Below, one piece after another: positions 1 through 64,000 of a DNA stretch of 64,000 nucleotides (the stretch's first letter is position 1; every line of letters begins with the position of its first letter). This DNA comes from Desulfatitalea alkaliphila (GTDB taxonomy: Bacteria > Desulfobacterota > Desulfobacteria > Desulfobacterales > Desulfosarcinaceae): contig NZ_JALJRB010000005.1 of NCBI RefSeq assembly GCF_022968795.1, positions 1 to 64,000 of the forward strand, given 5' to 3'. The notes under the pieces were generated by a model. It did not search any database, was not told where the DNA came from, and worked only from the letters and a program-made list of their open reading frames with translations. The position numbers and the translations under genes were made by a program.

Positions 1-716
1 AAAACTTGGGCCCGCCAGGGCCCAAACACTTCCCGCACCACCCGCCCGCCTTGCGCATACAACGGCCCCGTCTGCCGCACGGCGGCGATGAAACGGGCCA
101 CTTTGGCCGGGTCCTTGCGGCCCGGCGCCGCCTCCACGCCGGAACTGACGTCCACGGCGTCGGGCAGGGCGTCGGCGATGGCGCGGGCCACATTGTCCGC
201 ATCGAGACCGCCGGCCAGCAGGGTGGGATGGCGGCGGGCCAGGTCGGCGGCGGCGCCCCACTCCCAGGTCAGGGCGTTACCGCCGGGTTGAACGCCGCGG
301 CCGCACTCCACCAGGTAGGCCGATGCCCGGTAGCGGTCCACATCCGTCAGTCGGGGCTTTTTGGCGGCAAAGAGCGCCTTGATCACCACCCCATCAAAAC
401 TGTCCTGCAGCCGCGCCACCAGCGATTGGGGTTCGTTGCCGTGCAGCTGCACCGCGCCCAAGCGGCAGTAGCGCACGGTGGCGGCCAGTTGTTCCCAGCC
501 GACATTGACGAAAACCCCCACGGCGGGTACCGTCGGGGGAAAGGCATCGGCAATGGCGGCGGCCTGGTCCAGGGTGACATAACGGGGGCTGGGCGGATGA
601 AAAATCAGTCCGATGGCATCGGCGCCCAGGGCGGCGCAATTCGCCGCCTGTGCCGGATCGGTCAAACCGCAGATCTTGATTCGAGGGCCGTCGCCCCGGT
701 TGTTTGCTTTGGTCAT
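1..716 (-). CDS. trpF: Phosphoribosylanthranilate isomerase (3' end beyond window)
   Basis: Converts N-(5-phosphoribosyl)anthranilate to the 1-deoxyribulose form, the third step of tryptophan synthesis, in the cytoplasm. The frame opens with an ATG at 716 and has no stop before the window edge, so at least 238 residues are present and the gene is cut by the window rather than broken. Family motifs seen in order are KICGLT near the start (catalytic Cys), GADAIGLIF, VQLHG, LAGGL and DVSSGVE (phosphate-binding end of the TIM barrel). Known TrpF proteins are about 200-210 residues, so the tail is somewhat long. It follows trpC by 3 bp, so translation is probably coupled. trpB and trpA would be expected further left. 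Confidence 0.93.
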   Translation of the reverse strand, partial: MTKANNRGDGPRIKICGLTDPAQAANCAALGADAIGLIFHPPSPRYVTLDQAAAIADAFPPTVPAVGVFVNVGWEQLAATVRYCRLGAVQLHGNEPQSLVARLQDSFDGVVIKALFAAKKPRLTDVDRYRASAYLVECGRGVQPGGNALTWEWGAAADLARRHPTLLAGGLDADNVARAIADALPDAVDVSSGVEAAPGRKDPAKVARFIAAVRQTGPLYAQGGRVVREVFGPWRAQV

Positions 717-719
717 GGG

Positions 720-1544
720 TCAGATGCCTCCATCCGCTGGTTGTTTCGCCGCCGGCGCACCACCCATCAATTCCTTCAAAAAGGCAACCCGGTCCGGCGC
801 CCGCACCAGGCTTTCGCCGATCAGAAAATTGAATATCCCTCCGGCCAGGTTGGCCTCGATGTCGCGGCGGTTGTGGATGCCGCTGGCCGCCACGGGTATT
901 TCTCCCGGACCCATGCGAGCCGCCAGAGTTGTAGCGGTCCCCAGGTCGGTGTCGAAGGTGGCCAGGTTGCGGTTGTTGATGCCGATCAGGCGGCTGCCGG
1001 CGGCGCGGGCAATGGTGTACTCCTCCGCCGAATGGATCTCCACCAGGGCATCCATGCCCAGTTCACGGGTCAAGGCCAGCAGCCCATCGAGCTGTGACAG
1101 CGACAGAATACGCACAATGAGCAGGACCGCATCGGCACCGGCGGCCCGGGCCTCGTAGAGCTGATAATCCGTGATGATGAACTCTTTGCGCAGCACGGGT
1201 AGATCGGTGGCCGCGCGGGCCCGGACCAGGTCTTCCAGGGCACCTTTGAAATAGGGCCCGTCGGTGAGCACCGAGATGGCCGCCGCGCCGCCGGCCGCGT
1301 ATTCCGCGGCGCAACGGGCCGCATCCAGGTCCGGCCGGATGTCCCCCTTGGAGGGCGAAGCCCGCTTCACCTCGGCAATGATATTGACCCCGCCCGGTCC
1401 GGGACGGGCCAGCCGCGCCGCGAAACCGCGCGCCGTCCAGGCGGTGTCGGCGATCCGGGCGCACAGTTGGTTCAAGGGCATCCGGCGCGCGGCGTCGGCC
1501 ACCAGCTCCTTTTTATCGGCCACGATGCGATCCAGAATGCTCAT
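720..1544 (-). CDS. trpC: Indole-3-glycerol phosphate synthase
   Basis: Closes the indole ring, making indole-3-glycerol phosphate from CdRP. The ATG at 1544 gives 274 residues, close to the usual 255-275; the open frame continues upstream only as a shadow of trpD. TIM-barrel family motifs are visible: IIAEVKRASPSKG (catalytic Lys in EVKRASPSKG), LTDGPYFKGALEDL, LPVLRKEFIITDYQLYEARA (second catalytic Lys), LVEIHSAEE, GINNRNLATF and VAASGIHNRRDI. It starts 4 bp after the trpD stop and ends 3 bp before trpF, inside a tightly packed operon. It is monofunctional; TrpF is a separate protein here, unlike the enterobacterial fusion. Confidence 0.96.
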   Translation of the reverse strand: MSILDRIVADKKELVADAARRMPLNQLCARIADTAWTARGFAARLARPGPGGVNIIAEVKRASPSKGDIRPDLDAARCAAEYAAGGAAAISVLTDGPYFKGALEDLVRARAATDLPVLRKEFIITDYQLYEARAAGADAVLLIVRILSLSQLDGLLALTRELGMDALVEIHSAEEYTIARAAGSRLIGINNRNLATFDTDLGTATTLAARMGPGEIPVAASGIHNRRDIEANLAGGIFNFLIGESLVRAPDRVAFLKELMGGAPAAKQPADGGI

Positions 1545-1548
1545 GGTG

Positions 1549-2565
1549 TCATCCGTTCTCCTGGGTGTAAGCCGCCAAGGCTTGCAACTTCTCCATGGCC
1601 TTGCCCTGGTCGATGGCCGCCGCCGCACGGTCGATGCCCTGCCGCAGATCGGCCGCCTTGTCGGCCGCCACCAGGGCCGCGCCTGCATTGATCAGCACCA
1701 CATTGCGCCGGGGCCCCTTTTCGCCTTCGAGGATGGCGCGGGTGATGGCCGCGTTGGCTGGGGGATCGCCGCCGGCCATGTCGGCCGGATCGGCAAGACC
1801 GCCGAAGTACTGTTCGGGGTGGATGTCGTAGGTGCGAATGGCGTCGGCCTTGAGTTCACTGACCCGCGTGGGGGCGCAGACGCTGATCTCGTCCAGGCCG
1901 TCATGGCCGTGCACCACCATGGCCGACCGGGTCCCCAGCAATTGCAGCGCCCGGGCGAACATTTCGGTCAGCGCCGGCGCGAACACCCCCAGCAGCTGGC
2001 AGTTGGCCGAGGCCGGATTGGTCAGCGGCCCCAGCATGTTGAAAATGGAGCGCACCCCCAGCTCCTGCCGCGGCTTGGCGGCGTACTTCATGGCACTGTG
2101 ATAGAGGGGCGCGAACAGAAAACCGATGCCGATGCTCTGCACCGCCTCCTCCACGATCTCCGGGTCGGTGTCCAGCTTGACCCCCAACACCTCCAACACA
2201 TCGGCGCTGCCGCATTTGCTGGAGACCGAGCGGTTGCCGTGCTTGGCCACCGTCACGCCGCAACCGGCCACCACGAAGGCGGTGGTGGTGGAGATGTTGA
2301 AACTGCCCACCCCGTCGCCGCCCGTGCCGCAGGTGTCCACCACCGGCGACCCCAGGGCCTGGATGCGGCGGGCGTTGCCGCGCATGGCACGCGCCGCGCC
2401 GGCCAGCTCCTCGAAGGTTTCCCCTTTTGTGGCCAAAGCCGCCATCATAGCCCCGATCTGGGCCTCGCTGGCCTGGCCGGTGAGCACCAAGTGCATCATC
2501 TCGGCCATTTCGGCGGCGGTCAGATTCTGCCGTTGGATGATTTTGGATAGAAACGGTTTGATCAT
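1549..2565 (-). CDS. trpD: Anthranilate phosphoribosyltransferase
   Basis: Transfers phosphoribose from PRPP to anthranilate. The protein has 338 residues, normal for a stand-alone TrpD not fused to the glutaminase. Diagnostic motifs are the N-terminal helical part beginning MIKPFLSKI, the PRPP-binding DTCGTGGDGVGSFNIST block, VAKHGNRSVSSKCGSADVLE, and the FLFAPLYHSAMKY and NMLGPLTNPA segments. An AGGAG Shine-Dalgarno lies 6 bases before the ATG. It sits 39 bp downstream of trpG and 4 bp upstream of trpC on the same strand. Confidence 0.96.
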   Translation of the reverse strand: MIKPFLSKIIQRQNLTAAEMAEMMHLVLTGQASEAQIGAMMAALATKGETFEELAGAARAMRGNARRIQALGSPVVDTCGTGGDGVGSFNISTTTAFVVAGCGVTVAKHGNRSVSSKCGSADVLEVLGVKLDTDPEIVEEAVQSIGIGFLFAPLYHSAMKYAAKPRQELGVRSIFNMLGPLTNPASANCQLLGVFAPALTEMFARALQLLGTRSAMVVHGHDGLDEISVCAPTRVSELKADAIRTYDIHPEQYFGGLADPADMAGGDPPANAAITRAILEGEKGPRRNVVLINAGAALVAADKAADLRQGIDRAAAAIDQGKAMEKLQALAAYTQENG

Positions 2566-2604
2566 TGGAAACTCCTGCTGAAAAGATGATTGAAACAGGC
2601 GCGC

Positions 2605-3183
2605 CTATTCCGATGCCCCGACCCTTTTGACGAAATTGCGCAACAGCCGTTTGCCGATGGTGGTCATGATCGACTCGGGATGAAACTGAATCCCCTCGGT
2701 CAGGTGGTGGGTGTGGCGCAGGCCCATGATTTCGCCGTCCTCGGCGGTGGCGCTAACCTTGAGGCATGGGGGTACGGTCCCGGGGTCCACCACCAGGGAG
2801 TGGTAGCGCATGGCCTGAAACGGCTGCTTGACGCCGCTGAACAAGCCTTCGCCGTCACCCGTAATCGTAGAGGTTTTGCCGTGCATCAGGCGCCGGGCGC
2901 CGATGATGGCGGCGCCGAAGGCCGCCGCGATGCACTGGTGCCCCAGGCAGACCCCCAAAATCGGTATGCGGCCCGACAGGCGCTCGATCACCGCCAGGGA
3001 GACCCCGGCATCCGGCGGGCCGCCCGGTCCCGGCGAAATCACGATGGCCGAAGGCGCCAGCGCTTCCACAGCCGCCGCGTCCATCACGTCGTTGCGCACC
3101 ACTTCCACCGACGCGCCGATCTCCTCCAGGTACTGCACCAGATTGTAGGTGAACGAATCGTAGTTGTCGATCATCAGGATCAT
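2605..3183 (-). CDS. trpG: Anthranilate synthase glutaminase subunit
   Basis: Class I glutamine amidotransferase that supplies ammonia to TrpE. The 192 residues match the usual length. The start MILMIDNYDSFTYNLVQYL is typical of the TrpG/PabA family. The nucleophile is Cys79 in GVCLGHQ and the His-Glu pair is in FHPES near the C terminus; the oxyanion segment SPGPGGPPDAG is also present. Its ATG overlaps the trpE stop by 4 bases (ATGA), so it is translationally coupled to its partner. It could also serve p-aminobenzoate synthesis, as amphibolic TrpG proteins do in organisms without PabA; that cannot be judged here. Confidence 0.95.
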   Translation of the reverse strand: MILMIDNYDSFTYNLVQYLEEIGASVEVVRNDVMDAAAVEALAPSAIVISPGPGGPPDAGVSLAVIERLSGRIPILGVCLGHQCIAAAFGAAIIGARRLMHGKTSTITGDGEGLFSGVKQPFQAMRYHSLVVDPGTVPPCLKVSATAEDGEIMGLRHTHHLTEGIQFHPESIMTTIGKRLLRNFVKRVGASE

Positions 3184-4682
3184 GAACGGATCTCCTTTGT
3201 TTCGGCGGCCTGGGCCATGGCCAGGGCTTTCTGCACCGACATGGCCTTGTTGACGGTCTCCCGGCGCTCCCGTTCGGGGTCCGAATCGGCCACGATGCCG
3301 GCCCCGGCCCGCACGGTCAACAGGTTATCACGCACGCAGGCGGTGCGGATGGTAATGGCCAGGTCCATGTTGCCGTTGAAGGAGACATAGCCCACCGCTC
3401 CGCCGTAGGGTCCGCGGGGTCCCTGTTCCAAATCGTCGATGATCTCCATGGCCCGCACCTTGGGCGCGCCGCTGAGGGTGCCGGCCGGAAAGGCGGCCCG
3501 CAGCAGGTCCCAGGCATCGCACTCGGGTTTGAGCTCGCTGATGATGTTGGAAACCAGGTGCATCACATGGGAGTAGCGTTCCACCACCATCAGGTCGGTC
3601 ACCTGCACCGTGCCGGTGCGGGCCACGCGCCCCAGGTCGTTGCGCCCCAGATCCACCAGCATCAGATGCTCGGCCCGCTCCTTTTCGTCTTGCAGCAGCT
3701 CGTCGGCCAAGGCGCGATCCGTCTGCTCGTCCACCCCGCGGGGCCGGGTGCCGGCGATGGGCCGCAAGGTGGCCACCCGGTTCTCCAGGCGCACCATGGT
3801 CTCGGGCGAGGAACCGGCCAGCACCGTGTCGCCCAGGTGCATGAAAAACAGATAGGGCGATGGATTGATGTAGCGCTGGGCCCGGTAGAGAGCCAGCATG
3901 TCGGGGGGGGCGGGGCAGGTGAAAGGCTGGGAAAGCACCGCCTGAATGATGTCCCCCTTGCGGATATGGTCCTTGACCACATCCACCTGGTGCCGGTAGG
4001 TGGCATCGGGCTGCACCGGCTGCAAAGCCAGTTGGAAAGGACCGCTGTGCGACGACGACGCGGCCAGGGGTTGGGCGATGCGGCGCAGCAAACCGTTGAG
4101 CCGGTTGGCGGCGGCGGCGTACACATGCCCGGCATCGGCCGGGTTGTCGATGAACCCGATGGCCAGGCACAGCAGGGTGTTGCGGATGTTGTCGAAGATC
4201 AGCAGCTCCTCGGGAAGCACAAAATGGGCTATGGGCTGATCCGCCGGCAGCCGGTTGGGGATGCGCGGTTCGAAAAAGGAGACCATCTCGTAGCTCAAGT
4301 AGCCCACCAGGCCGCCCCAGAAACGGGGCAGCTCGGGCAGATCGGCCGCCCGGTAGCGCGCCAGCAAGGCTTGCAGCACCGCCGGCGGATCGTTGTCATG
4401 GGCCACGGTCTCGGTGCCGGCGGCGGTGGTGATGCGCACCGTGTCGCGAAACACCTGAACGTCGGCATGGGCCGAGGTGCCGATGAAACTGTAGCGCCCC
4501 CATTTTTCGCCCCCCTCCACGCTTTCCAGCAGAAACACGGGCCCCTGCTCCCGGTAGAGCTTGGCCAGCAGGGAAACCGGCGTTTCCATGTCGGCCAGGA
4601 TCTCCACGGCCAACGGCACCACATTGTGGGCGCGTGCCAGCGCCTCGAACCGGGACTGGTCGGGAAATTTACGCAGTAACAT
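3180..4682 (-). CDS. trpE: Anthranilate synthase component I
   Basis: Makes anthranilate from chorismate using ammonia from TrpG. The protein has 500 residues. An N-terminal Anth_synt_I_N domain contains the LLESVEGGEKWGRYSFIG segment with the Ser that contacts feedback tryptophan in known enzymes. The chorismate-binding C-terminal half shows IAGTRPRG, LADELLQDEKERAEHLMLVD (Mg-binding acidic residues), GTLSGAPKVRAMEII and IRTACV. GGAG lies just upstream of the ATG. It is the first structural gene of the operon, about 50 bp beyond the attenuator, so both feedback inhibition and attenuation are expected. Confidence 0.96.
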   Translation of the reverse strand: MLLRKFPDQSRFEALARAHNVVPLAVEILADMETPVSLLAKLYREQGPVFLLESVEGGEKWGRYSFIGTSAHADVQVFRDTVRITTAAGTETVAHDNDPPAVLQALLARYRAADLPELPRFWGGLVGYLSYEMVSFFEPRIPNRLPADQPIAHFVLPEELLIFDNIRNTLLCLAIGFIDNPADAGHVYAAAANRLNGLLRRIAQPLAASSSHSGPFQLALQPVQPDATYRHQVDVVKDHIRKGDIIQAVLSQPFTCPAPPDMLALYRAQRYINPSPYLFFMHLGDTVLAGSSPETMVRLENRVATLRPIAGTRPRGVDEQTDRALADELLQDEKERAEHLMLVDLGRNDLGRVARTGTVQVTDLMVVERYSHVMHLVSNIISELKPECDAWDLLRAAFPAGTLSGAPKVRAMEIIDDLEQGPRGPYGGAVGYVSFNGNMDLAITIRTACVRDNLLTVRAGAGIVADSDPERERRETVNKAMSVQKALAMAQAAETKEIRS

Positions 4683-4733
4683 ATAGATCTCCTTTCAAGG
4701 GACAGGGGAGGTCCACCCGTTTTCCCGCCCACG

Positions 4734-4770
4734 AAAAAAAAAGACCGTGAGCCGGATGGGGCCCACGGTC
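4734..4770 (-). terminator. trp operon attenuator terminator
   Basis: On the minus strand, a GC-rich hairpin whose arms are GACCGTG(G)GCC and GGC(T)CACGGTC (4743-4770) is followed by nine uninterrupted U residues (4734-4742), about 50 bp before the trpE start. The 3' arm sequence GCTCACGGT also occurs once in the leader (4811-4819), just after the Trp codons. That leader copy can therefore pair with the terminator 5' arm as an antiterminator. This is the classical ribosome-stalling attenuator layout. Confidence 0.9.
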
Positions 4771-4792
4771 CTTATGGTTGCCTGTGACGGTT

Positions 4793-4885
4793 TCAGATGA
4801 TCGGCAAGGCACCGTGAGCGCGCACGCACCACTGGCGCCACCACCAAACCGTGTTCACGCTGTTGTCGATATCCGCCTGCTGCAT
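4793..4885 (-). CDS. trpL: trp leader peptide
   Basis: Short reading frame between the trp promoter and the attenuator. It contains the run VWWWRQW: three consecutive Trp codons (4838-4846) and a fourth at 4829-4831. Trp is otherwise a rare codon, so this is the expected ribosome-stalling signature. The frame is open from 4975, but a -10 element at 4931-4936 rules out the longest version. Starts at 4915 (40 residues) or 4885 (30 residues) are possible and neither has a strong Shine-Dalgarno; 4885 leaves a more normal 5' untranslated region. The stop lies past the antiterminator copy of GCTCACGGT, so a ribosome that finishes the peptide would mask it and permit termination. Confidence 0.8.
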   Translation of the reverse strand: MQQADIDNSVNTVWWWRQWCVRAHGALPII

Positions 4886-4930
4886 AACCGAAGTGCCTGG
4901 GATCTGAAGTTGCATTGAGATTGTGCGCGA

Positions 4931-4960
4931 TAAATAAGTAGGAACGCGGATCGCTGTCAA
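4931..4960 (-). promoter_or_regulatory. trp operon sigma-70-type promoter
   Basis: Minus strand: perfect -35 TTGACA (4955-4960), 18-bp spacer, -10 TATTTA (4931-4936). It places the transcription start near 4924, just upstream of the Trp-rich leader peptide. No sequence resembling the enterobacterial TrpR operator is evident, so attenuation may be the main control. Confidence 0.6.
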
Positions 4961-5076
4961 GGCCTTTTTTCGCATGGCCCTTCAGGGCGCCCATGTGCCC
5001 GCATCGTTTTTATGATATAGGATACAGAAACGATCAAGGGGGGCAACCCCCCGGCAACCTTTGGTGAGGAGTATCC

Positions 5077-6522
5077 GTGCCGACCGACGTGATTGCATCC
5101 CTGTGGCCCCAGTTTCTGGCCTTGCTCACCTTTGTTGTCAGTGTCCTGGCCGCCGGTCACGCCATCCTCTACAAGCGGGACACCCGCGCCGCCATCGCCT
5201 GGGTCGGCTTCATCTGGTTCGTCCCCATCTTCGGCAGTCTGCTCTACCTGTGGCTGGGCATCAACCGGGTGCACCGCAGGGCCCGCTCCCTGCGCGATTT
5301 TCGCCATCTGCTGCCGGTGCACTCCGCCGATGCCTGCGTGGCGCCGGAGGCCGCATCCATTCACCAATTGGGACCTCACCTGACCCATCTGGCCCGCCTG
5401 GTGGGCAAGGTGACCCGCTACCCCCTGCTGGACGGCAACACCGTCACCCCCCTGGCGCCCGAAGAGGCCTATCCCCGCATGCTGGACGCCATCGCACAGG
5501 CACAACGGTCCATCACCCTGGGCACCTACATTTTCGACAACGACGCCGCCGGACGCCGTTTTGCGGACGCGCTGCGCAATGCGGTCCAAAGGGGTGTCCA
5601 GGTGCGGGTGATGGTGGACGATGCCGGCAGCAAATACACCTTTCCCCCAATCACCTATCGCATGCGACGCGCCGGTATCTCCCATGCCTCCTTCTTGCCC
5701 CAATGGGCCCCCTGGGCATTCGCCTATGCCAATTTACGCAACCACCGCAAGATATTGGTGGTCGACGGGGCCCGGGGGTTCATCGGCGGGATGAACATCC
5801 GCTCGGCCCATTGGCCGGCGTTGTGCCCCAAAAACCCCATCACGGATCTGCACTTCCAAGTCAACGGACCGGTGGTGACCCAGATGCAGCACGCCTTTGC
5901 CGAAGACTGGCTCTTTTGCAAAGGGGAACGGCTGGAAGGCGACATCTGGTTCCCCGAAGTACCGTCCGAGGGCGACGTGATCGCCCGTGGCATCCCCGAC
6001 GGACCGGACGCGGATTTCGAGAACCTTTGCACCACCCTCCTGGGCGCCTTGAGTTGCGCCGAATCCTCCGTGCGGGTGGTCACTCCCTATTTTCTGCCCA
6101 ACGCGTCATTGATCACCGCCCTCAACCTGGCGGCCATGCGCGGCGTCAAGGTGGACATCTTCCTGCCGGCGCGCAACAACCTGCGCCTGGTGCAATGGGC
6201 CTCGGCCGCCATCGTGTGGCAAGTGCTGGAGCAAGGGTGTCGCATCTGGCTCACCCCCCCGCCCTTCGACCACACCAAACTGATGCTGGTGGACGGGGCC
6301 TGGACCCTCTTGGGCTCTTCCAACTGGGATCCGCGCAGCCTGCGGCTCAATTTCGAATTCAACCTGGAGTGCTACGATCCGGTGCTGGCGGCCACCCTCG
6401 ACACCCTGGTGGAACGCAAACGCTCGACCGCCCGGCCGTTGACCCTGGAGGATGTGGACGGCCGCTCCCTGGCCGTCAAGCTGCGCGACGGTTGCGCCCG
6501 GCTCGCCTCTCCCTATTTGTGA
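5077..6522 (+). CDS. cls: Cardiolipin synthase (phospholipase D family)
   Basis: Membrane enzyme condensing two phosphatidylglycerols, or PG with another phospholipid, to cardiolipin. The GTG start at 5077 is chosen because GAGGAG lies 5 bases upstream and the N terminus then begins with two membrane helices (about residues 8-28 and 38-62), as in ClsA. Two HKD motifs are intact: H223-x-K225-x4-D230 in NHRKILVVDG and H399-x-K401-x4-D406 in FDHTKLMLVDG. The latter is followed by LGSSNWDPRSLRLNFE, a cardiolipin synthase signature. Length is 481, normal for the family. It is divergent from the trp operon and 41 bp upstream of the next gene. Confidence 0.93.
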   Translation: MPTDVIASLWPQFLALLTFVVSVLAAGHAILYKRDTRAAIAWVGFIWFVPIFGSLLYLWLGINRVHRRARSLRDFRHLLPVHSADACVAPEAASIHQLGPHLTHLARLVGKVTRYPLLDGNTVTPLAPEEAYPRMLDAIAQAQRSITLGTYIFDNDAAGRRFADALRNAVQRGVQVRVMVDDAGSKYTFPPITYRMRRAGISHASFLPQWAPWAFAYANLRNHRKILVVDGARGFIGGMNIRSAHWPALCPKNPITDLHFQVNGPVVTQMQHAFAEDWLFCKGERLEGDIWFPEVPSEGDVIARGIPDGPDADFENLCTTLLGALSCAESSVRVVTPYFLPNASLITALNLAAMRGVKVDIFLPARNNLRLVQWASAAIVWQVLEQGCRIWLTPPPFDHTKLMLVDGAWTLLGSSNWDPRSLRLNFEFNLECYDPVLAATLDTLVERKRSTARPLTLEDVDGRSLAVKLRDGCARLASPYL

Positions 6523-6563
6523 AAAAGAGAACCCATGAACCATATGGTAAAAAGGACGATTCC

Positions 6564-8441
6564 ATGAAACAGACCTCCAAAGCAGAGTGGCAAAAGCGGG
6601 TCGTCTCCGCCGACGCCGTTTTGACCCGCATCGAACCGGGCATGAACATCTTCATCGGCACCGGCACCGCCGAGCCGCGCACCCTGGTCAAACGCCTGAT
6701 GGCCTCCAAGGAGTACAACCTGCAGGACTTGACCCTGATTCAACTGGTCAGCTTCGGCGACGCCATCTCCCTGGAAGCCCTCCAATCCCACAAATATCGG
6801 CTGCGCACCTTTTTCTCCGGCTGGGTGGCCTCGGAGGCCATCGCCGCCGGGCATGTGGATTTGATTCCGGCCCGTTTCTCCACCATCCCCCGGCTGATCA
6901 CCTCGGGCCAGATGGCCATCGACATCGCCTTCATCCAGATCACCCCGCCCACCGACACCGGCTACTGCAGCCTGGGGGTGGGCATGGATGTGGCCCGCCA
7001 GGCCATGGAACAGGCCGACCTGGTGGTGGGCGAAATCAACGCCGACATTCCCTTCACCTACGGCGACACCTTCGTCTCCATGGACGCCTTCGACCTGTTG
7101 GTGCACAGCGAAGACCCGCCCTTGTACTTCGACCGCTGGCCCCTGGACGAAATCTTCGACCGGGTGGCGGCCAACGTGGCCGCAGTGATCGAAGACGGCT
7201 CCTGCCTGGCCTACAACATCGGCCCAATTTACGAAGCACTGCCCAAACATCTCGCCGGCAAGCGCGACCTGGGCATCCACACCCCCTTCTTCACCGATGC
7301 CCTGATGGACCTGGTGTGCAGCGGGGCCGTCAGCAACCGCCGCAAGGGCATCTTCCGGGGGCGCTCCCTGACCGGCTTCGCCCTTGGCAGTCCGCAGTTG
7401 ATGCGCTGGCTGGACCACAACCCCCTGGTGGAGTTCCAGAGCGTGGACCGGGTCTTCAGCCCCCTGGACATCGCCCGCAATCCCAACTTCGTGCTGATCA
7501 TCCCCGCCCGCCGGGTGGATTTGAGCGGACGGGCGGCCATGAGCATCGGCAAGGGGGCCGTCACCACCGGTCCGGGGCAACTCGCCGACTTCTTCAACGG
7601 CGCCGATCTCTCGCCGGGGGGCTACACCATTCTGGCCCTGCCCAGCCGCAACCGGGAAGGCGAACCCAACGTGCGCCTGTCGGTGGAAGACAACCCCAAC
7701 TTGCTCAATCAACCCGAATCCATGGACATCGTGGCGACCGAATACGGCATCGCCAACCTGCGCGGCCGCACCTTGCGCGAACGAGCCCAGGCCCTGATCG
7801 ACATCGCCCACCCGGAAGATCGACCCGGCCTGGTGGAGGCGGCCAAGGAGGCCCGCATTCTCTTTGCCGACCAGATCTTCCTGGCCGACAGTGCCCATTG
7901 CTACCCCCATGAAGTGGCCACCCGCCACAACTTCAAAAACGGCCTTTCGGTACGTTTCCGGGCCATCCGTCCCTCGGACGAGGAGCAAATGCGGCGTCTG
8001 TTCTACCGCTTTTCCGACGAGGCGATTTACTACCGTTATTTCGCCCCCATCAAAACCATGACCCACGCCAAGATGCAGGAATATGTCAATGTGAACTACC
8101 GTAAGGTGCTCTCCATCGTCGGCGTCATCGGCGACCCGGGCCAGGGCACCATCATCGCCGAAGGCCGATACGCGCGGCATGAAAACAAACCGTACGCCGA
8201 TGTGGCCTTCGTTGTCGATGAAGAATACCAGGGGCTGGGCATTGCCAGCTTCCTCTTCCGGCTGCTGGCGCGCCACGCCCAGCAGCAAGGTTTGGCGGGC
8301 CTGACGGCCGACGTGTTGACCACCAACCGCGCCATGCTCAAGGTGTTCGAGCGCGGCGGCTTCCCCGTGCAAGCCAAACTCGAGGAAGGGGTCTACGCCC
8401 TGACCATCCCCTTCGACAAAGCGGCCGCGACGACCCCTTAG
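6564..8441 (+). CDS. Acetyl-CoA hydrolase/CoA-transferase fused to a GNAT acetyltransferase
   Basis: The 625-residue protein has two parts. Residues about 1-445 are an acetyl-CoA hydrolase/transferase (family I CoA-transferase fold; the 4-hydroxybutyrate or succinyl-CoA:acetate type is possible), with ITPPTDTGYCSLGVGMD and the C-terminal block ATEYGIANLRGRTLRERA, whose Glu393 lies in the usual conserved position. Residues about 459-615 form a GNAT domain starting VRFRAIRPSDEEQMRRLF, with acetyl-CoA-binding motif A VDEEYQGLGIASFLFR. The ATG at 6564 is preceded by AAAGGA; the frame is open far upstream only as a shadow of cls. The neighbouring SDR and acyl-CoA synthetase suggest CoA-thioester metabolism. 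The acetyl acceptor of the GNAT part is unknown. Confidence 0.88.
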   Translation: MKQTSKAEWQKRVVSADAVLTRIEPGMNIFIGTGTAEPRTLVKRLMASKEYNLQDLTLIQLVSFGDAISLEALQSHKYRLRTFFSGWVASEAIAAGHVDLIPARFSTIPRLITSGQMAIDIAFIQITPPTDTGYCSLGVGMDVARQAMEQADLVVGEINADIPFTYGDTFVSMDAFDLLVHSEDPPLYFDRWPLDEIFDRVAANVAAVIEDGSCLAYNIGPIYEALPKHLAGKRDLGIHTPFFTDALMDLVCSGAVSNRRKGIFRGRSLTGFALGSPQLMRWLDHNPLVEFQSVDRVFSPLDIARNPNFVLIIPARRVDLSGRAAMSIGKGAVTTGPGQLADFFNGADLSPGGYTILALPSRNREGEPNVRLSVEDNPNLLNQPESMDIVATEYGIANLRGRTLRERAQALIDIAHPEDRPGLVEAAKEARILFADQIFLADSAHCYPHEVATRHNFKNGLSVRFRAIRPSDEEQMRRLFYRFSDEAIYYRYFAPIKTMTHAKMQEYVNVNYRKVLSIVGVIGDPGQGTIIAEGRYARHENKPYADVAFVVDEEYQGLGIASFLFRLLARHAQQQGLAGLTADVLTTNRAMLKVFERGGFPVQAKLEEGVYALTIPFDKAAATTP

Positions 8442-8483
8442 GGCTCGCGAACCGCTATCACAAACCAAACAAGGAGTGCGTCG

Positions 8484-9248
8484 ATGGATTTAGGACTCAA
8501 TGGCCGTACCGCATTGATCACCGGGGGTTCCATGGGCATCGGCCGCGCCTGCGCCGAAGCGTTGGCCGCCGAAGGGTGCGCCCTCCACTTGGCGGCCCGC
8601 GGCGCCGAGGCCCTGGACGCGACCCGCGCAGACCTGCAGAATCGCTACGGAGTGGCCGTCACCTGCCACCCGGCGGACCTGACCGACGGCGATCAGGCCC
8701 GTGCCCTGGCGGATGCCTGCCCGCGGATCGACATCCTGGTCAACAATGCCGGCGCCATTCCCCGCGGCGACCTGTGGCGCGTGTCCGAACCGCTCTGGCG
8801 CCAAGCGTGGGACCTGAAGGTGTTCGGTTACATCAATCTTTGCCGTGCGGTTTACCCACGCATGCGCGAACATGGCCGGGGCGTCATCATCAACGTGATC
8901 GGCGCCGGCGGAGAGCGCCCCACCCTGGACTACATCGCCGGCGGCGCCGGCAATGCCGCCTTGATGGCCTTCACCCGCGCCCTGGGCGCGCGCAGCCTGA
9001 AGGAGGGCATCCGGGTTTTAGCCGTCAATCCGGGCCTGATCCGCACCGCACGCCTGGAAAGCCTGCTGCGCGGCCTGGCCCAAACGCGGCTGGGCGATGC
9101 TGATCGCTGGCAGGAGCTGGTTCCCCGCACCCCCCCGCCCGGCGCGCCGGAAGATGTGGGCCGGGTGGTGGCTTTTCTATCCTCCGACTGCGCCCGCTAC
9201 ATCACCGGCACGGTGGTCACCGTGGACGGCGGCGCCACGGCGGCCTGA
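8484..9248 (+). CDS. Short-chain dehydrogenase/reductase family protein with atypical active site
   Basis: A 254-residue classical-length SDR. The Rossmann nucleotide-binding motif TGGSMGIG is at residues 14-21, NNAG at about 87-90, and the C-terminal YITGTVVTVDGGA typical of FabG-like enzymes is present. The catalytic YxxxK motif is not intact. Tyr150 is followed by IAGG and then AGNAALMAFTRALG, so the Lys expected at 154 is Gly, and the Ser usually found about 13 residues earlier falls in an Ala/Gly-rich stretch. It may be a divergent SDR subgroup or catalytically altered. It lies 42 bp after the CoA-hydrolase fusion and just before an acyl-CoA synthetase. Substrate not predictable. Confidence 0.85.
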   Translation: MDLGLNGRTALITGGSMGIGRACAEALAAEGCALHLAARGAEALDATRADLQNRYGVAVTCHPADLTDGDQARALADACPRIDILVNNAGAIPRGDLWRVSEPLWRQAWDLKVFGYINLCRAVYPRMREHGRGVIINVIGAGGERPTLDYIAGGAGNAALMAFTRALGARSLKEGIRVLAVNPGLIRTARLESLLRGLAQTRLGDADRWQELVPRTPPPGAPEDVGRVVAFLSSDCARYITGTVVTVDGGATAA

Positions 9249-9266
9249 AAACCTGCCTGAAAACCT

Positions 9267-9295
9267 TTGACAACCGGCGCCGCAGCGGCCAAAAT
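9267..9295 (+). promoter_or_regulatory. Possible promoter of acyl-CoA synthetase gene
   Basis: TTGACA (9267-9272), 17-bp spacer, CAAAAT (9290-9295), ending 34 bp before the acyl-CoA synthetase ATG. The -35 is perfect and the -10 has four of six consensus bases. Confidence 0.4.
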
Positions 9296-9329
9296 AGCTT
9301 CGAACCATTATCACAGAAAAGGAGATTCA

Positions 9330-10835
9330 ATGAACCTCGCGCACTTGCCTGGAAAAGAGATCGAGCGTTTCGGTGAACATGTGTCCACCATTTTCGGGGA
9401 ACGGCAATTCACCAATGTGGAGATGCGCCGAAAATCGGCCCAATTGGCCAATGCCCTCAAAAGTTTGGGGGTGGGCAAGGGGGACCGGGTGATCATCCAG
9501 ATGCCCAACTGCCCGGAAGTACTGCAGAGCTTTACCGCCGTCTACAGCCTGGGGGCCGTGGTCGTGCCCATCAACTTCATGGTGGGCGATGCCGAAACCG
9601 CCTTTATTTACCAGGATACCGGGGCAAGCACGGTCATCAGCAACAAAATGTTCCTCCCCAAGATCGAAACCTGCCGCAAAGAGGCCCCAGAGCTGCGCAA
9701 CATCATCCTGACCGACCCGGAAGTGCCCGAGGGCACCCTCTCCTATCACGCCCTGTGCGATGCCCAACCGGATGCGATCGAAATCGCCGCGGTGGGCGAC
9801 GACGATCTGGCGGCCCTGATCTACACCGCCGGCACCACCGGCCAACCCAAGGGGGTGATGCACACCCACGGCAGCCTGCTGGCCAACGCCGAAATGCAGC
9901 AAGCCACGCTGAACCTGCCGTCGGGCATGACCAGCGTCCTGGTGCTGCCCCTTTGCCACTCCTACGGCATCGCCAGCATGAACTTCGGCATGCTGGTGGG
10001 CGGCGGCTGCTCCGTGGTGCTGGACTCCTTCGATATCGACAAGGTGTTCGCCGCCATCGAGAAGTACAAGGCCAACATGATCGGCGCCGTGCCCACCATG
10101 TACATCTTCATGCTGCTGCACCCCGATCCCAAGAAGTACGACCTGAGCTCCATGAAGTACTGGATCTGCGGCTCGGCGCCCCTCACCCTGGAAACCTGGG
10201 AGCGCTTCAAGGCCACCTTCGGCTTCGAGATCATCGAAGGCTGGGGACTGACCGAAGCCGGCGCCAACAACGCCGTCAACCCCTTCGAAGGCAAAAAGAA
10301 GATCGGCTCCATCGGCCTGCCCATGAAAGGCACCAAAATGAAGGTGGTGGACGACCAGGGCATCGTCGTGCCCCCCGGAACCCAGGGGGAAATCCTGATC
10401 TCCGGCCCCATGCTGATGCAAGGCTATTGGCAGAAACCGGAGGAAAGCGCCAAGGTGCTGCGCGACGGCTGGCTCTACACCGGCGATGTGGGGTACCAGG
10501 ACGAAGAGGGCTATTTTTTCATCACCGAGCGTAAAAAGGACATCATCATCAAAGGCGGCGAAAACATCGCCCCGCGGGAAGTGGAAGAGGTGCTCTACAG
10601 CCACTCCAAAGTCTCCGAAGCCGCCGTGGTGGGCATGCCCGATGAGGTCTACGGCGAAAACATCAAAGCCTTCGTGGTGCTGCTGCCCGGCGAGACCGCC
10701 ACCGCCGAGGAGATCATCGAATATGCGCAGACCAAGCTGAAGAAATTCAAATCCCCCAAGGAAGTGGTCTTCCTCGATGCCCTGCCCAAGAGTTTGGTCG
10801 GCAAGATATTGCGTAAGGAGTTGCGTAAAATGTGA
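9330..10835 (+). CDS. Acyl-CoA synthetase (AMP-forming)
   Basis: Activates a carboxylic acid to its CoA thioester through an acyl-AMP; member of the ANL superfamily. The ATG at 9330 follows AAAAGGAG and gives 501 residues. Motifs seen: P-loop YTAGTTGQPKGV starting at Tyr165, GWGLTEAGA, YTGDVGYQDEEGYFFITER (Asp for ribose), RKKDIIIKGGENIAPREVE hinge, and the C-terminal catalytic Lys492 in SLVGKILRKEL. The overall form is that of medium/long-chain fatty acid or aromatic acid CoA ligases; chain-length preference cannot be read from sequence. It follows an SDR and the CoA-hydrolase fusion on the same strand, and a GC-rich hairpin lies directly after its stop. Confidence 0.93.
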   Translation: MNLAHLPGKEIERFGEHVSTIFGERQFTNVEMRRKSAQLANALKSLGVGKGDRVIIQMPNCPEVLQSFTAVYSLGAVVVPINFMVGDAETAFIYQDTGASTVISNKMFLPKIETCRKEAPELRNIILTDPEVPEGTLSYHALCDAQPDAIEIAAVGDDDLAALIYTAGTTGQPKGVMHTHGSLLANAEMQQATLNLPSGMTSVLVLPLCHSYGIASMNFGMLVGGGCSVVLDSFDIDKVFAAIEKYKANMIGAVPTMYIFMLLHPDPKKYDLSSMKYWICGSAPLTLETWERFKATFGFEIIEGWGLTEAGANNAVNPFEGKKKIGSIGLPMKGTKMKVVDDQGIVVPPGTQGEILISGPMLMQGYWQKPEESAKVLRDGWLYTGDVGYQDEEGYFFITERKKDIIIKGGENIAPREVEEVLYSHSKVSEAAVVGMPDEVYGENIKAFVVLLPGETATAEEIIEYAQTKLKKFKSPKEVVFLDALPKSLVGKILRKELRKM

Positions 10836-10857
10836 GGGGCCCTGAGGGGCGGGCCCC
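10836..10857 (+). terminator. Hairpin after acyl-CoA synthetase gene
   Basis: Starts at the base after the TGA stop: GGGGCCC (10836-10842) pairs perfectly with GGGCCCC (10851-10857) around an 8-base loop. It is followed by AGTTTAAAGTTTTAAG, which is T-rich but not a pure U-tract. Probable intrinsic terminator merging into the TTTTAAG repeat. Confidence 0.55.
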
Positions 10858-10915
10858 AGTTTAAAGTTTTAAGTTTAAAGTTTTAAGTTGAAGGAATTTA
10901 GTCGATTAGAGATGG
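10858..10915 (+). repeat. TTTTAAG intergenic repeat, copy 1
   Basis: Tandem TTTAAAG/TTTTAAG units followed by a less regular tail containing TTAGTCGATTAGAGATGG. Three other intergenic sites in the window (28807-28859, 31327-31379, and 61750-61803 in reverse) share both the TTTTAAG tract and the TCGATTAGAGAT-like tail. It lies between a gene-end hairpin and the start of the radical SAM gene. Confidence 0.7.
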
Positions 10916-10994
10916 TTGGGTTTGTTTGAGCTGGGGTGGGTGGGGGGATTTTGTACTTTAAATTTTGTGGGGTTTCGTGGTAGATGGCCGGTTC

Positions 10995-12599
10995 ATGAAA
11001 ATCGCCTTGATTGCTCCGCCCTATCCTTTGGAGGAGGCCCCTTCGCCGCCTTTGGGGTTGTGTTATGTGGCCGCCGCCTGTGAGGCTGCCGGGGCCGAGG
11101 TGCTGCTGCTGGATTTTATCGTCAGCCGTTACACCCCTGAAAAACTGCGGGCCGCCTTGGACGCCTTCGCGCCGGATGTGGTGGGCGCCACGGCTGTGAC
11201 CATGAACTTTCCCGATGCCGTCGCCATCATCCGCGAGGCCAAGGCCCATCGGCCTGCCATTGTCACCATGATGGGCGGCCCCCATGTCTCCTTCGATGTG
11301 GACAACACCCTGCGGCGCCATCCCGAACTGGACCTGATCGTCATCGGCGAGGGCGAGGCGACCCTGGCGGAGCTGATCCCCGCCTTGAAAACGCCCCGGC
11401 GATGGCCCGACATCGCCGGCATCGCCTTTCGCCGGGGCGATGCGGTGGTGCGCACACCGGAGCGCCCCCTGATCGACGATCTGAATCGGTTGCCGTTGCC
11501 GGCACGCCACCTGCTGCCAATGTCCCGTTACCAGGCGCTGGGTTTTCCGGCGAGCATCATCACCAGCCGGGGCTGTCCCAACCGCTGCATCTTCTGCCTG
11601 GGCCGCCGCATGGTGGGCAGCAAACCCCGCTTCCGTGACCCGCGCCGGGTGGTCGACGAAATCGCCCATCTGCTGACCTACGGCATCAGCCGCATCAACA
11701 TCGCCGACGACCTGTTCACCGCCGACAAGCGGCGGGTGCAGGCCCTGTGCGCAGAAATCACCCGCCGCGGGGTACGCTTCGACTGGAGCGCATTCGCGCG
11801 GGTCAACACGGTGGATCCGGCCACCCTGCAGGCCATGCGGGCGGCGGGGTGCGACAGCATCAGCTTCGGCATCGAATCGGGCGATCCGGAGATACTACGG
11901 CGGGTCCGCAAGGGCATCACCCTGGATCAGGCGCGCCGCGCCGTGACTTGGAGCAGGGCGGCCGGCTTGCGGGTGCACGCCTCATTCATGTGCGGATTGC
12001 CGGGCGAATCGCCGGAGACACTGGCCCGCAGCCATCGCTTCGCCGAAGAACTGGGCATCGAATACGGCTTTCACTTCCTCTCCCCCTTTCCCGGCACCAG
12101 GGTTCGGGAAGAGATCGCTGAGTACGACCTGGAGATCCTGACCGACGATTGGCGACAGTATGATGCGAACCAGGCCATCGTGCGCACCTCACGCCTGTCG
12201 CCGGAAGAGATGGACCGTTTCGTGGCCGAAGTGTACCACCGGCAACAAGAAAAGACCGACCCCATGGAAGCACGCTACCTGCAGGGCGATTGCAGTGACC
12301 AAGAGTACCTCATGTTCGAGGGGCTGTACCGCATGCGTCTGGTCTATCGCCTGCTGGCCGAAGACATGATCGAAGGCGCCCGCCTGCCGGCCGGCGCCGA
12401 CGGCCCCGACCCCACGACCGCCCTGGTGACCCACATCGCCCGCACCACCCGGATGGACACCCCGCTGGTGGACCGCACCATCAAAGCCCTGGTCGAACGA
12501 GGCTACCTCCGATGGGAAACCCATGGCGAGGAGTCGTGCTGGTTCTGGACCTACAACAACCGCCTGCCCCACCCGCCCCCGGGGAGAGCGACCGGATAA
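10995..12599 (+). CDS. Radical SAM protein with N-terminal cobalamin-binding-like domain
   Basis: The 534-residue protein opens with MKIALIAPPYP and a Rossmann-type domain (about residues 1-140) of the B12-binding class, containing GEGEATLAELIP, a common mark of B12-dependent radical SAM enzymes. The radical SAM core begins SRGCPNRCIFC, with the cluster ligands Cys194, Cys198 and Cys201. The classical DxHxxG cobalamin motif is not evident. The last 80 or so residues (ALVTHIARTTRMDTPLVD, then KALVERGYLRW) look like a winged-helix fold, an unusual tail for this class. The ATG at 10995 lacks a clear Shine-Dalgarno. Substrate unknown; relatives act in lipid, cofactor and natural-product modification. 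Confidence 0.88.
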   Translation: MKIALIAPPYPLEEAPSPPLGLCYVAAACEAAGAEVLLLDFIVSRYTPEKLRAALDAFAPDVVGATAVTMNFPDAVAIIREAKAHRPAIVTMMGGPHVSFDVDNTLRRHPELDLIVIGEGEATLAELIPALKTPRRWPDIAGIAFRRGDAVVRTPERPLIDDLNRLPLPARHLLPMSRYQALGFPASIITSRGCPNRCIFCLGRRMVGSKPRFRDPRRVVDEIAHLLTYGISRINIADDLFTADKRRVQALCAEITRRGVRFDWSAFARVNTVDPATLQAMRAAGCDSISFGIESGDPEILRRVRKGITLDQARRAVTWSRAAGLRVHASFMCGLPGESPETLARSHRFAEELGIEYGFHFLSPFPGTRVREEIAEYDLEILTDDWRQYDANQAIVRTSRLSPEEMDRFVAEVYHRQQEKTDPMEARYLQGDCSDQEYLMFEGLYRMRLVYRLLAEDMIEGARLPAGADGPDPTTALVTHIARTTRMDTPLVDRTIKALVERGYLRWETHGEESCWFWTYNNRLPHPPPGRATG

Positions 12600-12646
12600 G
12601 GGCGCGCGACCACCTTCCTGCGGCGCGAACCGCCCCCCTACCACTG

Positions 12647-14719
12647 CTACCGGTCCAGCACGCTGCGCACTTTGGCGGCCAGGATCGCCACCGAAAAGGG
12701 TTTCTGCAGATAATCGATGTCCGCGTCCAGCACACCGCGGCGGGCGATCACGTCGGCGGTGTAACCGGACATGAAGAGGGTGCGGATCTCCGGACGCAAG
12801 GCCGTCAGGCGATCCTGCAGGGCCTTGCCGTCGAGGCCGGGCATCACCACATCGGTGACCAGCAAATGGATGGGTCCGGCATGCCGTCGCGCCAGGGCCA
12901 GGGCCTCCTCGGGCGTGGCGGCGGCCAGCACCGTGTAGCCATGGCGGGTCAGGATGGTACGGGTAAGCTTCAGCAAGGCGGTTTCATCCTCCACCAGCAA
13001 GATGGTTTCGTTGCCTCGGGCCGGTTCCGGCATCGCTTGGGCCATCGGCGCGGCCGTCGCATCTTCCGGCGCACGGGGCAAGTGGACCATGAAACGGGCC
13101 CCGTGCCCCGGTTCGCTGTAAACCGTGATGAACCCCTGGTTCTGCGTCACGATACCGTAGACCGTCGCCAACCCCAGCCCGGTTCCCCGTCCCACCGGCT
13201 TTGTGGTGAAAAAGGGCTCGAAGAGTTTGGCGCGCACCGGGGCGTCCATGCCCGGCCCCGTATCGCTGACGCTCAGGCACACATAATCGCCGGGAGCGCA
13301 ATCGGCATTGTCCCGGCAATAGAGCATGTCGATGGCCACGTTGCGGGTTTCGATGGTGATGGTCCCCACCCCGTCGATGGCATCCCGGGCATTGACGGTC
13401 AGGTTGACCAGGATCTGGTCCACCTGGGAGGGGTCCATGCGCACAGGCCACAGCTTCTCCCCCGGCTGCCAGCGCAGTTCGATGGCCTCGCCGATCAAGC
13501 GCTGCAGCATGTTGCGCATCCCGCCCAGGGTGGCATTCAAATCCAGCACCCGGGGATCGATGGGCTGTTTGCGGGCGAAGGTCAGCAATTGGCGCGTCAG
13601 GTCGGCCGAACGGCGGCCGGCATCCAGAATCTCGCCCAGGTCCGTGGCGATGCCCGTTTGCGATCCGGCCTGGTCCAGGGCCAGCTCGGCGTGGCCGATG
13701 ATCAGGGCCAGCATGTTATTGAAGTCGTGGGCCACGCCACCGGCCAGGCGGCCCACCGACTCCATCTTCTGGGCCTGGTGCAACTGCTCCTGCAGCTTCC
13801 GGTTGCGTTCCTCCGAAGCCTTGCGCTCGGTGATGTCATACACGATGACGTAGAGACGCTCCCCTTGCGGCGTGGCGATGGGACTGCTGAATACGGCCAC
13901 GTCCCGCTCGCTGCCGTCGGCACAGCAGTGGCGGGTTTCATAGCGAAACGGATCGCCGTTGCCCACGGCCGTCGGCTGGGCATCGGCAACTGTGAGTCGG
14001 GCCAAGGACATACCGGACAGCTGGTCCCGGGGCCAACCGTAGAACCGGGCGGCAGCATGATTGGCGTCCAGGATGGCGCCGTTGTCGGGTTCGACGATCA
14101 GTTTGACGGCGGCATGGTCCTCGAACAACTTGCGGTAGTTCTCCTCGCTGGCGCGCAACGCCGCACGATCCGCCAGTATCTTGCCGGCCAGCAGCGTGGC
14201 CAGGGGATAGAGCACGATGACCGGCACACCGATGCGCACCATGGTGGACCACACCATTTCCCACGGCAGGGTCGTCATCAAAAGGACCATGATGACATGC
14301 ACGGCCAAGCCGAACAGGTAGAGATAGCGCGCGGAGAAGGCGGCCCTTCCCGGCGGGGCATGGGCGTGGGCCACCAACCCCACCGCCGTGGACGACAAAA
14401 TCACGCCCACCCCCATGATCATGCCCACGCCCCCCAACCAGAAGCGGCAGGCCAGGGCCATCAGGGCCGCCACCGTTGCCGCCATGGGACCGAAAAAGAG
14501 GGCGCAAAGACTGAGCATCACCGACCGGCCGTCGAAGATCAACCCCGCACCCAGATCCAAGGGCCGCAGCATGCCGATCACCGCCGCGCCACCGAACAGC
14601 ACCCCCTGCAACAAGGCGCCGGACCACCGCTGCTTGGGCCAGCGCTCCTCGATGAAGGCCGACACCACGCTCAAGGCCACCAGCAACGCCAGGTTGAAAA
14701 TCAGATCAAGATAGATCAA
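12647..14719 (-). CDS. Membrane PAS hybrid histidine kinase with C-terminal receiver
   Basis: Sensor kinase of 690 residues. The TTG at 14719 is chosen because GAAAGG lies about 6 bases upstream and the protein then begins directly with the membrane part; the open frame continues upstream through repeat DNA. Order: six or so hydrophobic helices resembling a 5TM-type (LytS-like) sensor region (about 1-175), a PAS domain (about 190-310, EENYRKLFEDHAAV), HisKA with phospho-acceptor His331 in GVAHDFNNML, a HATPase with DTGPGMD and GRGTGLGLATVYG, and a REC domain with Asp623 in LLVTDVVMPGLDG. The autokinase and receiver sites look intact. It is convergent with the radical SAM gene. No DNA-binding partner is adjacent. 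Confidence 0.9.
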   Translation of the reverse strand: MIYLDLIFNLALLVALSVVSAFIEERWPKQRWSGALLQGVLFGGAAVIGMLRPLDLGAGLIFDGRSVMLSLCALFFGPMAATVAALMALACRFWLGGVGMIMGVGVILSSTAVGLVAHAHAPPGRAAFSARYLYLFGLAVHVIMVLLMTTLPWEMVWSTMVRIGVPVIVLYPLATLLAGKILADRAALRASEENYRKLFEDHAAVKLIVEPDNGAILDANHAAARFYGWPRDQLSGMSLARLTVADAQPTAVGNGDPFRYETRHCCADGSERDVAVFSSPIATPQGERLYVIVYDITERKASEERNRKLQEQLHQAQKMESVGRLAGGVAHDFNNMLALIIGHAELALDQAGSQTGIATDLGEILDAGRRSADLTRQLLTFARKQPIDPRVLDLNATLGGMRNMLQRLIGEAIELRWQPGEKLWPVRMDPSQVDQILVNLTVNARDAIDGVGTITIETRNVAIDMLYCRDNADCAPGDYVCLSVSDTGPGMDAPVRAKLFEPFFTTKPVGRGTGLGLATVYGIVTQNQGFITVYSEPGHGARFMVHLPRAPEDATAAPMAQAMPEPARGNETILLVEDETALLKLTRTILTRHGYTVLAAATPEEALALARRHAGPIHLLVTDVVMPGLDGKALQDRLTALRPEIRTLFMSGYTADVIARRGVLDADIDYLQKPFSVAILAAKVRSVLDR

Positions 14720-14820
14720 AGGATCCCTTTCAACAGGGGGGTAAAAACCGGTGTTACAAGGGGCAAGCCAAGGATTGCGTCCACCCTGGCGATTATAGTG
14801 AAACATCGGCCGGTTGACAA

Positions 14821-14940
14821 GCACCCGACAAATCCAAATCGAAATCGGGATCGGGACCAAAATCGATTCAGATCCGTTTTGCGCCTCGTTTCGCTTCGAT
14901 TTCGATAGCGATCCCGATAGCGATTTCGATTTCCAACGGG
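14821..14940. repeat. AAATCGAAATCG-type inverted, degenerate intergenic repeat
   Basis: Left part has AAATCCAAATCGAAATCGGGATCGG-like sequence (14831-14855). The right part (about 14898-14935) carries the reverse complement style GATTTCGATAGCGATCCC and GATAGCGATTTCGATTTC. The core CACCCGACAAATnnAAATCG also occurs upstream of the receiver gene at about 42208-42228. It behaves like a dispersed non-coding repeat, function unknown. Confidence 0.5.
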
Positions 14941-14949
14941 GCAAGCCCC

Positions 14950-14974
14950 AACTTGGGTTTTGTGCATAACCGCT
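14950..14974 (+). repeat. 25-bp direct repeat, left copy
   Basis: Twenty-five bases beginning AACTTGGGTTTTGTGCATAA are repeated exactly at 15434-15458, 484 bp away. The two copies flank the segment containing the transposase remnant. Confidence 0.75.
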
Positions 14975-15151
14975 TTTCGTTTTTACTGTACCTTTTGGGC
15001 ATGGTTTTGATCGACTGTTTTTATAAATAAGTTCATTCGCTTATTGCAGGACAGGCAGCACTACCTTGAAAGGGTTGATGTTAAGAGTTTGATGGTCATA
15101 TAGAAAGTCGGCCTCCGGCAGGAGATCGTTAAATATAATACGCAAAATAAA

Positions 15152-15415
15152 TTATTGATCAGAATTTGAATAAATGACAGTGGCATCCGGATCGGAAGGG
15201 TTGTGCAAGGAGTCCGATACGATCTGCTTGGGCGCTTTGAGCTCCACCGGGCTATCCGCATCCTCCGTGATGATCTGATCGACCGGCAACGTGGGCATGA
15301 TGTCCTCTCTGAACAGCCCCGGCCATCCGGTGTCGAGCGTTTGGCGTCTTTTGGGACTGAGAATAACCCATGGATCGAAAATGTAGAGCTGGTTTGGACT
15401 TTTCAACGTGATCAT
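15152..15415 (-). pseudogene. Remnant transposase (IS1182-like)
   Basis: An 88-codon frame from ATG 15415. Its first 50 residues (IFDPWVILSPKRRQTLD, then WPGLFREDIMPTLPVDQ) resemble the N terminus of full-length IS1182-type transposases, which I recall as having a DPW..LSPKRR..L..SWAGLFR..ILP.LPV pattern. After that it jumps to a SDSLHNPSDPDATV segment that in such transposases lies well inside the protein, and it soon stops. It therefore looks like a relic with an internal deletion and a lost C-terminal half, including the catalytic acidic residues. No terminal inverted repeats were identified. Family assignment is from memory of motifs, not a search. Confidence 0.6.
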
Positions 15416-15433
15416 GGTATCGACCTTAACCTT

Positions 15434-15458
15434 AACTTGGGTTTTGTGCATAACCGCT
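15434..15458 (+). repeat. 25-bp direct repeat, right copy
   Basis: Exact second copy of 14950-14974, ending 19 bp before the DUF401 gene. The pair could be the footprint of an excised or deleted element, or recombination substrates; too long for a normal IS target duplication. Confidence 0.75.
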
Positions 15459-15477
15459 AAACTTTAAACTATCTCCC

Positions 15478-16776
15478 ATGGCTGCCTTGCTCTCGTCCAT
15501 TCCTGCTATTGTTCGGATTCTGCTGATATTCATCTTTGTTTTGTTGGCCATCAAGCGCAAGTGGATGTTGGGTAATGCGTTGATGGCCGGGTCGGTGGGG
15601 TTGGGGTTGATCTTCGGCATGTCATTGCCGGAGATTGCCCGCTCGACGGTGAGGGCCCTGGGGCATCCCAAGACCATCAGTCTGGCAATGGTGGTTTCCT
15701 TGATTCTGGTCTTCAGCCACATGCTGGAAAAATCGGGACAGATGGAGCGATTGCTGACCCACTTCAAGGGTCTGATCCGCCGGCCGCGCATCAATCTGGT
15801 GATCTTTCCGGCATTGATCGGGCTGCTGCCGATGCCCGGCGGGGCCATTTTTTCCGCCCCCATGGTCAAGAACCTCGGCGAGGAACACAACCTGTCCGGT
15901 GCCCGGTTGAGCTACGTCAACTACTGGTTTCGTCATATCTGGGAGTATTGGTGGCCTCTGTACCCCGGCATTCTGTTGACCACCGCGCTGGCCGGGGTGG
16001 ATTTGTGGCAGCTGGTGCTCTACACCCTGCCCATGACCGTGGTGGCCGTCGGTGCCGGTTACTGGCCGCTGCGCGGTCGGATCGACGGGCCGGCGACGGT
16101 CGGCGACGGTGGCGGTAAAGCGGTCGGCCCCTTTCTTAAAGAGCTGGCGCCCATCGCGGGGGTCATCGGCTTCGGCCTGGGATTCGGCCTGCTGTTTACC
16201 TGGCTCCTGCCGCCCGGCATGCAGCCCGTGGCAAAGGAGTCGGGACTGATCCTCGCCTTGCTGCTGACCATCCTTTGGGTGACCCGCAGCAACGCCATCG
16301 CCGTGGCGCAGCAATGGGCCATCGTCAAGGACCCCGCACTGCTCAAGATGGTCTACATGGTGGCCACAATCCTGATCTTCGAGGGGCTGCTGGAAGACAG
16401 CCGGGCGGTACACCAGGTCAGCGCAGAAATGCTTCGCTGGCACATCCCCTTGATGCCCATCGCCATGCTGCTGCCCTTTCTGGTGGGCGGGGTGGTGGGC
16501 ATCACCATCGCCTTCGTGGGCACCACCTTTCCCATCCTGATTTCCCTGATCCACGCCATGGGAGAAGAGGCGCTCATGCTGCCTTATCTGATGCTGGCCC
16601 TGACCTGGGGATTCGTGGGGGTCCTCGTCTCCCCCCTGCACCTGTGCCTGCTGCTCTCCAACGCCTATTTCAAAACCACCCTGATGCCGGTCTACCGCCA
16701 CATGCGCATTCCCCTGCTCGCCCTGCTTACCGCCGCCACCGGCTACTTCACCCTCTTGCGTTACTGGATGCAGTGA
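15478..16776 (+). CDS. DUF401 family integral membrane protein
   Basis: A 432-residue, very hydrophobic protein with about ten predicted membrane helices and short loops. The family hallmark segment LIGLLPMPGGAIFSAPMV (about residues 120-138) and the following NYWFRHIWEYWWPLYPG block match the DUF401 family, a member of the ion-transporter superfamily related to gluconate/citrate-type permeases. Substrate unknown. The ATG at 15478 is closely preceded by repeat-derived DNA and lacks an obvious Shine-Dalgarno. No dedicated partner is adjacent; the next gene is a small protein 102 bp downstream. Confidence 0.85.
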   Translation: MAALLSSIPAIVRILLIFIFVLLAIKRKWMLGNALMAGSVGLGLIFGMSLPEIARSTVRALGHPKTISLAMVVSLILVFSHMLEKSGQMERLLTHFKGLIRRPRINLVIFPALIGLLPMPGGAIFSAPMVKNLGEEHNLSGARLSYVNYWFRHIWEYWWPLYPGILLTTALAGVDLWQLVLYTLPMTVVAVGAGYWPLRGRIDGPATVGDGGGKAVGPFLKELAPIAGVIGFGLGFGLLFTWLLPPGMQPVAKESGLILALLLTILWVTRSNAIAVAQQWAIVKDPALLKMVYMVATILIFEGLLEDSRAVHQVSAEMLRWHIPLMPIAMLLPFLVGGVVGITIAFVGTTFPILISLIHAMGEEALMLPYLMLALTWGFVGVLVSPLHLCLLLSNAYFKTTLMPVYRHMRIPLLALLTAATGYFTLLRYWMQ

Positions 16777-16789
16777 ACTAGAATACAAA

Positions 16790-16863
16790 AACACACCCAC
16801 AAGCCCAAACAACCCAACAAACGCAATAAACTCAATAAACCCTATAAACTCAACAAACTCAAC
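16790..16863 (+). repeat. Low-complexity ATAAACTCA/CAACAAAC tract
   Basis: A CA-rich, G-free stretch with degenerate 9-bp units (AATAAACTC, ATAAACTCA, ACAAACTCA) filling most of the gap between the DUF401 gene and the next small gene. No hairpin or promoter seen in it. Confidence 0.6.
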
Positions 16864-16878
16864 CATTCGGGAGCTCTC

Positions 16879-17097
16879 ATGGAACGCTTCAAGGTCACTT
16901 TCTTCAAACCCTATCCTTTCCGGGAAGGGCAAAAAATTCGTATTGAAAGCGGCAAACGACAAGGGGATTGGGAAGTGGTCGCTGTCAGCGAAGCCAAGGT
17001 CCAATTGCGTTGTCCTGTTTCCGGCCGGCAATTCGAATGGGACCGTTTCTGCTATTTCACCGAAGAGCGCCAAAACGAAATCTGGCCGACGGAGTAG
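16879..17097 (+). CDS. Small conserved-looking protein of unknown function
   Basis: A 72-residue basic/aromatic protein, MERFKVTFFKPYPFREGQK at the start and CYFTEERQNEIWPTE at the end. The pattern of alternating hydrophobic residues (IRIESGKRQGDWEVVAVSEAKVQLRCPVSG) suggests a small beta-barrel, but no family is recognised. Coding is supported by a good length without stops, codon use like its neighbours, and position 33 bp before the AsmA-like gene on the same strand. A GGGAGC Shine-Dalgarno-like sequence precedes the ATG. Function unknown. Confidence 0.7.
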   Translation: MERFKVTFFKPYPFREGQKIRIESGKRQGDWEVVAVSEAKVQLRCPVSGRQFEWDRFCYFTEERQNEIWPTE

Positions 17098-17130
17098 CGC
17101 CCCGGCGCTCCCCAAAGCCTATATAAACCC

Positions 17131-20100
17131 ATGCGCCACATTCGCCGCATCGCCCGCTACAGTCTGTACAGCGCTCTGCTGTTGAGCGCGCTGACGGTGG
17201 GACTTCACTTCCTGCTGCCCTACCTGGTCAACAGCCAACCGCTGCGGGAACGTTTGCTGGCGCTGGTGGATGGGCGGGTGGCCAGCGATGCGGACTTCGA
17301 CCGCCTGAAACCGGCCCTCTTTCCCCTGCCCCATGTCACTGTTACGGGCGGACGCATCACGGTGCCCGACCAATGGGCCCTGCAAGCACGGGAAATCGCT
17401 CTCTACCCCCGAATGCGCTCCCTGCTGCGCGGCCGGCCGGCCTTGGGCGCGGTTGTGGCCACCGCGCCCGAAATGACCCTGCACATGCCGCCGCGCACGC
17501 CGACGGCAGGAACGGCGCCAACCGATGGTATCGTTTCGGTCGCGGATGCCCCGACGGCCATCGCCTGGCCGGCCCTGCTACCGCCGGGCAGCCGGCTGCG
17601 GATCAAAGAGGGCCGCCTGACGGTGCTGGATGCCGAAGGTGTTGTGACACAGGTCGACGAGCTCACTTTGACCGTCCGCGGCACCGCGCAAGTGTTGGAT
17701 TTCACATTGCGCGGCGCAACCGATTTCAGCACGGCGCTGGCGGCCGAACTGCAACTGCCGCGCCGGTTCGGCGCCGACGGCTCCCCACCGGCAACCGTCG
17801 CTGTGCAAGCCCGAAATATCGATATCGGACATTTGCGTCGGGTGCTGACCCGTCTCCTGCCCGAGGCCGACCTGAACGTCCTGGAGGTGCTGCGCGACGG
17901 CACCGTTGAAACGGTGGCCCTCACCAGTACCCCTGCCGATTGGCATCCCAGGCAATGGTTGTCCACCTTGACACTGGAAGGCCGCCTGATCGACGGGCAG
18001 CTTTTCATTCCCCATGTCGCCCTGGATCTGAGCGAAGTGTCGGGGGAGGTAGCCATCGCCGACGGGGTCTTGAGCGCGCAGAATGTCACCGCCCGGTTGG
18101 ATGAAACGTTCGCCGAACAGGGCCGTTTGACCTTGGGGCTGTTGGCGCGCCCCTTGCCCTTGGAACTGGCCATCGACCTGGATGCCGACCTTTCGCGCCT
18201 GCCGCCCCTGCTGGCCCGGATCCTCCGCCGGTCCGGCGTGGTCGAAGCCCTGCAGGGGCTGCAAGAGGTACGCGGCCGCGCCATGGGACGACTGCACCTG
18301 GAAGGGCCGGTCAACCAACTGGCCGTAAAGGCCGAAGCGGATGCCGTCTCCCTGGTGATCGCCGATGGGCGTCTGCCCTATCCTTTGACCATCGATGGCG
18401 GCGCCGTCCGCATCGACAATAGGACCCTGGCGGTCACCGGTCTGCGGGGGCAATTGCAAGAGAGCACTTTCGAGCAGCTGGCAGCGGAAATCCGTTGGGA
18501 CCGCCAAGCGCCGCAACTGCATATCACCAAAGGCGCGGGTCGTCTCTCCTGCGACCGACTCTGGCCCTGGGTGGCGCCCCGCCTGGCGCAACGGTTCGGC
18601 GGAATGCCCGTCGAGGATTTGCAGGGTTGGATAAAGGTGGACCGTGCCGATATCAGCGGCCCCCTGGCCGACCCCGCCCGGTGGACGCTAAGGGCTGCCG
18701 GCACTTTGGTCAGTGTCCGCCTCGCGGTTGCCGATCTGCCGGCTCCCTTGACCGCCCAAAAAGGGCGCTGGAAGCTGCAAGACCGGGAACTGTCCTTGGA
18801 AGAGGTCCGGCTCGACTATATGGACGCCGCCCTTCGGGGCGATGTCGCCTTCATCCCCATGCACGAAGGACCCTACCGCATCACCGCCGCCATGGAAGGG
18901 ACCATGGACGCCGCGGCCGGCCGATGGCTGCACGAACAATTGCAGCTGCCCGAATTTATCACCCTGCCGACCCCCATCACGATCGACCGTCTGGCCTTGG
19001 AACGGCCCGGCGGCCGGAAGGCCACCCTCCAGGGACGCTTGTCGCTGCCGGACGGCCTGGCCCTGGAAGGGCATCTGGACATCGATCCGGACCATTTCCG
19101 GCTCCATCGCCTGGCTTTCACCGACGCCCGGTCCGAAGGTGCTGTTGCGGTGCAATGGCAACGCAACGGCCCCGACCGGTCGGTCCGCTTTCAAGGCCGG
19201 CTGGATGGATCCACCCTGGCCCCTTTCGGTCTGGCACGAAGCAGCGGGGAGGGTTCGATGAGCGGCGACGCCCGGTTGCGCTGGACGGCCGGCTCTGCCC
19301 GAGCGTTGGCGCTGGAAGGCAATATCGAAGTGCTTGCCTGGCACCCACCAGCCGCATTCCAGTTTCCCCTTCGGATCCACCGCTTGACGGTGACGGGCAA
19401 CGAGGCCGCGCTGTTGCTGCACGCCCTGGACCTTTCCTGGCAGGATCAACCCTTGTACGCGGAAGGAACGGCGGCCATGACGGACCAGGGCATGGTGCTG
19501 GACCTGGATCTTTCCGCCGAAGCGCTGGACCTGACGACGTTGTTGGAACATCGCCACAATCCGGATCGTGCAAGCCAGGCGGATGCCGCGACCGACGGCG
19601 ACCGCCCCCGGTCGCCATGGATCCTGCCCGACGTGCAGGGCAAGATCGATGTGGCCCTCGACCGGCTGACCTACCGCCATCACCAGTGGGAGCCCCTGCG
19701 GGCCACGCTCACCTGGAATCGCGACAGCGGACTGCTGCAGGTGGACGAGGCTTTCCTGTGCGGCATTGCTACGGTGGGTCAGCTTTCCTGGTCGGCGGAC
19801 GGTTATGCATTGACCTTGATGCCCACGGCGCGGCAACAGGCCCTGCGGTATGCCGGCGGCTGCCTGAGCGGCGCCCCCTCCACCGAGAGGTTGGAAGGCA
19901 CCTATGATGTGGACGGAAGATTGACCAGCAGGGGCGCCACCATCGCCGCACTCCGGGAGAACCTGCGGGGGCCGGTGGAGGTGACGATCAGCGAGGGGCG
20001 GGTTTACAACATCGGGGAGGCGGGCTTTTTCACCAACATCTTGTCCTTCCTGAAGCTCAACAACCTGGTGCGGGGCCAAATCCCCGACATGCGGGAACGG

Positions 20101-20514
20101 GACTTTCGCTATCACCGGCTCCATTTGCGCATGCAGAGCCGCGGGGAACGGTTGGTGATCGAGGAAGCCGACATGCTGGCCGATGCCTTCAACATGGTGG
20201 GTGAAGGCACGGTGGCGCTGGATACCCGGCAATTGGATCTGACGGTGCTGGTCTCTCCGTTGACCACCCTGGACAGCCTGATCCGCTACCTGCCCATCGT
20301 GGGCAACATTCTTCAGGGCACCCTGGTGGCCATCCCCATGGGGGTCGACGGGCCCATAGCCAACCCGAGGGTGGTGCCCCTGTCGCCCAGATCGGTGGGC
20401 GGCCGCCTACTGGGCATCCTGGAGCGCACGCTGAAAACCCCCTTCCGCCTGATCGAACCGGTCCTGCCGGGCAACAACGAGCGTTCCGATGCCAATGGCG
20501 CCAATGGCGATTGA
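17131..20514 (+). CDS. AsmA-like envelope protein (YhdP/DUF3971-type)
   Basis: A 1127-residue protein with one N-terminal membrane anchor (about residues 10-30, SLYSALLLSALTVGLHFLLPYLV) and a very long beta-rich periplasmic body with repeated ALEGxL/DLxGxV-like strands. The C-terminal part (about 930-1090) carries an AsmA_2-type end: LRGPVEVTISEGRVYNIGEA, EADMLADAFNMVGEGTVALD and ILQGTLVAIPMGVDGPIANP. Proteins of this class (AsmA, YhdP, TamB) form long grooves thought to carry phospholipids between the inner and outer membranes. A Gram-negative envelope is thus implied. Whether this one transports lipid is inference. It follows the small gene by 33 bp. Confidence 0.85.
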   Translation: MRHIRRIARYSLYSALLLSALTVGLHFLLPYLVNSQPLRERLLALVDGRVASDADFDRLKPALFPLPHVTVTGGRITVPDQWALQAREIALYPRMRSLLRGRPALGAVVATAPEMTLHMPPRTPTAGTAPTDGIVSVADAPTAIAWPALLPPGSRLRIKEGRLTVLDAEGVVTQVDELTLTVRGTAQVLDFTLRGATDFSTALAAELQLPRRFGADGSPPATVAVQARNIDIGHLRRVLTRLLPEADLNVLEVLRDGTVETVALTSTPADWHPRQWLSTLTLEGRLIDGQLFIPHVALDLSEVSGEVAIADGVLSAQNVTARLDETFAEQGRLTLGLLARPLPLELAIDLDADLSRLPPLLARILRRSGVVEALQGLQEVRGRAMGRLHLEGPVNQLAVKAEADAVSLVIADGRLPYPLTIDGGAVRIDNRTLAVTGLRGQLQESTFEQLAAEIRWDRQAPQLHITKGAGRLSCDRLWPWVAPRLAQRFGGMPVEDLQGWIKVDRADISGPLADPARWTLRAAGTLVSVRLAVADLPAPLTAQKGRWKLQDRELSLEEVRLDYMDAALRGDVAFIPMHEGPYRITAAMEGTMDAAAGRWLHEQLQLPEFITLPTPITIDRLALERPGGRKATLQGRLSLPDGLALEGHLDIDPDHFRLHRLAFTDARSEGAVAVQWQRNGPDRSVRFQGRLDGSTLAPFGLARSSGEGSMSGDARLRWTAGSARALALEGNIEVLAWHPPAAFQFPLRIHRLTVTGNEAALLLHALDLSWQDQPLYAEGTAAMTDQGMVLDLDLSAEALDLTTLLEHRHNPDRASQADAATDGDRPRSPWILPDVQGKIDVALDRLTYRHHQWEPLRATLTWNRDSGLLQVDEAFLCGIATVGQLSWSADGYALTLMPTARQQALRYAGGCLSGAPSTERLEGTYDVDGRLTSRGATIAALRENLRGPVEVTISEGRVYNIGEAGFFTNILSFLKLNNLVRGQIPDMRERDFRYHRLHLRMQSRGERLVIEEADMLADAFNMVGEGTVALDTRQLDLTVLVSPLTTLDSLIRYLPIVGNILQGTLVAIPMGVDGPIANPRVVPLSPRSVGGRLLGILERTLKTPFRLIEPVLPGNNERSDANGANGD

Positions 20515-20537
20515 AACCATCCGCTCTGCAGCTGCGT

Positions 20538-20560
20538 AAAAGGCGGCCCGATGGGGCCGC
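20538..20560 (-). terminator. Intrinsic terminator downstream of the FG-GAP gene
   Basis: GCGGCCC (20543-20549) pairs with GGGCCGC (20554-20560) around a 4-base loop. Read on the minus strand it is followed by CCTTTT, fitting termination of the minus-strand gene ending at 20574. It also separates that gene from the convergent AsmA-like gene. Confidence 0.55.
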
Positions 20561-20573
20561 AATAAACGCCCGA

Positions 20574-22304
20574 TCAGTCCGTCGGCGTCACATTCAGCTC
20601 AAAGGCCACCAGGGCACTCTGAGCATCGGCGAAAATGATGGCCCCCTCCTTGGCGATGACCACCAGCAGCAGATTGAGGATGCCGTCATTGTTGAAGTCG
20701 GCCACCAGAAAATCCTGGACCCGCCCGGAGAGTTGGCGGGTGCGCCAGACCGGGGCCAGTCCCAGGCCGTCCCAGGTCAGGGCCTCCACCGTGCCCTTGC
20801 CGAAAAAGCGCTGCTCCACCAGAAGGCGCCCGGCGCTGTCCCGGTTGTGGGCCACCAGCACCTCGTACCGGCCGTCGCCGTCCAGATCCGTGGTGCGAAC
20901 GCGGGTGGGCAAATAGAAGGAGGCCGGCGAATCGCCGGGCCCCCGGGGCGGCATGGCGAAGTAAAGCGGCGTGCCGCCGTAGACATCGCTGCTGGTGTGC
21001 TGCACCCGGCCGTTGGCCGTGATTACCCGCAGCCGATCCTTGGGATCGAAGGCCACGAAACTCTCGCCACCGTCGTTGAGGATGTCGCCGTAGGCCAAAC
21101 CGAGCAGGTTGGCCAGGCGGCCCGCCAGCAGTTGCCGTTCGGGCACATAGGCCTGCCCGTTCCAGACCATCTGGTGGATCGGGGCATCGAAGGGGGTGGA
21201 GGCGTCGCTGAGCTGCAGCTGCCCCAGCAGAATTCGGCCGAAGGTGGGATGGCGCACCACGCTGTAGTAGTAACGGCTCTTATCCACCACCGTGCGAAAG
21301 GTCTGCCCGTCGAATTCCAGCACATAAGAGGCCACGGCGTTGAGGCCCACCGAAAAGGCGGTCACGAAGATCTCCGGCATGCCGTTGCCGTTGATGTCGG
21401 CCACATCCACACTGATGTTGCGCACATAGCGTCCGGCGGGTATCTCCGCCACGGTTTGCTGCCGTCCCTCGGCAAAGCGATAGATGAACAGCTTGTCCGG
21501 CGCGGCCACCACCGTTTCCAGCAAACCGTCGCTGTCCAGATCGCCCACGGCGACGGCATTGATCAAGTGGTTGTAAGTCTGGCTCTTCCAGAAGCCGGCA
21601 TCGGCGCCGGGTTGGCTGCCTGCCGCAGCGGCGAAGGCGGGATTGAGGGGGTGGGGCCGGGCATCCAGATCGTCGCGGCTCCCGCTCGGACGGCGGATGG
21701 GATCCATGCGCCGCGCCTCTTCGAGCAGCCGTTCCGGGTGGCGGTGCATGTCGCTCACAGGGGGCGCCGGAGTACCGCCGACGGTCGGCGCCGGCGCGAC
21801 GGCCGGTGTTGCGGGCCGGGCCGCCACACCGAACACTTCGCTGTTGATCTCGCTGGCCATGCGATTGATTTCAGGAATCACCTCGCCCATGCCCCGGGTC
21901 TGTTTGAAGAAGGTCATGGGGGCACGAGTGCCACTCAAGTCGAGCATGGCGGCGTCGATACTCACGCTCTCACCCAGCACGGTGAGGCTGCCGTGGATGG
22001 TGTAATCGGCTTGCAGGGTTTCGCCCACCTGCCGTGCTTGTCGTTCGCCGCTCGCATCCCCGGCGGTCGCCAGGGCCCGCGCCGTGGCTTCGGGATCCAG
22101 CACCGTCACTTTGCCGGGCGAAGAGAGCCGCGATGTGAACATCTGCACGATGCCGCGCTGCAAGAAGGCGTAGTCCTTCTCGGCAAGAATCTCGAAAGGC
22201 AGAATCGCCACCTTGAACGGTTCGGCCGCGACGGCAGCGGGCAAGCAAAGGCAACACAGCAGGAACAGCAACAGGACGTTTCTGGAACGTTTAATGAAAT
22301 TCAA
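20574..22304 (-). CDS. Exported FG-GAP/VCBS-repeat protein with TolB/CsgG-like N-terminal domain
   Basis: The TTG at 22304 is chosen because AAGGAG lies 6 bases upstream; the product then has a clean signal peptide (MNFIKRSRNVLLLFLLCCLC, cleavage near AVAAEP). It is 576 residues. Residues about 25-170 start FKVAILPFEILAEKDYAFL and resemble the domain of TolB-N/FlgO/CsgG-type periplasmic proteins that opens such proteins. A Pro/Ala-rich linker follows, then a beta-propeller-like region with calcium-binding-style repeats DLDSDGLLETVVA, DINGNGMPEIFVT, DLDGDGRYEVLVA and DFNNDGILNLLLV. It is likely periplasmic or outer-membrane associated. Function unknown. It lies 28 bp downstream of gatB on the same strand. 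Confidence 0.75.
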   Translation of the reverse strand: MNFIKRSRNVLLLFLLCCLCLPAAVAAEPFKVAILPFEILAEKDYAFLQRGIVQMFTSRLSSPGKVTVLDPEATARALATAGDASGERQARQVGETLQADYTIHGSLTVLGESVSIDAAMLDLSGTRAPMTFFKQTRGMGEVIPEINRMASEINSEVFGVAARPATPAVAPAPTVGGTPAPPVSDMHRHPERLLEEARRMDPIRRPSGSRDDLDARPHPLNPAFAAAAGSQPGADAGFWKSQTYNHLINAVAVGDLDSDGLLETVVAAPDKLFIYRFAEGRQQTVAEIPAGRYVRNISVDVADINGNGMPEIFVTAFSVGLNAVASYVLEFDGQTFRTVVDKSRYYYSVVRHPTFGRILLGQLQLSDASTPFDAPIHQMVWNGQAYVPERQLLAGRLANLLGLAYGDILNDGGESFVAFDPKDRLRVITANGRVQHTSSDVYGGTPLYFAMPPRGPGDSPASFYLPTRVRTTDLDGDGRYEVLVAHNRDSAGRLLVEQRFFGKGTVEALTWDGLGLAPVWRTRQLSGRVQDFLVADFNNDGILNLLLVVIAKEGAIIFADAQSALVAFELNVTPTD

Positions 22305-22332
22305 TGGTTGCTCCTTGTCGGGCAATGGATCG

Positions 22333-23763
22333 CTATTGGAGTTTGCGGCCCAGAATCTGGTTGACCATCTTGGGATTGGCTTTACCCCCGGTGGCCTTCA
22401 TCACCTGGCCCACGAAAAAACCCATCAGTTTGGTCTGGCCGGCCTTGTAGCGCGCCACTTCGTCGGGGTTGGCCGCCAACACCCCGTCCACCGCCTGTTC
22501 AATGGCGTCACCGTCGGACACCTGGGACAACCCCTTGGCCTTGATGATCTCGGCGGGCGATTGGCCCGAAGCGGCCATTTCGTCAAACACGGCCTTGGCG
22601 ATTTTGTTGCTGATCACCCCTTCGTCCAGCAGCCGCAGCAAAGCGGCCAGGTCGGCGGCGCTGACGGGGGTGGCGTCGATGGCAAGGTCCCGGGCGTTGA
22701 GCAACCCCAGCAGGGGCCCCATGATCCAGTTGCTCACCACCTTGGGCTGGTCGTAAAGCGCCACGCAGGCCTCGAAATAGTCGGCCAGCTCCCGGCTGGT
22801 GGTCAACAGGGCCGCATCGTAGTCCGGCAGGCGGTAGCGGTCGACAAAACGCGCTCGCCGTGCATCCGGCAGTTCGGGCAAGGCGCTGCGCACCGCCTCG
22901 ACCCACTGCGAATCGATTTCCAGGGGCAACAGGTCGGGATCGGGAAAATAGCGATAGTCATGGGCCTCTTCCTTGCCGCGCATGGAGACGGTCACCCCTT
23001 TGTCAGGGTCCCAAAGACGGGTTTCCTGCACGATGGCGCCCCCCTCCCGCAAGATTTCCCCCTGCCGGACGATTTCGTAACGCAGCGCTTTTTCAACATT
23101 CTTGAACGAGTTGAGGTTCTTGATTTCGGTGCGGGTGCCCAAAGTAGTACTGCCTTCGGGACGCAGGGAGACGTTGGCGTCGCAGCGGAAACTGCCCTCC
23201 TCCATGTTGCCGTCGCCGATATCGATCCAGCGAATGATCGTACGCAGGGTGCGCAGGTAGGCCCCCGCCTCCTCGGGCGAACGCAGATCGGGTTCGCTGA
23301 CGATCTCCATCAGGGGCACCCCGGCCCGGTTCAAATCCACAAAACTGACCGGTCGCCGCGGATCATGTACCAGCTTGCCGGCATCCTCTTCCATGTGGAT
23401 ACGGGTCAGACCGATCCGCACCACTCGATCATCCACCACCGTGTCCACATGGCCCGCCTCGGCGATGGGCAGCTCATATTGGGAAATCTGGTACCCTTTG
23501 GGCAGGTCGGGATAGAAATAGTTCTTGCGCGCAAACCGGCTCACGGGTGCGATGCGGCATTTGGTGGCCAGGGCCATGCGCATGGTGTATTCGACCACCG
23601 TCTTGTTCAATGTCGGCAAAACGCCGGGCATGCCCAGGCAAACGGGGCAGGTGTGGCTGTTGGGCGGCGCGCCGAAACGGGTGGAGCAGCCGCAGAATAT
23701 TTTGGTTTCGGTTTTCAGTTGGGCATGTACTTCCAACCCGATCACCGGTTCGAATTGCGTCAT
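22333..23763 (-). CDS. gatB: Aspartyl/glutamyl-tRNA amidotransferase subunit B
   Basis: Subunit of the GatCAB complex that converts Glu-tRNA(Gln), and often Asp-tRNA(Asn), to the amide form. The 476 residues match the family. It starts [20 protein letters not shown] and shows the zinc-binding Cys set in FCGCSTRFG and [11 protein letters not shown]. The kinase-like core includes [28 protein letters not shown] and the [13 protein letters not shown] signature. The C-terminal YqeY-like tRNA-binding domain ends [14 protein letters not shown]. gatA and gatC are not in the window, so the complex is encoded at separate loci. Confidence 0.97.
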
Positions 23764-23837
23764 TCGCTACGATCCTGTTTTGAATCACCATGGAATGGGA
23801 AAGGGAATATTGATGCCGCGGCACAACCGCAATCCCA

Positions 23838-25001
23838 TTATTCCTTGACCGGCAAGGTGATGGTGAAGGTTGACCCTTGGTTTACCTGGCTATTCACGGA
23901 GATGGTCCCACCAAGTTTTTGAATGATGCCCCATGACACATACAGCCCCATCCCTGTTCCTTGTCCGACTCCCTTGGTGGTGAAAAAAGGCTCGAAAATC
24001 CTGGGCAAATGCTCTTCGGAAATACCGCAACCGGTATCCAGAACGGTAATCCGCGCCCGGTCGTCCGTTCCCTCCAATCTGAGCGTGATGGTACCGCCGG
24101 CACCAGTGGCATGAATGGCATTGGTCATCAAATTGATCAACACCTGCAACAAGGGGTAGGGCTCGCTCCACACGACCGGCAGCGGTTCGACAATGTCCAG
24201 CCGAATGGCAATCTGTTTCTGTTGCGCTTCCTGCTCAACAAGCGAAATGGATTCCCGAGCCAAACTTTGCAGATCGACCGCCACCATTTCAACGGGTTCG
24301 GTTAAATCGGTGCTTTGGGTGTGCACAGCTTGCAGCAGTTGACGGGTGATATTGCGTGCCCGATGGACCGCCTTGCCGATTCTGTTCAAGGCCTTTTCGA
24401 AATCCGCCTTGCGCGGGATGTCACGGAGCTCGGGCTTGCCCAGAATTTGTTGCAACCAACCTGCGGATTCTTGAATGATTGCGAGGGGATTGTTGATTTC
24501 ATGGGCCACCCCTGTCGCCATGGTGCCCAACGCCGCCAACCTTTCCGCAATCACCATTTGTTGCTTTATTCGTTCTCTGAAGGCCGCTTCTTCTTTTTCA
24601 ACCCGAGCGCGTACAATCTTTTCATCGGCCTGCCGGATTTTGCGAACCAGCTGTTCAATTTCAATGGGTTTGGAAAGGTAGTCGAAGGCGCCCATTTTGA
24701 TGCCCTCGACACCGTCCTGTGGATTGGCATGACCTGTGAGCAGAATCACTTCCAGCTCAGGGTATCGGTCTTTGATGCATTTCAAGGTCTGGACGCCGTC
24801 CATGCCGGGCATTTTGACATCCATCACAACAACGTCTACGGGGGCGACACTCAATTGGTCCAGTGCCGCTTGCCCCGTGGCTGCTTCAACGACCGATATG
24901 GACCTGCCGGACAGTCGTTTATGCAGAACCGAGCGATAGTCCTCCTCATCGTCAACGAGCAGCACGCGAATGATGTTCCGGTCGCCGTCACCACTCATCA
25001 C
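23838..25001 (-). CDS. Receiver-histidine kinase (REC-HisKA-HATPase)
   Basis: Soluble 387-residue signalling protein. A receiver comes first (about 10-125; acidic pair D17-D18, phospho-Asp61 in VVMDVKMPGMDG, Thr89, Lys111). A coiled linker follows, then HisKA with His167 in TGVAHEINNPLAI and a HATPase with NLMTNAIHATG, DTGCGISEEHLPRIFEPFF and GQGTGMGLYVSWG. It has no membrane segment or sensor domain, so it probably takes input through its own receiver, integrating another kinase. It lies 91 bp downstream of a single-domain receiver that closely resembles the receivers next to the SLC13 transporters at 56-59 kb. It is therefore a candidate kinase for that system (inference). Confidence 0.9.
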   Translation of the reverse strand: MMSGDGDRNIIRVLLVDDEEDYRSVLHKRLSGRSISVVEAATGQAALDQLSVAPVDVVVMDVKMPGMDGVQTLKCIKDRYPELEVILLTGHANPQDGVEGIKMGAFDYLSKPIEIEQLVRKIRQADEKIVRARVEKEEAAFRERIKQQMVIAERLAALGTMATGVAHEINNPLAIIQESAGWLQQILGKPELRDIPRKADFEKALNRIGKAVHRARNITRQLLQAVHTQSTDLTEPVEMVAVDLQSLARESISLVEQEAQQKQIAIRLDIVEPLPVVWSEPYPLLQVLINLMTNAIHATGAGGTITLRLEGTDDRARITVLDTGCGISEEHLPRIFEPFFTTKGVGQGTGMGLYVSWGIIQKLGGTISVNSQVNQGSTFTITLPVKE

Positions 25002-25092
25002 AGGCCCTCATGTCCATCAATGCCCCAAGGGCGTCCAACCCAACGCCCTTCGACCTCGTCAAAGAAAGTTTTTAGGCCTTCCACTAAGGGCA

Positions 25093-25530
25093 CTATATTT
25101 TCGCACTTCGCAGCAACATTGCGGCTTCCGCTTTTTTGATGCGCTCCATCTGGTCCTGCTTGCGTTGCCTGGCCTGATTGAGCTTGGCCGTCAGATCATC
25201 AAAATCGGCCGGTTTGAAAAGAAAATCGAAGGCGCCCAGCTTCATGCCTTGAACCGCAGCCTCGATGGTCCCATGGCCGGTTAGCATGATGACCTCCAAC
25301 AAGGGAAACTGTTTCTTGATTTCCTGCAAGGTTTCGATACCGTCCATGCCCGGCATTTTGACATCCAGAATCACGACGTCCACATCTTGCTCTTTCAGCT
25401 TTTCAAGACACGCTTCTCCGCTGTAGACGGGTATAACGTTCTCATCTATCTCTTTTAGGCGCAGGCTCAACATCTCGACGAAATCTTCCTCGTCATCGAC
25501 CAACATGATATAACTAGGTGTTTTAAACAT
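25093..25530 (-). CDS. Single-domain response regulator
   Basis: A 145-residue receiver with no output domain. Conserved residues: acidic pair D12-D13, phospho-Asp56 in VVILDVKMPGMDG, Thr in MLTGHGT, Lys in LFKPADF. The last 25 residues form a charged helix (RQRKQDQMERIKKAEAAML) as in the receivers at 56153 and 58925. GGGGGAGG precedes the ATG. It is the first gene of a pair with the receiver-kinase, and probably passes phosphate to or from it. Lack of a DNA-binding domain means action by protein contact. Confidence 0.92.
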   Translation of the reverse strand: MFKTPSYIMLVDDEEDFVEMLSLRLKEIDENVIPVYSGEACLEKLKEQDVDVVILDVKMPGMDGIETLQEIKKQFPLLEVIMLTGHGTIEAAVQGMKLGAFDFLFKPADFDDLTAKLNQARQRKQDQMERIKKAEAAMLLRSAKI

Positions 25531-25638
25531 GGACGCCTCCCCCTATTAATGGTTTCTGTAAATCCTGATCATCCCTGTATTGAGATGTTGTGCATCTATT
25601 TTTTATCATAATTGATGGCCGACCACAAAAACAATCCC

Positions 25639-27555
25639 CTACCCCTGCAACCCATCGAAACTCAGCGTGCGGCGACTGATGTTATCCAGCACAAGCTGCT
25701 CGAAGGACGCCATGGGCACGCCCTGGCGCACCTGCCCGTCCAGGGTTCGAACGGAGATGGTGCCGCTCTCTTTCTCCTTGTTGCCGCAGGTGAGGATCAG
25801 GGGGATCTTGTTGAGTTGAGCGTCCCGCACCTTCTTGTTCAGACTCTCGGAGCGATGGTCCACCTCGGTGCGAATGCCGAGTGTTTCCAGGCGCTCGGCC
25901 ACGCTGCGGGCAAAGGGCAGCAGGTCGTCGTTGAGGGGCAGCACCCCGGCCTGCACCGGCGCCAGCCAGAGGGGAAACTGGCCGGCGAAATGTTCCACCA
26001 GGATGCCGAAAAAGCGTTCGATGGAGCCGTAGATCACCCGGTGGATCATGATGGGCCGGTGCCGCTCGTTGTCGGCGCCGATGTAGCTCAGGTCGAACCG
26101 CTCGGGCAGGGACATGTCCAACTGCACCGTGCCGCATTGCCAGGTGCGGCCCAGGGCATCCTTGATGTGGATGTCGATCTTGGGACCGTAGAAGGCGCCG
26201 TCGCCTTCATTGACCTTATAATCCGCGCCATACTCCGCCAAAGCGGCTTTCAATCCCTCGGTGGCCGTCTCCCACTGGGCATCGGTGCCGATGGACTTTG
26301 CCGGGCGGGTGGAAAGTTCCAGATGGAAACCGAGGCCGAAGGTGCTGTAAATCTTGTCCACCAGGCGCAGCACGCCCAGGATTTCGGGCTGGATCTGGTC
26401 GGGGGTCATGAATATGTGGGCATCGTCCTGATGAAAGGCCCGGACCCGGAACAGGCCGTTGAGCACGCCGCTGAGCTCGTGGCGGTGCACCAGGCCGACT
26501 TCTGCCGCCCGCACGGGCAGGTCGCGGTAGGAGTGGTGCTTGCGGCCGAACAGCAGCATTCCGCCAGGGCAGTTCATGGGCTTGATGGCGTAGTCGATCT
26601 CATCGATGACGGCGGTGTACATGTTCTCGCGGTAGTTTTCCCAGTGGCCGCTGCGCTCCCACAATTTGCGCTGCAGCAGGATGGGGGTCTTGGTCTCCAC
26701 GTAGCCGGCGGCGCGGTGCTCCAGGCGCCAATAGTCCAACAGGGCGTTCCAGATCGCCATCCCCTTGGGGTGAAAGAAGGCCATGCCCGGCGCTTCGTCA
26801 CGGAAGCTGAACAGGTCCAGGGCCGTGCCGATGCGCCGGTGGTTGCGCTTGCGGGCCTCTTCGATGAAGGCCAAATGGGCCTTGAGATCCTTCTTGTCGA
26901 AAAAAGCGATACCGTAGACCCGCTGCAACTGTGCTTTGGTCTGATCGGCCCGCCAGTAGGCGCCGGAGGCTTTCATCAGTTTGAAGGCTTTGACGAAGCC
27001 GGTGTGGGGCACGTGGGGTCCGCGGCACAGATCGAAAAAGTCCCCTTGGCGGTAGATGGAGATGGTGCCGTCCGCCAGGTCCTTCAACATTTCAAGTTTA
27101 TAGGGCTCATCCCGGTAAATCCGCAGGGCTTCGTCCTTAGCCACTTCCTCGCGCCGGATGGGCAGTTTCTCCTGTACGATCTTTTTCATCTCCGCCTCGA
27201 TGCGGGCGAAATCCTCCTCCGACACCGGCGGCATGTCGATGTCGTAGTAAAAACCCTCCTCCACCACCGGACCGATGGTGAGCTTGGCATCGGGATAGAG
27301 CCGCAGGATCGCCTGGGCCATAACGTGGGCGGCGCTGTGGCGCATGATCTCCAGCCCCTCGGGATCCTTGGTGGTGATAAAGCGCACCGCCCCGTCACCG
27401 TCGATGGTGCGGTCCAGATCCATCAAGCGCTCGTCGAGCACCATGGCCACACAGTTGCGGGCGAACCCTTCCGAAATGCTTTGGGCCACATCCAAACCTG
27501 TCGGGGGTTGGTCAAATTGCTTTATACCGCCATCGGGAAGTGTTATATTAATCAT
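25639..27555 (-). CDS. thrS: Threonyl-tRNA synthetase
   Basis: Class II aminoacyl-tRNA synthetase, 638 residues from the ATG at 27555, which is the standard length. The TGS domain opens with MINITLPDGGIKQFDQP. The second, editing-type domain contains HSAAHVMAQAI, the HxxxH-like metal-site motif, and the PVVEEGFYYDID block. The catalytic core shows FRDEAPGMAFFHPKG, NCPGGMLLFG with the zinc Cys, RVRAFHQDDAHIF (motif 2) and HRPIMIHRVIYGSIERF (motif 3). The anticodon-binding domain ends the protein. The frame stays open far upstream on the minus strand opposite rnd, but that extension is not coding. Confidence 0.97.
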   Translation of the reverse strand: MINITLPDGGIKQFDQPPTGLDVAQSISEGFARNCVAMVLDERLMDLDRTIDGDGAVRFITTKDPEGLEIMRHSAAHVMAQAILRLYPDAKLTIGPVVEEGFYYDIDMPPVSEEDFARIEAEMKKIVQEKLPIRREEVAKDEALRIYRDEPYKLEMLKDLADGTISIYRQGDFFDLCRGPHVPHTGFVKAFKLMKASGAYWRADQTKAQLQRVYGIAFFDKKDLKAHLAFIEEARKRNHRRIGTALDLFSFRDEAPGMAFFHPKGMAIWNALLDYWRLEHRAAGYVETKTPILLQRKLWERSGHWENYRENMYTAVIDEIDYAIKPMNCPGGMLLFGRKHHSYRDLPVRAAEVGLVHRHELSGVLNGLFRVRAFHQDDAHIFMTPDQIQPEILGVLRLVDKIYSTFGLGFHLELSTRPAKSIGTDAQWETATEGLKAALAEYGADYKVNEGDGAFYGPKIDIHIKDALGRTWQCGTVQLDMSLPERFDLSYIGADNERHRPIMIHRVIYGSIERFFGILVEHFAGQFPLWLAPVQAGVLPLNDDLLPFARSVAERLETLGIRTEVDHRSESLNKKVRDAQLNKIPLILTCGNKEKESGTISVRTLDGQVRQGVPMASFEQLVLDNISRRTLSFDGLQG

Positions 27556-27615
27556 TTTTAAAACGCCTTTTAATTGGTAAGCAGGTAAAGCTGTTGAAGT
27601 AGGAGAAATACCCCC

Positions 27616-28779
27616 GTGGGTCAAGAGAAAAAATCGGAGGGGGCCGCCCCTCCACGTTACGATCTGATCGAAACCGAGGCGGACTTGGCCGCCTTCGCCC
27701 GTGAGGCCGGAGCGGCCCGGTCCCTGGCCGTGGATGTGGAGGCCGACTCCATGTTCCACTACCAGGAACGGGTGTGCCTGATTCAAATGGCCGCCAACGG
27801 CCGCATCGTGGTGATCGATCCCTTGCAAGTGCCGGACCTGACATGCCTCAAGCCGCTGTTCGCCGACCCCGCCATCCGCAAGGTGTTTCACGGCGCCGAT
27901 TACGATGTGCGCTCCCTCTATCGGGACTTCGACATCCGGATCGAAAACCTGTTCGACACCCAACTGGCCAGTATGTACCTGGGCCACAGCGAAACCAGCC
28001 TGGAGGCGGTGGTGGGCCACCGCTTCGGCGTGGCACTGGACAAAAAATTCCAGAAAAAGGACTGGTCGCGGCGCCCCCTGCCGCCGGAGATGGTGGCCTA
28101 CGCCGCCTGCGACGTGGTCTACCTGATTCCCCTGGCCGATGCCCTGACACGGGAATTGGAAGCCAAAGGGCGCTTGACGTGGGTGTTGGAAAATTGCCGT
28201 TTGCTCAGCCAGGTGCGGCCCCAGGAGAATCAGCAACCCTTTTTTGTCCGTTTTCGCGGTGCCGGGCGCCTGGCGCCGCGCCAACTGGCCGCCCTGGAAG
28301 CGCTTTTGCAATTGCGGGACCAACTGGCGCGCCAGAAGGATCGCCCCTGGTTCAAGGTCATGAGCAACACCAGCCTGCTGAAACTTGCCAACGAGATGCC
28401 CACGGGCATGAAGCGGCTCAAGACCACCAAGGCATTGAGCCCGCGACAGGTGGAGATGTACGGCCACGCGATTTTGGAGGCCCTGAACACCGCCCGCGAA
28501 ACACCCGACGACCAACTGCCTGTCTATCCCCACCGCAAGGCACCGCGATTGTCGGCGCGCATCCCGCGCCGCATCAAAGCGCTGCGCGCCTGGCGCGACC
28601 AGGTGGCGGAGGCCTTGGCCCTGGACCCGGCCCTGCTGTTCAACAAGGCCCTGCTACAGGAAATCGCCGTCAAAAAACCCCGCACCACCGATGAACTGGC
28701 CCGCATCCCCGAAATCCACCAGTGGCAGGTCAAGGTCTTCGGGGAGAAAATTATATCCGTGCTCAATGCGGTGCCGTGA
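27616..28779 (+). CDS. rnd: Ribonuclease D
   Basis: 3'-5' exoribonuclease of the DEDDy family, acting on tRNA 3' ends. The 387-residue product from GTG 27616 has an AGGAGA about 10 bases upstream. The DEDDy metal ligands are present: D40 and E42 in VDVEAD, D97 in HGADYDVRSLY, and Y162/D166 in YAACDVVYL. The canonical first motif is DTEF, so Val-Ala here is a mild variation. Two HRDC-like helical domains follow (about 215-300 and 310-385). It is divergent from thrS with a 60-bp shared upstream region. Confidence 0.93.
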   Translation: MGQEKKSEGAAPPRYDLIETEADLAAFAREAGAARSLAVDVEADSMFHYQERVCLIQMAANGRIVVIDPLQVPDLTCLKPLFADPAIRKVFHGADYDVRSLYRDFDIRIENLFDTQLASMYLGHSETSLEAVVGHRFGVALDKKFQKKDWSRRPLPPEMVAYAACDVVYLIPLADALTRELEAKGRLTWVLENCRLLSQVRPQENQQPFFVRFRGAGRLAPRQLAALEALLQLRDQLARQKDRPWFKVMSNTSLLKLANEMPTGMKRLKTTKALSPRQVEMYGHAILEALNTARETPDDQLPVYPHRKAPRLSARIPRRIKALRAWRDQVAEALALDPALLFNKALLQEIAVKKPRTTDELARIPEIHQWQVKVFGEKIISVLNAVP

Positions 28780-28806
28780 CTCTTTATCTAACCAATTGAA
28801 AATAAT

Positions 28807-28859
28807 AGTTTTAAGTTTTAAGTGGTAAGTTAAGGTATCCTGTCGATTATAGATGTCGG
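28807..28859 (+). repeat. TTTTAAG intergenic repeat, copy 2
   Basis: AGTTTTAAGTTTTAAGTGG followed by TATCCTGTCGATTATAGATG, the same tract-plus-tail layout as copy 1. It begins 27 bp after the rnd stop. Confidence 0.7.
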
Positions 28860-29226
28860 AATACATCGATCATCCTTCGTTTTAAATCGTCTGAAAACTC
28901 TGAAAAAAGAAAACGGCTATGGGATAGCAAGTCAGGGCTATGATGCGCTTCCTTCGTCAGCACATCTTATGGTTCATGGCTTTTTCAGAATTGCCGCCAT
29001 TTCCATAAGGGGGTTGCGCGTTTAGCGCGAGTCGCTATATTCTGATGGTGTATTCGAAAATGAGCGCAGAATGCACGGAACCGGTGCCGCGCCGATTTTG
29101 AAACGTTTCTCGATTTTCCTCCACTGCTCCTCTCTCCCGCCGGCGGCCTCGGCCCACAGCAGCGTTCCATTGCCATGCGCCCATAGCGTGTGAAGCTTGC
29201 AACCCAACTCAACCGTGGGGGATCAT
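28860..29226 (+). promoter_or_regulatory. Non-coding gap with possible promoter of the prkA operon
   Basis: No gene is supported here. A possible promoter is TTGCGC (29014-29019), 16-bp spacer, TATATT (29036-29041); the spacer contains the short palindrome-like GCGCGTTTAGCGCG. That would leave a leader of about 180 bases before prkA. Evidence is limited to the match, and stress regulation known for prkA/yeaH operons elsewhere could use another sigma factor. Confidence 0.3.
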
Positions 29227-31311
29227 ATGGCCAAGAAATCACCAGCCCGGATCGAAAACCCTTCAACATCCCAACTGCACCGCCATTTGCAAGCGGTCCA
29301 GGAGGGAACACGCCGCTTTGAAAACGCCTTTCAGGGCGTGGCCCGCATGATTCTGGAGAACCAGATCGAAAAAGTGGTTGTCAATGGCCGTACCACCTAT
29401 GATTTCAGTATCTTCCGCAAGGGGAAAAAGCATGTGATCGGCATGTACGATGAGATCAACAGCTTCGTCTCCTACGTCAAGGACGCCGCCGAGGGGGGCT
29501 CTTCCAAGGAGATGGCCTTCGTGCTGGTGGGCGAACCGGGCAACGGCAAGACCTTCTTCGTCGATTTTCTCTGCGCCCGGTACCGCGCCTTTCTGGCCAA
29601 GCCCGGAAACCGCAAATACACTTTCCGTTTCAAGGGAATGGAACGGCTCGGCCACTACGGCCGGATCAACGTCATCGAGTCCCAAACCTACGAAGACCCC
29701 GTGATCCTGGCCATGAACCTGTTCGACGATCCGGAGGAAAACAAGGCCTTTCTGGCGCGGGAAATCGGCTTTGACGACCGCGCCGTCGACACCCTCTATG
29801 AAGATTACCGCCCCTTGGGTGCCTGCAGCGGGTACATTTGGAACGACATCAGGTCCCATGCCGACGGCGACTTGAACCGCATGCTGGACTTCGTGGAGAT
29901 CATCCCGGTGCCGCTGACCGAGAGTCTGGGCACGGTGACCGGCAAGTATCCGGCCAAGGACAAAATCACATCATCGGCCGTGGACCTGCTGGGCGAAGAG
30001 TCGATCCAGCGACTGTTGCACATCACCGACACCAACAATCCCTACCGCTTCGACCTGCGCCGAGGCGCCCTGGCGCGGGTGGCCGGCGGCGGCATCCATT
30101 TCGCCGACGAAATCTACAAGAACAAAAAGGACCTGGTGCAGGTCTATCTGGGGGTGATCCAGAACCGCAATATCGAGATCGACGGCTACAAGTGGCCCAT
30201 CGATTCTCTGATCATCGCCACCAGCAACAACTCGGAATTCAACCGTTTCCTGGCCGAAAAAGAGGAGGCGCCCATCGTCGACCGCTGCCGCATCTGTTAC
30301 GTTTCGCACAACACCAACTACAAGATGCAAAAAGCGCTGACCAGCTACGCCATCGGCAGCGAGGCGCGCACCACCCTGACGCGCGAAGCGCTGCACCAGG
30401 ACCCCAACCTCAATTACGCCGCCTCCGTGGCCACGGTGCTCAGCCGCCTGCCGCGCTCGGAAAAACTGACCCCCGTGGAAACCATGAAGCTGGCCGCCGG
30501 CGAAGTGGCCGGGGAAAAAAGCATCAAGACCCTGGCCGAGGTGATCGACACCCTCAACCAGGAACCGGACATCACCAAGCGGTTCGGCCAGAAGGGACTG
30601 GGCCAGCGCAACCTGGGCCGGGCCGTCCAGTTGCTCACCGAAAGCTCCGAGACCAACGAAGGCCAGTGCATGTTCGCATACGACATCTACAGGGCCCTGG
30701 AGCGCATCATCCTGGATTACGTCGCCGAGGCCAACGACCGGGCCAAGTATCTCGAGGATCTCAAGATCGCCAAGGGCCTCTACCGCGAACGGATCATGAC
30801 CGAGATGTTCAACGCCTACATGGACGAACCCCTGGCCATTCGCAAGGATGTGCTCAACTACGTCAACATGATCATCGGCGCCGATGCGGAGAACCTGGGC
30901 CCGGACAAGATGTGGAAGTACAAGGATCCGCAAACCGGCGAACTGCGGGCCTTGAAGATCGACGAGCGCTTCATCAAAAGCGTGGAGGAGCGACTGGGCC
31001 TCAAGACCGAGGAACAACGGGACACCTTTCGCACCGCCATCCGCAAAATCTACGGCCAGAAGATCTCCGTGGACCCCAACTATGACTTCATGGACAACCT
31101 GGAGCTGGTCAAGGCGGTCACCGATGTGCGCCTCAAATCGGACATCGCCGGCGCCGGCAGCCTGATCGGCGCCCTGGCCAACCGCACCAACGAAGAGAAC
31201 CAGAAGCTTTACGACCGCATGGTGGACACCATGCTCAATAAGTTGGGGTATTGCAGGACTTGTGCGCAGAAGACCATCGAATATTTTTGTACGCAGGAGG
31301 ATGAGAATTAG
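29227..31311 (+). CDS. prkA: PrkA-family serine protein kinase (AAA+ type)
   Basis: The 694-residue protein belongs to the PrkA/YeaG family, with an N-terminal AAA domain and a C-terminal kinase-like part. Walker A is GEPGNGKT (residues 102-109). Family blocks seen include RYTFRFKGMERLGHYG-like sequence, VIESQTYEDPVILAMNLF, GSRGAL-equivalent FDLRRGALARVAGGGIHFAD (Walker B region), and IIATSNNSEFNRFLAEKEE. The ATG at 29227 is preceded by GGGGATC. It heads an apparent operon with a YeaH-like protein, SpoVR and a second PrkA-type protein. In enterobacteria YeaG and YeaH act in starvation and stress responses. Confidence 0.93.
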   Translation: MAKKSPARIENPSTSQLHRHLQAVQEGTRRFENAFQGVARMILENQIEKVVVNGRTTYDFSIFRKGKKHVIGMYDEINSFVSYVKDAAEGGSSKEMAFVLVGEPGNGKTFFVDFLCARYRAFLAKPGNRKYTFRFKGMERLGHYGRINVIESQTYEDPVILAMNLFDDPEENKAFLAREIGFDDRAVDTLYEDYRPLGACSGYIWNDIRSHADGDLNRMLDFVEIIPVPLTESLGTVTGKYPAKDKITSSAVDLLGEESIQRLLHITDTNNPYRFDLRRGALARVAGGGIHFADEIYKNKKDLVQVYLGVIQNRNIEIDGYKWPIDSLIIATSNNSEFNRFLAEKEEAPIVDRCRICYVSHNTNYKMQKALTSYAIGSEARTTLTREALHQDPNLNYAASVATVLSRLPRSEKLTPVETMKLAAGEVAGEKSIKTLAEVIDTLNQEPDITKRFGQKGLGQRNLGRAVQLLTESSETNEGQCMFAYDIYRALERIILDYVAEANDRAKYLEDLKIAKGLYRERIMTEMFNAYMDEPLAIRKDVLNYVNMIIGADAENLGPDKMWKYKDPQTGELRALKIDERFIKSVEERLGLKTEEQRDTFRTAIRKIYGQKISVDPNYDFMDNLELVKAVTDVRLKSDIAGAGSLIGALANRTNEENQKLYDRMVDTMLNKLGYCRTCAQKTIEYFCTQEDEN

Positions 31312-31379
31312 GCCCCTTCGGGGCAGTGTTAAGTTTTAAGTTTTAAGTTTTAAGTTGTTGTATTCTATCGATTTGATGG
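31312..31379 (+). repeat. Gene-end hairpin plus TTTTAAG repeat, copy 3
   Basis: Directly after the prkA stop, GCCCC-TTC-GGGGC (31312-31324) forms a compact hairpin. Three to four TTTTAAG units then run into GTATTCTATCGATTTGATGG. Same order (hairpin, TTTTAAG tract, TCGATT tail) as copy 1. Possible partial terminator between prkA and the YeaH-like gene, with readthrough needed if they form one operon. Confidence 0.65.
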
Positions 31380-31422
31380 TGGGTGAAAATGGCGGGAGAT
31401 TTTGGAGGGGAGGTTGTGTGAG

Positions 31423-32664
31423 ATGAACGGCGGTGGGTTTGGGAAGGATTTGTATGCTTTTTTCGATCTGCGGGTGTTGCAGGGGGTGCGGATGGGGTTG
31501 CCGGGGTATGCGAATCAGATTCGAACCATCGATGAGCTGTTGGCCAAGGATCGGCAGCGGGAAAAGGATGGGTTCCCGCGCAAGATCCGGGTCGGTCGCA
31601 TGATCAAGCCCGGGCGCGGGGGCAAGGACAAGGTGGTGGTGGTGCCCACGGCCAGCGAGGAGAAGCTGATCCACGACCCCGACTTCAGCGACCAGGAGGA
31701 AGAGCAGGCCGGCGGCGGCGCGGGTGACGGCGAACCGGGCGAAGTGATCGGCGAAGAGCCGGTGCGACAATCGGATCGCGGCAGCGGCGCGGGCCCCGGC
31801 CAGGGCGAAGGCGACCAGCACGAACTGGAGTCCTCGGCATACGACCTGGGCCGGATCCTCACCGAGCAGTTCGAGTTGCCCAACCTCAAGGACAAGGGCA
31901 AAAAGCGCTCCCTGACTCGCTACACCTACGATCTGACCGATCGCCACCGGGGCTTCGGACAGGTGTTGGACAAAAAAGCCACCCTTCGCAAAATCATCGA
32001 AACCAACATTCATCTGGGCAACCTGCCCGATGTGAACGCCATCGATCCGGCCGATTTTCTGATCTCCCCCAAGGATATGGTCTACCGCATCCTGAGCCGC
32101 GAGATGGATTACGACGCCCAGGCGATGGTCTTCTTCGTGCGGGACTACTCCGGCTCCATGGCCGGCAAAACCACGGAACTGGTGGTGGCGCAACATGTGT
32201 TGATCTATAGTTGGCTGCTCTACCAATACGCCAACCAGGTGGAGACCCGCTTCATCCTGCACGACACCACCGCCAAGGAGGTACCCGACTTCTACACCTA
32301 CTACAACTCGAAAGTGGCCGGCGGCACCCAGGTGGCAGCGGCCTACAAAATGGTCAACGACATCGTGGAAAAAGAGAGCCTGGCCAAGGATTACAACATC
32401 TACGTCTTCCACGGCACCGATGGCGACGACTGGGACACCGAAGGCCGCGAAGCGATCCCTCAGCTCAAAACCATGCTGCGTCACGCCAACCGCGTCGGCA
32501 TCACCATCGCCCAGCACAGTCCCGGCGGCAACACCGAGGTGGAACGTTACATCCGCAAATCGGGTCTGCTGGAACAATCCCCGGAATTGATCCGGCTGGA
32601 TGTGGTGGATGACGATGCCGACGAGTCGCGGCTGATCGAGGGCATCAGAAACATGATATCGTGA
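31423..32664 (+). CDS. yeaH: YeaH/DUF444 family VWA-like protein
   Basis: Partner of PrkA in many bacteria. The 413-residue protein has a basic N terminus, an acidic Gly-rich middle (about residues 80-140, rich in G, E, Q and S, likely disordered) and a von Willebrand A-like domain with MIDAS motif DYSGSM starting at Asp241, with later HDTTAKEV and GTDGDDWDTEG acidic sites. The ATG at 31423 follows GGAGGGGAGG by 9 bases; an upstream TTG lies inside that ribosome site and is rejected. It sits between prkA and spoVR on the same strand. The VWA domain suggests metal-dependent protein contact, perhaps loading the AAA partner. Confidence 0.92.
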   Translation: MNGGGFGKDLYAFFDLRVLQGVRMGLPGYANQIRTIDELLAKDRQREKDGFPRKIRVGRMIKPGRGGKDKVVVVPTASEEKLIHDPDFSDQEEEQAGGGAGDGEPGEVIGEEPVRQSDRGSGAGPGQGEGDQHELESSAYDLGRILTEQFELPNLKDKGKKRSLTRYTYDLTDRHRGFGQVLDKKATLRKIIETNIHLGNLPDVNAIDPADFLISPKDMVYRILSREMDYDAQAMVFFVRDYSGSMAGKTTELVVAQHVLIYSWLLYQYANQVETRFILHDTTAKEVPDFYTYYNSKVAGGTQVAAAYKMVNDIVEKESLAKDYNIYVFHGTDGDDWDTEGREAIPQLKTMLRHANRVGITIAQHSPGGNTEVERYIRKSGLLEQSPELIRLDVVDDDADESRLIEGIRNMIS

Positions 32665-32714
32665 CTATGCTTTGAAGTGCGACCTGCATGCGCCGTGCTC
32701 CCGAAGGGGAAATG

Positions 32715-34376
32715 ATGGAACTGATCGACCAACATACGAAGAAGATCATGGAGGGGTGCAAGGAGCGGGCTTGGGACGCGGGTTTGCGTTTCGAGACCGA
32801 GACCCTGGAGTATGTGGTGACCAACCGGGATCTGCTGGAACTTTCCCCCAAGGTGATGATCCCCACCCTCTACGACTACTGGGTCCACGATGTGGAGGTG
32901 CTCAAGGGCAAGGGCAAATATGAACTCTATCCCGGCAACCCCTACGAAACCGTGATCAACACCCGGCCGGCCATCTCGTTCTACAACGACAACAACCCCG
33001 ACTGGCTCAATGTGATGATCTTCTATCATGTGCTGGCCCACATCGATTTTTTCCAGAACAACCTCTATTTCCGACACACGCGGGACTACGACTTCACCGG
33101 CGAGGCCCTGTCCGACAAACGGGTGATCGCCAAACTGCGTTCGGAGCACGGCCGTTGGGTGGACTACGTCATCGAATTCAGCCGGGGCATCGACAATCTG
33201 GTGGGCTTTTTCCGCGAGCTGGACCGCCTTTTTCCGGTGCCCACGGTGCAGCAGCCGCCCCGCTTGGACTACTATTTCGACGTCTTTCTGCAAAGCATCA
33301 AGAAGGTCCGCAGCAGCGCGTACATCAAGGAAATCGAGCGTTACAACCAGTGCCTCAGCGACGACAGCGAACTGGGCGAAGCGCATTTTTTCGCCGAGGT
33401 GGACCGCCGTCACCCCGAATTCAAAGCCCTTTACGCCAAGCACAAGGAGCAAAAGCGCCGGCCGCCGGTGGACCTAATGCAGTTTCTGCTGGACAACTCG
33501 CCCTTTCTCAACCGGGAGGAGAACAAGTGGATGCAAACCGTGGTCGAGATCGTGCGCAAGACCTCTCTGTTTTTCCAGCCCCAGATCCGCACCAAGATCA
33601 TGAACGAAGGGTGGGCCAGCTACTGGCACGAAGTGCTCTTCTTCAAGGATGATCGGATCAACGGCCACGAGGTGGACTTTGCGCGGGTCAATGCCGGGGT
33701 GACGGCCATGCCCCGCGTCGGCCTCAACCCCTACGCACTGGGCATGCGCATGTTCTATTTCATCGAAGAGAGCGCCGAGAAGGGACGCTGGACATGGGAC
33801 TATCAGCGCCTCGGCGACACCGGCGACCGAAAACGCTTCGATCGCCGGGACGGTCACGGCCGGGACTATATTTTCGCCGTGCGGGAAAACATGGGTGATT
33901 TCACTTTCATCAATCAGTTCGTCAACCAGGATTTCATCAATCGCCACAAGCTGTTCGTTGCCGGTCGAAGGCTCAACGAAGCCAAGATGGTGTGGGAATA
34001 CTATGTCAAAAGCCGCAAGGCCGCAGATTACCGCCGGATGCTGCTCGACAATCTCTATCATCCGCCCGCCATCACCCTGACCACGGACAGCACGGAACAG
34101 CACGGCACCCTGCAACTGATCCACCGTTTCGAAGGCAAGCCCCTGCTCAAGGATTTTATCGCCAACACCCTGATGGGCATCGAATTTCTATGGGGCGGTG
34201 CCGTCTCCCTGGAAACCCACGAAGTGGTGCCCCGCCCGGTCCGCTCCGACCGACCGCCCCGCAGCGGCACCGCGGTCGCCGCCAAAACCGAACCGGAACC
34301 GCCACGATGGCAGAAAGTTATTTATACGATGCGCGACAGGGAGCTGAAACGGGAGATCGTTCAAACCCTCGACTGA
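32715..34376 (+). CDS. spoVR: SpoVR family protein
   Basis: A 553-residue cytoplasmic protein of the SpoVR/YcgB family. Typical blocks are DYWVHDVEVLKGKGKYE-like sequence, YEMVINT-equivalent YETVINTRPAISFYNDNN, HVLAHIDFFQNN, RTKIMNEGWASYWHE near residues 295-310 and KIMLKFTN-like end region. The HEGWA(T)/NEGWASYWH element is the family signature. The ATG at 32715 is preceded by GAAGGGG at a 5-base spacing; 32712 is also possible. The family is needed for spore cortex formation in Bacillus but occurs widely in non-sporulating bacteria with PrkA and YeaH. Biochemical role unknown. It is followed by a second PrkA-type gene 41 bp downstream. Confidence 0.92.
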   Translation: MELIDQHTKKIMEGCKERAWDAGLRFETETLEYVVTNRDLLELSPKVMIPTLYDYWVHDVEVLKGKGKYELYPGNPYETVINTRPAISFYNDNNPDWLNVMIFYHVLAHIDFFQNNLYFRHTRDYDFTGEALSDKRVIAKLRSEHGRWVDYVIEFSRGIDNLVGFFRELDRLFPVPTVQQPPRLDYYFDVFLQSIKKVRSSAYIKEIERYNQCLSDDSELGEAHFFAEVDRRHPEFKALYAKHKEQKRRPPVDLMQFLLDNSPFLNREENKWMQTVVEIVRKTSLFFQPQIRTKIMNEGWASYWHEVLFFKDDRINGHEVDFARVNAGVTAMPRVGLNPYALGMRMFYFIEESAEKGRWTWDYQRLGDTGDRKRFDRRDGHGRDYIFAVRENMGDFTFINQFVNQDFINRHKLFVAGRRLNEAKMVWEYYVKSRKAADYRRMLLDNLYHPPAITLTTDSTEQHGTLQLIHRFEGKPLLKDFIANTLMGIEFLWGGAVSLETHEVVPRPVRSDRPPRSGTAVAAKTEPEPPRWQKVIYTMRDRELKREIVQTLD

Positions 34377-34417
34377 AACCACAACCCACATTCATGGAGG
34401 GCCCTCGAGGGGGCATC

Positions 34418-36721
34418 ATGATTTACGAACCGAGCAATATCGAAAAGGCGATGCAGCAGATCAACCGGACCAGCGCCGCCATCGACCAGCAGCCACCGGT
34501 GCCTTTCGCGAAATTCCTGGAACAGGTGGTCGAACGGCCGGATCGGTTGATCCGCACCGTGTTTCAGTTCTTCCACGATATGGTCAAAGCGTACGTGGGG
34601 ACCGGCGTGGACGAATACCCCAACGATCCCGAATCGATCAACTATGTGGACTACGATTGCACGCGACTGTTCGTGGAAGGGTCGGACCACCCCTTTTTCG
34701 CCGACCGGCTTTTCGCCAACCGGTTGATCAAGCAGGTGGAGAGCATGCGCCAAGGTGCGCAGCAAAACAAGATCTACATCTTCGACGGTCCCCACGGTTG
34801 CGGCAAGAGCACTTTCCTCAACAACCTGCTGACCCGATTTGAAGAGTACGCCAACACGGAGGAGGGAGCACGCTATGAAACTGTGTGGCGCGTTGATTCG
34901 GAAATGCTGGGCGGCGTCGATGACAGCAACGCCACCCTCACCATTCTGGAGCGGTTGCTGCAGCATCAGCGCGACGCCGAACAAACCCAATATGACCGGA
35001 TCAAGTCCCGCATTTTGGCATCCGGCCACAATGCCCAACTGGAAATCCCCTGTCCGAGCCATGACAACCCGCTGTTGATCGTCCCCAAGAAACGCCGCCG
35101 GGCGTTTCTGGACGAACTGTTCAAGAACGACGCCTTCAAATACACCCTGTTCACCGACAAAGAGTATGAGTGGGTGTTCAGCGAGCAGCCCTGCACCATC
35201 TGCAGCTCACTGTTCGACGCCTTGCTCAAGCGCTTGCAAGACCCGCTCAAGGTATACGAAATGGTGTGGGCCCGGCCCTATATCTTCAACCGCCGTCTGG
35301 GCGAGGGCATCAGCGTTTTCAACCCAGGCGATCCACCGCTGAAGCAGACCGTATGGACCAACGAGATGCTTCAGAATCGCATCAATCGGCTCTTCGGTGA
35401 CAGCAACCAAGTGCACTATATCTTCTCGCGCTACGCCAAGACCAACAATGGGCTTTACGCCCTGATGGACATCAAATCCCACAATATCGAGCGGTTGATC
35501 GAGTTGCACAACATCATCTCCGAGGGCGTCCACAAGGTGCAGGACATCGAAGAAAATGTCAGCTCTCTTTTCATGGCGCTGATGAATCCCGAGGACAAGA
35601 AAAACATTCAGAACATCCAGTCGTTTTCGGACCGCATCGCCTACGTCAACATCTCCTATGTGCTGGATCACAACACCGAAGTGGACATCTACCGCGACAT
35701 CTTCGGCCGCCACATCGACGCCGCTTTTCTGCCCCGGGTGCTGCACAATTTCGCGCGGGTGATCGTCTCCTCCCGTCTGAGCCTGCGTTCCGAGGCGATG
35801 CTGGAGTGGATCGGCGATCCCGACAAGTACCGCCGCTACTGCGACCAGAACCTGCAGTTGTTGAAAATGGAGATCTACACCGGCTACATCCCCACCTGGC
35901 TCAGCGAGGAGGACCGCAAACGACTCACCGCCAAACGGCGCCGGCGCATCATCGCCGAATCGGAAAACGAAGGCAAACACGGCATTTCCGGGCGCGATGC
36001 GATCAAGATTTTCGGCGAGTTCTACAACACCTTCGCCAAAAGCGACCAATTGATCGACATGGCCACCCTGTGCAAATACTTTCGCTCCAAGAAGGAGCTG
36101 CGGGCTTCCATTCCCGACGGCTTTCTGGACTCCCTGCTGCACATGTACGACTATTCGGTCCTGCAGGAGGTCAAGGAGGCCCTGTACTACTATAATGAAG
36201 AGCAAATCGCCCTGGAGATCCAGAATTACATCTTCGCGGTCAACTTCGAACCCGGCGCCACGGTCACATCGCCCTACACCGGCGACAAGATCGAAGTCAC
36301 CGAAGCCTGGTTCAAAGAGTTCGAGAAGCGCATTCTCGGCCCGGGGGCCCTGCCGGTGGAGGGACGCGCCCTGCGCCGCGATGTGCAGAAAGAGTATGCC
36401 ACCCAGACCCTGACCCAGGAGGTGGCCGGTGCCGACAAAATGCTACGCCGCAGCACCCTTTTCAAAAAGCTCAACGAACGTTACATATACAATATCAAGG
36501 AAAAGGTACTGGAACCGTTCCTGGAAAACGAAAACTTCCGGCGGGCGATCAAGGATTACGGTGAACCCGACTTCAAGACCTACGACCGCAAGATCCAGGA
36601 AGATGTCACCTACCTGATCGGCAACCTGGTCGGCAAGTACCGCTATACCCACCAAGGCGCCAAGGCGGTGTGCATCTATGTGATCGACAACAACCTGGCG
36701 CAGGCTTTCGGGGCGTTGTAA
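34418..36721 (+). CDS. Second, divergent PrkA-type AAA serine kinase-like protein
   Basis: The 767-residue protein is longer than standard PrkA. Walker A is GPHGCGKST (residues 124-132), and the N-terminal FFHDMVKAYVGTG region and the general AAA-plus-helical layout match PrkA-like proteins more than other AAA families. The C-terminal part contains ILGPGALPVEGRALRRDVQKE and a helical end. Sequence similarity to the first PrkA in this operon is low outside the ATP site. ATG 34418 follows AGGGGG; 34394 is an in-frame alternative. It ends the operon and is followed by a terminator-like hairpin. It may pair with PrkA as a hetero-oligomer (inference). Confidence 0.82.
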   Translation: MIYEPSNIEKAMQQINRTSAAIDQQPPVPFAKFLEQVVERPDRLIRTVFQFFHDMVKAYVGTGVDEYPNDPESINYVDYDCTRLFVEGSDHPFFADRLFANRLIKQVESMRQGAQQNKIYIFDGPHGCGKSTFLNNLLTRFEEYANTEEGARYETVWRVDSEMLGGVDDSNATLTILERLLQHQRDAEQTQYDRIKSRILASGHNAQLEIPCPSHDNPLLIVPKKRRRAFLDELFKNDAFKYTLFTDKEYEWVFSEQPCTICSSLFDALLKRLQDPLKVYEMVWARPYIFNRRLGEGISVFNPGDPPLKQTVWTNEMLQNRINRLFGDSNQVHYIFSRYAKTNNGLYALMDIKSHNIERLIELHNIISEGVHKVQDIEENVSSLFMALMNPEDKKNIQNIQSFSDRIAYVNISYVLDHNTEVDIYRDIFGRHIDAAFLPRVLHNFARVIVSSRLSLRSEAMLEWIGDPDKYRRYCDQNLQLLKMEIYTGYIPTWLSEEDRKRLTAKRRRRIIAESENEGKHGISGRDAIKIFGEFYNTFAKSDQLIDMATLCKYFRSKKELRASIPDGFLDSLLHMYDYSVLQEVKEALYYYNEEQIALEIQNYIFAVNFEPGATVTSPYTGDKIEVTEAWFKEFEKRILGPGALPVEGRALRRDVQKEYATQTLTQEVAGADKMLRRSTLFKKLNERYIYNIKEKVLEPFLENENFRRAIKDYGEPDFKTYDRKIQEDVTYLIGNLVGKYRYTHQGAKAVCIYVIDNNLAQAFGAL

Positions 36722-36782
36722 TGCTTTTGCCGGAAAATTCAAAAGTGAAGTCCCGGGGGCGATGCATTGGTTGAAACAGGAA

Positions 36783-36814
36783 AGGGGCGGCCTGTGATGA
36801 CCGCCCCTCCTTTT
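36783..36814 (+). terminator. Terminator after the prkA-yeaH-spoVR-prkA2 operon
   Basis: AGGGGCGG (36783-36790) pairs with CCGCCCCT (36801-36808) around a 10-base loop, then CCTTTTCC. It lies between convergent genes. Read on the minus strand the hairpin is followed by TTTCC, so it may serve both. Confidence 0.6.
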
Positions 36815-36851
36815 CCATATCAACCGAATTGGCCGAAATTCCAACCGACAA

Positions 36852-37409
36852 TCAGATCGCACAAGCGGCCATGATATCACCGACGCGTTGAAAGACATCA
36901 CTCAGCCGCAGCACGCCGACGATTTCCCGATCCCGCACAACCAACAAAGATTGGTGTTTACCGATGATCAGCTGGTGTATCGCCTCGTTCAACGATGCAT
37001 CCTGATCCACAATCTCACCCTCGGTCGGTTTGTGCATGATATCCCGAACGCTGATGGCGGCCGATTTCTGACAAATGTCGTCGATGGGCATTTTCCACAG
37101 GCCGTGATCGGAAATCATTCGGCGGATATTGTCCGCTTTCAGACCGTACAATCCTTCCAACTCTTGAAGATCCCCCAGCCCGCGGTATTTCGGCTCGAGG
37201 GCCTGGAGCGCATTGATCTGGCTCACCTTCCCAACCACCTTGCCGTGTTGGTCCAACACCAACACGGCCCTGTGGCGGTAGCGATCCCTGTCGAATTCTT
37301 GTTGGGCCTTTTTCAGAGCAGCCACCGCGTCGGCAAGTGTGGCTCTGTCCGAAACCGTAACATAATCGGCCAAGGGAACCATCATGTCCTTGACGAGAAT
37401 ATTTTCCAT
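36852..37409 (-). CDS. CBS-pair protein of signalling/transport cluster A
   Basis: A 185-residue protein with two CBS motifs: an N-terminal one beginning VKDMMVPLADYVTVS with RYRHRAVLVLDQHGKVVGKVSQ, and a C-terminal one with VRDIMHKPTEGEIVDQDASLNEA and LLVVRDREIVGVLRLSDVF. About 50 residues containing LEPKYRGLGDLQELEG separate them. CBS pairs bind adenine nucleotides (AMP, ATP, SAM, c-di-AMP) and report energy or ligand state. A clear paralogue is at 58264, also beside an SLC13 transporter and a receiver. Its ATG overlaps the upstream receiver stop (TAATG), so it is translationally coupled. The ligand is unknown. Confidence 0.88.
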   Translation of the reverse strand: MENILVKDMMVPLADYVTVSDRATLADAVAALKKAQQEFDRDRYRHRAVLVLDQHGKVVGKVSQINALQALEPKYRGLGDLQELEGLYGLKADNIRRMISDHGLWKMPIDDICQKSAAISVRDIMHKPTEGEIVDQDASLNEAIHQLIIGKHQSLLVVRDREIVGVLRLSDVFQRVGDIMAACAI

Positions 37410-37918
37410 TAGGCACCTCCCATATTATTCGATGATAGGGCATCCAACTCTTTCAACTTCTGCAGCACCTCGCGAGCCGATTTCATGGTGGGCGTTTTCA
37501 GGATCGATTCCACATCCTGTAAAGCGATCTTGTGCTTGTTCATAACCGTTTTCTTATAGGCTTCCACCAGGACATGAAGCAGGGTCTGCAAGTCACACGG
37601 TTTGGCAAGAAAAGTATAGGCCTGATCGTAAACCTTTTCTTTTTCCGGATCAAAGGAGCCGTGCCCCGTGAGGATAACGATTTCCAACCAAGGGTACGCT
37701 TTCTTCAATTGGACAAGAACGTCCTTGCCGCTCATCCCCGGCATTTTCAAGTCCAGTATCGCCACGTCGATGGGGTTGTTGCGCGCCACCTCGAGGGCTT
37801 TGTCGCCCCTGTTTACGGCGATGACATGGAATTCGCGAATCTGCAGCCTGCGCTTGATGGAGTCAAGCAAGGCCTCTTCATCGTCCACCAACAGTATGTT
37901 AATCTTCTCGTGAACCAC
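37409..37918 (-). CDS. Single-domain response regulator, cluster A
   Basis: A 169-residue receiver starting at GTG 37918 with AAGGAAG upstream. Acidic pair D12-D13, phospho-Asp56 in VAILDLKMPGMSG, Thr in ILTGHGS and Lys in LAKPCDL are all present. A C-terminal extension (about 125-169: NKHKIALQDVESILKTPTM, then REVLQKLKELDAL) is shared with the receiver at 42273 and is not a known DNA-binding domain. It lies between the receiver-SLC13 fusion and the CBS protein on the same strand. Confidence 0.92.
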   Translation of the reverse strand: MVHEKINILLVDDEEALLDSIKRRLQIREFHVIAVNRGDKALEVARNNPIDVAILDLKMPGMSGKDVLVQLKKAYPWLEIVILTGHGSFDPEKEKVYDQAYTFLAKPCDLQTLLHVLVEAYKKTVMNKHKIALQDVESILKTPTMKSAREVLQKLKELDALSSNNMGGA

Positions 37919-38020
37919 GGCCGGCTTCCTTGCCTTAGTATCAACGGATCGGGGTTATGGGTCCCGGCGCCAACTGCGGGCACCGGGACCTGTCGAAACG
38001 GTCGGCTGCACTGGTACAAG

Positions 38021-40096
38021 CTAAGCGGGAAAGCTCATCCACTGCCAGTATCCCAGGATCGTCCAGAACCAAAGCACCGCAAAGGAAATCAGCAGCACGA
38101 CGAACCCGTGAAAAAAGAAATCCTTCATGGTGATCAATTGTTCGCCTGTCTCGTAGTCCTTGGCCAAGGCGAAGATAATGGCGTTGTTGGGAGTGCCGAT
38201 GATCAGCATATGGGCAAAGGACGAGGCAAATGCGGTGGACAACCCGACCATGATGGGCGATGCCCCGGCAATGGTGGCCATGGGCACGCAGATGGGGCCG
38301 ATGGCGGCAACCGTTGCGCCGTCGCTCATGAAGTTGGTCAAAATGCCGGTGAACAGGGAGACGGCAATGGCCAGGCCGGACCCGGTGCTGGTCAAAATGT
38401 CGGGCAGTACGCGAACGAAGGAGTCGGCGATCCACAGGGCCGCGCCGGTGGCCGCCAAACCGGCGCCCATGGCGCTGGCGGCGGCGTAAAGGGCCACCAC
38501 ATCCCAATGGATGGCGTTGATCTCCTTCCAACGCAGGATGCCCAATATGTTCAGCGCCACCAGGGCCAGGATCACAGGCCCGCCCATGCCGAATCGGGCG
38601 GAGAAGGCCGACCACAGGAAAATCAACCCCACCAGCACGGCCGCGGTTTTGTACTCATCGGCGGTCATTTTACCGATCTTCTCGGACTCGCGCCGCACGG
38701 CGGCCGAAACGTCGAGCTGGGTGATCTTGCGTTTGTTGCGGCTCCACAGATAGAAATAGAGGCCGATGAGGATGGACGCCACCGGAACGAAGGGCAGGCC
38801 GTACATCACCCATTGGCCGAAGGAGAGGCTGATGCCGTAGTCGCCCAGAATGCCGATCATGATGGCGTTGCGCCCGCCGGCCGCCGGTGAACCGGGACCG
38901 CCCAGATTACAAGCGTAATTGAGGGTGAGCAGCATCATCACCACCAAAGCCTTGTCCTTGGAAACATTGCCGGCTTTGATGGCGCCCATGTACACCATCA
39001 TGAAAATCGGTGCGATGAAGGCGATCAGCGCATGCTCCGAAAGAAACGAGGCGGTCACCGCCACCATGGGCGCAAAGATCAGGGACATGCGCACCAGCGA
39101 GGTGCTCGGTGACAGCAAAAGAATGCCGATGCGCCGGTCCAGACCGGTCTTGGAGATCGCGCCGGCCATGGCCAGCACCCCGAAGATGAAAAAGACCGCA
39201 TCCTTGGCGTACGCTTTGGCTACCCCGTCCGGCGGCAACACTCCGAAGAAATACATCAGCACGCCCACCAGGAGCGCGGTGATGCCCACCGGCACCGCCC
39301 CGGTTGCCCAGAAAAGGGCCGCCACGAACAGCACCCCGATCATCACGTGGGCCCGCTTCATGGCGGCTTCCGCCCCAAGCAACTGACGGGTCTTTGTGCC
39401 GTCGGGGGCTGTGACTGTTTCACGCAGACCTGCTTTTTCGGCATAGTATTGGGCCACCGTTTGCCCAGGTTTCAAACGGCGGTAGTCGGAGTAACCCAGA
39501 ATCACCTCCTCCTGGGCGCTGCCCTTGGGTGTGGTCAGCAACATTTGCAGCCGCTCGGAGGGTGGCAGGAAATAGAGCAGGGCGAACACCAGGGCGCCAA
39601 TGAGAATGATGCCGGGCCGGGCATTCTGCTCGCCGATGAACCAGGACTTGAAGCTCTTTTTCTCGATCACCGGCATTTCGTGGCGCAACATGGCATAGGT
39701 ACGCTCCTGGCGCGCCGCCTCGATCTTTTCCACCAATTCATCCACGGGGGTCGGTTTTTGCATGTACCCGAACACGTCATGCTTACCGGTGACACGGGCC
39801 GACTCGATGCTGCCATGGCCCGTCAACATGATGATTTGTACTTCGGGACGGATGGTTTTCAGCTCCCGCAGGGTTTGAATACCATCCATCTTGGGCATTT
39901 TCTGATCCAGCACCACCACTTCGGGGTTTTCGTGCCGCACGATCTTAATGGCATCCTCACCATTGTTCACGTCCAGCACCTTATAGCCGCGCACCGAAAG
40001 CTGCTTGGCAAGGGCGGTACGAAACTGGTCCTCGTCATCGACAAGCAAAATCGTGGGTTTTTCATCATTGGGCTTCTTGCCGCCGGCATCAACCAT
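38021..40096 (-). CDS. Receiver domain fused to an SLC13/DASS-family transporter
   Basis: A 691-residue fusion. Residues about 14-130 are an intact receiver: D20-D21, phospho-Asp64 in VVLDQKMPKMDG, Thr92 in MLTGHG and Lys114 in MQKPTP. A linker (about 130-158) leads to the first membrane helix (160-176). A soluble loop of about 65 residues (SERLQMLLTTPKG through LLGAEAAMKR) follows, then some eleven more helices of the SLC13 type with ATGAVPVGITALLVG and NLGGPGSPAAGGRNAIM. The places usually holding SNT anion/Na+ motifs read SEHA (from Ser353) and SDGAT (from Ser591). AAAGGAG precedes the ATG. It follows the Cache kinase and precedes a receiver and a CBS protein. Phospho-control of transport is inferred from the fusion. 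Confidence 0.9.
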   Translation of the reverse strand: MVDAGGKKPNDEKPTILLVDDEDQFRTALAKQLSVRGYKVLDVNNGEDAIKIVRHENPEVVVLDQKMPKMDGIQTLRELKTIRPEVQIIMLTGHGSIESARVTGKHDVFGYMQKPTPVDELVEKIEAARQERTYAMLRHEMPVIEKKSFKSWFIGEQNARPGIILIGALVFALLYFLPPSERLQMLLTTPKGSAQEEVILGYSDYRRLKPGQTVAQYYAEKAGLRETVTAPDGTKTRQLLGAEAAMKRAHVMIGVLFVAALFWATGAVPVGITALLVGVLMYFFGVLPPDGVAKAYAKDAVFFIFGVLAMAGAISKTGLDRRIGILLLSPSTSLVRMSLIFAPMVAVTASFLSEHALIAFIAPIFMMVYMGAIKAGNVSKDKALVVMMLLTLNYACNLGGPGSPAAGGRNAIMIGILGDYGISLSFGQWVMYGLPFVPVASILIGLYFYLWSRNKRKITQLDVSAAVRRESEKIGKMTADEYKTAAVLVGLIFLWSAFSARFGMGGPVILALVALNILGILRWKEINAIHWDVVALYAAASAMGAGLAATGAALWIADSFVRVLPDILTSTGSGLAIAVSLFTGILTNFMSDGATVAAIGPICVPMATIAGASPIMVGLSTAFASSFAHMLIIGTPNNAIIFALAKDYETGEQLITMKDFFFHGFVVLLISFAVLWFWTILGYWQWMSFPA

Positions 40097-40169
40097 CGTT
40101 GACTCCTTTCTGTTTCCTGGCCGTTAAACTTATCAAAAAAAGGTGTTGTCTAAACCAACCCATCACAGA

Positions 40170-41915
40170 TCAACTGCTGGTGGGCAATACGACCGTGAAA
40201 ACGCTGCCGACGCCCGGACGACTTTCGACCTCGATTCTCCCGCCGAACCCCTCAACGATATTCTGACTGATGGACAACCCCAAACCGGTCCCCTTGCCCA
40301 CTTCCTTGGTGGTGAAAAACGGCATGAACACCTTTTGGACCTGCTCGGCGTCCATGCCGACGCCTGTGTCGGCGACACTGACCCGCACCCAACCGTCTTC
40401 CATGCGGGTGCGCAGGGTGATGCTGCCGCCTTCGCCGACGGCATCGCTCGCATTGTTGATCAAATTGAGAAACACTTGTCGCATCAAATCGGGATCGAGC
40501 ATCAATTCCGGCGTATTGGGGTCGTAATCCCGTTCAACGGTGATATTGGATACGCTGAACTCCTGTTCCTTGACCCCGGTAACCACATCTTCCAGCAATT
40601 GACGAATGTCGCACGGTACCAGCTTAGGATCGGTGCGGCGCACAAAGCTCAATATTTTCATTGTGATGCTTTTGGCCCGATACACCGCCTTGTCGATCTC
40701 GTCCAATTCCTTGATAATGGTTTCGGGCGTGCATTCCAGACCGAGCCGCTCATCGAGCATATCCCGAATCAGACCCGCCTCGCTGGCGATGATGGCCAGC
40801 GGGTTGTTTATCTCGTGGGCCACACCGCCCGCCAATTGCCCCACGGCCACCAGCTTGTGGGTGTGGTACAGCTGGGTCTTCAACTCCGCACGATCATGTT
40901 CCACATACTCCGTCCAGCGGATCACCCGGTTCACAATCAGCCAGATGACCACCATCAACATAAAAACCAGGATGGCGCTGCCGGTGACCATGCTGACACG
41001 GATTCTTTCCATCTCCCTGAAAGCCACGTCCCGAGGTTGCCACATGACCAGGCACCAAGGCACTTCCTTGAGCCAGGTGTAGGACAAGAGCATGGTTTGC
41101 CCATTGAATGCGATCTCGGTCACGTCACTTTGGCGATCCATGGGTGGAATGAACACCGCTTGGCTCAACAATTGGCCGAAATCGGCATCGACCGCCTGAT
41201 ATTGACCGGCGCGGTTGATAAGGAAGCCATCCACCCGTTTGCCATGGCTGGTGGTGGTCAGATAGGCATGGAGATTATCGGGATCCAGGCTTGTGCGGAT
41301 CACGTAATAGGCACCATCGATCAGCTGCTTGACGCCGATGGTGAAATGGGGCATGCGCCGCAACCCCAGGTACAGGTCGGTGACAATGTAACTCTGGGGA
41401 TGGGTCGTCAACGCCACATACCAATCTTCCTGACTGTAATCCTTGTTCAGCAAATGGGGATAAGGACCGGAGTAACCGATTTGAATACCGTCGGGATTGA
41501 TGAAGCCGATATCCACGAAGCCGGCATCGGCCCTCACCAGGTTGGCCAGATAGTAGTCCATTTCATCCTGTATGGGCGTCAGATTGAAGTCTTTGGGATG
41601 AAACAGATTGAACACATTGACGATTCGCTTTTGCATGTAAAGCGCGATGGAATTGCGCTGGTTCTCCGTCACGGCCGCCAGATGCAGACTCGCGCTTTCA
41701 CGTACCGATTCGCTGAATTTGTGATTGAAATAAAGGGTCAGGATGGTGATGGGAATCAGATAGGCCAACAGGATGCCGATGGTCAGGGCGCGCTTTAAAC
41801 GGCGATAATATTTTTTTCGAACGCTGTCGTCGGCATAGATGTAGCCGCCTTCGGCCATGGATGGCGATGGGCTCGGGTGAGCCCCGGGGGGGCCGGTTTG
41901 TTCGGTCTGGGCCAT
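40170..41915 (-). CDS. Membrane histidine kinase with periplasmic Cache-type sensor
   Basis: A 581-residue kinase. TM1 is at about 44-64 (ALTIGILLAYLIPITILTLY) and TM2 at about 305-330 (VTGSAILVFMLMVVIWLIV). Between them lies a periplasmic sensor of about 240 residues with dCache-like pattern (ADAGFVDIGFINPDGIQIGY, then DWYVALTTHPQSYIVTDLY and GAYYVIRTSLD). Known dCache domains bind small organic acids and amines. Then HisKA with His367 in GGVAHEINNPLAII and a HATPase with NLINNASDAVG, DTGVGMD and GKGTGLGLSIS. GGAAGG precedes the ATG. It is the upstream gene of the receiver-SLC13 fusion, so the likely sensor of that module. Confidence 0.93.
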   Translation of the reverse strand: MAQTEQTGPPGAHPSPSPSMAEGGYIYADDSVRKKYYRRLKRALTIGILLAYLIPITILTLYFNHKFSESVRESASLHLAAVTENQRNSIALYMQKRIVNVFNLFHPKDFNLTPIQDEMDYYLANLVRADAGFVDIGFINPDGIQIGYSGPYPHLLNKDYSQEDWYVALTTHPQSYIVTDLYLGLRRMPHFTIGVKQLIDGAYYVIRTSLDPDNLHAYLTTTSHGKRVDGFLINRAGQYQAVDADFGQLLSQAVFIPPMDRQSDVTEIAFNGQTMLLSYTWLKEVPWCLVMWQPRDVAFREMERIRVSMVTGSAILVFMLMVVIWLIVNRVIRWTEYVEHDRAELKTQLYHTHKLVAVGQLAGGVAHEINNPLAIIASEAGLIRDMLDERLGLECTPETIIKELDEIDKAVYRAKSITMKILSFVRRTDPKLVPCDIRQLLEDVVTGVKEQEFSVSNITVERDYDPNTPELMLDPDLMRQVFLNLINNASDAVGEGGSITLRTRMEDGWVRVSVADTGVGMDAEQVQKVFMPFFTTKEVGKGTGLGLSISQNIVEGFGGRIEVESRPGVGSVFTVVLPTSS

Positions 41916-42272
41916 CGTTGTCCTTCCCGTCTAGAGTGCCGACCAGGCACCAGGGCAAAAAGCACTTGTGGTACAGCCTCGCACAACTTGAGGTCCCCGA
42001 ATACGATCAGAGCGCATCGTGATCGAACGTTACTAATTAAAAGAAGTTGTCGTGGTTGTCAAAACCAATTTGTCTTTCTGTTGACTTATTTGACGCTTGT
42101 CTTTTAAATAGCTGTATAGAGACAATGAAAACCGTGATATGGCTACCGGCTGATCGCCGTTAATAAGTGCCGTTCATTATCAAAAGGGAGATCACCGGCG
42201 CGCCGTCCACCCGACAAATGGAAATCGTAACGATTCGAATCCGTGACAACCAGCATAAGGAGCCCGTTTCAC
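41916..42272. other. Divergent intergenic region between the Cache kinase and a receiver gene
   Basis: No gene is supported. The plus-strand side holds a probable promoter (42081-42109) and the CACCCGACAAAT-type repeat (about 42208-42228) also seen near 14822. The AAGGAG ribosome site for the receiver is at 42257-42262. Binding sites for the kinase side were not identified. Confidence 0.5.
42081..42109 (+). promoter_or_regulatory. Probable promoter of receiver gene at 42273
   Basis: TTGACT (42081-42086), 17-bp spacer, TTAAAT (42104-42109). Five of six and four of six consensus bases in an AT-rich stretch. Confidence 0.4.
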
Positions 42273-42761
42273 ATGGATGCCAAGATCAATCTGCTTTTTG
42301 CCGATGACGAGGAAAAATTCCTGGAAGCGATGACCAAGCGCCTTGAAGCCCGCGATTTCAACGTCATTGCCGTCACCCGGGGAGACGAGGCCCTGAAAGC
42401 CGCCCGCAACAATCCCGTGGATATCGCTCTGCTGGATTTACGCATGCCCGGCATGCAGGGCGAAGAAACCCTCAGTGCGCTTAAGAAGGAACACAGCTGG
42501 ATGGAAATCGTGATTCTGACCGGCCATGGCAACATCGATTCCGCCGTTGAATGCACCAAAATGGGCGCCCACTCCTACCTGCAGAAACCTTGCGACCTGG
42601 ACCAATTGCTGGATGCCCTCAAGGAAGCCTATAAAAAACGAGTGATGAACAAAACCAAGATTGACGAAGGACGCATGGGCAAGCTGTTGGAAATTTCCCA
42701 TTCCAAATCGCCGATGGAAATTATGCGGAAACTTAAAGAGATTGATGCCTGGCAAACTTGA
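42273..42761 (+). CDS. Single-domain response regulator, divergent from cluster A
   Basis: A 162-residue receiver from ATG 42273 (AAGGAG upstream). D11-D12, phospho-Asp55 in IALLDLRMPGMQG, Thr in ILTGHGN and Lys in LQKPCDL are intact. It closely resembles the receiver at 37409, including the run AARNNPVDIALLDL and the C-terminal ending with KSPMEIMRKLKEIDAW. The two are paralogues flanking the kinase and the receiver-SLC13 fusion. No output domain is present, so it presumably works by protein contact or as a phosphate sink. Confidence 0.92.
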   Translation: MDAKINLLFADDEEKFLEAMTKRLEARDFNVIAVTRGDEALKAARNNPVDIALLDLRMPGMQGEETLSALKKEHSWMEIVILTGHGNIDSAVECTKMGAHSYLQKPCDLDQLLDALKEAYKKRVMNKTKIDEGRMGKLLEISHSKSPMEIMRKLKEIDAWQT

Positions 42762-42840
42762 ACAAGGCGGCCCGACCCCTTCAAATCAGGTTGAATGATA
42801 TCGGGATTGCCGGCCGCGAGATGCCTTTCCCGGATGGCCG

Positions 42841-45039
42841 CTAGCCCAACCCAACGATCCTTCCGCCCTGGTAGACGGTGAAAGCCATCAGCCAGGCCAT
42901 ACCGGTGCTGTAGACCACACTGAACAACATCCACCTGACCGAACCGGTCTCCCGACGGATGGCCGCCACGGTGGCCACGCAGGGCAGGTAGAGCAGGACG
43001 AACACCATCATGGCCATGGCGGAGAGACCGGTCATGCCCGAGGCACGCAAAGCGTGCTGCAGCGCCTGATCCGTGGACTCGTCGTCGCTGACGGCATAGA
43101 GCACCCCCAGCGTGCTGACCACGATCTCCTTGGCCACGAAACCGCTCAACAACGCGATGCCGCCGCGCCAGTCCACGCCGATGGGCGCAAAAAAAGGTGC
43201 CATGCCATGCCCGAGGCGGCCCAGCAATGACTGCTCGGCTTGCTCGGCTTGGGTACGCCGATCCAATTCGGACAACGCCGTGTCGCGCTGCGCTTCCAGT
43301 TCGGGCCGCGGGATATCGGCGCCCGCCGCCCGCTCTTCGAACCGGGCCTCGATACGTGCCGCTTCGGCGGCGTGCCGCTCATGGATTTCCGCCGGCCGGG
43401 GAAAGCTGGCCAGGGCCCAGACCACCATGGAGCCAATCAGGATGACGCCGCCCATGCGTTTGATGAATATCTTGCTGCGGTCCCACATGTGGATCATGAG
43501 GCTCTTGAACATGGGCACGCGATAAGGGGGCAACTCCATGACGAAGGGGGCATCGGCACCGCGAAACAGGGTGGAACGGAACAGGCGGCCGGTGGCGATG
43601 GAAAAGACGATGCCGGTCAAATAGATGATGAAAATCACCGTGCCGGCCTTGGCCCCGAAAAAGGCGCCCGCCAATATGATGTAGACCGGCAACTTGGCCG
43701 AGCAGGACATGAAGGGGGTGATCAGAATGGTCAGAATGCGGTCGGTCTGGCTCTCTAGAGTGCGCGTGGCCATGATCGCCGGCACGTTGCAGCCGAAACC
43801 CATCAGCATGGGGATGAACGATTTGCCGTGCAGCCCCACCAGATGCATGATCTTATCCATCAAAAAGGCGGCCCGGGCCATGTAGCCGGTGTCTTCGAAC
43901 AGGGCGATACAGAAAAAGAGAATCAGAATGTTGGGCAAGAACACGGCCACCGTGCCCACCCCCTGGATGATGCCGTCCAGCACCAGCTCCTTGAGCAACC
44001 CTTCCGGCAGCAGATACCCCATGGCCGATGCCAACAGCCCGAATCCCGCCTCGATCCAGTCCTGGGGATAGGCCCCCAGGGTGAAGGTCAATTGAAACAT
44101 GGCCCAGATGAAGAAGAAAAAAATGGGCAGACCCACGATACGATTGGTGAGCACCAAATCGATGTTGCGTGAAATATCGATGCGTTGCCGGATGGAAGTG
44201 GTCAGCACCTCCTTGACAATGCCGGAGATGAAGCCGTAGCGCTCGTCGGTGGTGATGATTTCGGGCTCGTCGTTGAACCGGTCGGCCAGGTGCTCCCGCT
44301 GGCGCCGGGCGGTTTCGAATACCGCCGCCCCCTTCTCACCGGCCACGGCGGCCACCCGCTCCTGCACGATGGTATCGTTTTCGATCAGCTTGATGGCCGT
44401 CCAGCGCGGATGGTAGGGCAGGATGCCCCTCAATTGGGCTGCAAGATCCTGCTGCAGGGCCTCGATGGCCTTTTCCACCTCCGGATTGTAGCGCACCTTG
44501 CGCTTTTGGGGCACCGGCTTGTTGGAATGGGCCAGATCGACGGCGGCGGCAAGCAGATCGTCGATCCCCTTCTGCCGGTTGCCCACGGTCTGCACCACCG
44601 GCACATCCAACAATTCCGACAACTTGGCGACATCGATCTTGGCGCCCCGGGCCGTGGCCACATCCATCATGTTGAGGGCGAACACCACCTTGCAATCCAG
44701 CTCCCGCAGCTGGGTGGCCAGATAGAGGCTACGCTCCAGGTTGGAGGCGTCGATGATATCGATCACTACGTCGGGATGATCGTCGAGGATGAAATTGCGA
44801 GCGACGATCTCTTCGATGGAAAACGGGGTGAGGCTGTAGGTGCCGGGCAGATCGACGATCTTCAGGGTTTGGCCCCGGTACTCGATCAAGCCCTCCTTTT
44901 TTTCCACCGTCACTCCCGGCCAGTTGCCCACCTTTTGGCGGGTGCCGGTGAGGGTGTTGAAGATGGTGGTTTTGCCGGAATTGGGGTTGCCCGCCAGGGC
45001 GATGGTCAGAACGCGCTCGGTCATGTGCGGATCTTTCAT
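42841..45039 (-). CDS. feoB: Ferrous iron transport protein B
   Basis: Inner-membrane Fe(II) uptake protein of 732 residues. The N-terminal G domain has G1 GNPNSGKTT (residues 17-25), G3 DLPGTYSL and G4 NMMDVA (an NxxD variant). A helical GDI-like spacer follows. The membrane part has two Gate motifs including FGCNVPAIMATR and core SCSAKLPVY. A long cytoplasmic loop with many Ala/Arg/Glu (about residues 540-600) lies before the last helices. Its ATG overlaps the feoA stop by 4 bases. Fits anaerobic life, where iron is ferrous. Confidence 0.96.
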   Translation of the reverse strand: MKDPHMTERVLTIALAGNPNSGKTTIFNTLTGTRQKVGNWPGVTVEKKEGLIEYRGQTLKIVDLPGTYSLTPFSIEEIVARNFILDDHPDVVIDIIDASNLERSLYLATQLRELDCKVVFALNMMDVATARGAKIDVAKLSELLDVPVVQTVGNRQKGIDDLLAAAVDLAHSNKPVPQKRKVRYNPEVEKAIEALQQDLAAQLRGILPYHPRWTAIKLIENDTIVQERVAAVAGEKGAAVFETARRQREHLADRFNDEPEIITTDERYGFISGIVKEVLTTSIRQRIDISRNIDLVLTNRIVGLPIFFFFIWAMFQLTFTLGAYPQDWIEAGFGLLASAMGYLLPEGLLKELVLDGIIQGVGTVAVFLPNILILFFCIALFEDTGYMARAAFLMDKIMHLVGLHGKSFIPMLMGFGCNVPAIMATRTLESQTDRILTILITPFMSCSAKLPVYIILAGAFFGAKAGTVIFIIYLTGIVFSIATGRLFRSTLFRGADAPFVMELPPYRVPMFKSLMIHMWDRSKIFIKRMGGVILIGSMVVWALASFPRPAEIHERHAAEAARIEARFEERAAGADIPRPELEAQRDTALSELDRRTQAEQAEQSLLGRLGHGMAPFFAPIGVDWRGGIALLSGFVAKEIVVSTLGVLYAVSDDESTDQALQHALRASGMTGLSAMAMMVFVLLYLPCVATVAAIRRETGSVRWMLFSVVYSTGMAWLMAFTVYQGGRIVGLG

Positions 45040-45269
45040 TGGATGTCGTCCACGATGATCTCGGCGGCCTCCTCCACGCGCAGGGAAACATGCATGCCCC
45101 TGACAATCAGCTCGATGGGATCCTTCAGAGGCGCATATTTCTCCACATGGACGCGCACCCCCTTGAGCATCCCCATCTCCAATATCCGGCGCCGCAGCGC
45201 ACCGCTACCGCCGACGCGTTCGATCACCGCCGAATGGCCCTGTTTAACTTCGCTCAATCTTACGGACAT
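45036..45269 (-). CDS. feoA: Ferrous iron transport protein A
   Basis: A 77-residue SH3-like protein that assists FeoB. It reads MSVRLSEVKQGHSAVIERV at the start and has the family's RRRILEMGMLKGVRV pattern and DPIELIVRGMHVSLR strand. It is translationally coupled to feoB (ATGA overlap) and lies about 60 bp downstream of a good promoter. Confidence 0.95.
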   Translation of the reverse strand: MSVRLSEVKQGHSAVIERVGGSGALRRRILEMGMLKGVRVHVEKYAPLKDPIELIVRGMHVSLRVEEAAEIIVDDIQ

Positions 45270-45329
45270 GCCACCACTCCATTCATCGCAGGGTCATGGG
45301 CAATGTGAAAGGCCTAGTTAAGGGGGTGA

Positions 45330-45357
45330 ATTTAATCGCCTGATGAAAAAATGTCAA
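45330..45357 (-). promoter_or_regulatory. Promoter of feoAB
   Basis: Minus strand: perfect -35 TTGACA (45352-45357), 16-bp spacer, TTAAAT (45330-45335), giving a leader of about 50-55 bases before feoA. Iron regulation through Fur would be expected, but no clear 19-bp Fur box was recognised. Confidence 0.5.
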
Positions 45358-45506
45358 ATGTCATAGGACGCAGGCGGCGCGAGCCGCGTAAATGAGCGAA
45401 TCCAATGTTGTTGCATTGCAAAAATGGATGGACCACTTATTATATGGCAATATCCGAGCGGGCGGAACGACATTGTAATTGGAATCAATGAACGAGGGGA
45501 TGGCGC

Positions 45507-45806
45507 ATGACGGAGGAAAAGGTAATCGCAATCGAATCGCGCGGCGGGCCGTTGCACGTCATGCTGCGCAATGTTATGCGGATGGTGCCAAAAAAGGACC
45601 AGCACGATGTGGCATTGCAACGCATGTTGGCTTTTCGTCTGGGTATCGACGGGGAAAGCGCAACCCGCGAATACCTGATGCGTAGGATTCGGGACATGAT
45701 CCAATGCCGCTACAACGGAAGCTTGTACGATTTTCTGTGCAATACCCAGGACAGCACCGGGACCATTCCCGCGAACCGCGGCACCGACCCACCGGAAAGC
45801 GCTTAG
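45507..45806 (+). CDS. Small protein of unknown function
   Basis: A 99-residue frame starting MTEEKVIAIESRGG, with GAGGGG 7 bases before the ATG. Codon use is like the neighbours. The body (LHVMLRNVMRMVPKKDQHDVALQRMLAFRLGI) suggests amphipathic helices; no domain recognised. It lies between feoA and the CheX-FliN fusion but on the opposite strand to both. Its TAG stop runs directly into the GGGCTCGCG motif found after two other genes. Moderate confidence that it is translated. Confidence 0.55.
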   Translation: MTEEKVIAIESRGGPLHVMLRNVMRMVPKKDQHDVALQRMLAFRLGIDGESATREYLMRRIRDMIQCRYNGSLYDFLCNTQDSTGTIPANRGTDPPESA

Positions 45807-45817
45807 GGCTCGCGCGC

Positions 45818-47185
45818 CTATCGAAAACTCAACACCCGCTCCCGCCGGCTGACGATCTCCACGATGCGAATGCCGTATTTCTCCTTTTCCACCACCACCT
45901 CGCCCTTGGCGATCAGGGCGTCGTTGATCAAGATATCCACCGGCTCGCCTTCGAGCTGCACCAGTTCCACCACCGATCCCTGGCCCAGCTTGAGCACCTC
46001 CTGGATCCGTTGGTGTGTGCGGCCCAGCTCCACGGTCAGCTCCAGGGGGATCTCCTTGATCAGGCTCAGGTTGCGCAGCTCGTCATCCACCGCGGCCGCC
46101 GCTTCGCCTGCGTTCCCCGCGGCGTCCGCAATGGCCGACCCCTGTTGCCCATAACCGGCCTCCGCCGCGGCGGGATCGTCCCGCTTGATCCCCGCATCGA
46201 CGATAATGGTGCTGCCGCCGCAGGAGAAGAGAAAACGTTGGGATTTGATGATGTTGAGCGCCTCGACACGGAAATCGAGGCCGTTGGTGATGGACGGGGT
46301 GGAGAGCACGCAGGAGAGTCCCGCATCCACGAAGGCGGACTTGAGGTTGCCGCCGATGATGTTGCTCATCTCGCGCAGCACATCGAACACCTCTTCGTCG
46401 CCCTCGATTTCATCCTCTTCCATCTGCAGCATGGCGGCGGTCATCTTGCGGGCGAAATCGTCGTTGACCTGAATGTTGAACAACCCCTGCACGTCGCCGG
46501 CAAAGGTGACCGTGCCCACGGTGCGTTTGTCTTCGCGGAAGCCCGGCGGCACCTCCTTGATGTTCTCCGTCTCCATGGAGAGCATGGTGTAGAACACGTC
46601 GATGACCGCGTTGATCACGGTGGTGGGGATATCCACCGAATTGATCTTGGCACGGATTTGATCGCTGTCGAGGCGATCCATGCCGGCGATTTCCGCCCGC
46701 GCGCCGATGTCCTCCTTGAGGGTGATCTCGACGATCAGCTCCTGCTTCTGGTGGCGGAAAATCCATCGGTGCAGATCCCCCATCTTGCTCGGCTCGATCT
46801 TGAAATCGGAACCCCGCGTAATGGATGGCGTGGAGATGACGCAGGCCAAATCGGCATCCAGAAAATCGCTTTTCAAATTGCCGGAAATGATGTTGGCCAA
46901 TTCACCCAGCACATCCTTGATCTCTTCCTGGCTGTCGAGGGCATCCTCCTCCATGCCCAACATGGCACCGGTGATCTTGCCGGCGAAAGCCTGGCTGACA
47001 TGCAGGCTCAGGGTGCCCACCACCTCCCCGGCAAAGTGCACGGCCCCGACCAGACGCTGTTCATTGAGGCCTTCGTCGGTCACCATGCCCACTTTGGCCA
47101 GGTCCATCTCCAGCATGGTTTCAAAGGTTTCGATCACGCAATTGGTGATCGCCTTTTCAACCGCGGTGATGCGAATCTTTTCCAT
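45818..47185 (-). CDS. CheX-CheX-FliN-type fusion protein
   Basis: A 455-residue soluble protein with three parts. Residues about 1-140 and 170-310 are two CheX/CheC-like domains with the same order of strands and helices: GAVHFAGEVVGTLSLHVSQ then DVLGELANIISGNLKS in the first, GTVTFAGDVQGLFNIQVND then DVLREMSNIIGGNLKS in the second. The ExxNxxxG pattern (ELANIISGN, EMSNIIGGN) is the CheX/CheC phosphatase signature. An Ala-rich linker leads to a C-terminal SpoA/FliN domain (about 380-455: IPLELTVELGRTHQRI, LKLGQGSVVELVQLEGEPVDI). CheX removes phosphate from CheY. FliN forms the flagellar switch ring. No other flagellar genes are in the window. Confidence 0.85.
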   Translation of the reverse strand: MEKIRITAVEKAITNCVIETFETMLEMDLAKVGMVTDEGLNEQRLVGAVHFAGEVVGTLSLHVSQAFAGKITGAMLGMEEDALDSQEEIKDVLGELANIISGNLKSDFLDADLACVISTPSITRGSDFKIEPSKMGDLHRWIFRHQKQELIVEITLKEDIGARAEIAGMDRLDSDQIRAKINSVDIPTTVINAVIDVFYTMLSMETENIKEVPPGFREDKRTVGTVTFAGDVQGLFNIQVNDDFARKMTAAMLQMEEDEIEGDEEVFDVLREMSNIIGGNLKSAFVDAGLSCVLSTPSITNGLDFRVEALNIIKSQRFLFSCGGSTIIVDAGIKRDDPAAAEAGYGQQGSAIADAAGNAGEAAAAVDDELRNLSLIKEIPLELTVELGRTHQRIQEVLKLGQGSVVELVQLEGEPVDILINDALIAKGEVVVEKEKYGIRIVEIVSRRERVLSFR

Positions 47186-47451
47186 CCAGGATCACCCCCG
47201 GCCGTCGGCGGCGCCGTGGCGCCCATGAACAGCCTTTGTCACATATTTGACGGGCCTGTCACGATCTTATCGCTTCCGCAACCGCGACATGCAGCCGGTT
47301 GTTGCACAGCCAACGGCCTTTGGGCCGCCGGCAGCGTCTCTCCACGAAACGTCACCTCGGTGGAATGCAAAATACCGGCCAAACCATCACGATGGGGTTC
47401 TGGGCAGAACGCAAGCAAGTGGGACGACCTGCCGTATGCACCATAAAAAAA
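47186..47451. other. Intergenic region between fhs and the CheX-FliN gene
   Basis: Nothing coding was supported. It should hold the promoter of the CheX-FliN gene, but no good match was picked out. Its right end is the fhs terminator. Confidence 0.4.
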
Positions 47452-47475
47452 ACGCCCCGGCCAAAGCCGGGGCGT
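47445..47475 (-). terminator. Intrinsic terminator of fhs
   Basis: Minus strand: perfect 10-bp stem ACGCCCCGGC/GCCGGGGCGT (47452-47475, 4-base loop) followed by eight U residues (47445-47452). Located 30 bp beyond the fhs stop. Confidence 0.92.
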
Positions 47476-47505
47476 TGCACATGTTGTTTGTAAAATCGGT
47501 GATCT

Positions 47506-49269
47506 TTAGAACAGGCCGCTGACCTTGCCGGTTTCCGGATCGACGTCGATGCGGCGGAAGGCCGGGTTGGAGCCGGTGCCCGGCATCAGGCTGATGGTAC
47601 CGGCGCAGGGGCAGAGGAACTTGGCGCCCGAGTAGATGAGCACGTCGCGGATGGGCAGCCGCCAGCCTTTGGGCACGCCCTTCTTGGTGGGATCGTGGCT
47701 CAGGCTGAGGTGGGTCTTGACCATCATGGTGGCGAAATCGGCATACTTGGGATCGTTTTCCAGGTATTCGGCCTTGGCGGTGGCTTCCGGTGACCAGTCC
47801 ACACCGTCGGCGCCGTACACTTCCTTGGCGATTCTGTCGACGCGATCACGCAACTTCATCTCTACCGGGTAGAGGAAATCAAAGTCGTTGCCCGCCTCAC
47901 AGGCATCGATGACGGCATCGGCGAACTCCAGAGCGCCTTCGCCGCCCTTTTCCCAGTGCTTGGACTCGGCGCAGCGGGCACCGGCGGCCTCGGCGGCCTT
48001 CTTGACCAGGTTCACTTCGGCATCGGTGTCGGTGTAGAAACGGTTGACGCACACCACGGGGTTGATGCCGGCCTTGCGGATCACGCCGATCATGTGCACC
48101 ATGTTCTCGATGCCCTTTTCCACCAGGCCCAGGTTCTCCTTGGTGTAGGCCTCGTCCAGGGCCTTGCCGGGAACCACCTTGGGGCCGCCGCCGTGCATCT
48201 TCAGCGCGCGGATGGTGGCGGTGAGCACGGAGACGTGGGGTTTCAGCCCGGAGAAGCGGCACTTGACGTTCCAGAACTTCTCGAAACCGATGTCGGCGGC
48301 GAAGCCGGACTCGGTGACGTGGTAATCGAACAGTTTCAGGCCGACGCGGTCGGCGATGATGGAGCTCTGACCCACGGCGATGTTGGCGAAGGGGCCGGCG
48401 TGCACGAAGCAGGGCTGGTATTCGGCGGTGCACATCAGGGTGGGGTTGATGGTGTTGCGCATGAAGGCCGCCATGGCATTGCCCACTTCCAGGTCGCGAC
48501 AGGTGACCGGTTTGCCGCTCTTGTCGAAGGCCACGGTGATGTTGTTGATGCGCTCTTTGAGGTCGGCCAGGTCGGTGGCCACGGAGAGGATCGCCATCAG
48601 CTCGGAACCCACGGCGATGCCGAACTTGGATTGCATGGTGAAACCGTCGGTGCGGCCGCCGAGGCCGATGACGATGTTGCGCAGGGCCTGGGCGCAAAAG
48701 TCGATGATCCAGCCCAACTCCACGCGGGTGGGGTCGATGTCCAGGCGGCGCATGCCGGTGAGCCGTTTCAGCTGCTCATCGTTGTAGTTGCGCTCGTGCT
48801 GCATGCGGGCGGTCATGGCCACCATGCCCAGGTTGTGGGCGTTCATGATGTCGTTGATGTCGCCGGTGAGTCCCAGGGAGAACTCGGTCATGGGAATCAG
48901 CAGGGAGTTGCCGCCGCCGGCCGCGGTGCCCTTGACGTTCATGGTGGGGCCGCCCGAAGGCTGACGCAGGGCGCCGCCGACGTTCTTGCCGCGCATGCCC
49001 AGACCTTCCATCAAACCAACGGATGTGGTGCTCTTGCCTTCGCCCAGGGGGGTCGGGGTGATGGCGGTCACTTCGATGTACTTGCCGTCCGGTTTGTCTT
49101 GCATGCGATTGATGATCTTGAGAAAGTCGACCTTGGACAGACGGCCCATGGGCAGCATCTCGTCCGCTTGCAGGCCAAGTTTGTCACGCCAATCGTCGGG
49201 CGTGGGCATGTTCTTTTCCGCCTCTTCGGAAATCTGCCAGTCGGCCATTTTTGTCGCATCGTAAGCCAT
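47506..49269 (-). CDS. fhs: Formate-tetrahydrofolate ligase
   Basis: Makes 10-formyl-THF from formate, ATP and THF; first step of the methyl branch of the Wood-Ljungdahl pathway and a source of purine carbons. The 587 residues are near the usual 555-590. The ATP loop [30 protein letters not shown] and the [14 protein letters not shown] and CAEYQP-like [11 protein letters not shown] blocks are typical. The N-terminal 40 residues ([19 protein letters not shown]) are a little longer than average. AGGAGG lies 8 bases upstream. Codon use is strongly biased to C/G third positions, suggesting high expression. It is monocistronic between a terminator and an ABC gene pair. Confidence 0.97.
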
Positions 49270-49509
49270 CGATTCAACCTCCTTGTCGGTTTTTTAAGTG
49301 GCATGCGCGGTGCATGCTGTGAAAAGTGCGAACAGTTTTCGGCTCGTGCGGGCACTGCGCGGACCGTCCTGCCATCCGCGCCTGAACCGGGTGAACCAAA
49401 GGGTTCCCGAATGGATAAATGCTTGGCGCTATTACCACGGGGAAGCGGTGCTTTGCAAGTCTAAACGGTTGATTCGGGGTTGTTTCTGAACCGGATTCAT
49501 GCCATCCGT

Positions 49510-51507
49510 TCAATCCGCTGCGCGTTTCTCCTCTTGCCGGTGCAGGCGCCAGTAGAGGCCGCGGCGCTCCATGAGCTGCCGGTGATCGCCCGCTTCGGCC
49601 ACCCGCCCCTGGTGCAGCACCAGGATCCGATCGGCGCTGCGGGCCGTGGAGAGCCGGTGGGCCACCAATACGCAGGTACGGCCGGCGATCAGGTTGTGCA
49701 AGGCCTTGTGAATGACCGCTTCGGTTTGGGAATCGATGTAGGAGGTGGCTTCGTCCAGCAGGATCAACTGGGCGTCCCGTGCCAAGGCGCGAGCGATGGT
49801 GATCAGTTGACGCTCTCCGCTGGAAAGGGATGCGCCCCCTTTTTCCAGGTGCGTGTCCAACCCCAGGGGCAGCCGCTGCACCAGCGCCTCGCAGTGGGCG
49901 GCCTGCAGAATGCGGGTGACGGTGGCCTCATCCGCTTGATCGGGGCGGGCGAAAATGTTTTCGCGCAAGGTGGCGGAAAAGAGCACCGGCTCCTGGGTCA
50001 CCAGGGCTGTCATGCCACGCAGCCGGCGGATGTCCCAATGGCGCAGGTCCACGCCGTTGATGCGGATACGGCCGCTATCGGGATCGTAAAAGCGTTGCAG
50101 CAGGTTCAAAACGCTGGTTTTGCCCGCGCCGGTGGGCCCCACCAGGGCGACGGTTTGCCCCTGCTGCGCGGTGAAGGAAACCTCCCGCAACACCGGCTCA
50201 CCCGGTGTGTAGGCAAAGGAGACCCGTTCCAGGGCGATGGACTGCAAACGGTCCTTGCGCGGATCTTGGGCATCGAGGGCCTCGGCCGGACGGGGCAAGC
50301 GGGTATCGGTGTCCAGCAGGCTGAAAATACGCTCCGCCGAAGCCATGGCGTTTTGCAGGATGTTGTAGTTTTCCGCCAGGTCCCGAATGGGGCGAAAGAA
50401 CATGCGCACATAGGTCAACGCCGCCACCAGCACGCCCAGGCTGACCCGGTTGTCCAGCACCTGCAGGCCGCCGAACAGCACCAGCACCGCCAAGGCCAGG
50501 AGCCCCAGCACCTCGATCAGGGGCATGAAGAGGGCGAAGACGTGGATTTCCCGCATGCCCAGACGCAGGGTCTCGTTGTTGAGGTCGGCAAAGCGGGCGA
50601 AGTTGCGCTCTTGCCTTCCAAAAGTTTGAATGGTGCGGATGCCTTCGATGGTTTCGGCCATGTGGCCGTTGATCTGGGCCACCTTGACCCGCAAGGCGCG
50701 GAAAACCTCCCGGGCCCTGCGCGAAAAGCGAACCGCGGCCCACACCACCACCGGCAGCAGGGCGAACACCGCCAATGCGATCCGCCAATTCAGCGCCAGC
50801 AGCACCGCGGCGATGCCCAGCAGCATGAAGATGTCCCGGAACACCATGGAGGCAAAGGTAGTGAACAGCTCGTGCATGTTCTGCACATCGTTGGTCATGC
50901 GGGTCACCAGTCGGGCAACCGGCTGCCGGGTGAAAAAGGTCAGGCGCTGCTGTTGTATGTGTTCGAAAAGGCGCATGCGCAGATCGTGCATCACCCGATG
51001 GCCGGCCCGCTCCATGATCACCCGCTGCAAGAAAGTGAAAGCGAAATCGGCCACCACCAGAACAAGCAAAAACAGCACCACCCATCCCAAACCGGTGATC
51101 TGATCCTGGCGCAGCCGTCGCAGGTCCTCTGCGGGCAACCGCGCCAGGTCGGCATAGGCGATCCGGGCCGCCGCCGCGCGGCGTTCGAACAGGTGATCGA
51201 ACCGCTCCACCACCTGGCGCACCTGTTCCCGGCGCAGATCCACCGTCAGATAGCGACGCTCATCCGCCATCTCCTGATCCGGCCATGGTGTGGTGTGCGC
51301 CGGAACGGGAACAATGTAGCGATCGATGGCCACCTTGCTCAGATACGGCAGGGTCAGGTTGATCAAGGTCATCATCAGCACCAGGGTCACCGAACCGATG
51401 AGCAGCCGGCGGTAGGGCCGCAACAGGGGCAACAGCCGTTTGAGCAGTCCCAGGTCCCGTGGTTTGCCCAGCAGGCCCTCTTCGATGTAGCCGTAATCAC
51501 CCCGCAT
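49510..51507 (-). CDS. ABC exporter half-transporter, catalytic-site partner
   Basis: A 665-residue half-transporter with an N-terminal six-helix membrane domain (about 30-390, with a long extra soluble insertion after helix 1 around residues 60-145) and a C-terminal nucleotide-binding domain. Walker A is GPTGAGKTS, the Q-loop VTQEPVLF, signature LSSGERQL, and Walker B LILLDEATSYID with the catalytic Glu. It overlaps the upstream ABC gene by 11 bp. Together they look like an MdlAB/TM287-288-type heterodimeric exporter; this subunit supplies the standard Walker B Glu. Substrate unknown (drug, lipid or peptide). Confidence 0.9.
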   Translation of the reverse strand: MRGDYGYIEEGLLGKPRDLGLLKRLLPLLRPYRRLLIGSVTLVLMMTLINLTLPYLSKVAIDRYIVPVPAHTTPWPDQEMADERRYLTVDLRREQVRQVVERFDHLFERRAAAARIAYADLARLPAEDLRRLRQDQITGLGWVVLFLLVLVVADFAFTFLQRVIMERAGHRVMHDLRMRLFEHIQQQRLTFFTRQPVARLVTRMTNDVQNMHELFTTFASMVFRDIFMLLGIAAVLLALNWRIALAVFALLPVVVWAAVRFSRRAREVFRALRVKVAQINGHMAETIEGIRTIQTFGRQERNFARFADLNNETLRLGMREIHVFALFMPLIEVLGLLALAVLVLFGGLQVLDNRVSLGVLVAALTYVRMFFRPIRDLAENYNILQNAMASAERIFSLLDTDTRLPRPAEALDAQDPRKDRLQSIALERVSFAYTPGEPVLREVSFTAQQGQTVALVGPTGAGKTSVLNLLQRFYDPDSGRIRINGVDLRHWDIRRLRGMTALVTQEPVLFSATLRENIFARPDQADEATVTRILQAAHCEALVQRLPLGLDTHLEKGGASLSSGERQLITIARALARDAQLILLDEATSYIDSQTEAVIHKALHNLIAGRTCVLVAHRLSTARSADRILVLHQGRVAEAGDHRQLMERRGLYWRLHRQEEKRAAD

Positions 51508-53239
51508 GGTTCAGCTCCTGCAACCCATGGACCCGGGTATAATAGCCTCGGCCGGCCATCAGTTGCGCATGGCTGCCCATCTCCGCGATGCGGCCCCCCT
51601 CCAGAGAGACGATGGTGTCGGCAAAGCGTACGGCGGCCAGCCGGTGGGAGGCCACCAGGATGGTTTTGCGACCGGCCATGCGGCGCAGGGCGGCCACGAT
51701 AACGGCGGCGGTTGCGGTGTCCACCTGGCTGATGGGATCGTCCAGCAACAGGATGGGCGCGTCCCTGAGAAAGGCCCGGGCCAGGGCGATGCGCTGTTTC
51801 TGTCCGCCGGAGAGCATCACCCCCCTCTCGCCCACCACCGTCTCCAACCCGGCGGGCAGGTGGACCACGGTTCCGGTCAGGCCGGCGTCGGCCAGAATCT
51901 GGTCCAGATCATGGCGACCCTCGTCGCCGGCACCGAAAAGAATGTTGTCGCGCACGGTGCCGGCGAAGATGAAGGGCTCCTGGGGTACATAGGCGACCTG
52001 CCGGCGCAGATCGGCCAGGCGCACGGTGCGCACATCTTGGCCGTCGACGGTCACCCGGCCCCCCGTGACATCGTAGAGCCGGGGCACCAGAGAAAGCAGG
52101 GTGCTTTTGCCGCTGCCCGGCGGTCCCACAAGCCCCAACACGTGTCCGGCCGGCACGCTCACATCCAGGTCGGTCAAAACGGTCTGACCGCCTTGCCCAT
52201 CATAGGCGAAGCGCACCTTCTCGAAAGCGATGCGTCCGGTCACCGCAGGCAGGGGCCGGGCATCCGGCGCGTCGCGGATGTCGGGCGTACGCGCCATGAT
52301 CCGCTGCAGCCGCACCAAGGAGGCGCCGCCGCGCTGGATCAGGTTGGTCACCCACCCCAAGGCCATCATGGGCCAGGAAAGCAAGTTGAGATAACTGATG
52401 AAGGCCACCAGGTCACCGGGGGTGATTTCGGCCAGAATGGTGCGCCGGCCGCCGAAGTAGAGCACGATGGCCAGGCTCAGGTTGGTCATCAACATCATGA
52501 AGGGAAAAAAGAAAGCGGTCAGCCCCACCAGGCGCATGTTCTGGTCCACGTGGGCCCGGGAGGCCCCTTTCACGGCCGAACGGGCGGCCGCTTCCGTGTT
52601 GTGGGCCTTGATGATGTGAATGCCCGCGATCCGCTCCCGCATGGCCTCGGTCATATCGCCGAAGGCGGCCTGCACCTGCTGATAGCGTTGGTGCATGCGA
52701 CGCCCCAGCAGCCGGGCACCGATCACGATGAACGGCATGGGAATCAGCACGTACAAGGTGAGTTGCACATGGATGTAGAGCATGAAGCCGATGGCGGCGG
52801 CCCCCAACAGCACGGCGTCGTTGAGTGCCACCAACCCCATGCCGGCGGCCATGCGCACCTGCTGCACATCATTGGTGGCGTGGGCCATGAGTTCACCGGT
52901 GCGCGTGTGATCGAAATAGCCGGCCGAAAGGGTCTGGATGTGGCCGAAGAGCCGCTCCCGCAGCCGCGCCTCCAGGTAGCGGGCGTTGCCCAACAGACAG
53001 CGGCGCCATATATAGCGAAAGAGGCCGATCAATACGCCCATGACCGCGATGGTGGCGGCGTGTCTCAGCAGCACCGCCCCGTCGGCGCGCAACAGGGTCA
53101 AATCGTCCACGGCCCACTTGATCACCCGCGGCACCATCAATTGCAGCAAATCCACCAGGATCAACGACCCCAAACCGGCGGCAATGGTCCACCGGTGGGT
53201 TTTGAAATGGGGCATTATTAAATCACGCGGGCGCATCAT
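51497..53239 (-). CDS. ABC exporter half-transporter, degenerate-site partner
   Basis: A 580-residue half-transporter: six-helix membrane domain (about 10-300) and nucleotide-binding domain with Walker A GPPGSGKST, Q-loop YVPQEPFIFAG, signature LSGGQKQRIALARA and Walker B LLLDDPISQVD. The catalytic Glu after the Walker B Asp is replaced by Asp (DD rather than DE), the known hallmark of the degenerate site in heterodimeric exporters. Start alternatives at 53236 and 53215 exist; the first ATG lies in front of, and divergent from, the RNB ribonuclease gene. It is followed by its partner with 11 bp overlap. Confidence 0.9.
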   Translation of the reverse strand: MMRPRDLIMPHFKTHRWTIAAGLGSLILVDLLQLMVPRVIKWAVDDLTLLRADGAVLLRHAATIAVMGVLIGLFRYIWRRCLLGNARYLEARLRERLFGHIQTLSAGYFDHTRTGELMAHATNDVQQVRMAAGMGLVALNDAVLLGAAAIGFMLYIHVQLTLYVLIPMPFIVIGARLLGRRMHQRYQQVQAAFGDMTEAMRERIAGIHIIKAHNTEAAARSAVKGASRAHVDQNMRLVGLTAFFFPFMMLMTNLSLAIVLYFGGRRTILAEITPGDLVAFISYLNLLSWPMMALGWVTNLIQRGGASLVRLQRIMARTPDIRDAPDARPLPAVTGRIAFEKVRFAYDGQGGQTVLTDLDVSVPAGHVLGLVGPPGSGKSTLLSLVPRLYDVTGGRVTVDGQDVRTVRLADLRRQVAYVPQEPFIFAGTVRDNILFGAGDEGRHDLDQILADAGLTGTVVHLPAGLETVVGERGVMLSGGQKQRIALARAFLRDAPILLLDDPISQVDTATAAVIVAALRRMAGRKTILVASHRLAAVRFADTIVSLEGGRIAEMGSHAQLMAGRGYYTRVHGLQELNHAG

Positions 53240-53342
53240 GGCCGAATACCATAAGACCTTCCAGGGGGACGGTCAATTGACTTTAACAGGGGCGGTTGTT
53301 AAGAGGGAAGTTGACGCAAATCCCAAGCGGCGAAGGATCTAC

Positions 53343-55322
53343 ATGGAAGCCGGCCAACTTGTTGAGTTCATCGATAGCCAGAAAATTTTCTGCGCCGTTG
53401 TGCTGGAGAGCAAAGGGTTGCGGTTGCGGCTGCTGAACGAAAACAATCGTGAGGTGAAACTGTCGGCCGCGCGCCTGAGCCACCGGTCCAAAGTCCGCCT
53501 GGACCCCGCCCAGGGGCGGGACAAGCTGGTGACCCAGCTCAAGGCCATCGCCGCCAAGCGCCGGGAGATGAGCCGCCAGGTGGATATCCCGACCCTCTGG
53601 GAGGTGCTGCAGGACACGGGTGAGTGGATCGATCTGCCCACCATGACCGCCTTCTGTTTTCCCGAACAGCCCAACGGCGATCACGAAGCGGCGGTGATCC
53701 GTGCCTTTTTCAACGACCGGCGCTACTTCAAGTTCACCCCCGAGCAGTTCTTGCCCCATCCGGCCCGCAAGGTGGAACAGATCAAGGCCCAGCGCGAAGC
53801 CCAAGCCCATCGGGAGCGACTTGTGGAGCAGGGCGGAGCGTGGCTGCAACAGGTACTCAAGGACCAGAAGGGTTCCCCGCCGGCGGCGGCCGACGAGATC
53901 GTCACCATCCTCAAGGGGTACTGCCTCCATGAGAAGGAGAGTCCCGACCAAGAGACGGCGCGGGCCATCCTGAAGCGGGCCGGTGCCCATGCGCCGTCGG
54001 CCATCTTCACCTTCATGGTCAAGATCGGCCGGTGGCACCCGGACGAGAACCTGGACCTGCTGCGCCACGGGCTGGGCGCGCCCTTGCCGCCTGCCGTGGA
54101 ACAACACGCCGCCGCACTGTGCGCCCATCCGCCCGCCATCGAAACGCAGCGGCGGGATTTACGGGAGCTGTCCCTTTTCACCATCGACGGCCCCACGACC
54201 CTGGATTTCGATGACGCCTTGAGCATCGAACCAATGGGCGATCACCACCGCGTGGGCATCCACATCATCGATGTGGGCCATTACGTGGCCAAAGCAGACC
54301 CCATCGACCAGGAGGCCGCCGGCAGGGCCAGCTCCATCTACATGCCCGACCGCCGCATCGCCATGCTGCCCGAATGCCTGGCCCTGGAGGCATGCAGTCT
54401 CAAAGCCGGCCAGGAGCGGCCGGCCATCAGCACCCTGGTAACGCTCAACGGACGGGGCGAGGTGTTGGATTACGACATCGTGCCCAGCCGCATCCGGGTC
54501 ACCCGCAACCTCACCTTCGCGGCGGTGGACGAGCGCCTGGCCGCAGATCCCGCCCTCGGCGCGCTGCTGGCCATGGCCCGCGGTTACCGCGATCAACGGC
54601 TGGACAACGGCGCCATGACCATCCGCCTGCCGGAGATCAATCTCTGGCTGAACGACGACGCACAGCCGGAGATAGCGCGCATCGACGGCGAAAGCCCCTC
54701 CCACCTGCTGGTCAGCGAGATGATGATCCTGGCCAATGACCTGGCGGCCCGTTTTCTGACCCAACGGCAACTGCCGGCGATCTTTCGCGCCCAGGGGGAA
54801 CCGCGGGAACGTCTGTTCAACCGAGAGGAAGGCACCCTTTTCCAGCACTGGATGCAGCGCAAGCAGCTCAGCCGGTTCTCCCTGGCAAACAGCCCCGAAC
54901 CCCACTCCGGGTTGGGTCTGTCGGCCTACGTCACCGCCACTTCCCCCATTCGCAAATTTTACGACCTGGTCACCCAGCGCCAGTTGCGCGCCGCCCTTGG
55001 GCTGGAAGCGCCTTACGCCACCGAAGAGATCGATTTCATCATCGCCGCCCTGGCCGAACCCATGGGGCTGGTGGGACGCATCCAGTTCCAGCGCCAGCGG
55101 TATTGGCTGCTCAAATATTTGGAAAAGCGGATCGGCGCCAAATACGAAGCCGTCGTGCTCAACAAGATCCGCGACAGTTACGCCATTTTGTTGCCTGACT
55201 TACTGATCGAGTGTCTGTTGTCGGGGGCCGAGGGGGTCAACCTCAAGCCCGAGGACCGGATTCAGGTCACCATCCAGCACGTCCATGCGCGCAACGATGT
55301 GCTGACCGTTTTCTTGAGCTGA
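53343..55322 (+). CDS. RNB-domain exoribonuclease (RNase II/R family)
   Basis: A 659-residue 3'-5' exoribonuclease of the RNB class. ATG 53343 is chosen because GAAGGA lies 5 bases upstream, the protein then begins MEAGQLVEFIDSQKIFCAVV like known relatives, and longer starts would overlap the divergent ABC gene. The catalytic segment is FTIDGPTTLDFDDALSIE, with the metal-binding Asp cluster, followed by HIIDVGHYV and SSIYMPDRRIAMLP. A C-terminal S1-like region follows. The N-terminal 220 residues are helical and lack typical cold-shock domains, as in the shorter RNB group. It precedes a UPF0316 gene by 32 bp. Confidence 0.9.
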   Translation: MEAGQLVEFIDSQKIFCAVVLESKGLRLRLLNENNREVKLSAARLSHRSKVRLDPAQGRDKLVTQLKAIAAKRREMSRQVDIPTLWEVLQDTGEWIDLPTMTAFCFPEQPNGDHEAAVIRAFFNDRRYFKFTPEQFLPHPARKVEQIKAQREAQAHRERLVEQGGAWLQQVLKDQKGSPPAAADEIVTILKGYCLHEKESPDQETARAILKRAGAHAPSAIFTFMVKIGRWHPDENLDLLRHGLGAPLPPAVEQHAAALCAHPPAIETQRRDLRELSLFTIDGPTTLDFDDALSIEPMGDHHRVGIHIIDVGHYVAKADPIDQEAAGRASSIYMPDRRIAMLPECLALEACSLKAGQERPAISTLVTLNGRGEVLDYDIVPSRIRVTRNLTFAAVDERLAADPALGALLAMARGYRDQRLDNGAMTIRLPEINLWLNDDAQPEIARIDGESPSHLLVSEMMILANDLAARFLTQRQLPAIFRAQGEPRERLFNREEGTLFQHWMQRKQLSRFSLANSPEPHSGLGLSAYVTATSPIRKFYDLVTQRQLRAALGLEAPYATEEIDFIIAALAEPMGLVGRIQFQRQRYWLLKYLEKRIGAKYEAVVLNKIRDSYAILLPDLLIECLLSGAEGVNLKPEDRIQVTIQHVHARNDVLTVFLS

Positions 55323-55354
55323 CATCCGCAACCGCAAGGAGGCCGTGAACCGTC

Positions 55355-55918
55355 ATGTTCGACAGCGCCGTTCTGGTCACCGGTATGATTGTCTTTGTGG
55401 CCCGCATCTGCGATGTGGCCATCGGTACCGTCCGCACCATCGTCACGGTGCAGGGCCGCACCGTAATCGCCTTTTTCCTGGCCTTCGTAGAGATCGTGAT
55501 CTGGGTTCTGGTGGCCAGTGCGGTCCTCAACCAGGTGCGCGAGCAGCCGCTGCTGGTGGTATTCTACGCCCTGGGGTACGCCACCGGCAATGTGATGGGG
55601 ATTGTGGTCGAACGGAAACTGGCCTTCGGGCTGATCATCCTGCGCGTCATCTCGCGCAACGCCGGCCAGATCCTGGCCGCCACCCTGCGCGCCAAAGGTC
55701 AGCCGGTGACCGTCTTCCACGGCGAAGGCATGAGCGGTCCGGTGGATGAGCTGTACATCGCCTGCCGCCGGCGCGACCTCAAGTGGCTGATCACCGATGT
55801 GAGCGAAACCGATCCCAACGCCTTCTACGTCATCGAGCAGGCGCGGGATGTCAGCAAGGTGCTGCGACCGGTCCATACCCCCCTGGGCGGCTGGCGCACC
55901 CCCAACAAGCGCAAATAG
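55355..55918 (+). CDS. UPF0316/DUF2179-DUF5698 membrane protein
   Basis: A 187-residue protein. The N-terminal half has three membrane helices (about 3-23, 30-55, 60-85), with the conserved ARICDVAIGTVRTIVTVQGR motif typical of UPF0316/DUF5698. The C-terminal half is a cytoplasmic DUF2179-like domain (GQPVTVFHGEGMSGPVDELYIACRRRDLKWL) that in other proteins binds nucleotides or gates a membrane partner. Function unknown. It follows the RNB gene by 32 bp and probably is co-transcribed. Confidence 0.88.
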   Translation: MFDSAVLVTGMIVFVARICDVAIGTVRTIVTVQGRTVIAFFLAFVEIVIWVLVASAVLNQVREQPLLVVFYALGYATGNVMGIVVERKLAFGLIILRVISRNAGQILAATLRAKGQPVTVFHGEGMSGPVDELYIACRRRDLKWLITDVSETDPNAFYVIEQARDVSKVLRPVHTPLGGWRTPNKRK

Positions 55919-56152
55919 AAGACCGCGAAAACCTTTGGCGCTTTACGGTTTGTAAAGAGATTTGACACACAGACCGGCTCCGGAAAATTCTTTAATCCCC
56001 TGACAGCAAACAATTTCATGAGGTTATCTCACCAGCCGCACCAGTTCTTGGCAGGCATGTGTCTTGCTTAAGGGTGAACTGGCTTAATCGTACGGCGCGG
56101 CCCGATCCTGGCGTGCAATGGAAATAGAAACACAACAAAGGCAGGCGGAAGA

Positions 56153-56584
56153 ATGGTTACAATGGTCAAAATGCGAATGATGCTCGTCGATGATGAAGAA
56201 CGTTTTCTCCAAACCACCCGGAAACTGTTGGCCAAGCATGGGCACGACGTCATCACGGCCTCCAGCGGCGAAGAGTGCCTGCAAAAACTGACGAGCGAGC
56301 TGGTGCATGTAGTGATCCTGGATGTAAAAATGCCCGGCATGGATGGTGTGGCGACCCTCAAACAGATCAAACAGCGGCACCCATTGGTGGAGGTGATCAT
56401 GCTCACCGGCCATGCGACCGCCGAATCGGCCGTGGAAGGCCTTAAATCGGGGGCCACCGATTACCTGGTCAAACCGGCCGATATCGAGACACTCACCCTC
56501 AAAGCGCAAGAGGCCTTCAATCGAAGAATGGAACTGGAAAACAAAATCCAATTGGCCGAAGCATTGAAAAAATCCACTATTTAA
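56153..56584 (+). CDS. Single-domain response regulator, cluster B first copy
   Basis: A 143-residue receiver. D13-D14, phospho-Asp57 in VVILDVKMPGMDG, Thr in MLTGHAT and Lys in LVKPADI are present. The C-terminal helix (FNRRMELENKIQLAEALKK) has no DNA-binding motif. It is nearly the same as the receiver at 58925 and close to the one at 25093. It lies 42 bp before an SLC13 transporter and is likely co-transcribed with it. Confidence 0.92.
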   Translation: MVTMVKMRMMLVDDEERFLQTTRKLLAKHGHDVITASSGEECLQKLTSELVHVVILDVKMPGMDGVATLKQIKQRHPLVEVIMLTGHATAESAVEGLKSGATDYLVKPADIETLTLKAQEAFNRRMELENKIQLAEALKKSTI

Positions 56585-56626
56585 ATCAACTATCTATCTA
56601 ATAGATGCTTCCGTAACAGGTGCCCC

Positions 56627-58036
56627 ATGGCTGAAATCGAATCGCAGAACCAAAATGCAACCCCTCGTTCCATAATCATTAAGGCGACCATAGCCCTGGT
56701 CTTGGGCATTCTGGTCATCATGCTCCCGCGCCCCGACAATTTGACCCCCGAGGGGCATCGATTGCTGGCATTGTTGACCACGGTGGTGCTGCTGTGGGTC
56801 TTTGAAGCGGTGCCCATCGGGGTCACCGCTTTACTGGCGGGTGCGGGATTGATATTGTTGAAAATTCAAACCGCTCAGAGCGCGTGGGCCCCCTTCGCCA
56901 GCCCCGCGGTGATGTTTGTATTGATGATTATCATGTTCGGCGTGGTACTCAACGAAGTCGGCCTGGCCAACCGGATGATGTTTTACCTGCTCAAATTCGC
57001 CGGTACCCGCGTCAAACGACTGAGCCTGATTCTGGCGGTGGGCTGCACCATCACCTCCACTATCTTCCATGACGCCACCATCACCGTGATCATGGTCTTC
57101 GCCTTCGTCCCGGTCTTCATGAGCATGGGCCTCAAACCGGGCATGGGCCATCGATTGCCCACCTTCTTTTTCCTGTTGATCCCCCTGTCCGCCTCGGCAG
57201 GCGGGTTCGGCACCCTTCTCGGTGGGGGGCGCAATCCCCTCGCCCTCGAGATATTGTCCAAATTCAGTGACGGCGCCATCAAGATCGGATTTTTGGAATA
57301 CATTCTGATCCAGTTCCCCATCTGCATCCTGACCGCGGTGGCCACCTGGGCCATTTTGTGGGTTTTGTTCCGCCCCAAGGAAAAAGAGCTGATCGGTATC
57401 CAGCTCAGCGATCCGGGCCCCATGACCGGCAAGGAGTTGGGTGTTTTGATAGTGTTCAGCGCAACCTTCGTCCTCTGGTTCATGGGCGATCTGACCGGTT
57501 GGCATTACAGTATCCCGGCGGCCATCGCCCTGCTCGGATTTTGCGCCCCGGGGTGGGTCAGTTTCCGAACCATCTGCGACAAATTCCCCTGGGAATCCTG
57601 GATCGTGTTCGGTGCAGGGGTTTCCCTGGGGGTTTCCATGCTGGACAGTGGAGCCGGACGCTATCTGGCCGAAACGCTGCTGCCCCTGTTGGATGGTCGT
57701 CCCACCATTGTGGTGTATTACGGCATCGGCCTTTTTGGCTCGGTGTTGTCCAGCATGATGAGCAACTCCGCGGCCGTGGCGTTGATGCTGCCCATCGTCC
57801 TGCCCATGGCCGACATGATGGAGATGTCCCCCCAGGCGGTGGCGATGCTCGCCCCCATGACCACCTCGTTCATCATGCTGGTGATCGGCTGCCCGCCCAC
57901 CATCATCGCCTACAGCACAGGCTACTTCAGCCAAAAGGACTTCATTAAGATCGCGATTCCATGGTGCTTGATCCTTCTCTTGATCTGCACCGTCAGCGTA
58001 ATGATTTACTGGCCGTTGATCGGTTTTGTAAAGTAG
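56627..58036 (+). CDS. SLC13/DASS-family anion transporter, cluster B first copy
   Basis: A 469-residue membrane protein with about twelve helices, typical of Na+-coupled sulfate/dicarboxylate transporters. Family blocks: EAVPIGVTALLAGAGLIL, SAGGFGTLLGGGRNPLALEIL, and FPWESWIVFGAGVSLGVSML. The usual SNT motifs of DASS hairpin tips read HDAT (from His148) and SNSA (from Ser379). This suggests a changed substrate or cation site relative to characterised members. A short receiver precedes it; a long hairpin terminator follows 12 bp after the stop. Its close paralogue is at 59516. Sulfate, other oxyanions or C4-dicarboxylates are all possible. Confidence 0.9.
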   Translation: MAEIESQNQNATPRSIIIKATIALVLGILVIMLPRPDNLTPEGHRLLALLTTVVLLWVFEAVPIGVTALLAGAGLILLKIQTAQSAWAPFASPAVMFVLMIIMFGVVLNEVGLANRMMFYLLKFAGTRVKRLSLILAVGCTITSTIFHDATITVIMVFAFVPVFMSMGLKPGMGHRLPTFFFLLIPLSASAGGFGTLLGGGRNPLALEILSKFSDGAIKIGFLEYILIQFPICILTAVATWAILWVLFRPKEKELIGIQLSDPGPMTGKELGVLIVFSATFVLWFMGDLTGWHYSIPAAIALLGFCAPGWVSFRTICDKFPWESWIVFGAGVSLGVSMLDSGAGRYLAETLLPLLDGRPTIVVYYGIGLFGSVLSSMMSNSAAVALMLPIVLPMADMMEMSPQAVAMLAPMTTSFIMLVIGCPPTIIAYSTGYFSQKDFIKIAIPWCLILLLICTVSVMIYWPLIGFVK

Positions 58037-58048
58037 CCGCAAAGACGT

Positions 58049-58101
58049 AATGCGGCACGAAAGGGTCACGGCAGGCGGCCGTCACCCTTTCGTGCCGCAT
58101 T
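58049..58101 (+). terminator. Long hairpin terminator between the two cluster B modules
   Basis: A 24-bp stem (58049-58072 with 58078-58101) with one mismatch and a 5-base loop, followed by GCGTTTTG. It ends the first receiver-transporter unit, so the CBS-receiver-transporter unit needs its own promoter, which is seen at 58188. Confidence 0.8.
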
Positions 58102-58137
58102 GCGTTTTGATTTGTACCGGCGTGCGGTCCACCATTT

Positions 58138-58165
58138 AAGGAAGACCAATTAAAGAAGACCAAAT
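58138..58165 (+). promoter_or_regulatory. Tandem 14-bp direct repeat upstream of CBS promoter
   Basis: AAGGAAGACCAATT (58138-58151) is followed at once by AAAGAAGACCAAAT (58152-58165); 12 of 14 positions match. It ends 22 bp before the -35 element, the position of a typical activator binding site. Confidence 0.55.
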
Positions 58166-58187
58166 GAATCATGCCGGTCGATTGTAA

Positions 58188-58216
58188 TTGTCAGTGGTTA
58201 TGCACTTTGATATAAG
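58188..58216 (+). promoter_or_regulatory. Promoter of the CBS-receiver-transporter unit
   Basis: TTGTCA (58188-58193), 17-bp spacer, TATAAG (58211-58216), both five of six to consensus, 47 bp before the CBS gene ATG, with AAAGGAGG as ribosome site. Confidence 0.65.
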
Positions 58217-58263
58217 AATAGGCCTTTTTCCAGCCGAATTGCCAATAAACAAAGGAGGCGACC

Positions 58264-58815
58264 ATGCAAGCCATCAAAGTTAAAGAGATAATGGTACCAC
58301 TCAAGGATTACGCCACGGTTTCCGAGAATGCCACCATGTTCGATGCGGTGCTTGCCCTGGAGGCGGCGCAAGCTGAATTCGACCAAAGCCGCTATCGTCA
58401 TCGGGCTGTCTTGGTTTATAACGACCAAAATCAAATCGTCGGTAAAATCAGCCAATTGGATCTTCTCAAGGCCCTTGAGCCCAAATACGATCAAATCCTG
58501 AACACAACCAAACTCTCCCGCACCGGTTACAGCCTCGATTACATCAAATCCCTCTCCCACACCGAGTTCTGGGACAAACCATTGAACGACATCTGCAGAA
58601 AAGCCGCGGACCTGCATGTCAAGCGGTTCATGTACACACCGGATGAGGAAGAGTTCATCGAAGAAAATGCCGAGCTCAACGAAGCGGTGCACCAGTTGAT
58701 CGTTGGTCGGCACCATTCCCTGCTGGTGACCCGCGGCAAGGAGATTGTGGGCGTCCTGCGCTTGACCGATGTGTTCAAATTGGTCTGCGAACGCATCAAG
58801 GCATGTAAAATCTGA
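58264..58815 (+). CDS. CBS-pair protein of signalling/transport cluster B
   Basis: A 183-residue paralogue of the CBS protein at 36852. The two share VKxxMVPLxDYxTVS, RYRHRAVLV, VGKxSQ, LEPKY and the end LVTRGKEIVGVLRLTDVF, so they form one family with an unusual 60-residue middle (here DQILNTTKLSRTGYSLDYIK). Strong AAAGGAGG site. CBS pairs sense adenine nucleotides in known cases. It lies between two SLC13 transporters and 109 bp before a receiver, repeating the cluster A association. Likely partner is the transporter or receiver (inference). Confidence 0.88.
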   Translation: MQAIKVKEIMVPLKDYATVSENATMFDAVLALEAAQAEFDQSRYRHRAVLVYNDQNQIVGKISQLDLLKALEPKYDQILNTTKLSRTGYSLDYIKSLSHTEFWDKPLNDICRKAADLHVKRFMYTPDEEEFIEENAELNEAVHQLIVGRHHSLLVTRGKEIVGVLRLTDVFKLVCERIKACKI

Positions 58816-58924
58816 TCGCCCACTATTTCGAGACCAACTGTTGCGCAAGGACCGGCCCGTCTTTAAAGAGGAATTCCGAAAACCGGAATTGCGATACTTC
58901 ATATGAATCGAAAGGAGGACCGGC

Positions 58925-59356
58925 ATGGTAACGATGGTGAAAATGCGAATCATGCTCGTCGATGACGAGGAGCGGTTTCTGCAGACCACCCAAAAGCTAC
59001 TCGCCAAACAAGGCCATGAGGCCATTGTCGCCACCAGCGGTTCCGAATGTTTGGAAAAGCTGAAGCATGAGTTGGTGCATGTGGTGATACTGGACGTCAA
59101 AATGCCCGGTATGGACGGAGTGGAAACCTTGAAACGGATCAAACAGCGGTTCCCGATGGTGGAAGTGATCATGCTCACGGGTCATGCCACCGCGGAATCG
59201 GCCGTTGAAGGTTTGAAATCGGGCGCCTCCGACTACCTGGTCAAACCCGCCGACGTCGAGGTGCTGATCGGCAAGGCGGAGGAGGCCTTTCAAAGAAGAA
59301 TGGCCTTGGAGAGCAAGATTCAAACGGCCGAAGCGTTGAAAATGGCATCTATTTAG
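58925..59356 (+). CDS. Single-domain response regulator, cluster B second copy
   Basis: A 143-residue receiver from an ATG with AGGAGG upstream, closely matching the one at 56153 throughout, including the N terminus MVTMVKMR and GHATAESAVEGLKSGA. Phospho-Asp57, acidic pair D13-D14, Thr and Lys are intact. It lies 159 bp before the second transporter. No output domain. Confidence 0.92.
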   Translation: MVTMVKMRIMLVDDEERFLQTTQKLLAKQGHEAIVATSGSECLEKLKHELVHVVILDVKMPGMDGVETLKRIKQRFPMVEVIMLTGHATAESAVEGLKSGASDYLVKPADVEVLIGKAEEAFQRRMALESKIQTAEALKMASI

Positions 59357-59515
59357 TAAACCCACATTTCCCAGAAAAAAGGCAGGTGCGCATGAAACAA
59401 AACCCTTCCCCCCAATGTTTTCAGGCACCATCCTCAAGCGTCATCGCCGGTCCTCAAATCAGACTGCATTCAGGATAACAATAACATTTCTACTGGAAAG
59501 GTAGGTTAAGGATCC

Positions 59516-60922
59516 ATGGCAGAAATAGCATCCACTCCGCAGGAAATCAGCGCCAAATCCATCATTATAAAAGCGGCCATTGCTCTTGTCCTGGGCATCC
59601 TGGTGATGTTGCTGCCCCGACCGGACAATCTGACCCCCGAAGGACAACGCCTGTTGGCGCTATTGACCGTGGTGGTCATTCTCTGGGTGACCGAAGCGGT
59701 CCCCATCGGTGTCACCGCCCTTCTGGCGGGCGCCGGCCTGATCCTCCTGAACATACAAACCGCCCAAAGCGCCTGGGCGCCCTTCGCCAGTCCTGCCGTA
59801 ATGTTCGTTCTGATGATCATCATGTTCGGCGTGGTCCTCAGTGAGGTAGGCCTGGCCAATCGCGTGGTATATTATCTGATCAAGTTTGCAGGCATTAAAA
59901 TCAAAAGGTTGAGCCTGATCCTGGCGGTGGGTTGCACCATCACCTCCTCTATTTTTCATGATGCCACCATCACCGTGATCATGGTTTTCGCCTTTGTTCC
60001 GGTATTCATGAGCATGGGTTTCAAGCCCGGCATGGGCCACCGGCTGCCTATGTTTTTCTTCACGTTGATTCCCCTTTCGGCATCGGCCGGCGGATTCGGC
60101 ACCCTGCTCGGCGGCGGCCGCAATCCACTGGCCCTTGAAATTCTGCAAACCTTCAGCCAAGGCAAACTCAAGATCGGTTTCATGGAATATATTCTGATTC
60201 AATTCCCGATCTGCATCGTGACAGCATTGGCCACATGGGGGGTGTTGTGGCTGCTGTTCCGTCCCAAGGAAAAAGAGTTGAAAGGCATCGAACTGGCCGA
60301 TCCGGGTCCCATGAGCGGCCCGGAATGGGGCGTGCTGATCGTGTTTGCATTCACCTTCGTGCTGTGGTTCATGGGGGATCTTACAGGCTGGCACTACAGC
60401 ATTCCGGCCGCTTTCGCCTTGCTCGGCTTCTGCGCACCCGGATGGATTTCCTTCCGCACCATTTGCGACAAATTTCCCTGGGAGTCCTGGATTGTATTCG
60501 GCGCCGGGGTTTCCCTGGGGGTTTCCATGCTGGAAAGCGGCGCGGGCCGTTTCCTCGCCGAAACCTTCCTTCCGGTACTCGACGGGCAACCGGTTTTTCT
60601 GGTCTACTACGGCTTCGCTTTCTTCGGCTCCTTTCTTTCCAGTTTGATGAGCAATTCGGCCGCCGTCGCCCTGATGCTGCCCATCACCCTTCCGATGGCC
60701 GAGCTGATGGAGATGTCTCCCCAATCCGTCGCCATGCTGGCACCCATGACCACCTCCTTCATCATGTTGGTGATCGGTTGCCCGCCCACCATCATCGCTT
60801 ACAGCACCGGTTATTTCAGCCAGACCGATTTTATCAAAGTCGCCGTGCCCTGGTGCTTGATCCTTTTATTGGTATGCGTGGTCAGTGTGATGGTGTATTG
60901 GCCATTGATCGGGTTCGTATAA
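59516..60922 (+). CDS. SLC13/DASS-family anion transporter, cluster B second copy
   Basis: A 468-residue paralogue of the transporter at 56627, very similar along its whole length (for example GCTITSSIFHDATITVIMVF, LLGGGRNPLALEIL and MSNSAAVALMLPI), with the same changed SNT motifs (HDAT and, from Ser379, SNSA). AAGGAT precedes the ATG. A GC-rich hairpin terminator follows. The pair arose by duplication of a receiver-transporter unit; retention of both suggests different affinity or regulation. Confidence 0.9.
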   Translation: MAEIASTPQEISAKSIIIKAAIALVLGILVMLLPRPDNLTPEGQRLLALLTVVVILWVTEAVPIGVTALLAGAGLILLNIQTAQSAWAPFASPAVMFVLMIIMFGVVLSEVGLANRVVYYLIKFAGIKIKRLSLILAVGCTITSSIFHDATITVIMVFAFVPVFMSMGFKPGMGHRLPMFFFTLIPLSASAGGFGTLLGGGRNPLALEILQTFSQGKLKIGFMEYILIQFPICIVTALATWGVLWLLFRPKEKELKGIELADPGPMSGPEWGVLIVFAFTFVLWFMGDLTGWHYSIPAAFALLGFCAPGWISFRTICDKFPWESWIVFGAGVSLGVSMLESGAGRFLAETFLPVLDGQPVFLVYYGFAFFGSFLSSLMSNSAAVALMLPITLPMAELMEMSPQSVAMLAPMTTSFIMLVIGCPPTIIAYSTGYFSQTDFIKVAVPWCLILLLVCVVSVMVYWPLIGFV

Positions 60923-60941
60923 TCGATTATTCAGCCATGGT

Positions 60942-60972
60942 GGGGCGGGGCTTGCAATGCCCGCCCCGTTTT
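60942..60972 (+). terminator. Terminator after cluster B
   Basis: GGGGCGGG (60942-60949) pairs with CCCGCCCC (60960-60967) around a 10-base loop, then GTTTTG. Confidence 0.75.
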
Positions 60973-61024
60973 GCGCTTCGCCGCAAATGGGTCGCGGTCA
61001 TCTTCACTTAGGGAGCCGAACAGT

Positions 61025-61225
61025 ATGACCAAAACATCCCATGACCCGGAGTCCGACCTGGAACAACGCTCGCAACCGATCAAACCCATGCACCATCTGC
61101 CACGGGGAAAAAACACCTGGAACCCCAAGATCATCCGGCAATGGTGGTTCTGGCCGGCCGCCGCGGCGGCACTTTATGTGTTGTATTATGTGTACCCTCT
61201 CGTTTGGGATTGGTTGGCCGGCTGA
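61025..61225 (+). CDS. Small single-helix membrane protein
   Basis: A 66-residue protein from ATG 61025 with AGGGAG about 9 bases upstream. A charged N-terminal half (MTKTSHDPESDLEQRSQPIK) is followed by one strong membrane helix (about 40-63: WWFWPAAAAALYVLYYVYPLVW). No family is recognised. It lies between cluster B and the hot-dog gene, which is convergent, 10 bp away. Whether it belongs functionally to the transporter cluster is unclear. Confidence 0.55.
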   Translation: MTKTSHDPESDLEQRSQPIKPMHHLPRGKNTWNPKIIRQWWFWPAAAAALYVLYYVYPLVWDWLAG

Positions 61226-61235
61226 TTCCCGGGTG

Positions 61236-61730
61236 TCAGAGCGCAGTGATGCCGCTGAAGGGACTTTGCTCCGCCTGCAACACCTGCAGATGGACTTCGG
61301 CGAGGGGTGTGCCGTCGGCCATGGTCACTGCGGCGGCGATTTCCGTATAAAGATCCATGGCCAAGCGCGCCTCGGCCCGAATGGTGAGGGTTGCACCCAG
61401 AGGAATCGATGCCCTCGCGAAGCGGGCCCGCTTGACCCCCACCAGCCAGCCCTTGGCCCCTGACTTGCCGGCTGCCGGTTGGGCTTGTGCGTGCCACCCG
61501 ATAAAAATGCCGGCCGCCTGGGCGGCCACCTCGACGAGCACCAGGGCCGACACTTCCCGTCCCGCCACCATGGGCCAGTGGGGCCGCGTCGTGGCCCGTA
61601 CCAGCGCATGGTGGCCATCCACAGCCACCACCTGCTCGATCATCCGCATGCCCTCGCCATGGGGCAACAATCGACCGATATCGCAGGCAACGTCATCCGG
61701 CATCTGCTCGATATCCATCGTATCCGCCAC
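61236..61730 (-). CDS. Hot-dog-fold 3-hydroxyacyl-ACP dehydratase-like protein (ApeP/FabZ type)
   Basis: A 164-residue single hot-dog domain. The catalytic His lies in IGRLLPHGEGMRMIEQV and the Glu in ALVLVEVAAQAAG, as in FabZ/FabA and the ApeP dehydratases of aryl polyene loci. Start could be GTG 61730 (AAGG six bases before) or ATG 61718. The nearby ketoacyl-synthase-like and BtrH_N-domain genes support a role in a dedicated acyl-chain pathway rather than housekeeping fatty acid synthesis. It would act on ACP-bound 3-hydroxyacyl chains. Confidence 0.8.
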   Translation of the reverse strand: MADTMDIEQMPDDVACDIGRLLPHGEGMRMIEQVVAVDGHHALVRATTRPHWPMVAGREVSALVLVEVAAQAAGIFIGWHAQAQPAAGKSGAKGWLVGVKRARFARASIPLGATLTIRAEARLAMDLYTEIAAAVTMADGTPLAEVHLQVLQAEQSPFSGITAL

Positions 61731-61749
61731 AATCCGCCTTGCGGTTGTA

Positions 61750-61803
61750 AATCTAAGCGACAGAATTCATTAACTTAAAACTTAACACTGAAAACTTAAA
61801 ACT
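61750..61803 (-). repeat. TTTTAAG intergenic repeat, copy 4 (reverse orientation)
   Basis: On the minus strand GTTTTAAGTTTTCAGTG and GTTAAGTTTTAAGTT run into GAATTCTGTCGCTTAGAT, the same layout as copies 1-3. A short hairpin TGCCC-GCCA-GGGCA lies at its start (about 61803-61816), again hairpin first. It lies upstream of the hot-dog gene. Confidence 0.65.
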
Positions 61804-61893
61804 GCCCGCCAGGGCAGGCGACCTTGAATCCAACGGCGTCTCAAGGTATTAGAAAGGGCTGCAATCGTCAATCCGTCCCTATGAGGTGTGCTC

Positions 61894-62325
61894 ATGAAAA
61901 TCGATGAAGTCCCCCAGGATGACATCCCGACCTTCCGGGGGCACGGCACCAAGGCCATTTATGCCCTGGATGCCAGGGGCCGATACACCAAAACAACCAC
62001 CAGCGGCTGGGAAGTGGAGGAGCTGGTGCTGCGTGACGTGCTGGCCGATTTCGCCGAGAAGGCCGAAGCGGCCAAGGCGCGCATTCTGGCGGGCCGCACC
62101 TCGCCCATCGAATATTTCCTCAACCGCCGCCTGATGGATTTAGCGGCCCTGGCCCAGGCAATGGGCATCGGCAAGTGGCGGGTCAAACGCCACCTCAAAC
62201 CGCGCGTCTTCAACAAGTTGAACGACAAGCTGCTGCAGCGCTACGCCAGCCTGTTCCGCATCGATATCGCCACGTTGAAACAGTTCAAGGAGATTCTCGC
62301 CCGTGATCCTGATTCCCAATTTTAA
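61894..62325 (+). CDS. Protein of unknown function, possible helix-turn-helix C-terminal half
   Basis: A 143-residue protein from ATG 61894 (GAGGTG six bases upstream). The N-terminal half begins MKIDEVPQDDIPTFRGHG. The second half (MDLAALAQAMGIGKWRVKRHL, then LLQRYASLFRIDIATLKQF) has the helix pattern of an XRE-like fold, but a regulator role is not certain. Its end overlaps the BtrH_N gene start by 23 bp, so the two are translationally coupled and probably work together. Confidence 0.7.
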   Translation: MKIDEVPQDDIPTFRGHGTKAIYALDARGRYTKTTTSGWEVEELVLRDVLADFAEKAEAAKARILAGRTSPIEYFLNRRLMDLAALAQAMGIGKWRVKRHLKPRVFNKLNDKLLQRYASLFRIDIATLKQFKEILARDPDSQF

Positions 62326-63310
62326 GCACCAACATTTCGCCCATTGCGAAAGCGGCGTCATGTCGTCTCTGTTGCAGCACAAAGGCCTCACCCTCTCCGA
62401 ACCCATGGTGTTCGGCCTTTCCGGCGCCCTGAGTTTCGCCTTTCTGCCTTTTCTCAAGTTCGGCAACATGCCCTTGGTCTCCTACCGCATGTTTCCAGGG
62501 CACATCGTCAAGAAGTTCCCCAAACAGTTGGGGGTCGCCTACTTTCGCAAGACTTACCGCGATCCGGCCAAAGCCATGGCCGAACTGGACGATTTCCTAG
62601 TGCAGGGCCAAATGGTGGGGCTGCAAACCTCGGCCTACCACACCACCTACTTCCCCCCGGAGATGCGTTTCCACTTCAACGCCCACAACATCATCGTGGT
62701 GGGCAGGGAGAACAACGAATATATCGTCAGCGATCCGGTTTTCGACCAGCTCCAGCGCATTGCGCCGGAGGACCTGCAAAGTGCCCGCTTCGCCAAGGGG
62801 CTCAGCGCACCCAAAGGGTTGGCCCACTTCCCCCTGGCGGTACCGGAGCAAATCGCGCTGACAGATCAGATCGCGCGGGCCATCAAGAAAACGGTCCATA
62901 TGATGCTCTATGCACCGGTGCCCTGGATCGGCATCAAGGGCATCCGCTACCTAGCCCGCCGGGTGGGCAAGCTGGCCACCAAATCCGAGCCCCGCTATTT
63001 CCGTCTGTTTTTGGGCAACATCGTGCGCATGCAGGAGGAGATCGGCACCGGCGGCGGCGGTTTCCGCTTCATGTACGCCTCCTTCTTGCAGGAAGCCTTC
63101 GAAATCACCGGTTGGCCCGTGCTGCAGGAGGCCTCCGAACGCATGACGGCCGCCGGAGACCAGTGGCGCCGGTTTGCCCTGGAGGGCGCGCGATGGATTA
63201 AAAACAAGGGAACGGAAGGCGACCCGCAGTTGCCGGCCCGGCTGCTGCGGGAGTGCGCGGAAACGGAGAAAGAGATTTACCAAATGCTCAAAAAGGCCCA
63301 GCCGTCTTAA
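62303..63310 (+). CDS. BtrH_N-domain (butirosin BtrH-like) protein
   Basis: A 335-residue protein from GTG 62303, overlapping the preceding gene. The N-terminal domain (about 1-150) opens with FKHQHFAHCESGVMSSLLQHKG and contains LSEPMVFGLSGAL, the BtrH_N pattern with conserved HCxS (potential nucleophilic Cys). Later HFNAHNIIVVGRENNEYIVSDP resembles the peptidase-like second catalytic His/Asp region. The C-terminal part (DUF4872-like) is helical. BtrH moves an acyl chain from ACP to an amine in butirosin synthesis; here an acyl-transfer or release step for the nearby acyl-chain pathway is possible. The stop codon runs into GGGCTCGCG. Confidence 0.8.
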   Translation: MILIPNFKHQHFAHCESGVMSSLLQHKGLTLSEPMVFGLSGALSFAFLPFLKFGNMPLVSYRMFPGHIVKKFPKQLGVAYFRKTYRDPAKAMAELDDFLVQGQMVGLQTSAYHTTYFPPEMRFHFNAHNIIVVGRENNEYIVSDPVFDQLQRIAPEDLQSARFAKGLSAPKGLAHFPLAVPEQIALTDQIARAIKKTVHMMLYAPVPWIGIKGIRYLARRVGKLATKSEPRYFRLFLGNIVRMQEEIGTGGGGFRFMYASFLQEAFEITGWPVLQEASERMTAAGDQWRRFALEGARWIKNKGTEGDPQLPARLLRECAETEKEIYQMLKKAQPS

Positions 63311-63372
63311 GGGCTCGCGAAAAGACCGCAGGTGCGGCGCTATGACGGGCGGCACCCTTCAGGTGTATCGCT

Positions 63373-64000
63373 TTAATACTTCTCCACCACCAGCAGCACC
63401 AACTGATCGCGGAAATCTTTGTTGACATGCACCAGGCAACCCGTGGCGCCCTGCTCCAGAAAATGGGTCACGCCGCAGGCGGTGGCCGAGTCGAAATAAC
63501 CCCGCTCGGCGATATAATCCATGGGGACCGCGTCCGCCAAGGCTTGGCCGATGGTTTCACGGTCGGCGGCGTTCGGCAGGATGCCGTAGGATAGATGCAC
63601 CGTATCGGGCAGCGCCTGGCGCCCGATCCAAGCCGCGGCAGCGGCGGCGCTCTCAAAGGTGGCCGGTGGCCGCAGGGCGCCCAGGGCCCCTTGTGCCGTG
63701 CGGCGCAGCAGCAGCCAACTACTACCTTCGACCATCTCGTATTGACCGTAGGGCAGCTGAAACTTGGCTTCGAATTGATCCCGGGAGAAACAGGCTTCGT
63801 CCGCGCCACCGATCAGGGCCGATTGAATGCCGCCCATGGCCATGTCGCAGAAAGCCAGCTCCAGACCCCGCTCGAAGGAGAGTTGTTTGCTGGAGAAGGT
63901 GACGTTGCGCCCCGGCAGGCCCAGGCTCTGGGCCACATAGAAAGAGGCCGTGTTGCTCATGGTGTTGATAAAGTTGTAGGGCATGGGGAATTCGTGCTTG
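63373..64000 (-). CDS. Beta-ketoacyl-synthase-like protein lacking the active Cys (5' end beyond window)
   Basis: The frame is open to the right edge, so the start is outside. Visible 208 or so residues show a thiolase-fold segment: FINTMSNTASFYVAQSLGLPG, then NVTFSSKQLSFERGLELAFCD and ALIGGADEACFSRDQ. The nucleophile position of ketoacyl synthases (TVSTACASS pattern) reads TFSSKQLSF, with Gln where the Cys should be. Gln at this site is characteristic of chain length factors, the partner of a true synthase in polyketide and aryl polyene systems. The C-terminal half is short. A true KS would be expected nearby to the right. Confidence 0.75.
   Translation of the reverse strand, partial: KHEFPMPYNFINTMSNTASFYVAQSLGLPGRNVTFSSKQLSFERGLELAFCDMAMGGIQSALIGGADEACFSRDQFEAKFQLPYGQYEMVEGSSWLLLRRTAQGALGALRPPATFESAAAAAAWIGRQALPDTVHLSYGILPNAADRETIGQALADAVPMDYIAERGYFDSATACGVTHFLEQGATGCLVHVNKDFRDQLVLLVVEKY

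Follow-up and report, generated by a model that had tools for sequence, protein, structure and literature searches.

The gene at positions 38021 to 40096 of the window (the whole 64,000-nucleotide stretch of DNA analysed here) joins an intact two-component receiver to a complete DASS-fold transporter in a single protein of 691 residues. We somewhat favor reading this protein as a response regulator with a secondary transporter as its output domain, in which phospho-Asp64 would set transport activity directly. Fuller claims could be attached to this reading, namely that receiver aspartyl phosphorylation directly gates a secondary transporter, that sulfate reducers can thereby switch, in a matter of seconds, the import of their terminal electron acceptor or of some other ion, and that the ion coupling is non-canonical; taken together, these strike us as evenly balanced between right and wrong. 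The preliminary description placed the gene correctly and left its strand unstated, which is the minus strand. The features of the gene and its product are as follows.

38021..40096, minus strand: REC-DASS fusion gene, 691 aa, a single uninterrupted reading frame
40096, minus strand: ATG start of the fusion gene, with a ribosome-binding site about 7 nt upstream
40103..40107, minus strand: AGGAG ribosome-binding site of the fusion gene, from the sequence
39719..40051, minus strand: receiver domain, residues 16-126 (D20, D21, D64, T92, K114), from Pfam, conservation and structure alignment
39905..39907, minus strand: codon of Asp64, the predicted phospho-acceptor, from the sequence
39626..39718, minus strand: cytoplasmic linker, residues 127-157, mainly helical in the model
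39557..39625, minus strand: TM1, residues 158-180 (AlphaFold2 helix 161-176, GRAVY 2.40), aligned with TM1 of solved DASS structures
39374..39556, minus strand: soluble insert between TM1 and TM2, residues 181-241, predicted to be periplasmic and ordered
38024..39373, minus strand: DASS/IT-superfamily transporter core, residues 242-691, from Pfam and structural alignment to NaCT, NaS1 and VcINDY
39032..39040, minus strand: HP1 tip motif S353-E354-H355 in the place of SNT, from the VcINDY alignment
38867..38875, minus strand: L5ab motif G408-R409-N410, its arginine beside the VcINDY Na1 site, from the VcINDY alignment
38318..38326, minus strand: HP2 tip motif S591-D592-G593 in the place of SNT, from the VcINDY alignment

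First, both halves of the protein are readily recognized. Pfam assigns Response_reg to residues 16-126 (E 5e-26) and Na_sulph_symp (PF00939) to residues 247-687 (E 7e-33, 114.8 against a cutoff of 27); CitMHS also matches (E 2e-29), and TIGR00785 (dass) reaches E 2e-47 with 161.8 bits, below its curated cutoff of 198.6. Beyond these three families the fusion has no Pfam match at E <= 0.001, and no DNA-binding, enzymatic or SPX domain, which leaves the transporter as the sole output available in cis to the receiver. By sequence, the transporter is closest, among solved structures, to VcINDY and SLC13 proteins, and the N-terminus to receivers of the Spo0F/NtrC type. The intact receiver and complete SLC13-type permease of the preliminary description are thus both borne out, the one by the Pfam match and the presence of D20, D21, D64, T92 and K114, the other by the Pfam match together with a structural alignment that spans residues 145-691.

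Second, the fusion recurs. Among 389 genomes of the same order as the window genome, 32 carry full-length, uninterrupted fusion genes, 33 in all, two of them located on one contig each, 3.9 and 5.2 Mb long. The window gene itself aside, the fusions are 62-81% identical, plus one divergent fusion (G518) at 49%, and the unfused relatives lie at about 49% identity or below (about 43-48% for those compared). Residues 130-160, where the two halves meet, contain neither a stop nor a frameshift in the window gene or in any other of the 33 full-length fusions. A separate genome scan turned up fusions in Candidatus Abyssobacteria SURF_17, in assemblies of Desulfobacterota and in assemblies whose label goes no further than Deltaproteobacteria. 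The search for the same architecture in other genomes that the preliminary description proposed has therefore yielded it many times over, within the order and in Candidatus Abyssobacteria. The gene is no lone oddity but the fused version of a module widespread in Desulfobacterota, whose DASS genes are flanked by receiver, kinase, CBS and REC-CBS genes as separate units.

Third, has the receiver been kept as a working domain? Its residues D20, D21, D64, T92 and K114 are invariant in all 28 distinct fusions compared, its share of invariant columns matches that of the transporter core (42% vs 41% across 13 fusions), and its dN/dS is 0.01-0.12, as computed from unsaturated pairs only, several pairs being saturated in dS. 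These invariant catalytic residues, the conservation on a par with the transporter and the low dN/dS argue that the receiver has been retained as an active domain and a working phospho-acceptor. A pseudo-receiver was also considered and rejected, given that the five phosphorylation residues are kept in 28 of 28 fusions. The linker, with 16% invariant columns, is less conserved than either domain, which counts against the direct-gating reading. In the receiver tree, the fused receivers form one clade (support 100/99), from which a single fusion event followed by inheritance or transfer can be read; the stand-alone receivers encoded just downstream of fusions form another (99/99, 12 rows), with L038 as the one exception. 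The sister group of the fused receivers appears to be the receivers of REC-CBS proteins, at a weak 81/70. The fusion thus arose once among the sampled loci and, by the same phylogenetic and conservation evidence, has been retained for long.

The unfused relatives suggest the raw material from which the fusion may have been made. They begin near fusion residue 130-160, and most of their loci have REC, HK or CBS neighbors. At L061 and L120, 15-18 nt lie between the end of the REC gene and the DASS gene, which share a frame, such that the loss of one or two stop codons would yield a fusion. Judged from these gene arrangements, fused and adjacent receiver and transporter genes stand in a classic Rosetta-stone relation. 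On the other hand, unfused relatives have their receivers as separate proteins or have none directly adjacent, which counts against direct gating; since they cope in this way, the cis linkage is not essential to the family. Six further DASS loci in the window genome served as a control, three of them without REC, HK or CBS genes within about 8 kb, one with distant ones only, and two with such genes nearby, from which the association is neither universal for DASS genes nor confined to the fusion clade. Tandem DASS genes at 56627-58036 and 59516-60922 of the window (both plus strand), 85% identical and with HDA/SNS hairpin tips, are without a receiver. Elsewhere, L129 (G000:C26:30000-47000) contains a 669-aa DASS-like ORF that immediately follows a receiver gene and precedes kinases; the two may be an independent pairing of receiver and transporter. 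At L094 (G000:C45:146000-165900) there is, on the same contig, a second DASS module consisting of DASS-617, a kinase, a Yip1-family protein, a REC-CBS protein and a 497-aa DASS protein.

The transporter half has the fold of its family and a non-canonical site. Our AlphaFold2 model of the fusion (34 rows, mean pLDDT 86, pTM 0.72) shows the two inverted repeats and two hairpins of the DASS fold; its residues 145-691 align with NaCT, NaS1 and VcINDY at Z 33-39 and rmsd 2.5-3.0 over 430-460 residues with 21-24% identity, and its residues 13-140 align with solved receivers at Z about 20-21. In the VcINDY alignment, neither hairpin tip has the SNT signature, residues 353-355 being SEH and residues 591-593 SDG, and an arginine (R409) is found in the L5ab loop beside the conserved Asn. 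All 28 fusions compared keep E354, R409, N410, S591, D592 and G593 unchanged, and other DASS groups of these clusters have SDH/ADG or HDA/ANV tips and likewise the arginine. With the SNT motifs replaced, Na+-coupled anion uptake is not to be assumed; nor is active anion transport assured, a point that counts against direct gating. The "anion transporter" of the preliminary description, then, can be read from the fold and not from the Na+- and substrate-binding SNT motifs, and the protein, by its sequence, is better classed as DASS-fold than named a Na+/dicarboxylate or Na+/sulfate symporter. In VcINDY, N151 of SNT helps bind Na1 and substrate; the Na+-independent exchanger LaINDY has positive residues in place of Na+ (PMC13394699), and in the H+-coupled ArsB, acidic residues near the site, including Asp112 on HP1, are proposed as proton carriers (PMC13381914). 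By analogy with LaINDY and ArsB, Na+ symport would be no more plausible than H+ coupling or Na+-independent exchange. As for the substrate, the clusters and the sulfate-reducing lifestyle make sulfate, or a different small oxyanion, the most likely candidate. The published expression of HRM2_38300 was set aside as an argument for sulfate, as its source contradicts itself, giving excess sulfate in one section and low sulfate in another (PMC5840216).

The extra loop of about 65 residues after the first helix, which the preliminary description considered unusual, is real and predicted to be ordered (approximately residues 177-241, pLDDT mostly 84-91), and since helix 161-176, the first, corresponds to TM1 of the DASS fold, the loop is an insert between TM1 and TM2. 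It is a trait of the family, however, as unfused relatives at about 43-48% identity carry the same insert, which is therefore not tied to the receiver; a role as a fusion-specific adaptor was rejected on the same ground. If the topology is that of VcINDY with the N-terminus in, the insert would lie on the periplasmic side, and the receiver would be cytoplasmic, as needed to meet a kinase.

The genes around the fusion supply candidates for its signaling partners. In the window operon, the kinase, REC-DASS, stand-alone receiver and CBS-pair genes follow one another with gaps of 73 nt and 102 nt and a 1-nt overlap; a further receiver gene diverges from them.

40170..41915, minus strand: double-Cache histidine kinase, 581 aa, first gene of the operon, 73 nt upstream of the fusion, from Cache/HisKA/HATPase matches
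37409..37918, minus strand: stand-alone receiver, 169 aa, phosphorylation residues intact, from Pfam, in its own clade downstream of fusions
36852..37409, minus strand: CBS-pair protein, 185 aa, 1-nt overlap with the receiver gene, from Pfam
42243..42761, plus strand: stand-alone receiver, 172 aa, divergently transcribed, membership in the system uncertain, from Pfam

The core of the kinase is ZraS-like. Its dCache match (E 3.5e-9) is below the Pfam gathering score, and the predicted fold of the sensor aligns with the solved extracellular sensor domains 5ere and 3lif at Z 20-22. Among 41 cluster kinases placed in a tree, those that go with fusions occupy one 100/100 clade of 13; 12 of these have a fusion immediately downstream, and the remaining one is divergent, at a distance of no more than about 1 kb. 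The preliminary description had offered this upstream Cache-sensor kinase as a plausible dedicated donor, a suggestion supported by the co-inheritance of the kinase clade with the fusion; the adjacent double-Cache kinase is, on this phylogenetic evidence, the likely phosphodonor of the fused receiver. Two loci count against direct gating in this respect: the Desulfotignum fusion (L032) has an upstream kinase from a different clade, and at L038 the upstream neighbor of the fusion is a REC-CBS gene.

Further afield, a DASS gene, Cache kinases, response regulators and CBS proteins occur together as they do in Desulfobacteraceae sulfate-uptake clusters, and the wider clusters also hold more DASS genes, REC-CBS and Yip1-family membrane proteins, sigma-54 regulators and universal stress proteins. 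REC-CBS fusions (L034:10976-11887, L049:11780-12775 and others), in which a receiver is joined to a CBS pair, lie repeatedly by DASS genes and represent a receiver output without DNA binding. A small Yip1-family membrane protein recurs beside the 615-aa DASS group (L054:11238-11765 and other loci). Within the window, FeoB (42841-45039, minus strand) adjoins the divergent lone receiver; a stress-type operon of PrkA, DUF444, SpoVR and a second PrkA-like gene (29227-36721, plus strand) is convergent with the REC-DASS operon; and a receiver-kinase hybrid of 387 aa, receiver first (23838-25530, minus strand), adjoins a stand-alone receiver. The genome has dsrA (625.8 bits, above cutoff), and the organism is therefore very probably a sulfate reducer.

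How might the parts work together? The double-Cache kinase would sense an extracellular or periplasmic solute and would phosphorylate Asp64 of the fused receiver, as suggested by the intact chemistry of the latter and by the dedicated kinase clade. The receiver, expected in the cytoplasm at the N-terminus and one helical linker away from TM1, may then change conformation or dimerize in a phosphorylation-dependent manner, raising or lowering the rate of DASS elevator transport. The stand-alone receiver and the CBS protein might conceivably tune the same switch, for instance as a phosphate sink or an energy or nucleotide input.

Alternatively, information could flow in the opposite direction, with the DASS domain binding or moving a solute and thereby altering how the fused receiver gains or loses its phosphoryl group, so as to signal to the kinase, to the stand-alone receiver and to the sigma-54 regulator of relatives, somewhat as DcuB or DctA work with DcuS, or as UhpC does. 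The substitution of SEH and SDG for SNT and the added arginine, invariant across fusions, would suit a transporter turned sensor, and the clusters contain several stand-alone receivers, and those of relatives sigma-54 response regulators; the many receivers at one locus suggest a relay. Yet the complete DASS fold and the strong purifying selection on the whole transporter suit transport equally, receivers normally accept phosphate, with no known role as input domains, and the kinase already has a double-Cache sensor of its own. We regard such a reversal as unlikely.

Quite unlikely, in our estimate, is that the receiver is a localization or dimerization module joining kinase and transporter, with phosphorylation tuning the assembly or lifetime of the complex and not the transport step. 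DASS proteins are dimers and receivers often dimerize upon phosphorylation, the kinase and the fusion are co-inherited, and unfused receivers suffice in relatives, all of which such a role would accommodate; a pure scaffold, however, would not require the five phosphorylation residues that every compared fusion has kept. It is very unlikely, in turn, that the kinases act chiefly on DNA-binding regulators of sulfate uptake and that the receiver fused to the transporter serves as a phosphate sink or rides along as a passenger. Transcriptional control is the only published reading of such clusters, put forward for a related Desulfosarcina cluster with WalR-type response regulators as the proposed agents (PMC11887813), and sigma-54 regulators do occur in the clusters of some relatives. 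Nevertheless, Pfam detects no DNA-binding domain in the fused receiver, the downstream receiver or the REC-CBS proteins examined, nor any DNA-binding regulator in the window operon, and a passenger receiver would decay. An assembly or sequencing error joining two genes has a negligible probability: the window genome assembly consists of 98 contigs and only stop codons separate the REC from the DASS genes in L061 and L120, but full-length fusions in 32 genomes, two of them on megabase contigs, with frames intact at such divergence and a single clade of fused receivers, rule it out.

The preferred reading, direct control of the transporter by its receiver, has consequences beyond this locus. The outputs known for two-component systems are transcription, enzymes, second messengers and flagella; should the receiver govern the transporter in cis, the movement of solutes would itself be an output of the commonest signaling system in bacteria. 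Because sulfate uptake costs sulfate reducers much energy, fast kinase-driven control of it would likely matter for sulfur cycling in marine waters and sediments. Receiver, kinase and transporter form one co-inherited set, which makes the question tractable with two proteins and one substitution.

Finally, the fusion can be set beside known systems. It has the whole DASS fold in common with VcINDY, NaCT/SLC13A5 and NaS1/SLC13A1, and differs from them in its SEH and SDG tips, its L5ab arginine, the 60-65-residue insert between TM1 and TM2 and the N-terminal receiver. Yeast Pho90, Pho87 and Pho91 likewise carry a regulatory domain, N-terminal and cytoplasmic, on a DASS fold, and Pho90 is also among the structural matches. 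In Pho90 and Pho91, the N-terminal cytoplasmic SPX domain limits transport by the DASS protein (PMC12653687), which makes it, by analogy, what appears to be the nearest functional precedent for the fusion; the yeast domain, however, is a eukaryotic SPX responding to inositol pyrophosphate signaling and Spl2, whereas that of the fusion is a phosphorylatable receiver. The DASS/TCS/CBS sulfate-uptake clusters of Desulfosarcina and other Desulfobacteraceae are the same type of locus, with DASS genes, Cache kinases, response regulators and CBS proteins; the model for them is transcriptional, with WalR-type regulators and CBS sensing as a second level, and the section consulted describes no REC-DASS fusion (PMC11887813). 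Group Cii of the DASS proteins of sulfate reducers is divergent and ranges from 474 to 691 aa with no mention of a receiver domain (PMC5840216); judging from the 691-aa length only, its data set may include the REC-DASS fusion unnoticed. A full-text search of open-access literature yielded no description of a receiver-SLC13/DASS fusion, in agreement with the preliminary description, which knew of no characterized example, and a 2023 review of the modulation of bacterial transporter activity mentions neither response regulators nor two-component systems. In proteins of the CheY, CheB, PleD and RpfG types, an N-terminal receiver steers a fused or partner effector with a non-DNA-binding output, as we propose here, except that the output of the fusion would be a secondary transporter, an output that did not come up in the open-access papers searched. 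SLC5-STAC-kinase fusions such as CbrA also join a transporter to a two-component module, with the difference that their transporter is on the kinase, the input side, and that of REC-DASS is on the receiver, the output side. The DASS/TCS/CBS clusters, then, are already known, as is a DASS group with members of up to 691 aa; what appears new is an output domain for a response regulator and a regulatory domain for a DASS protein.
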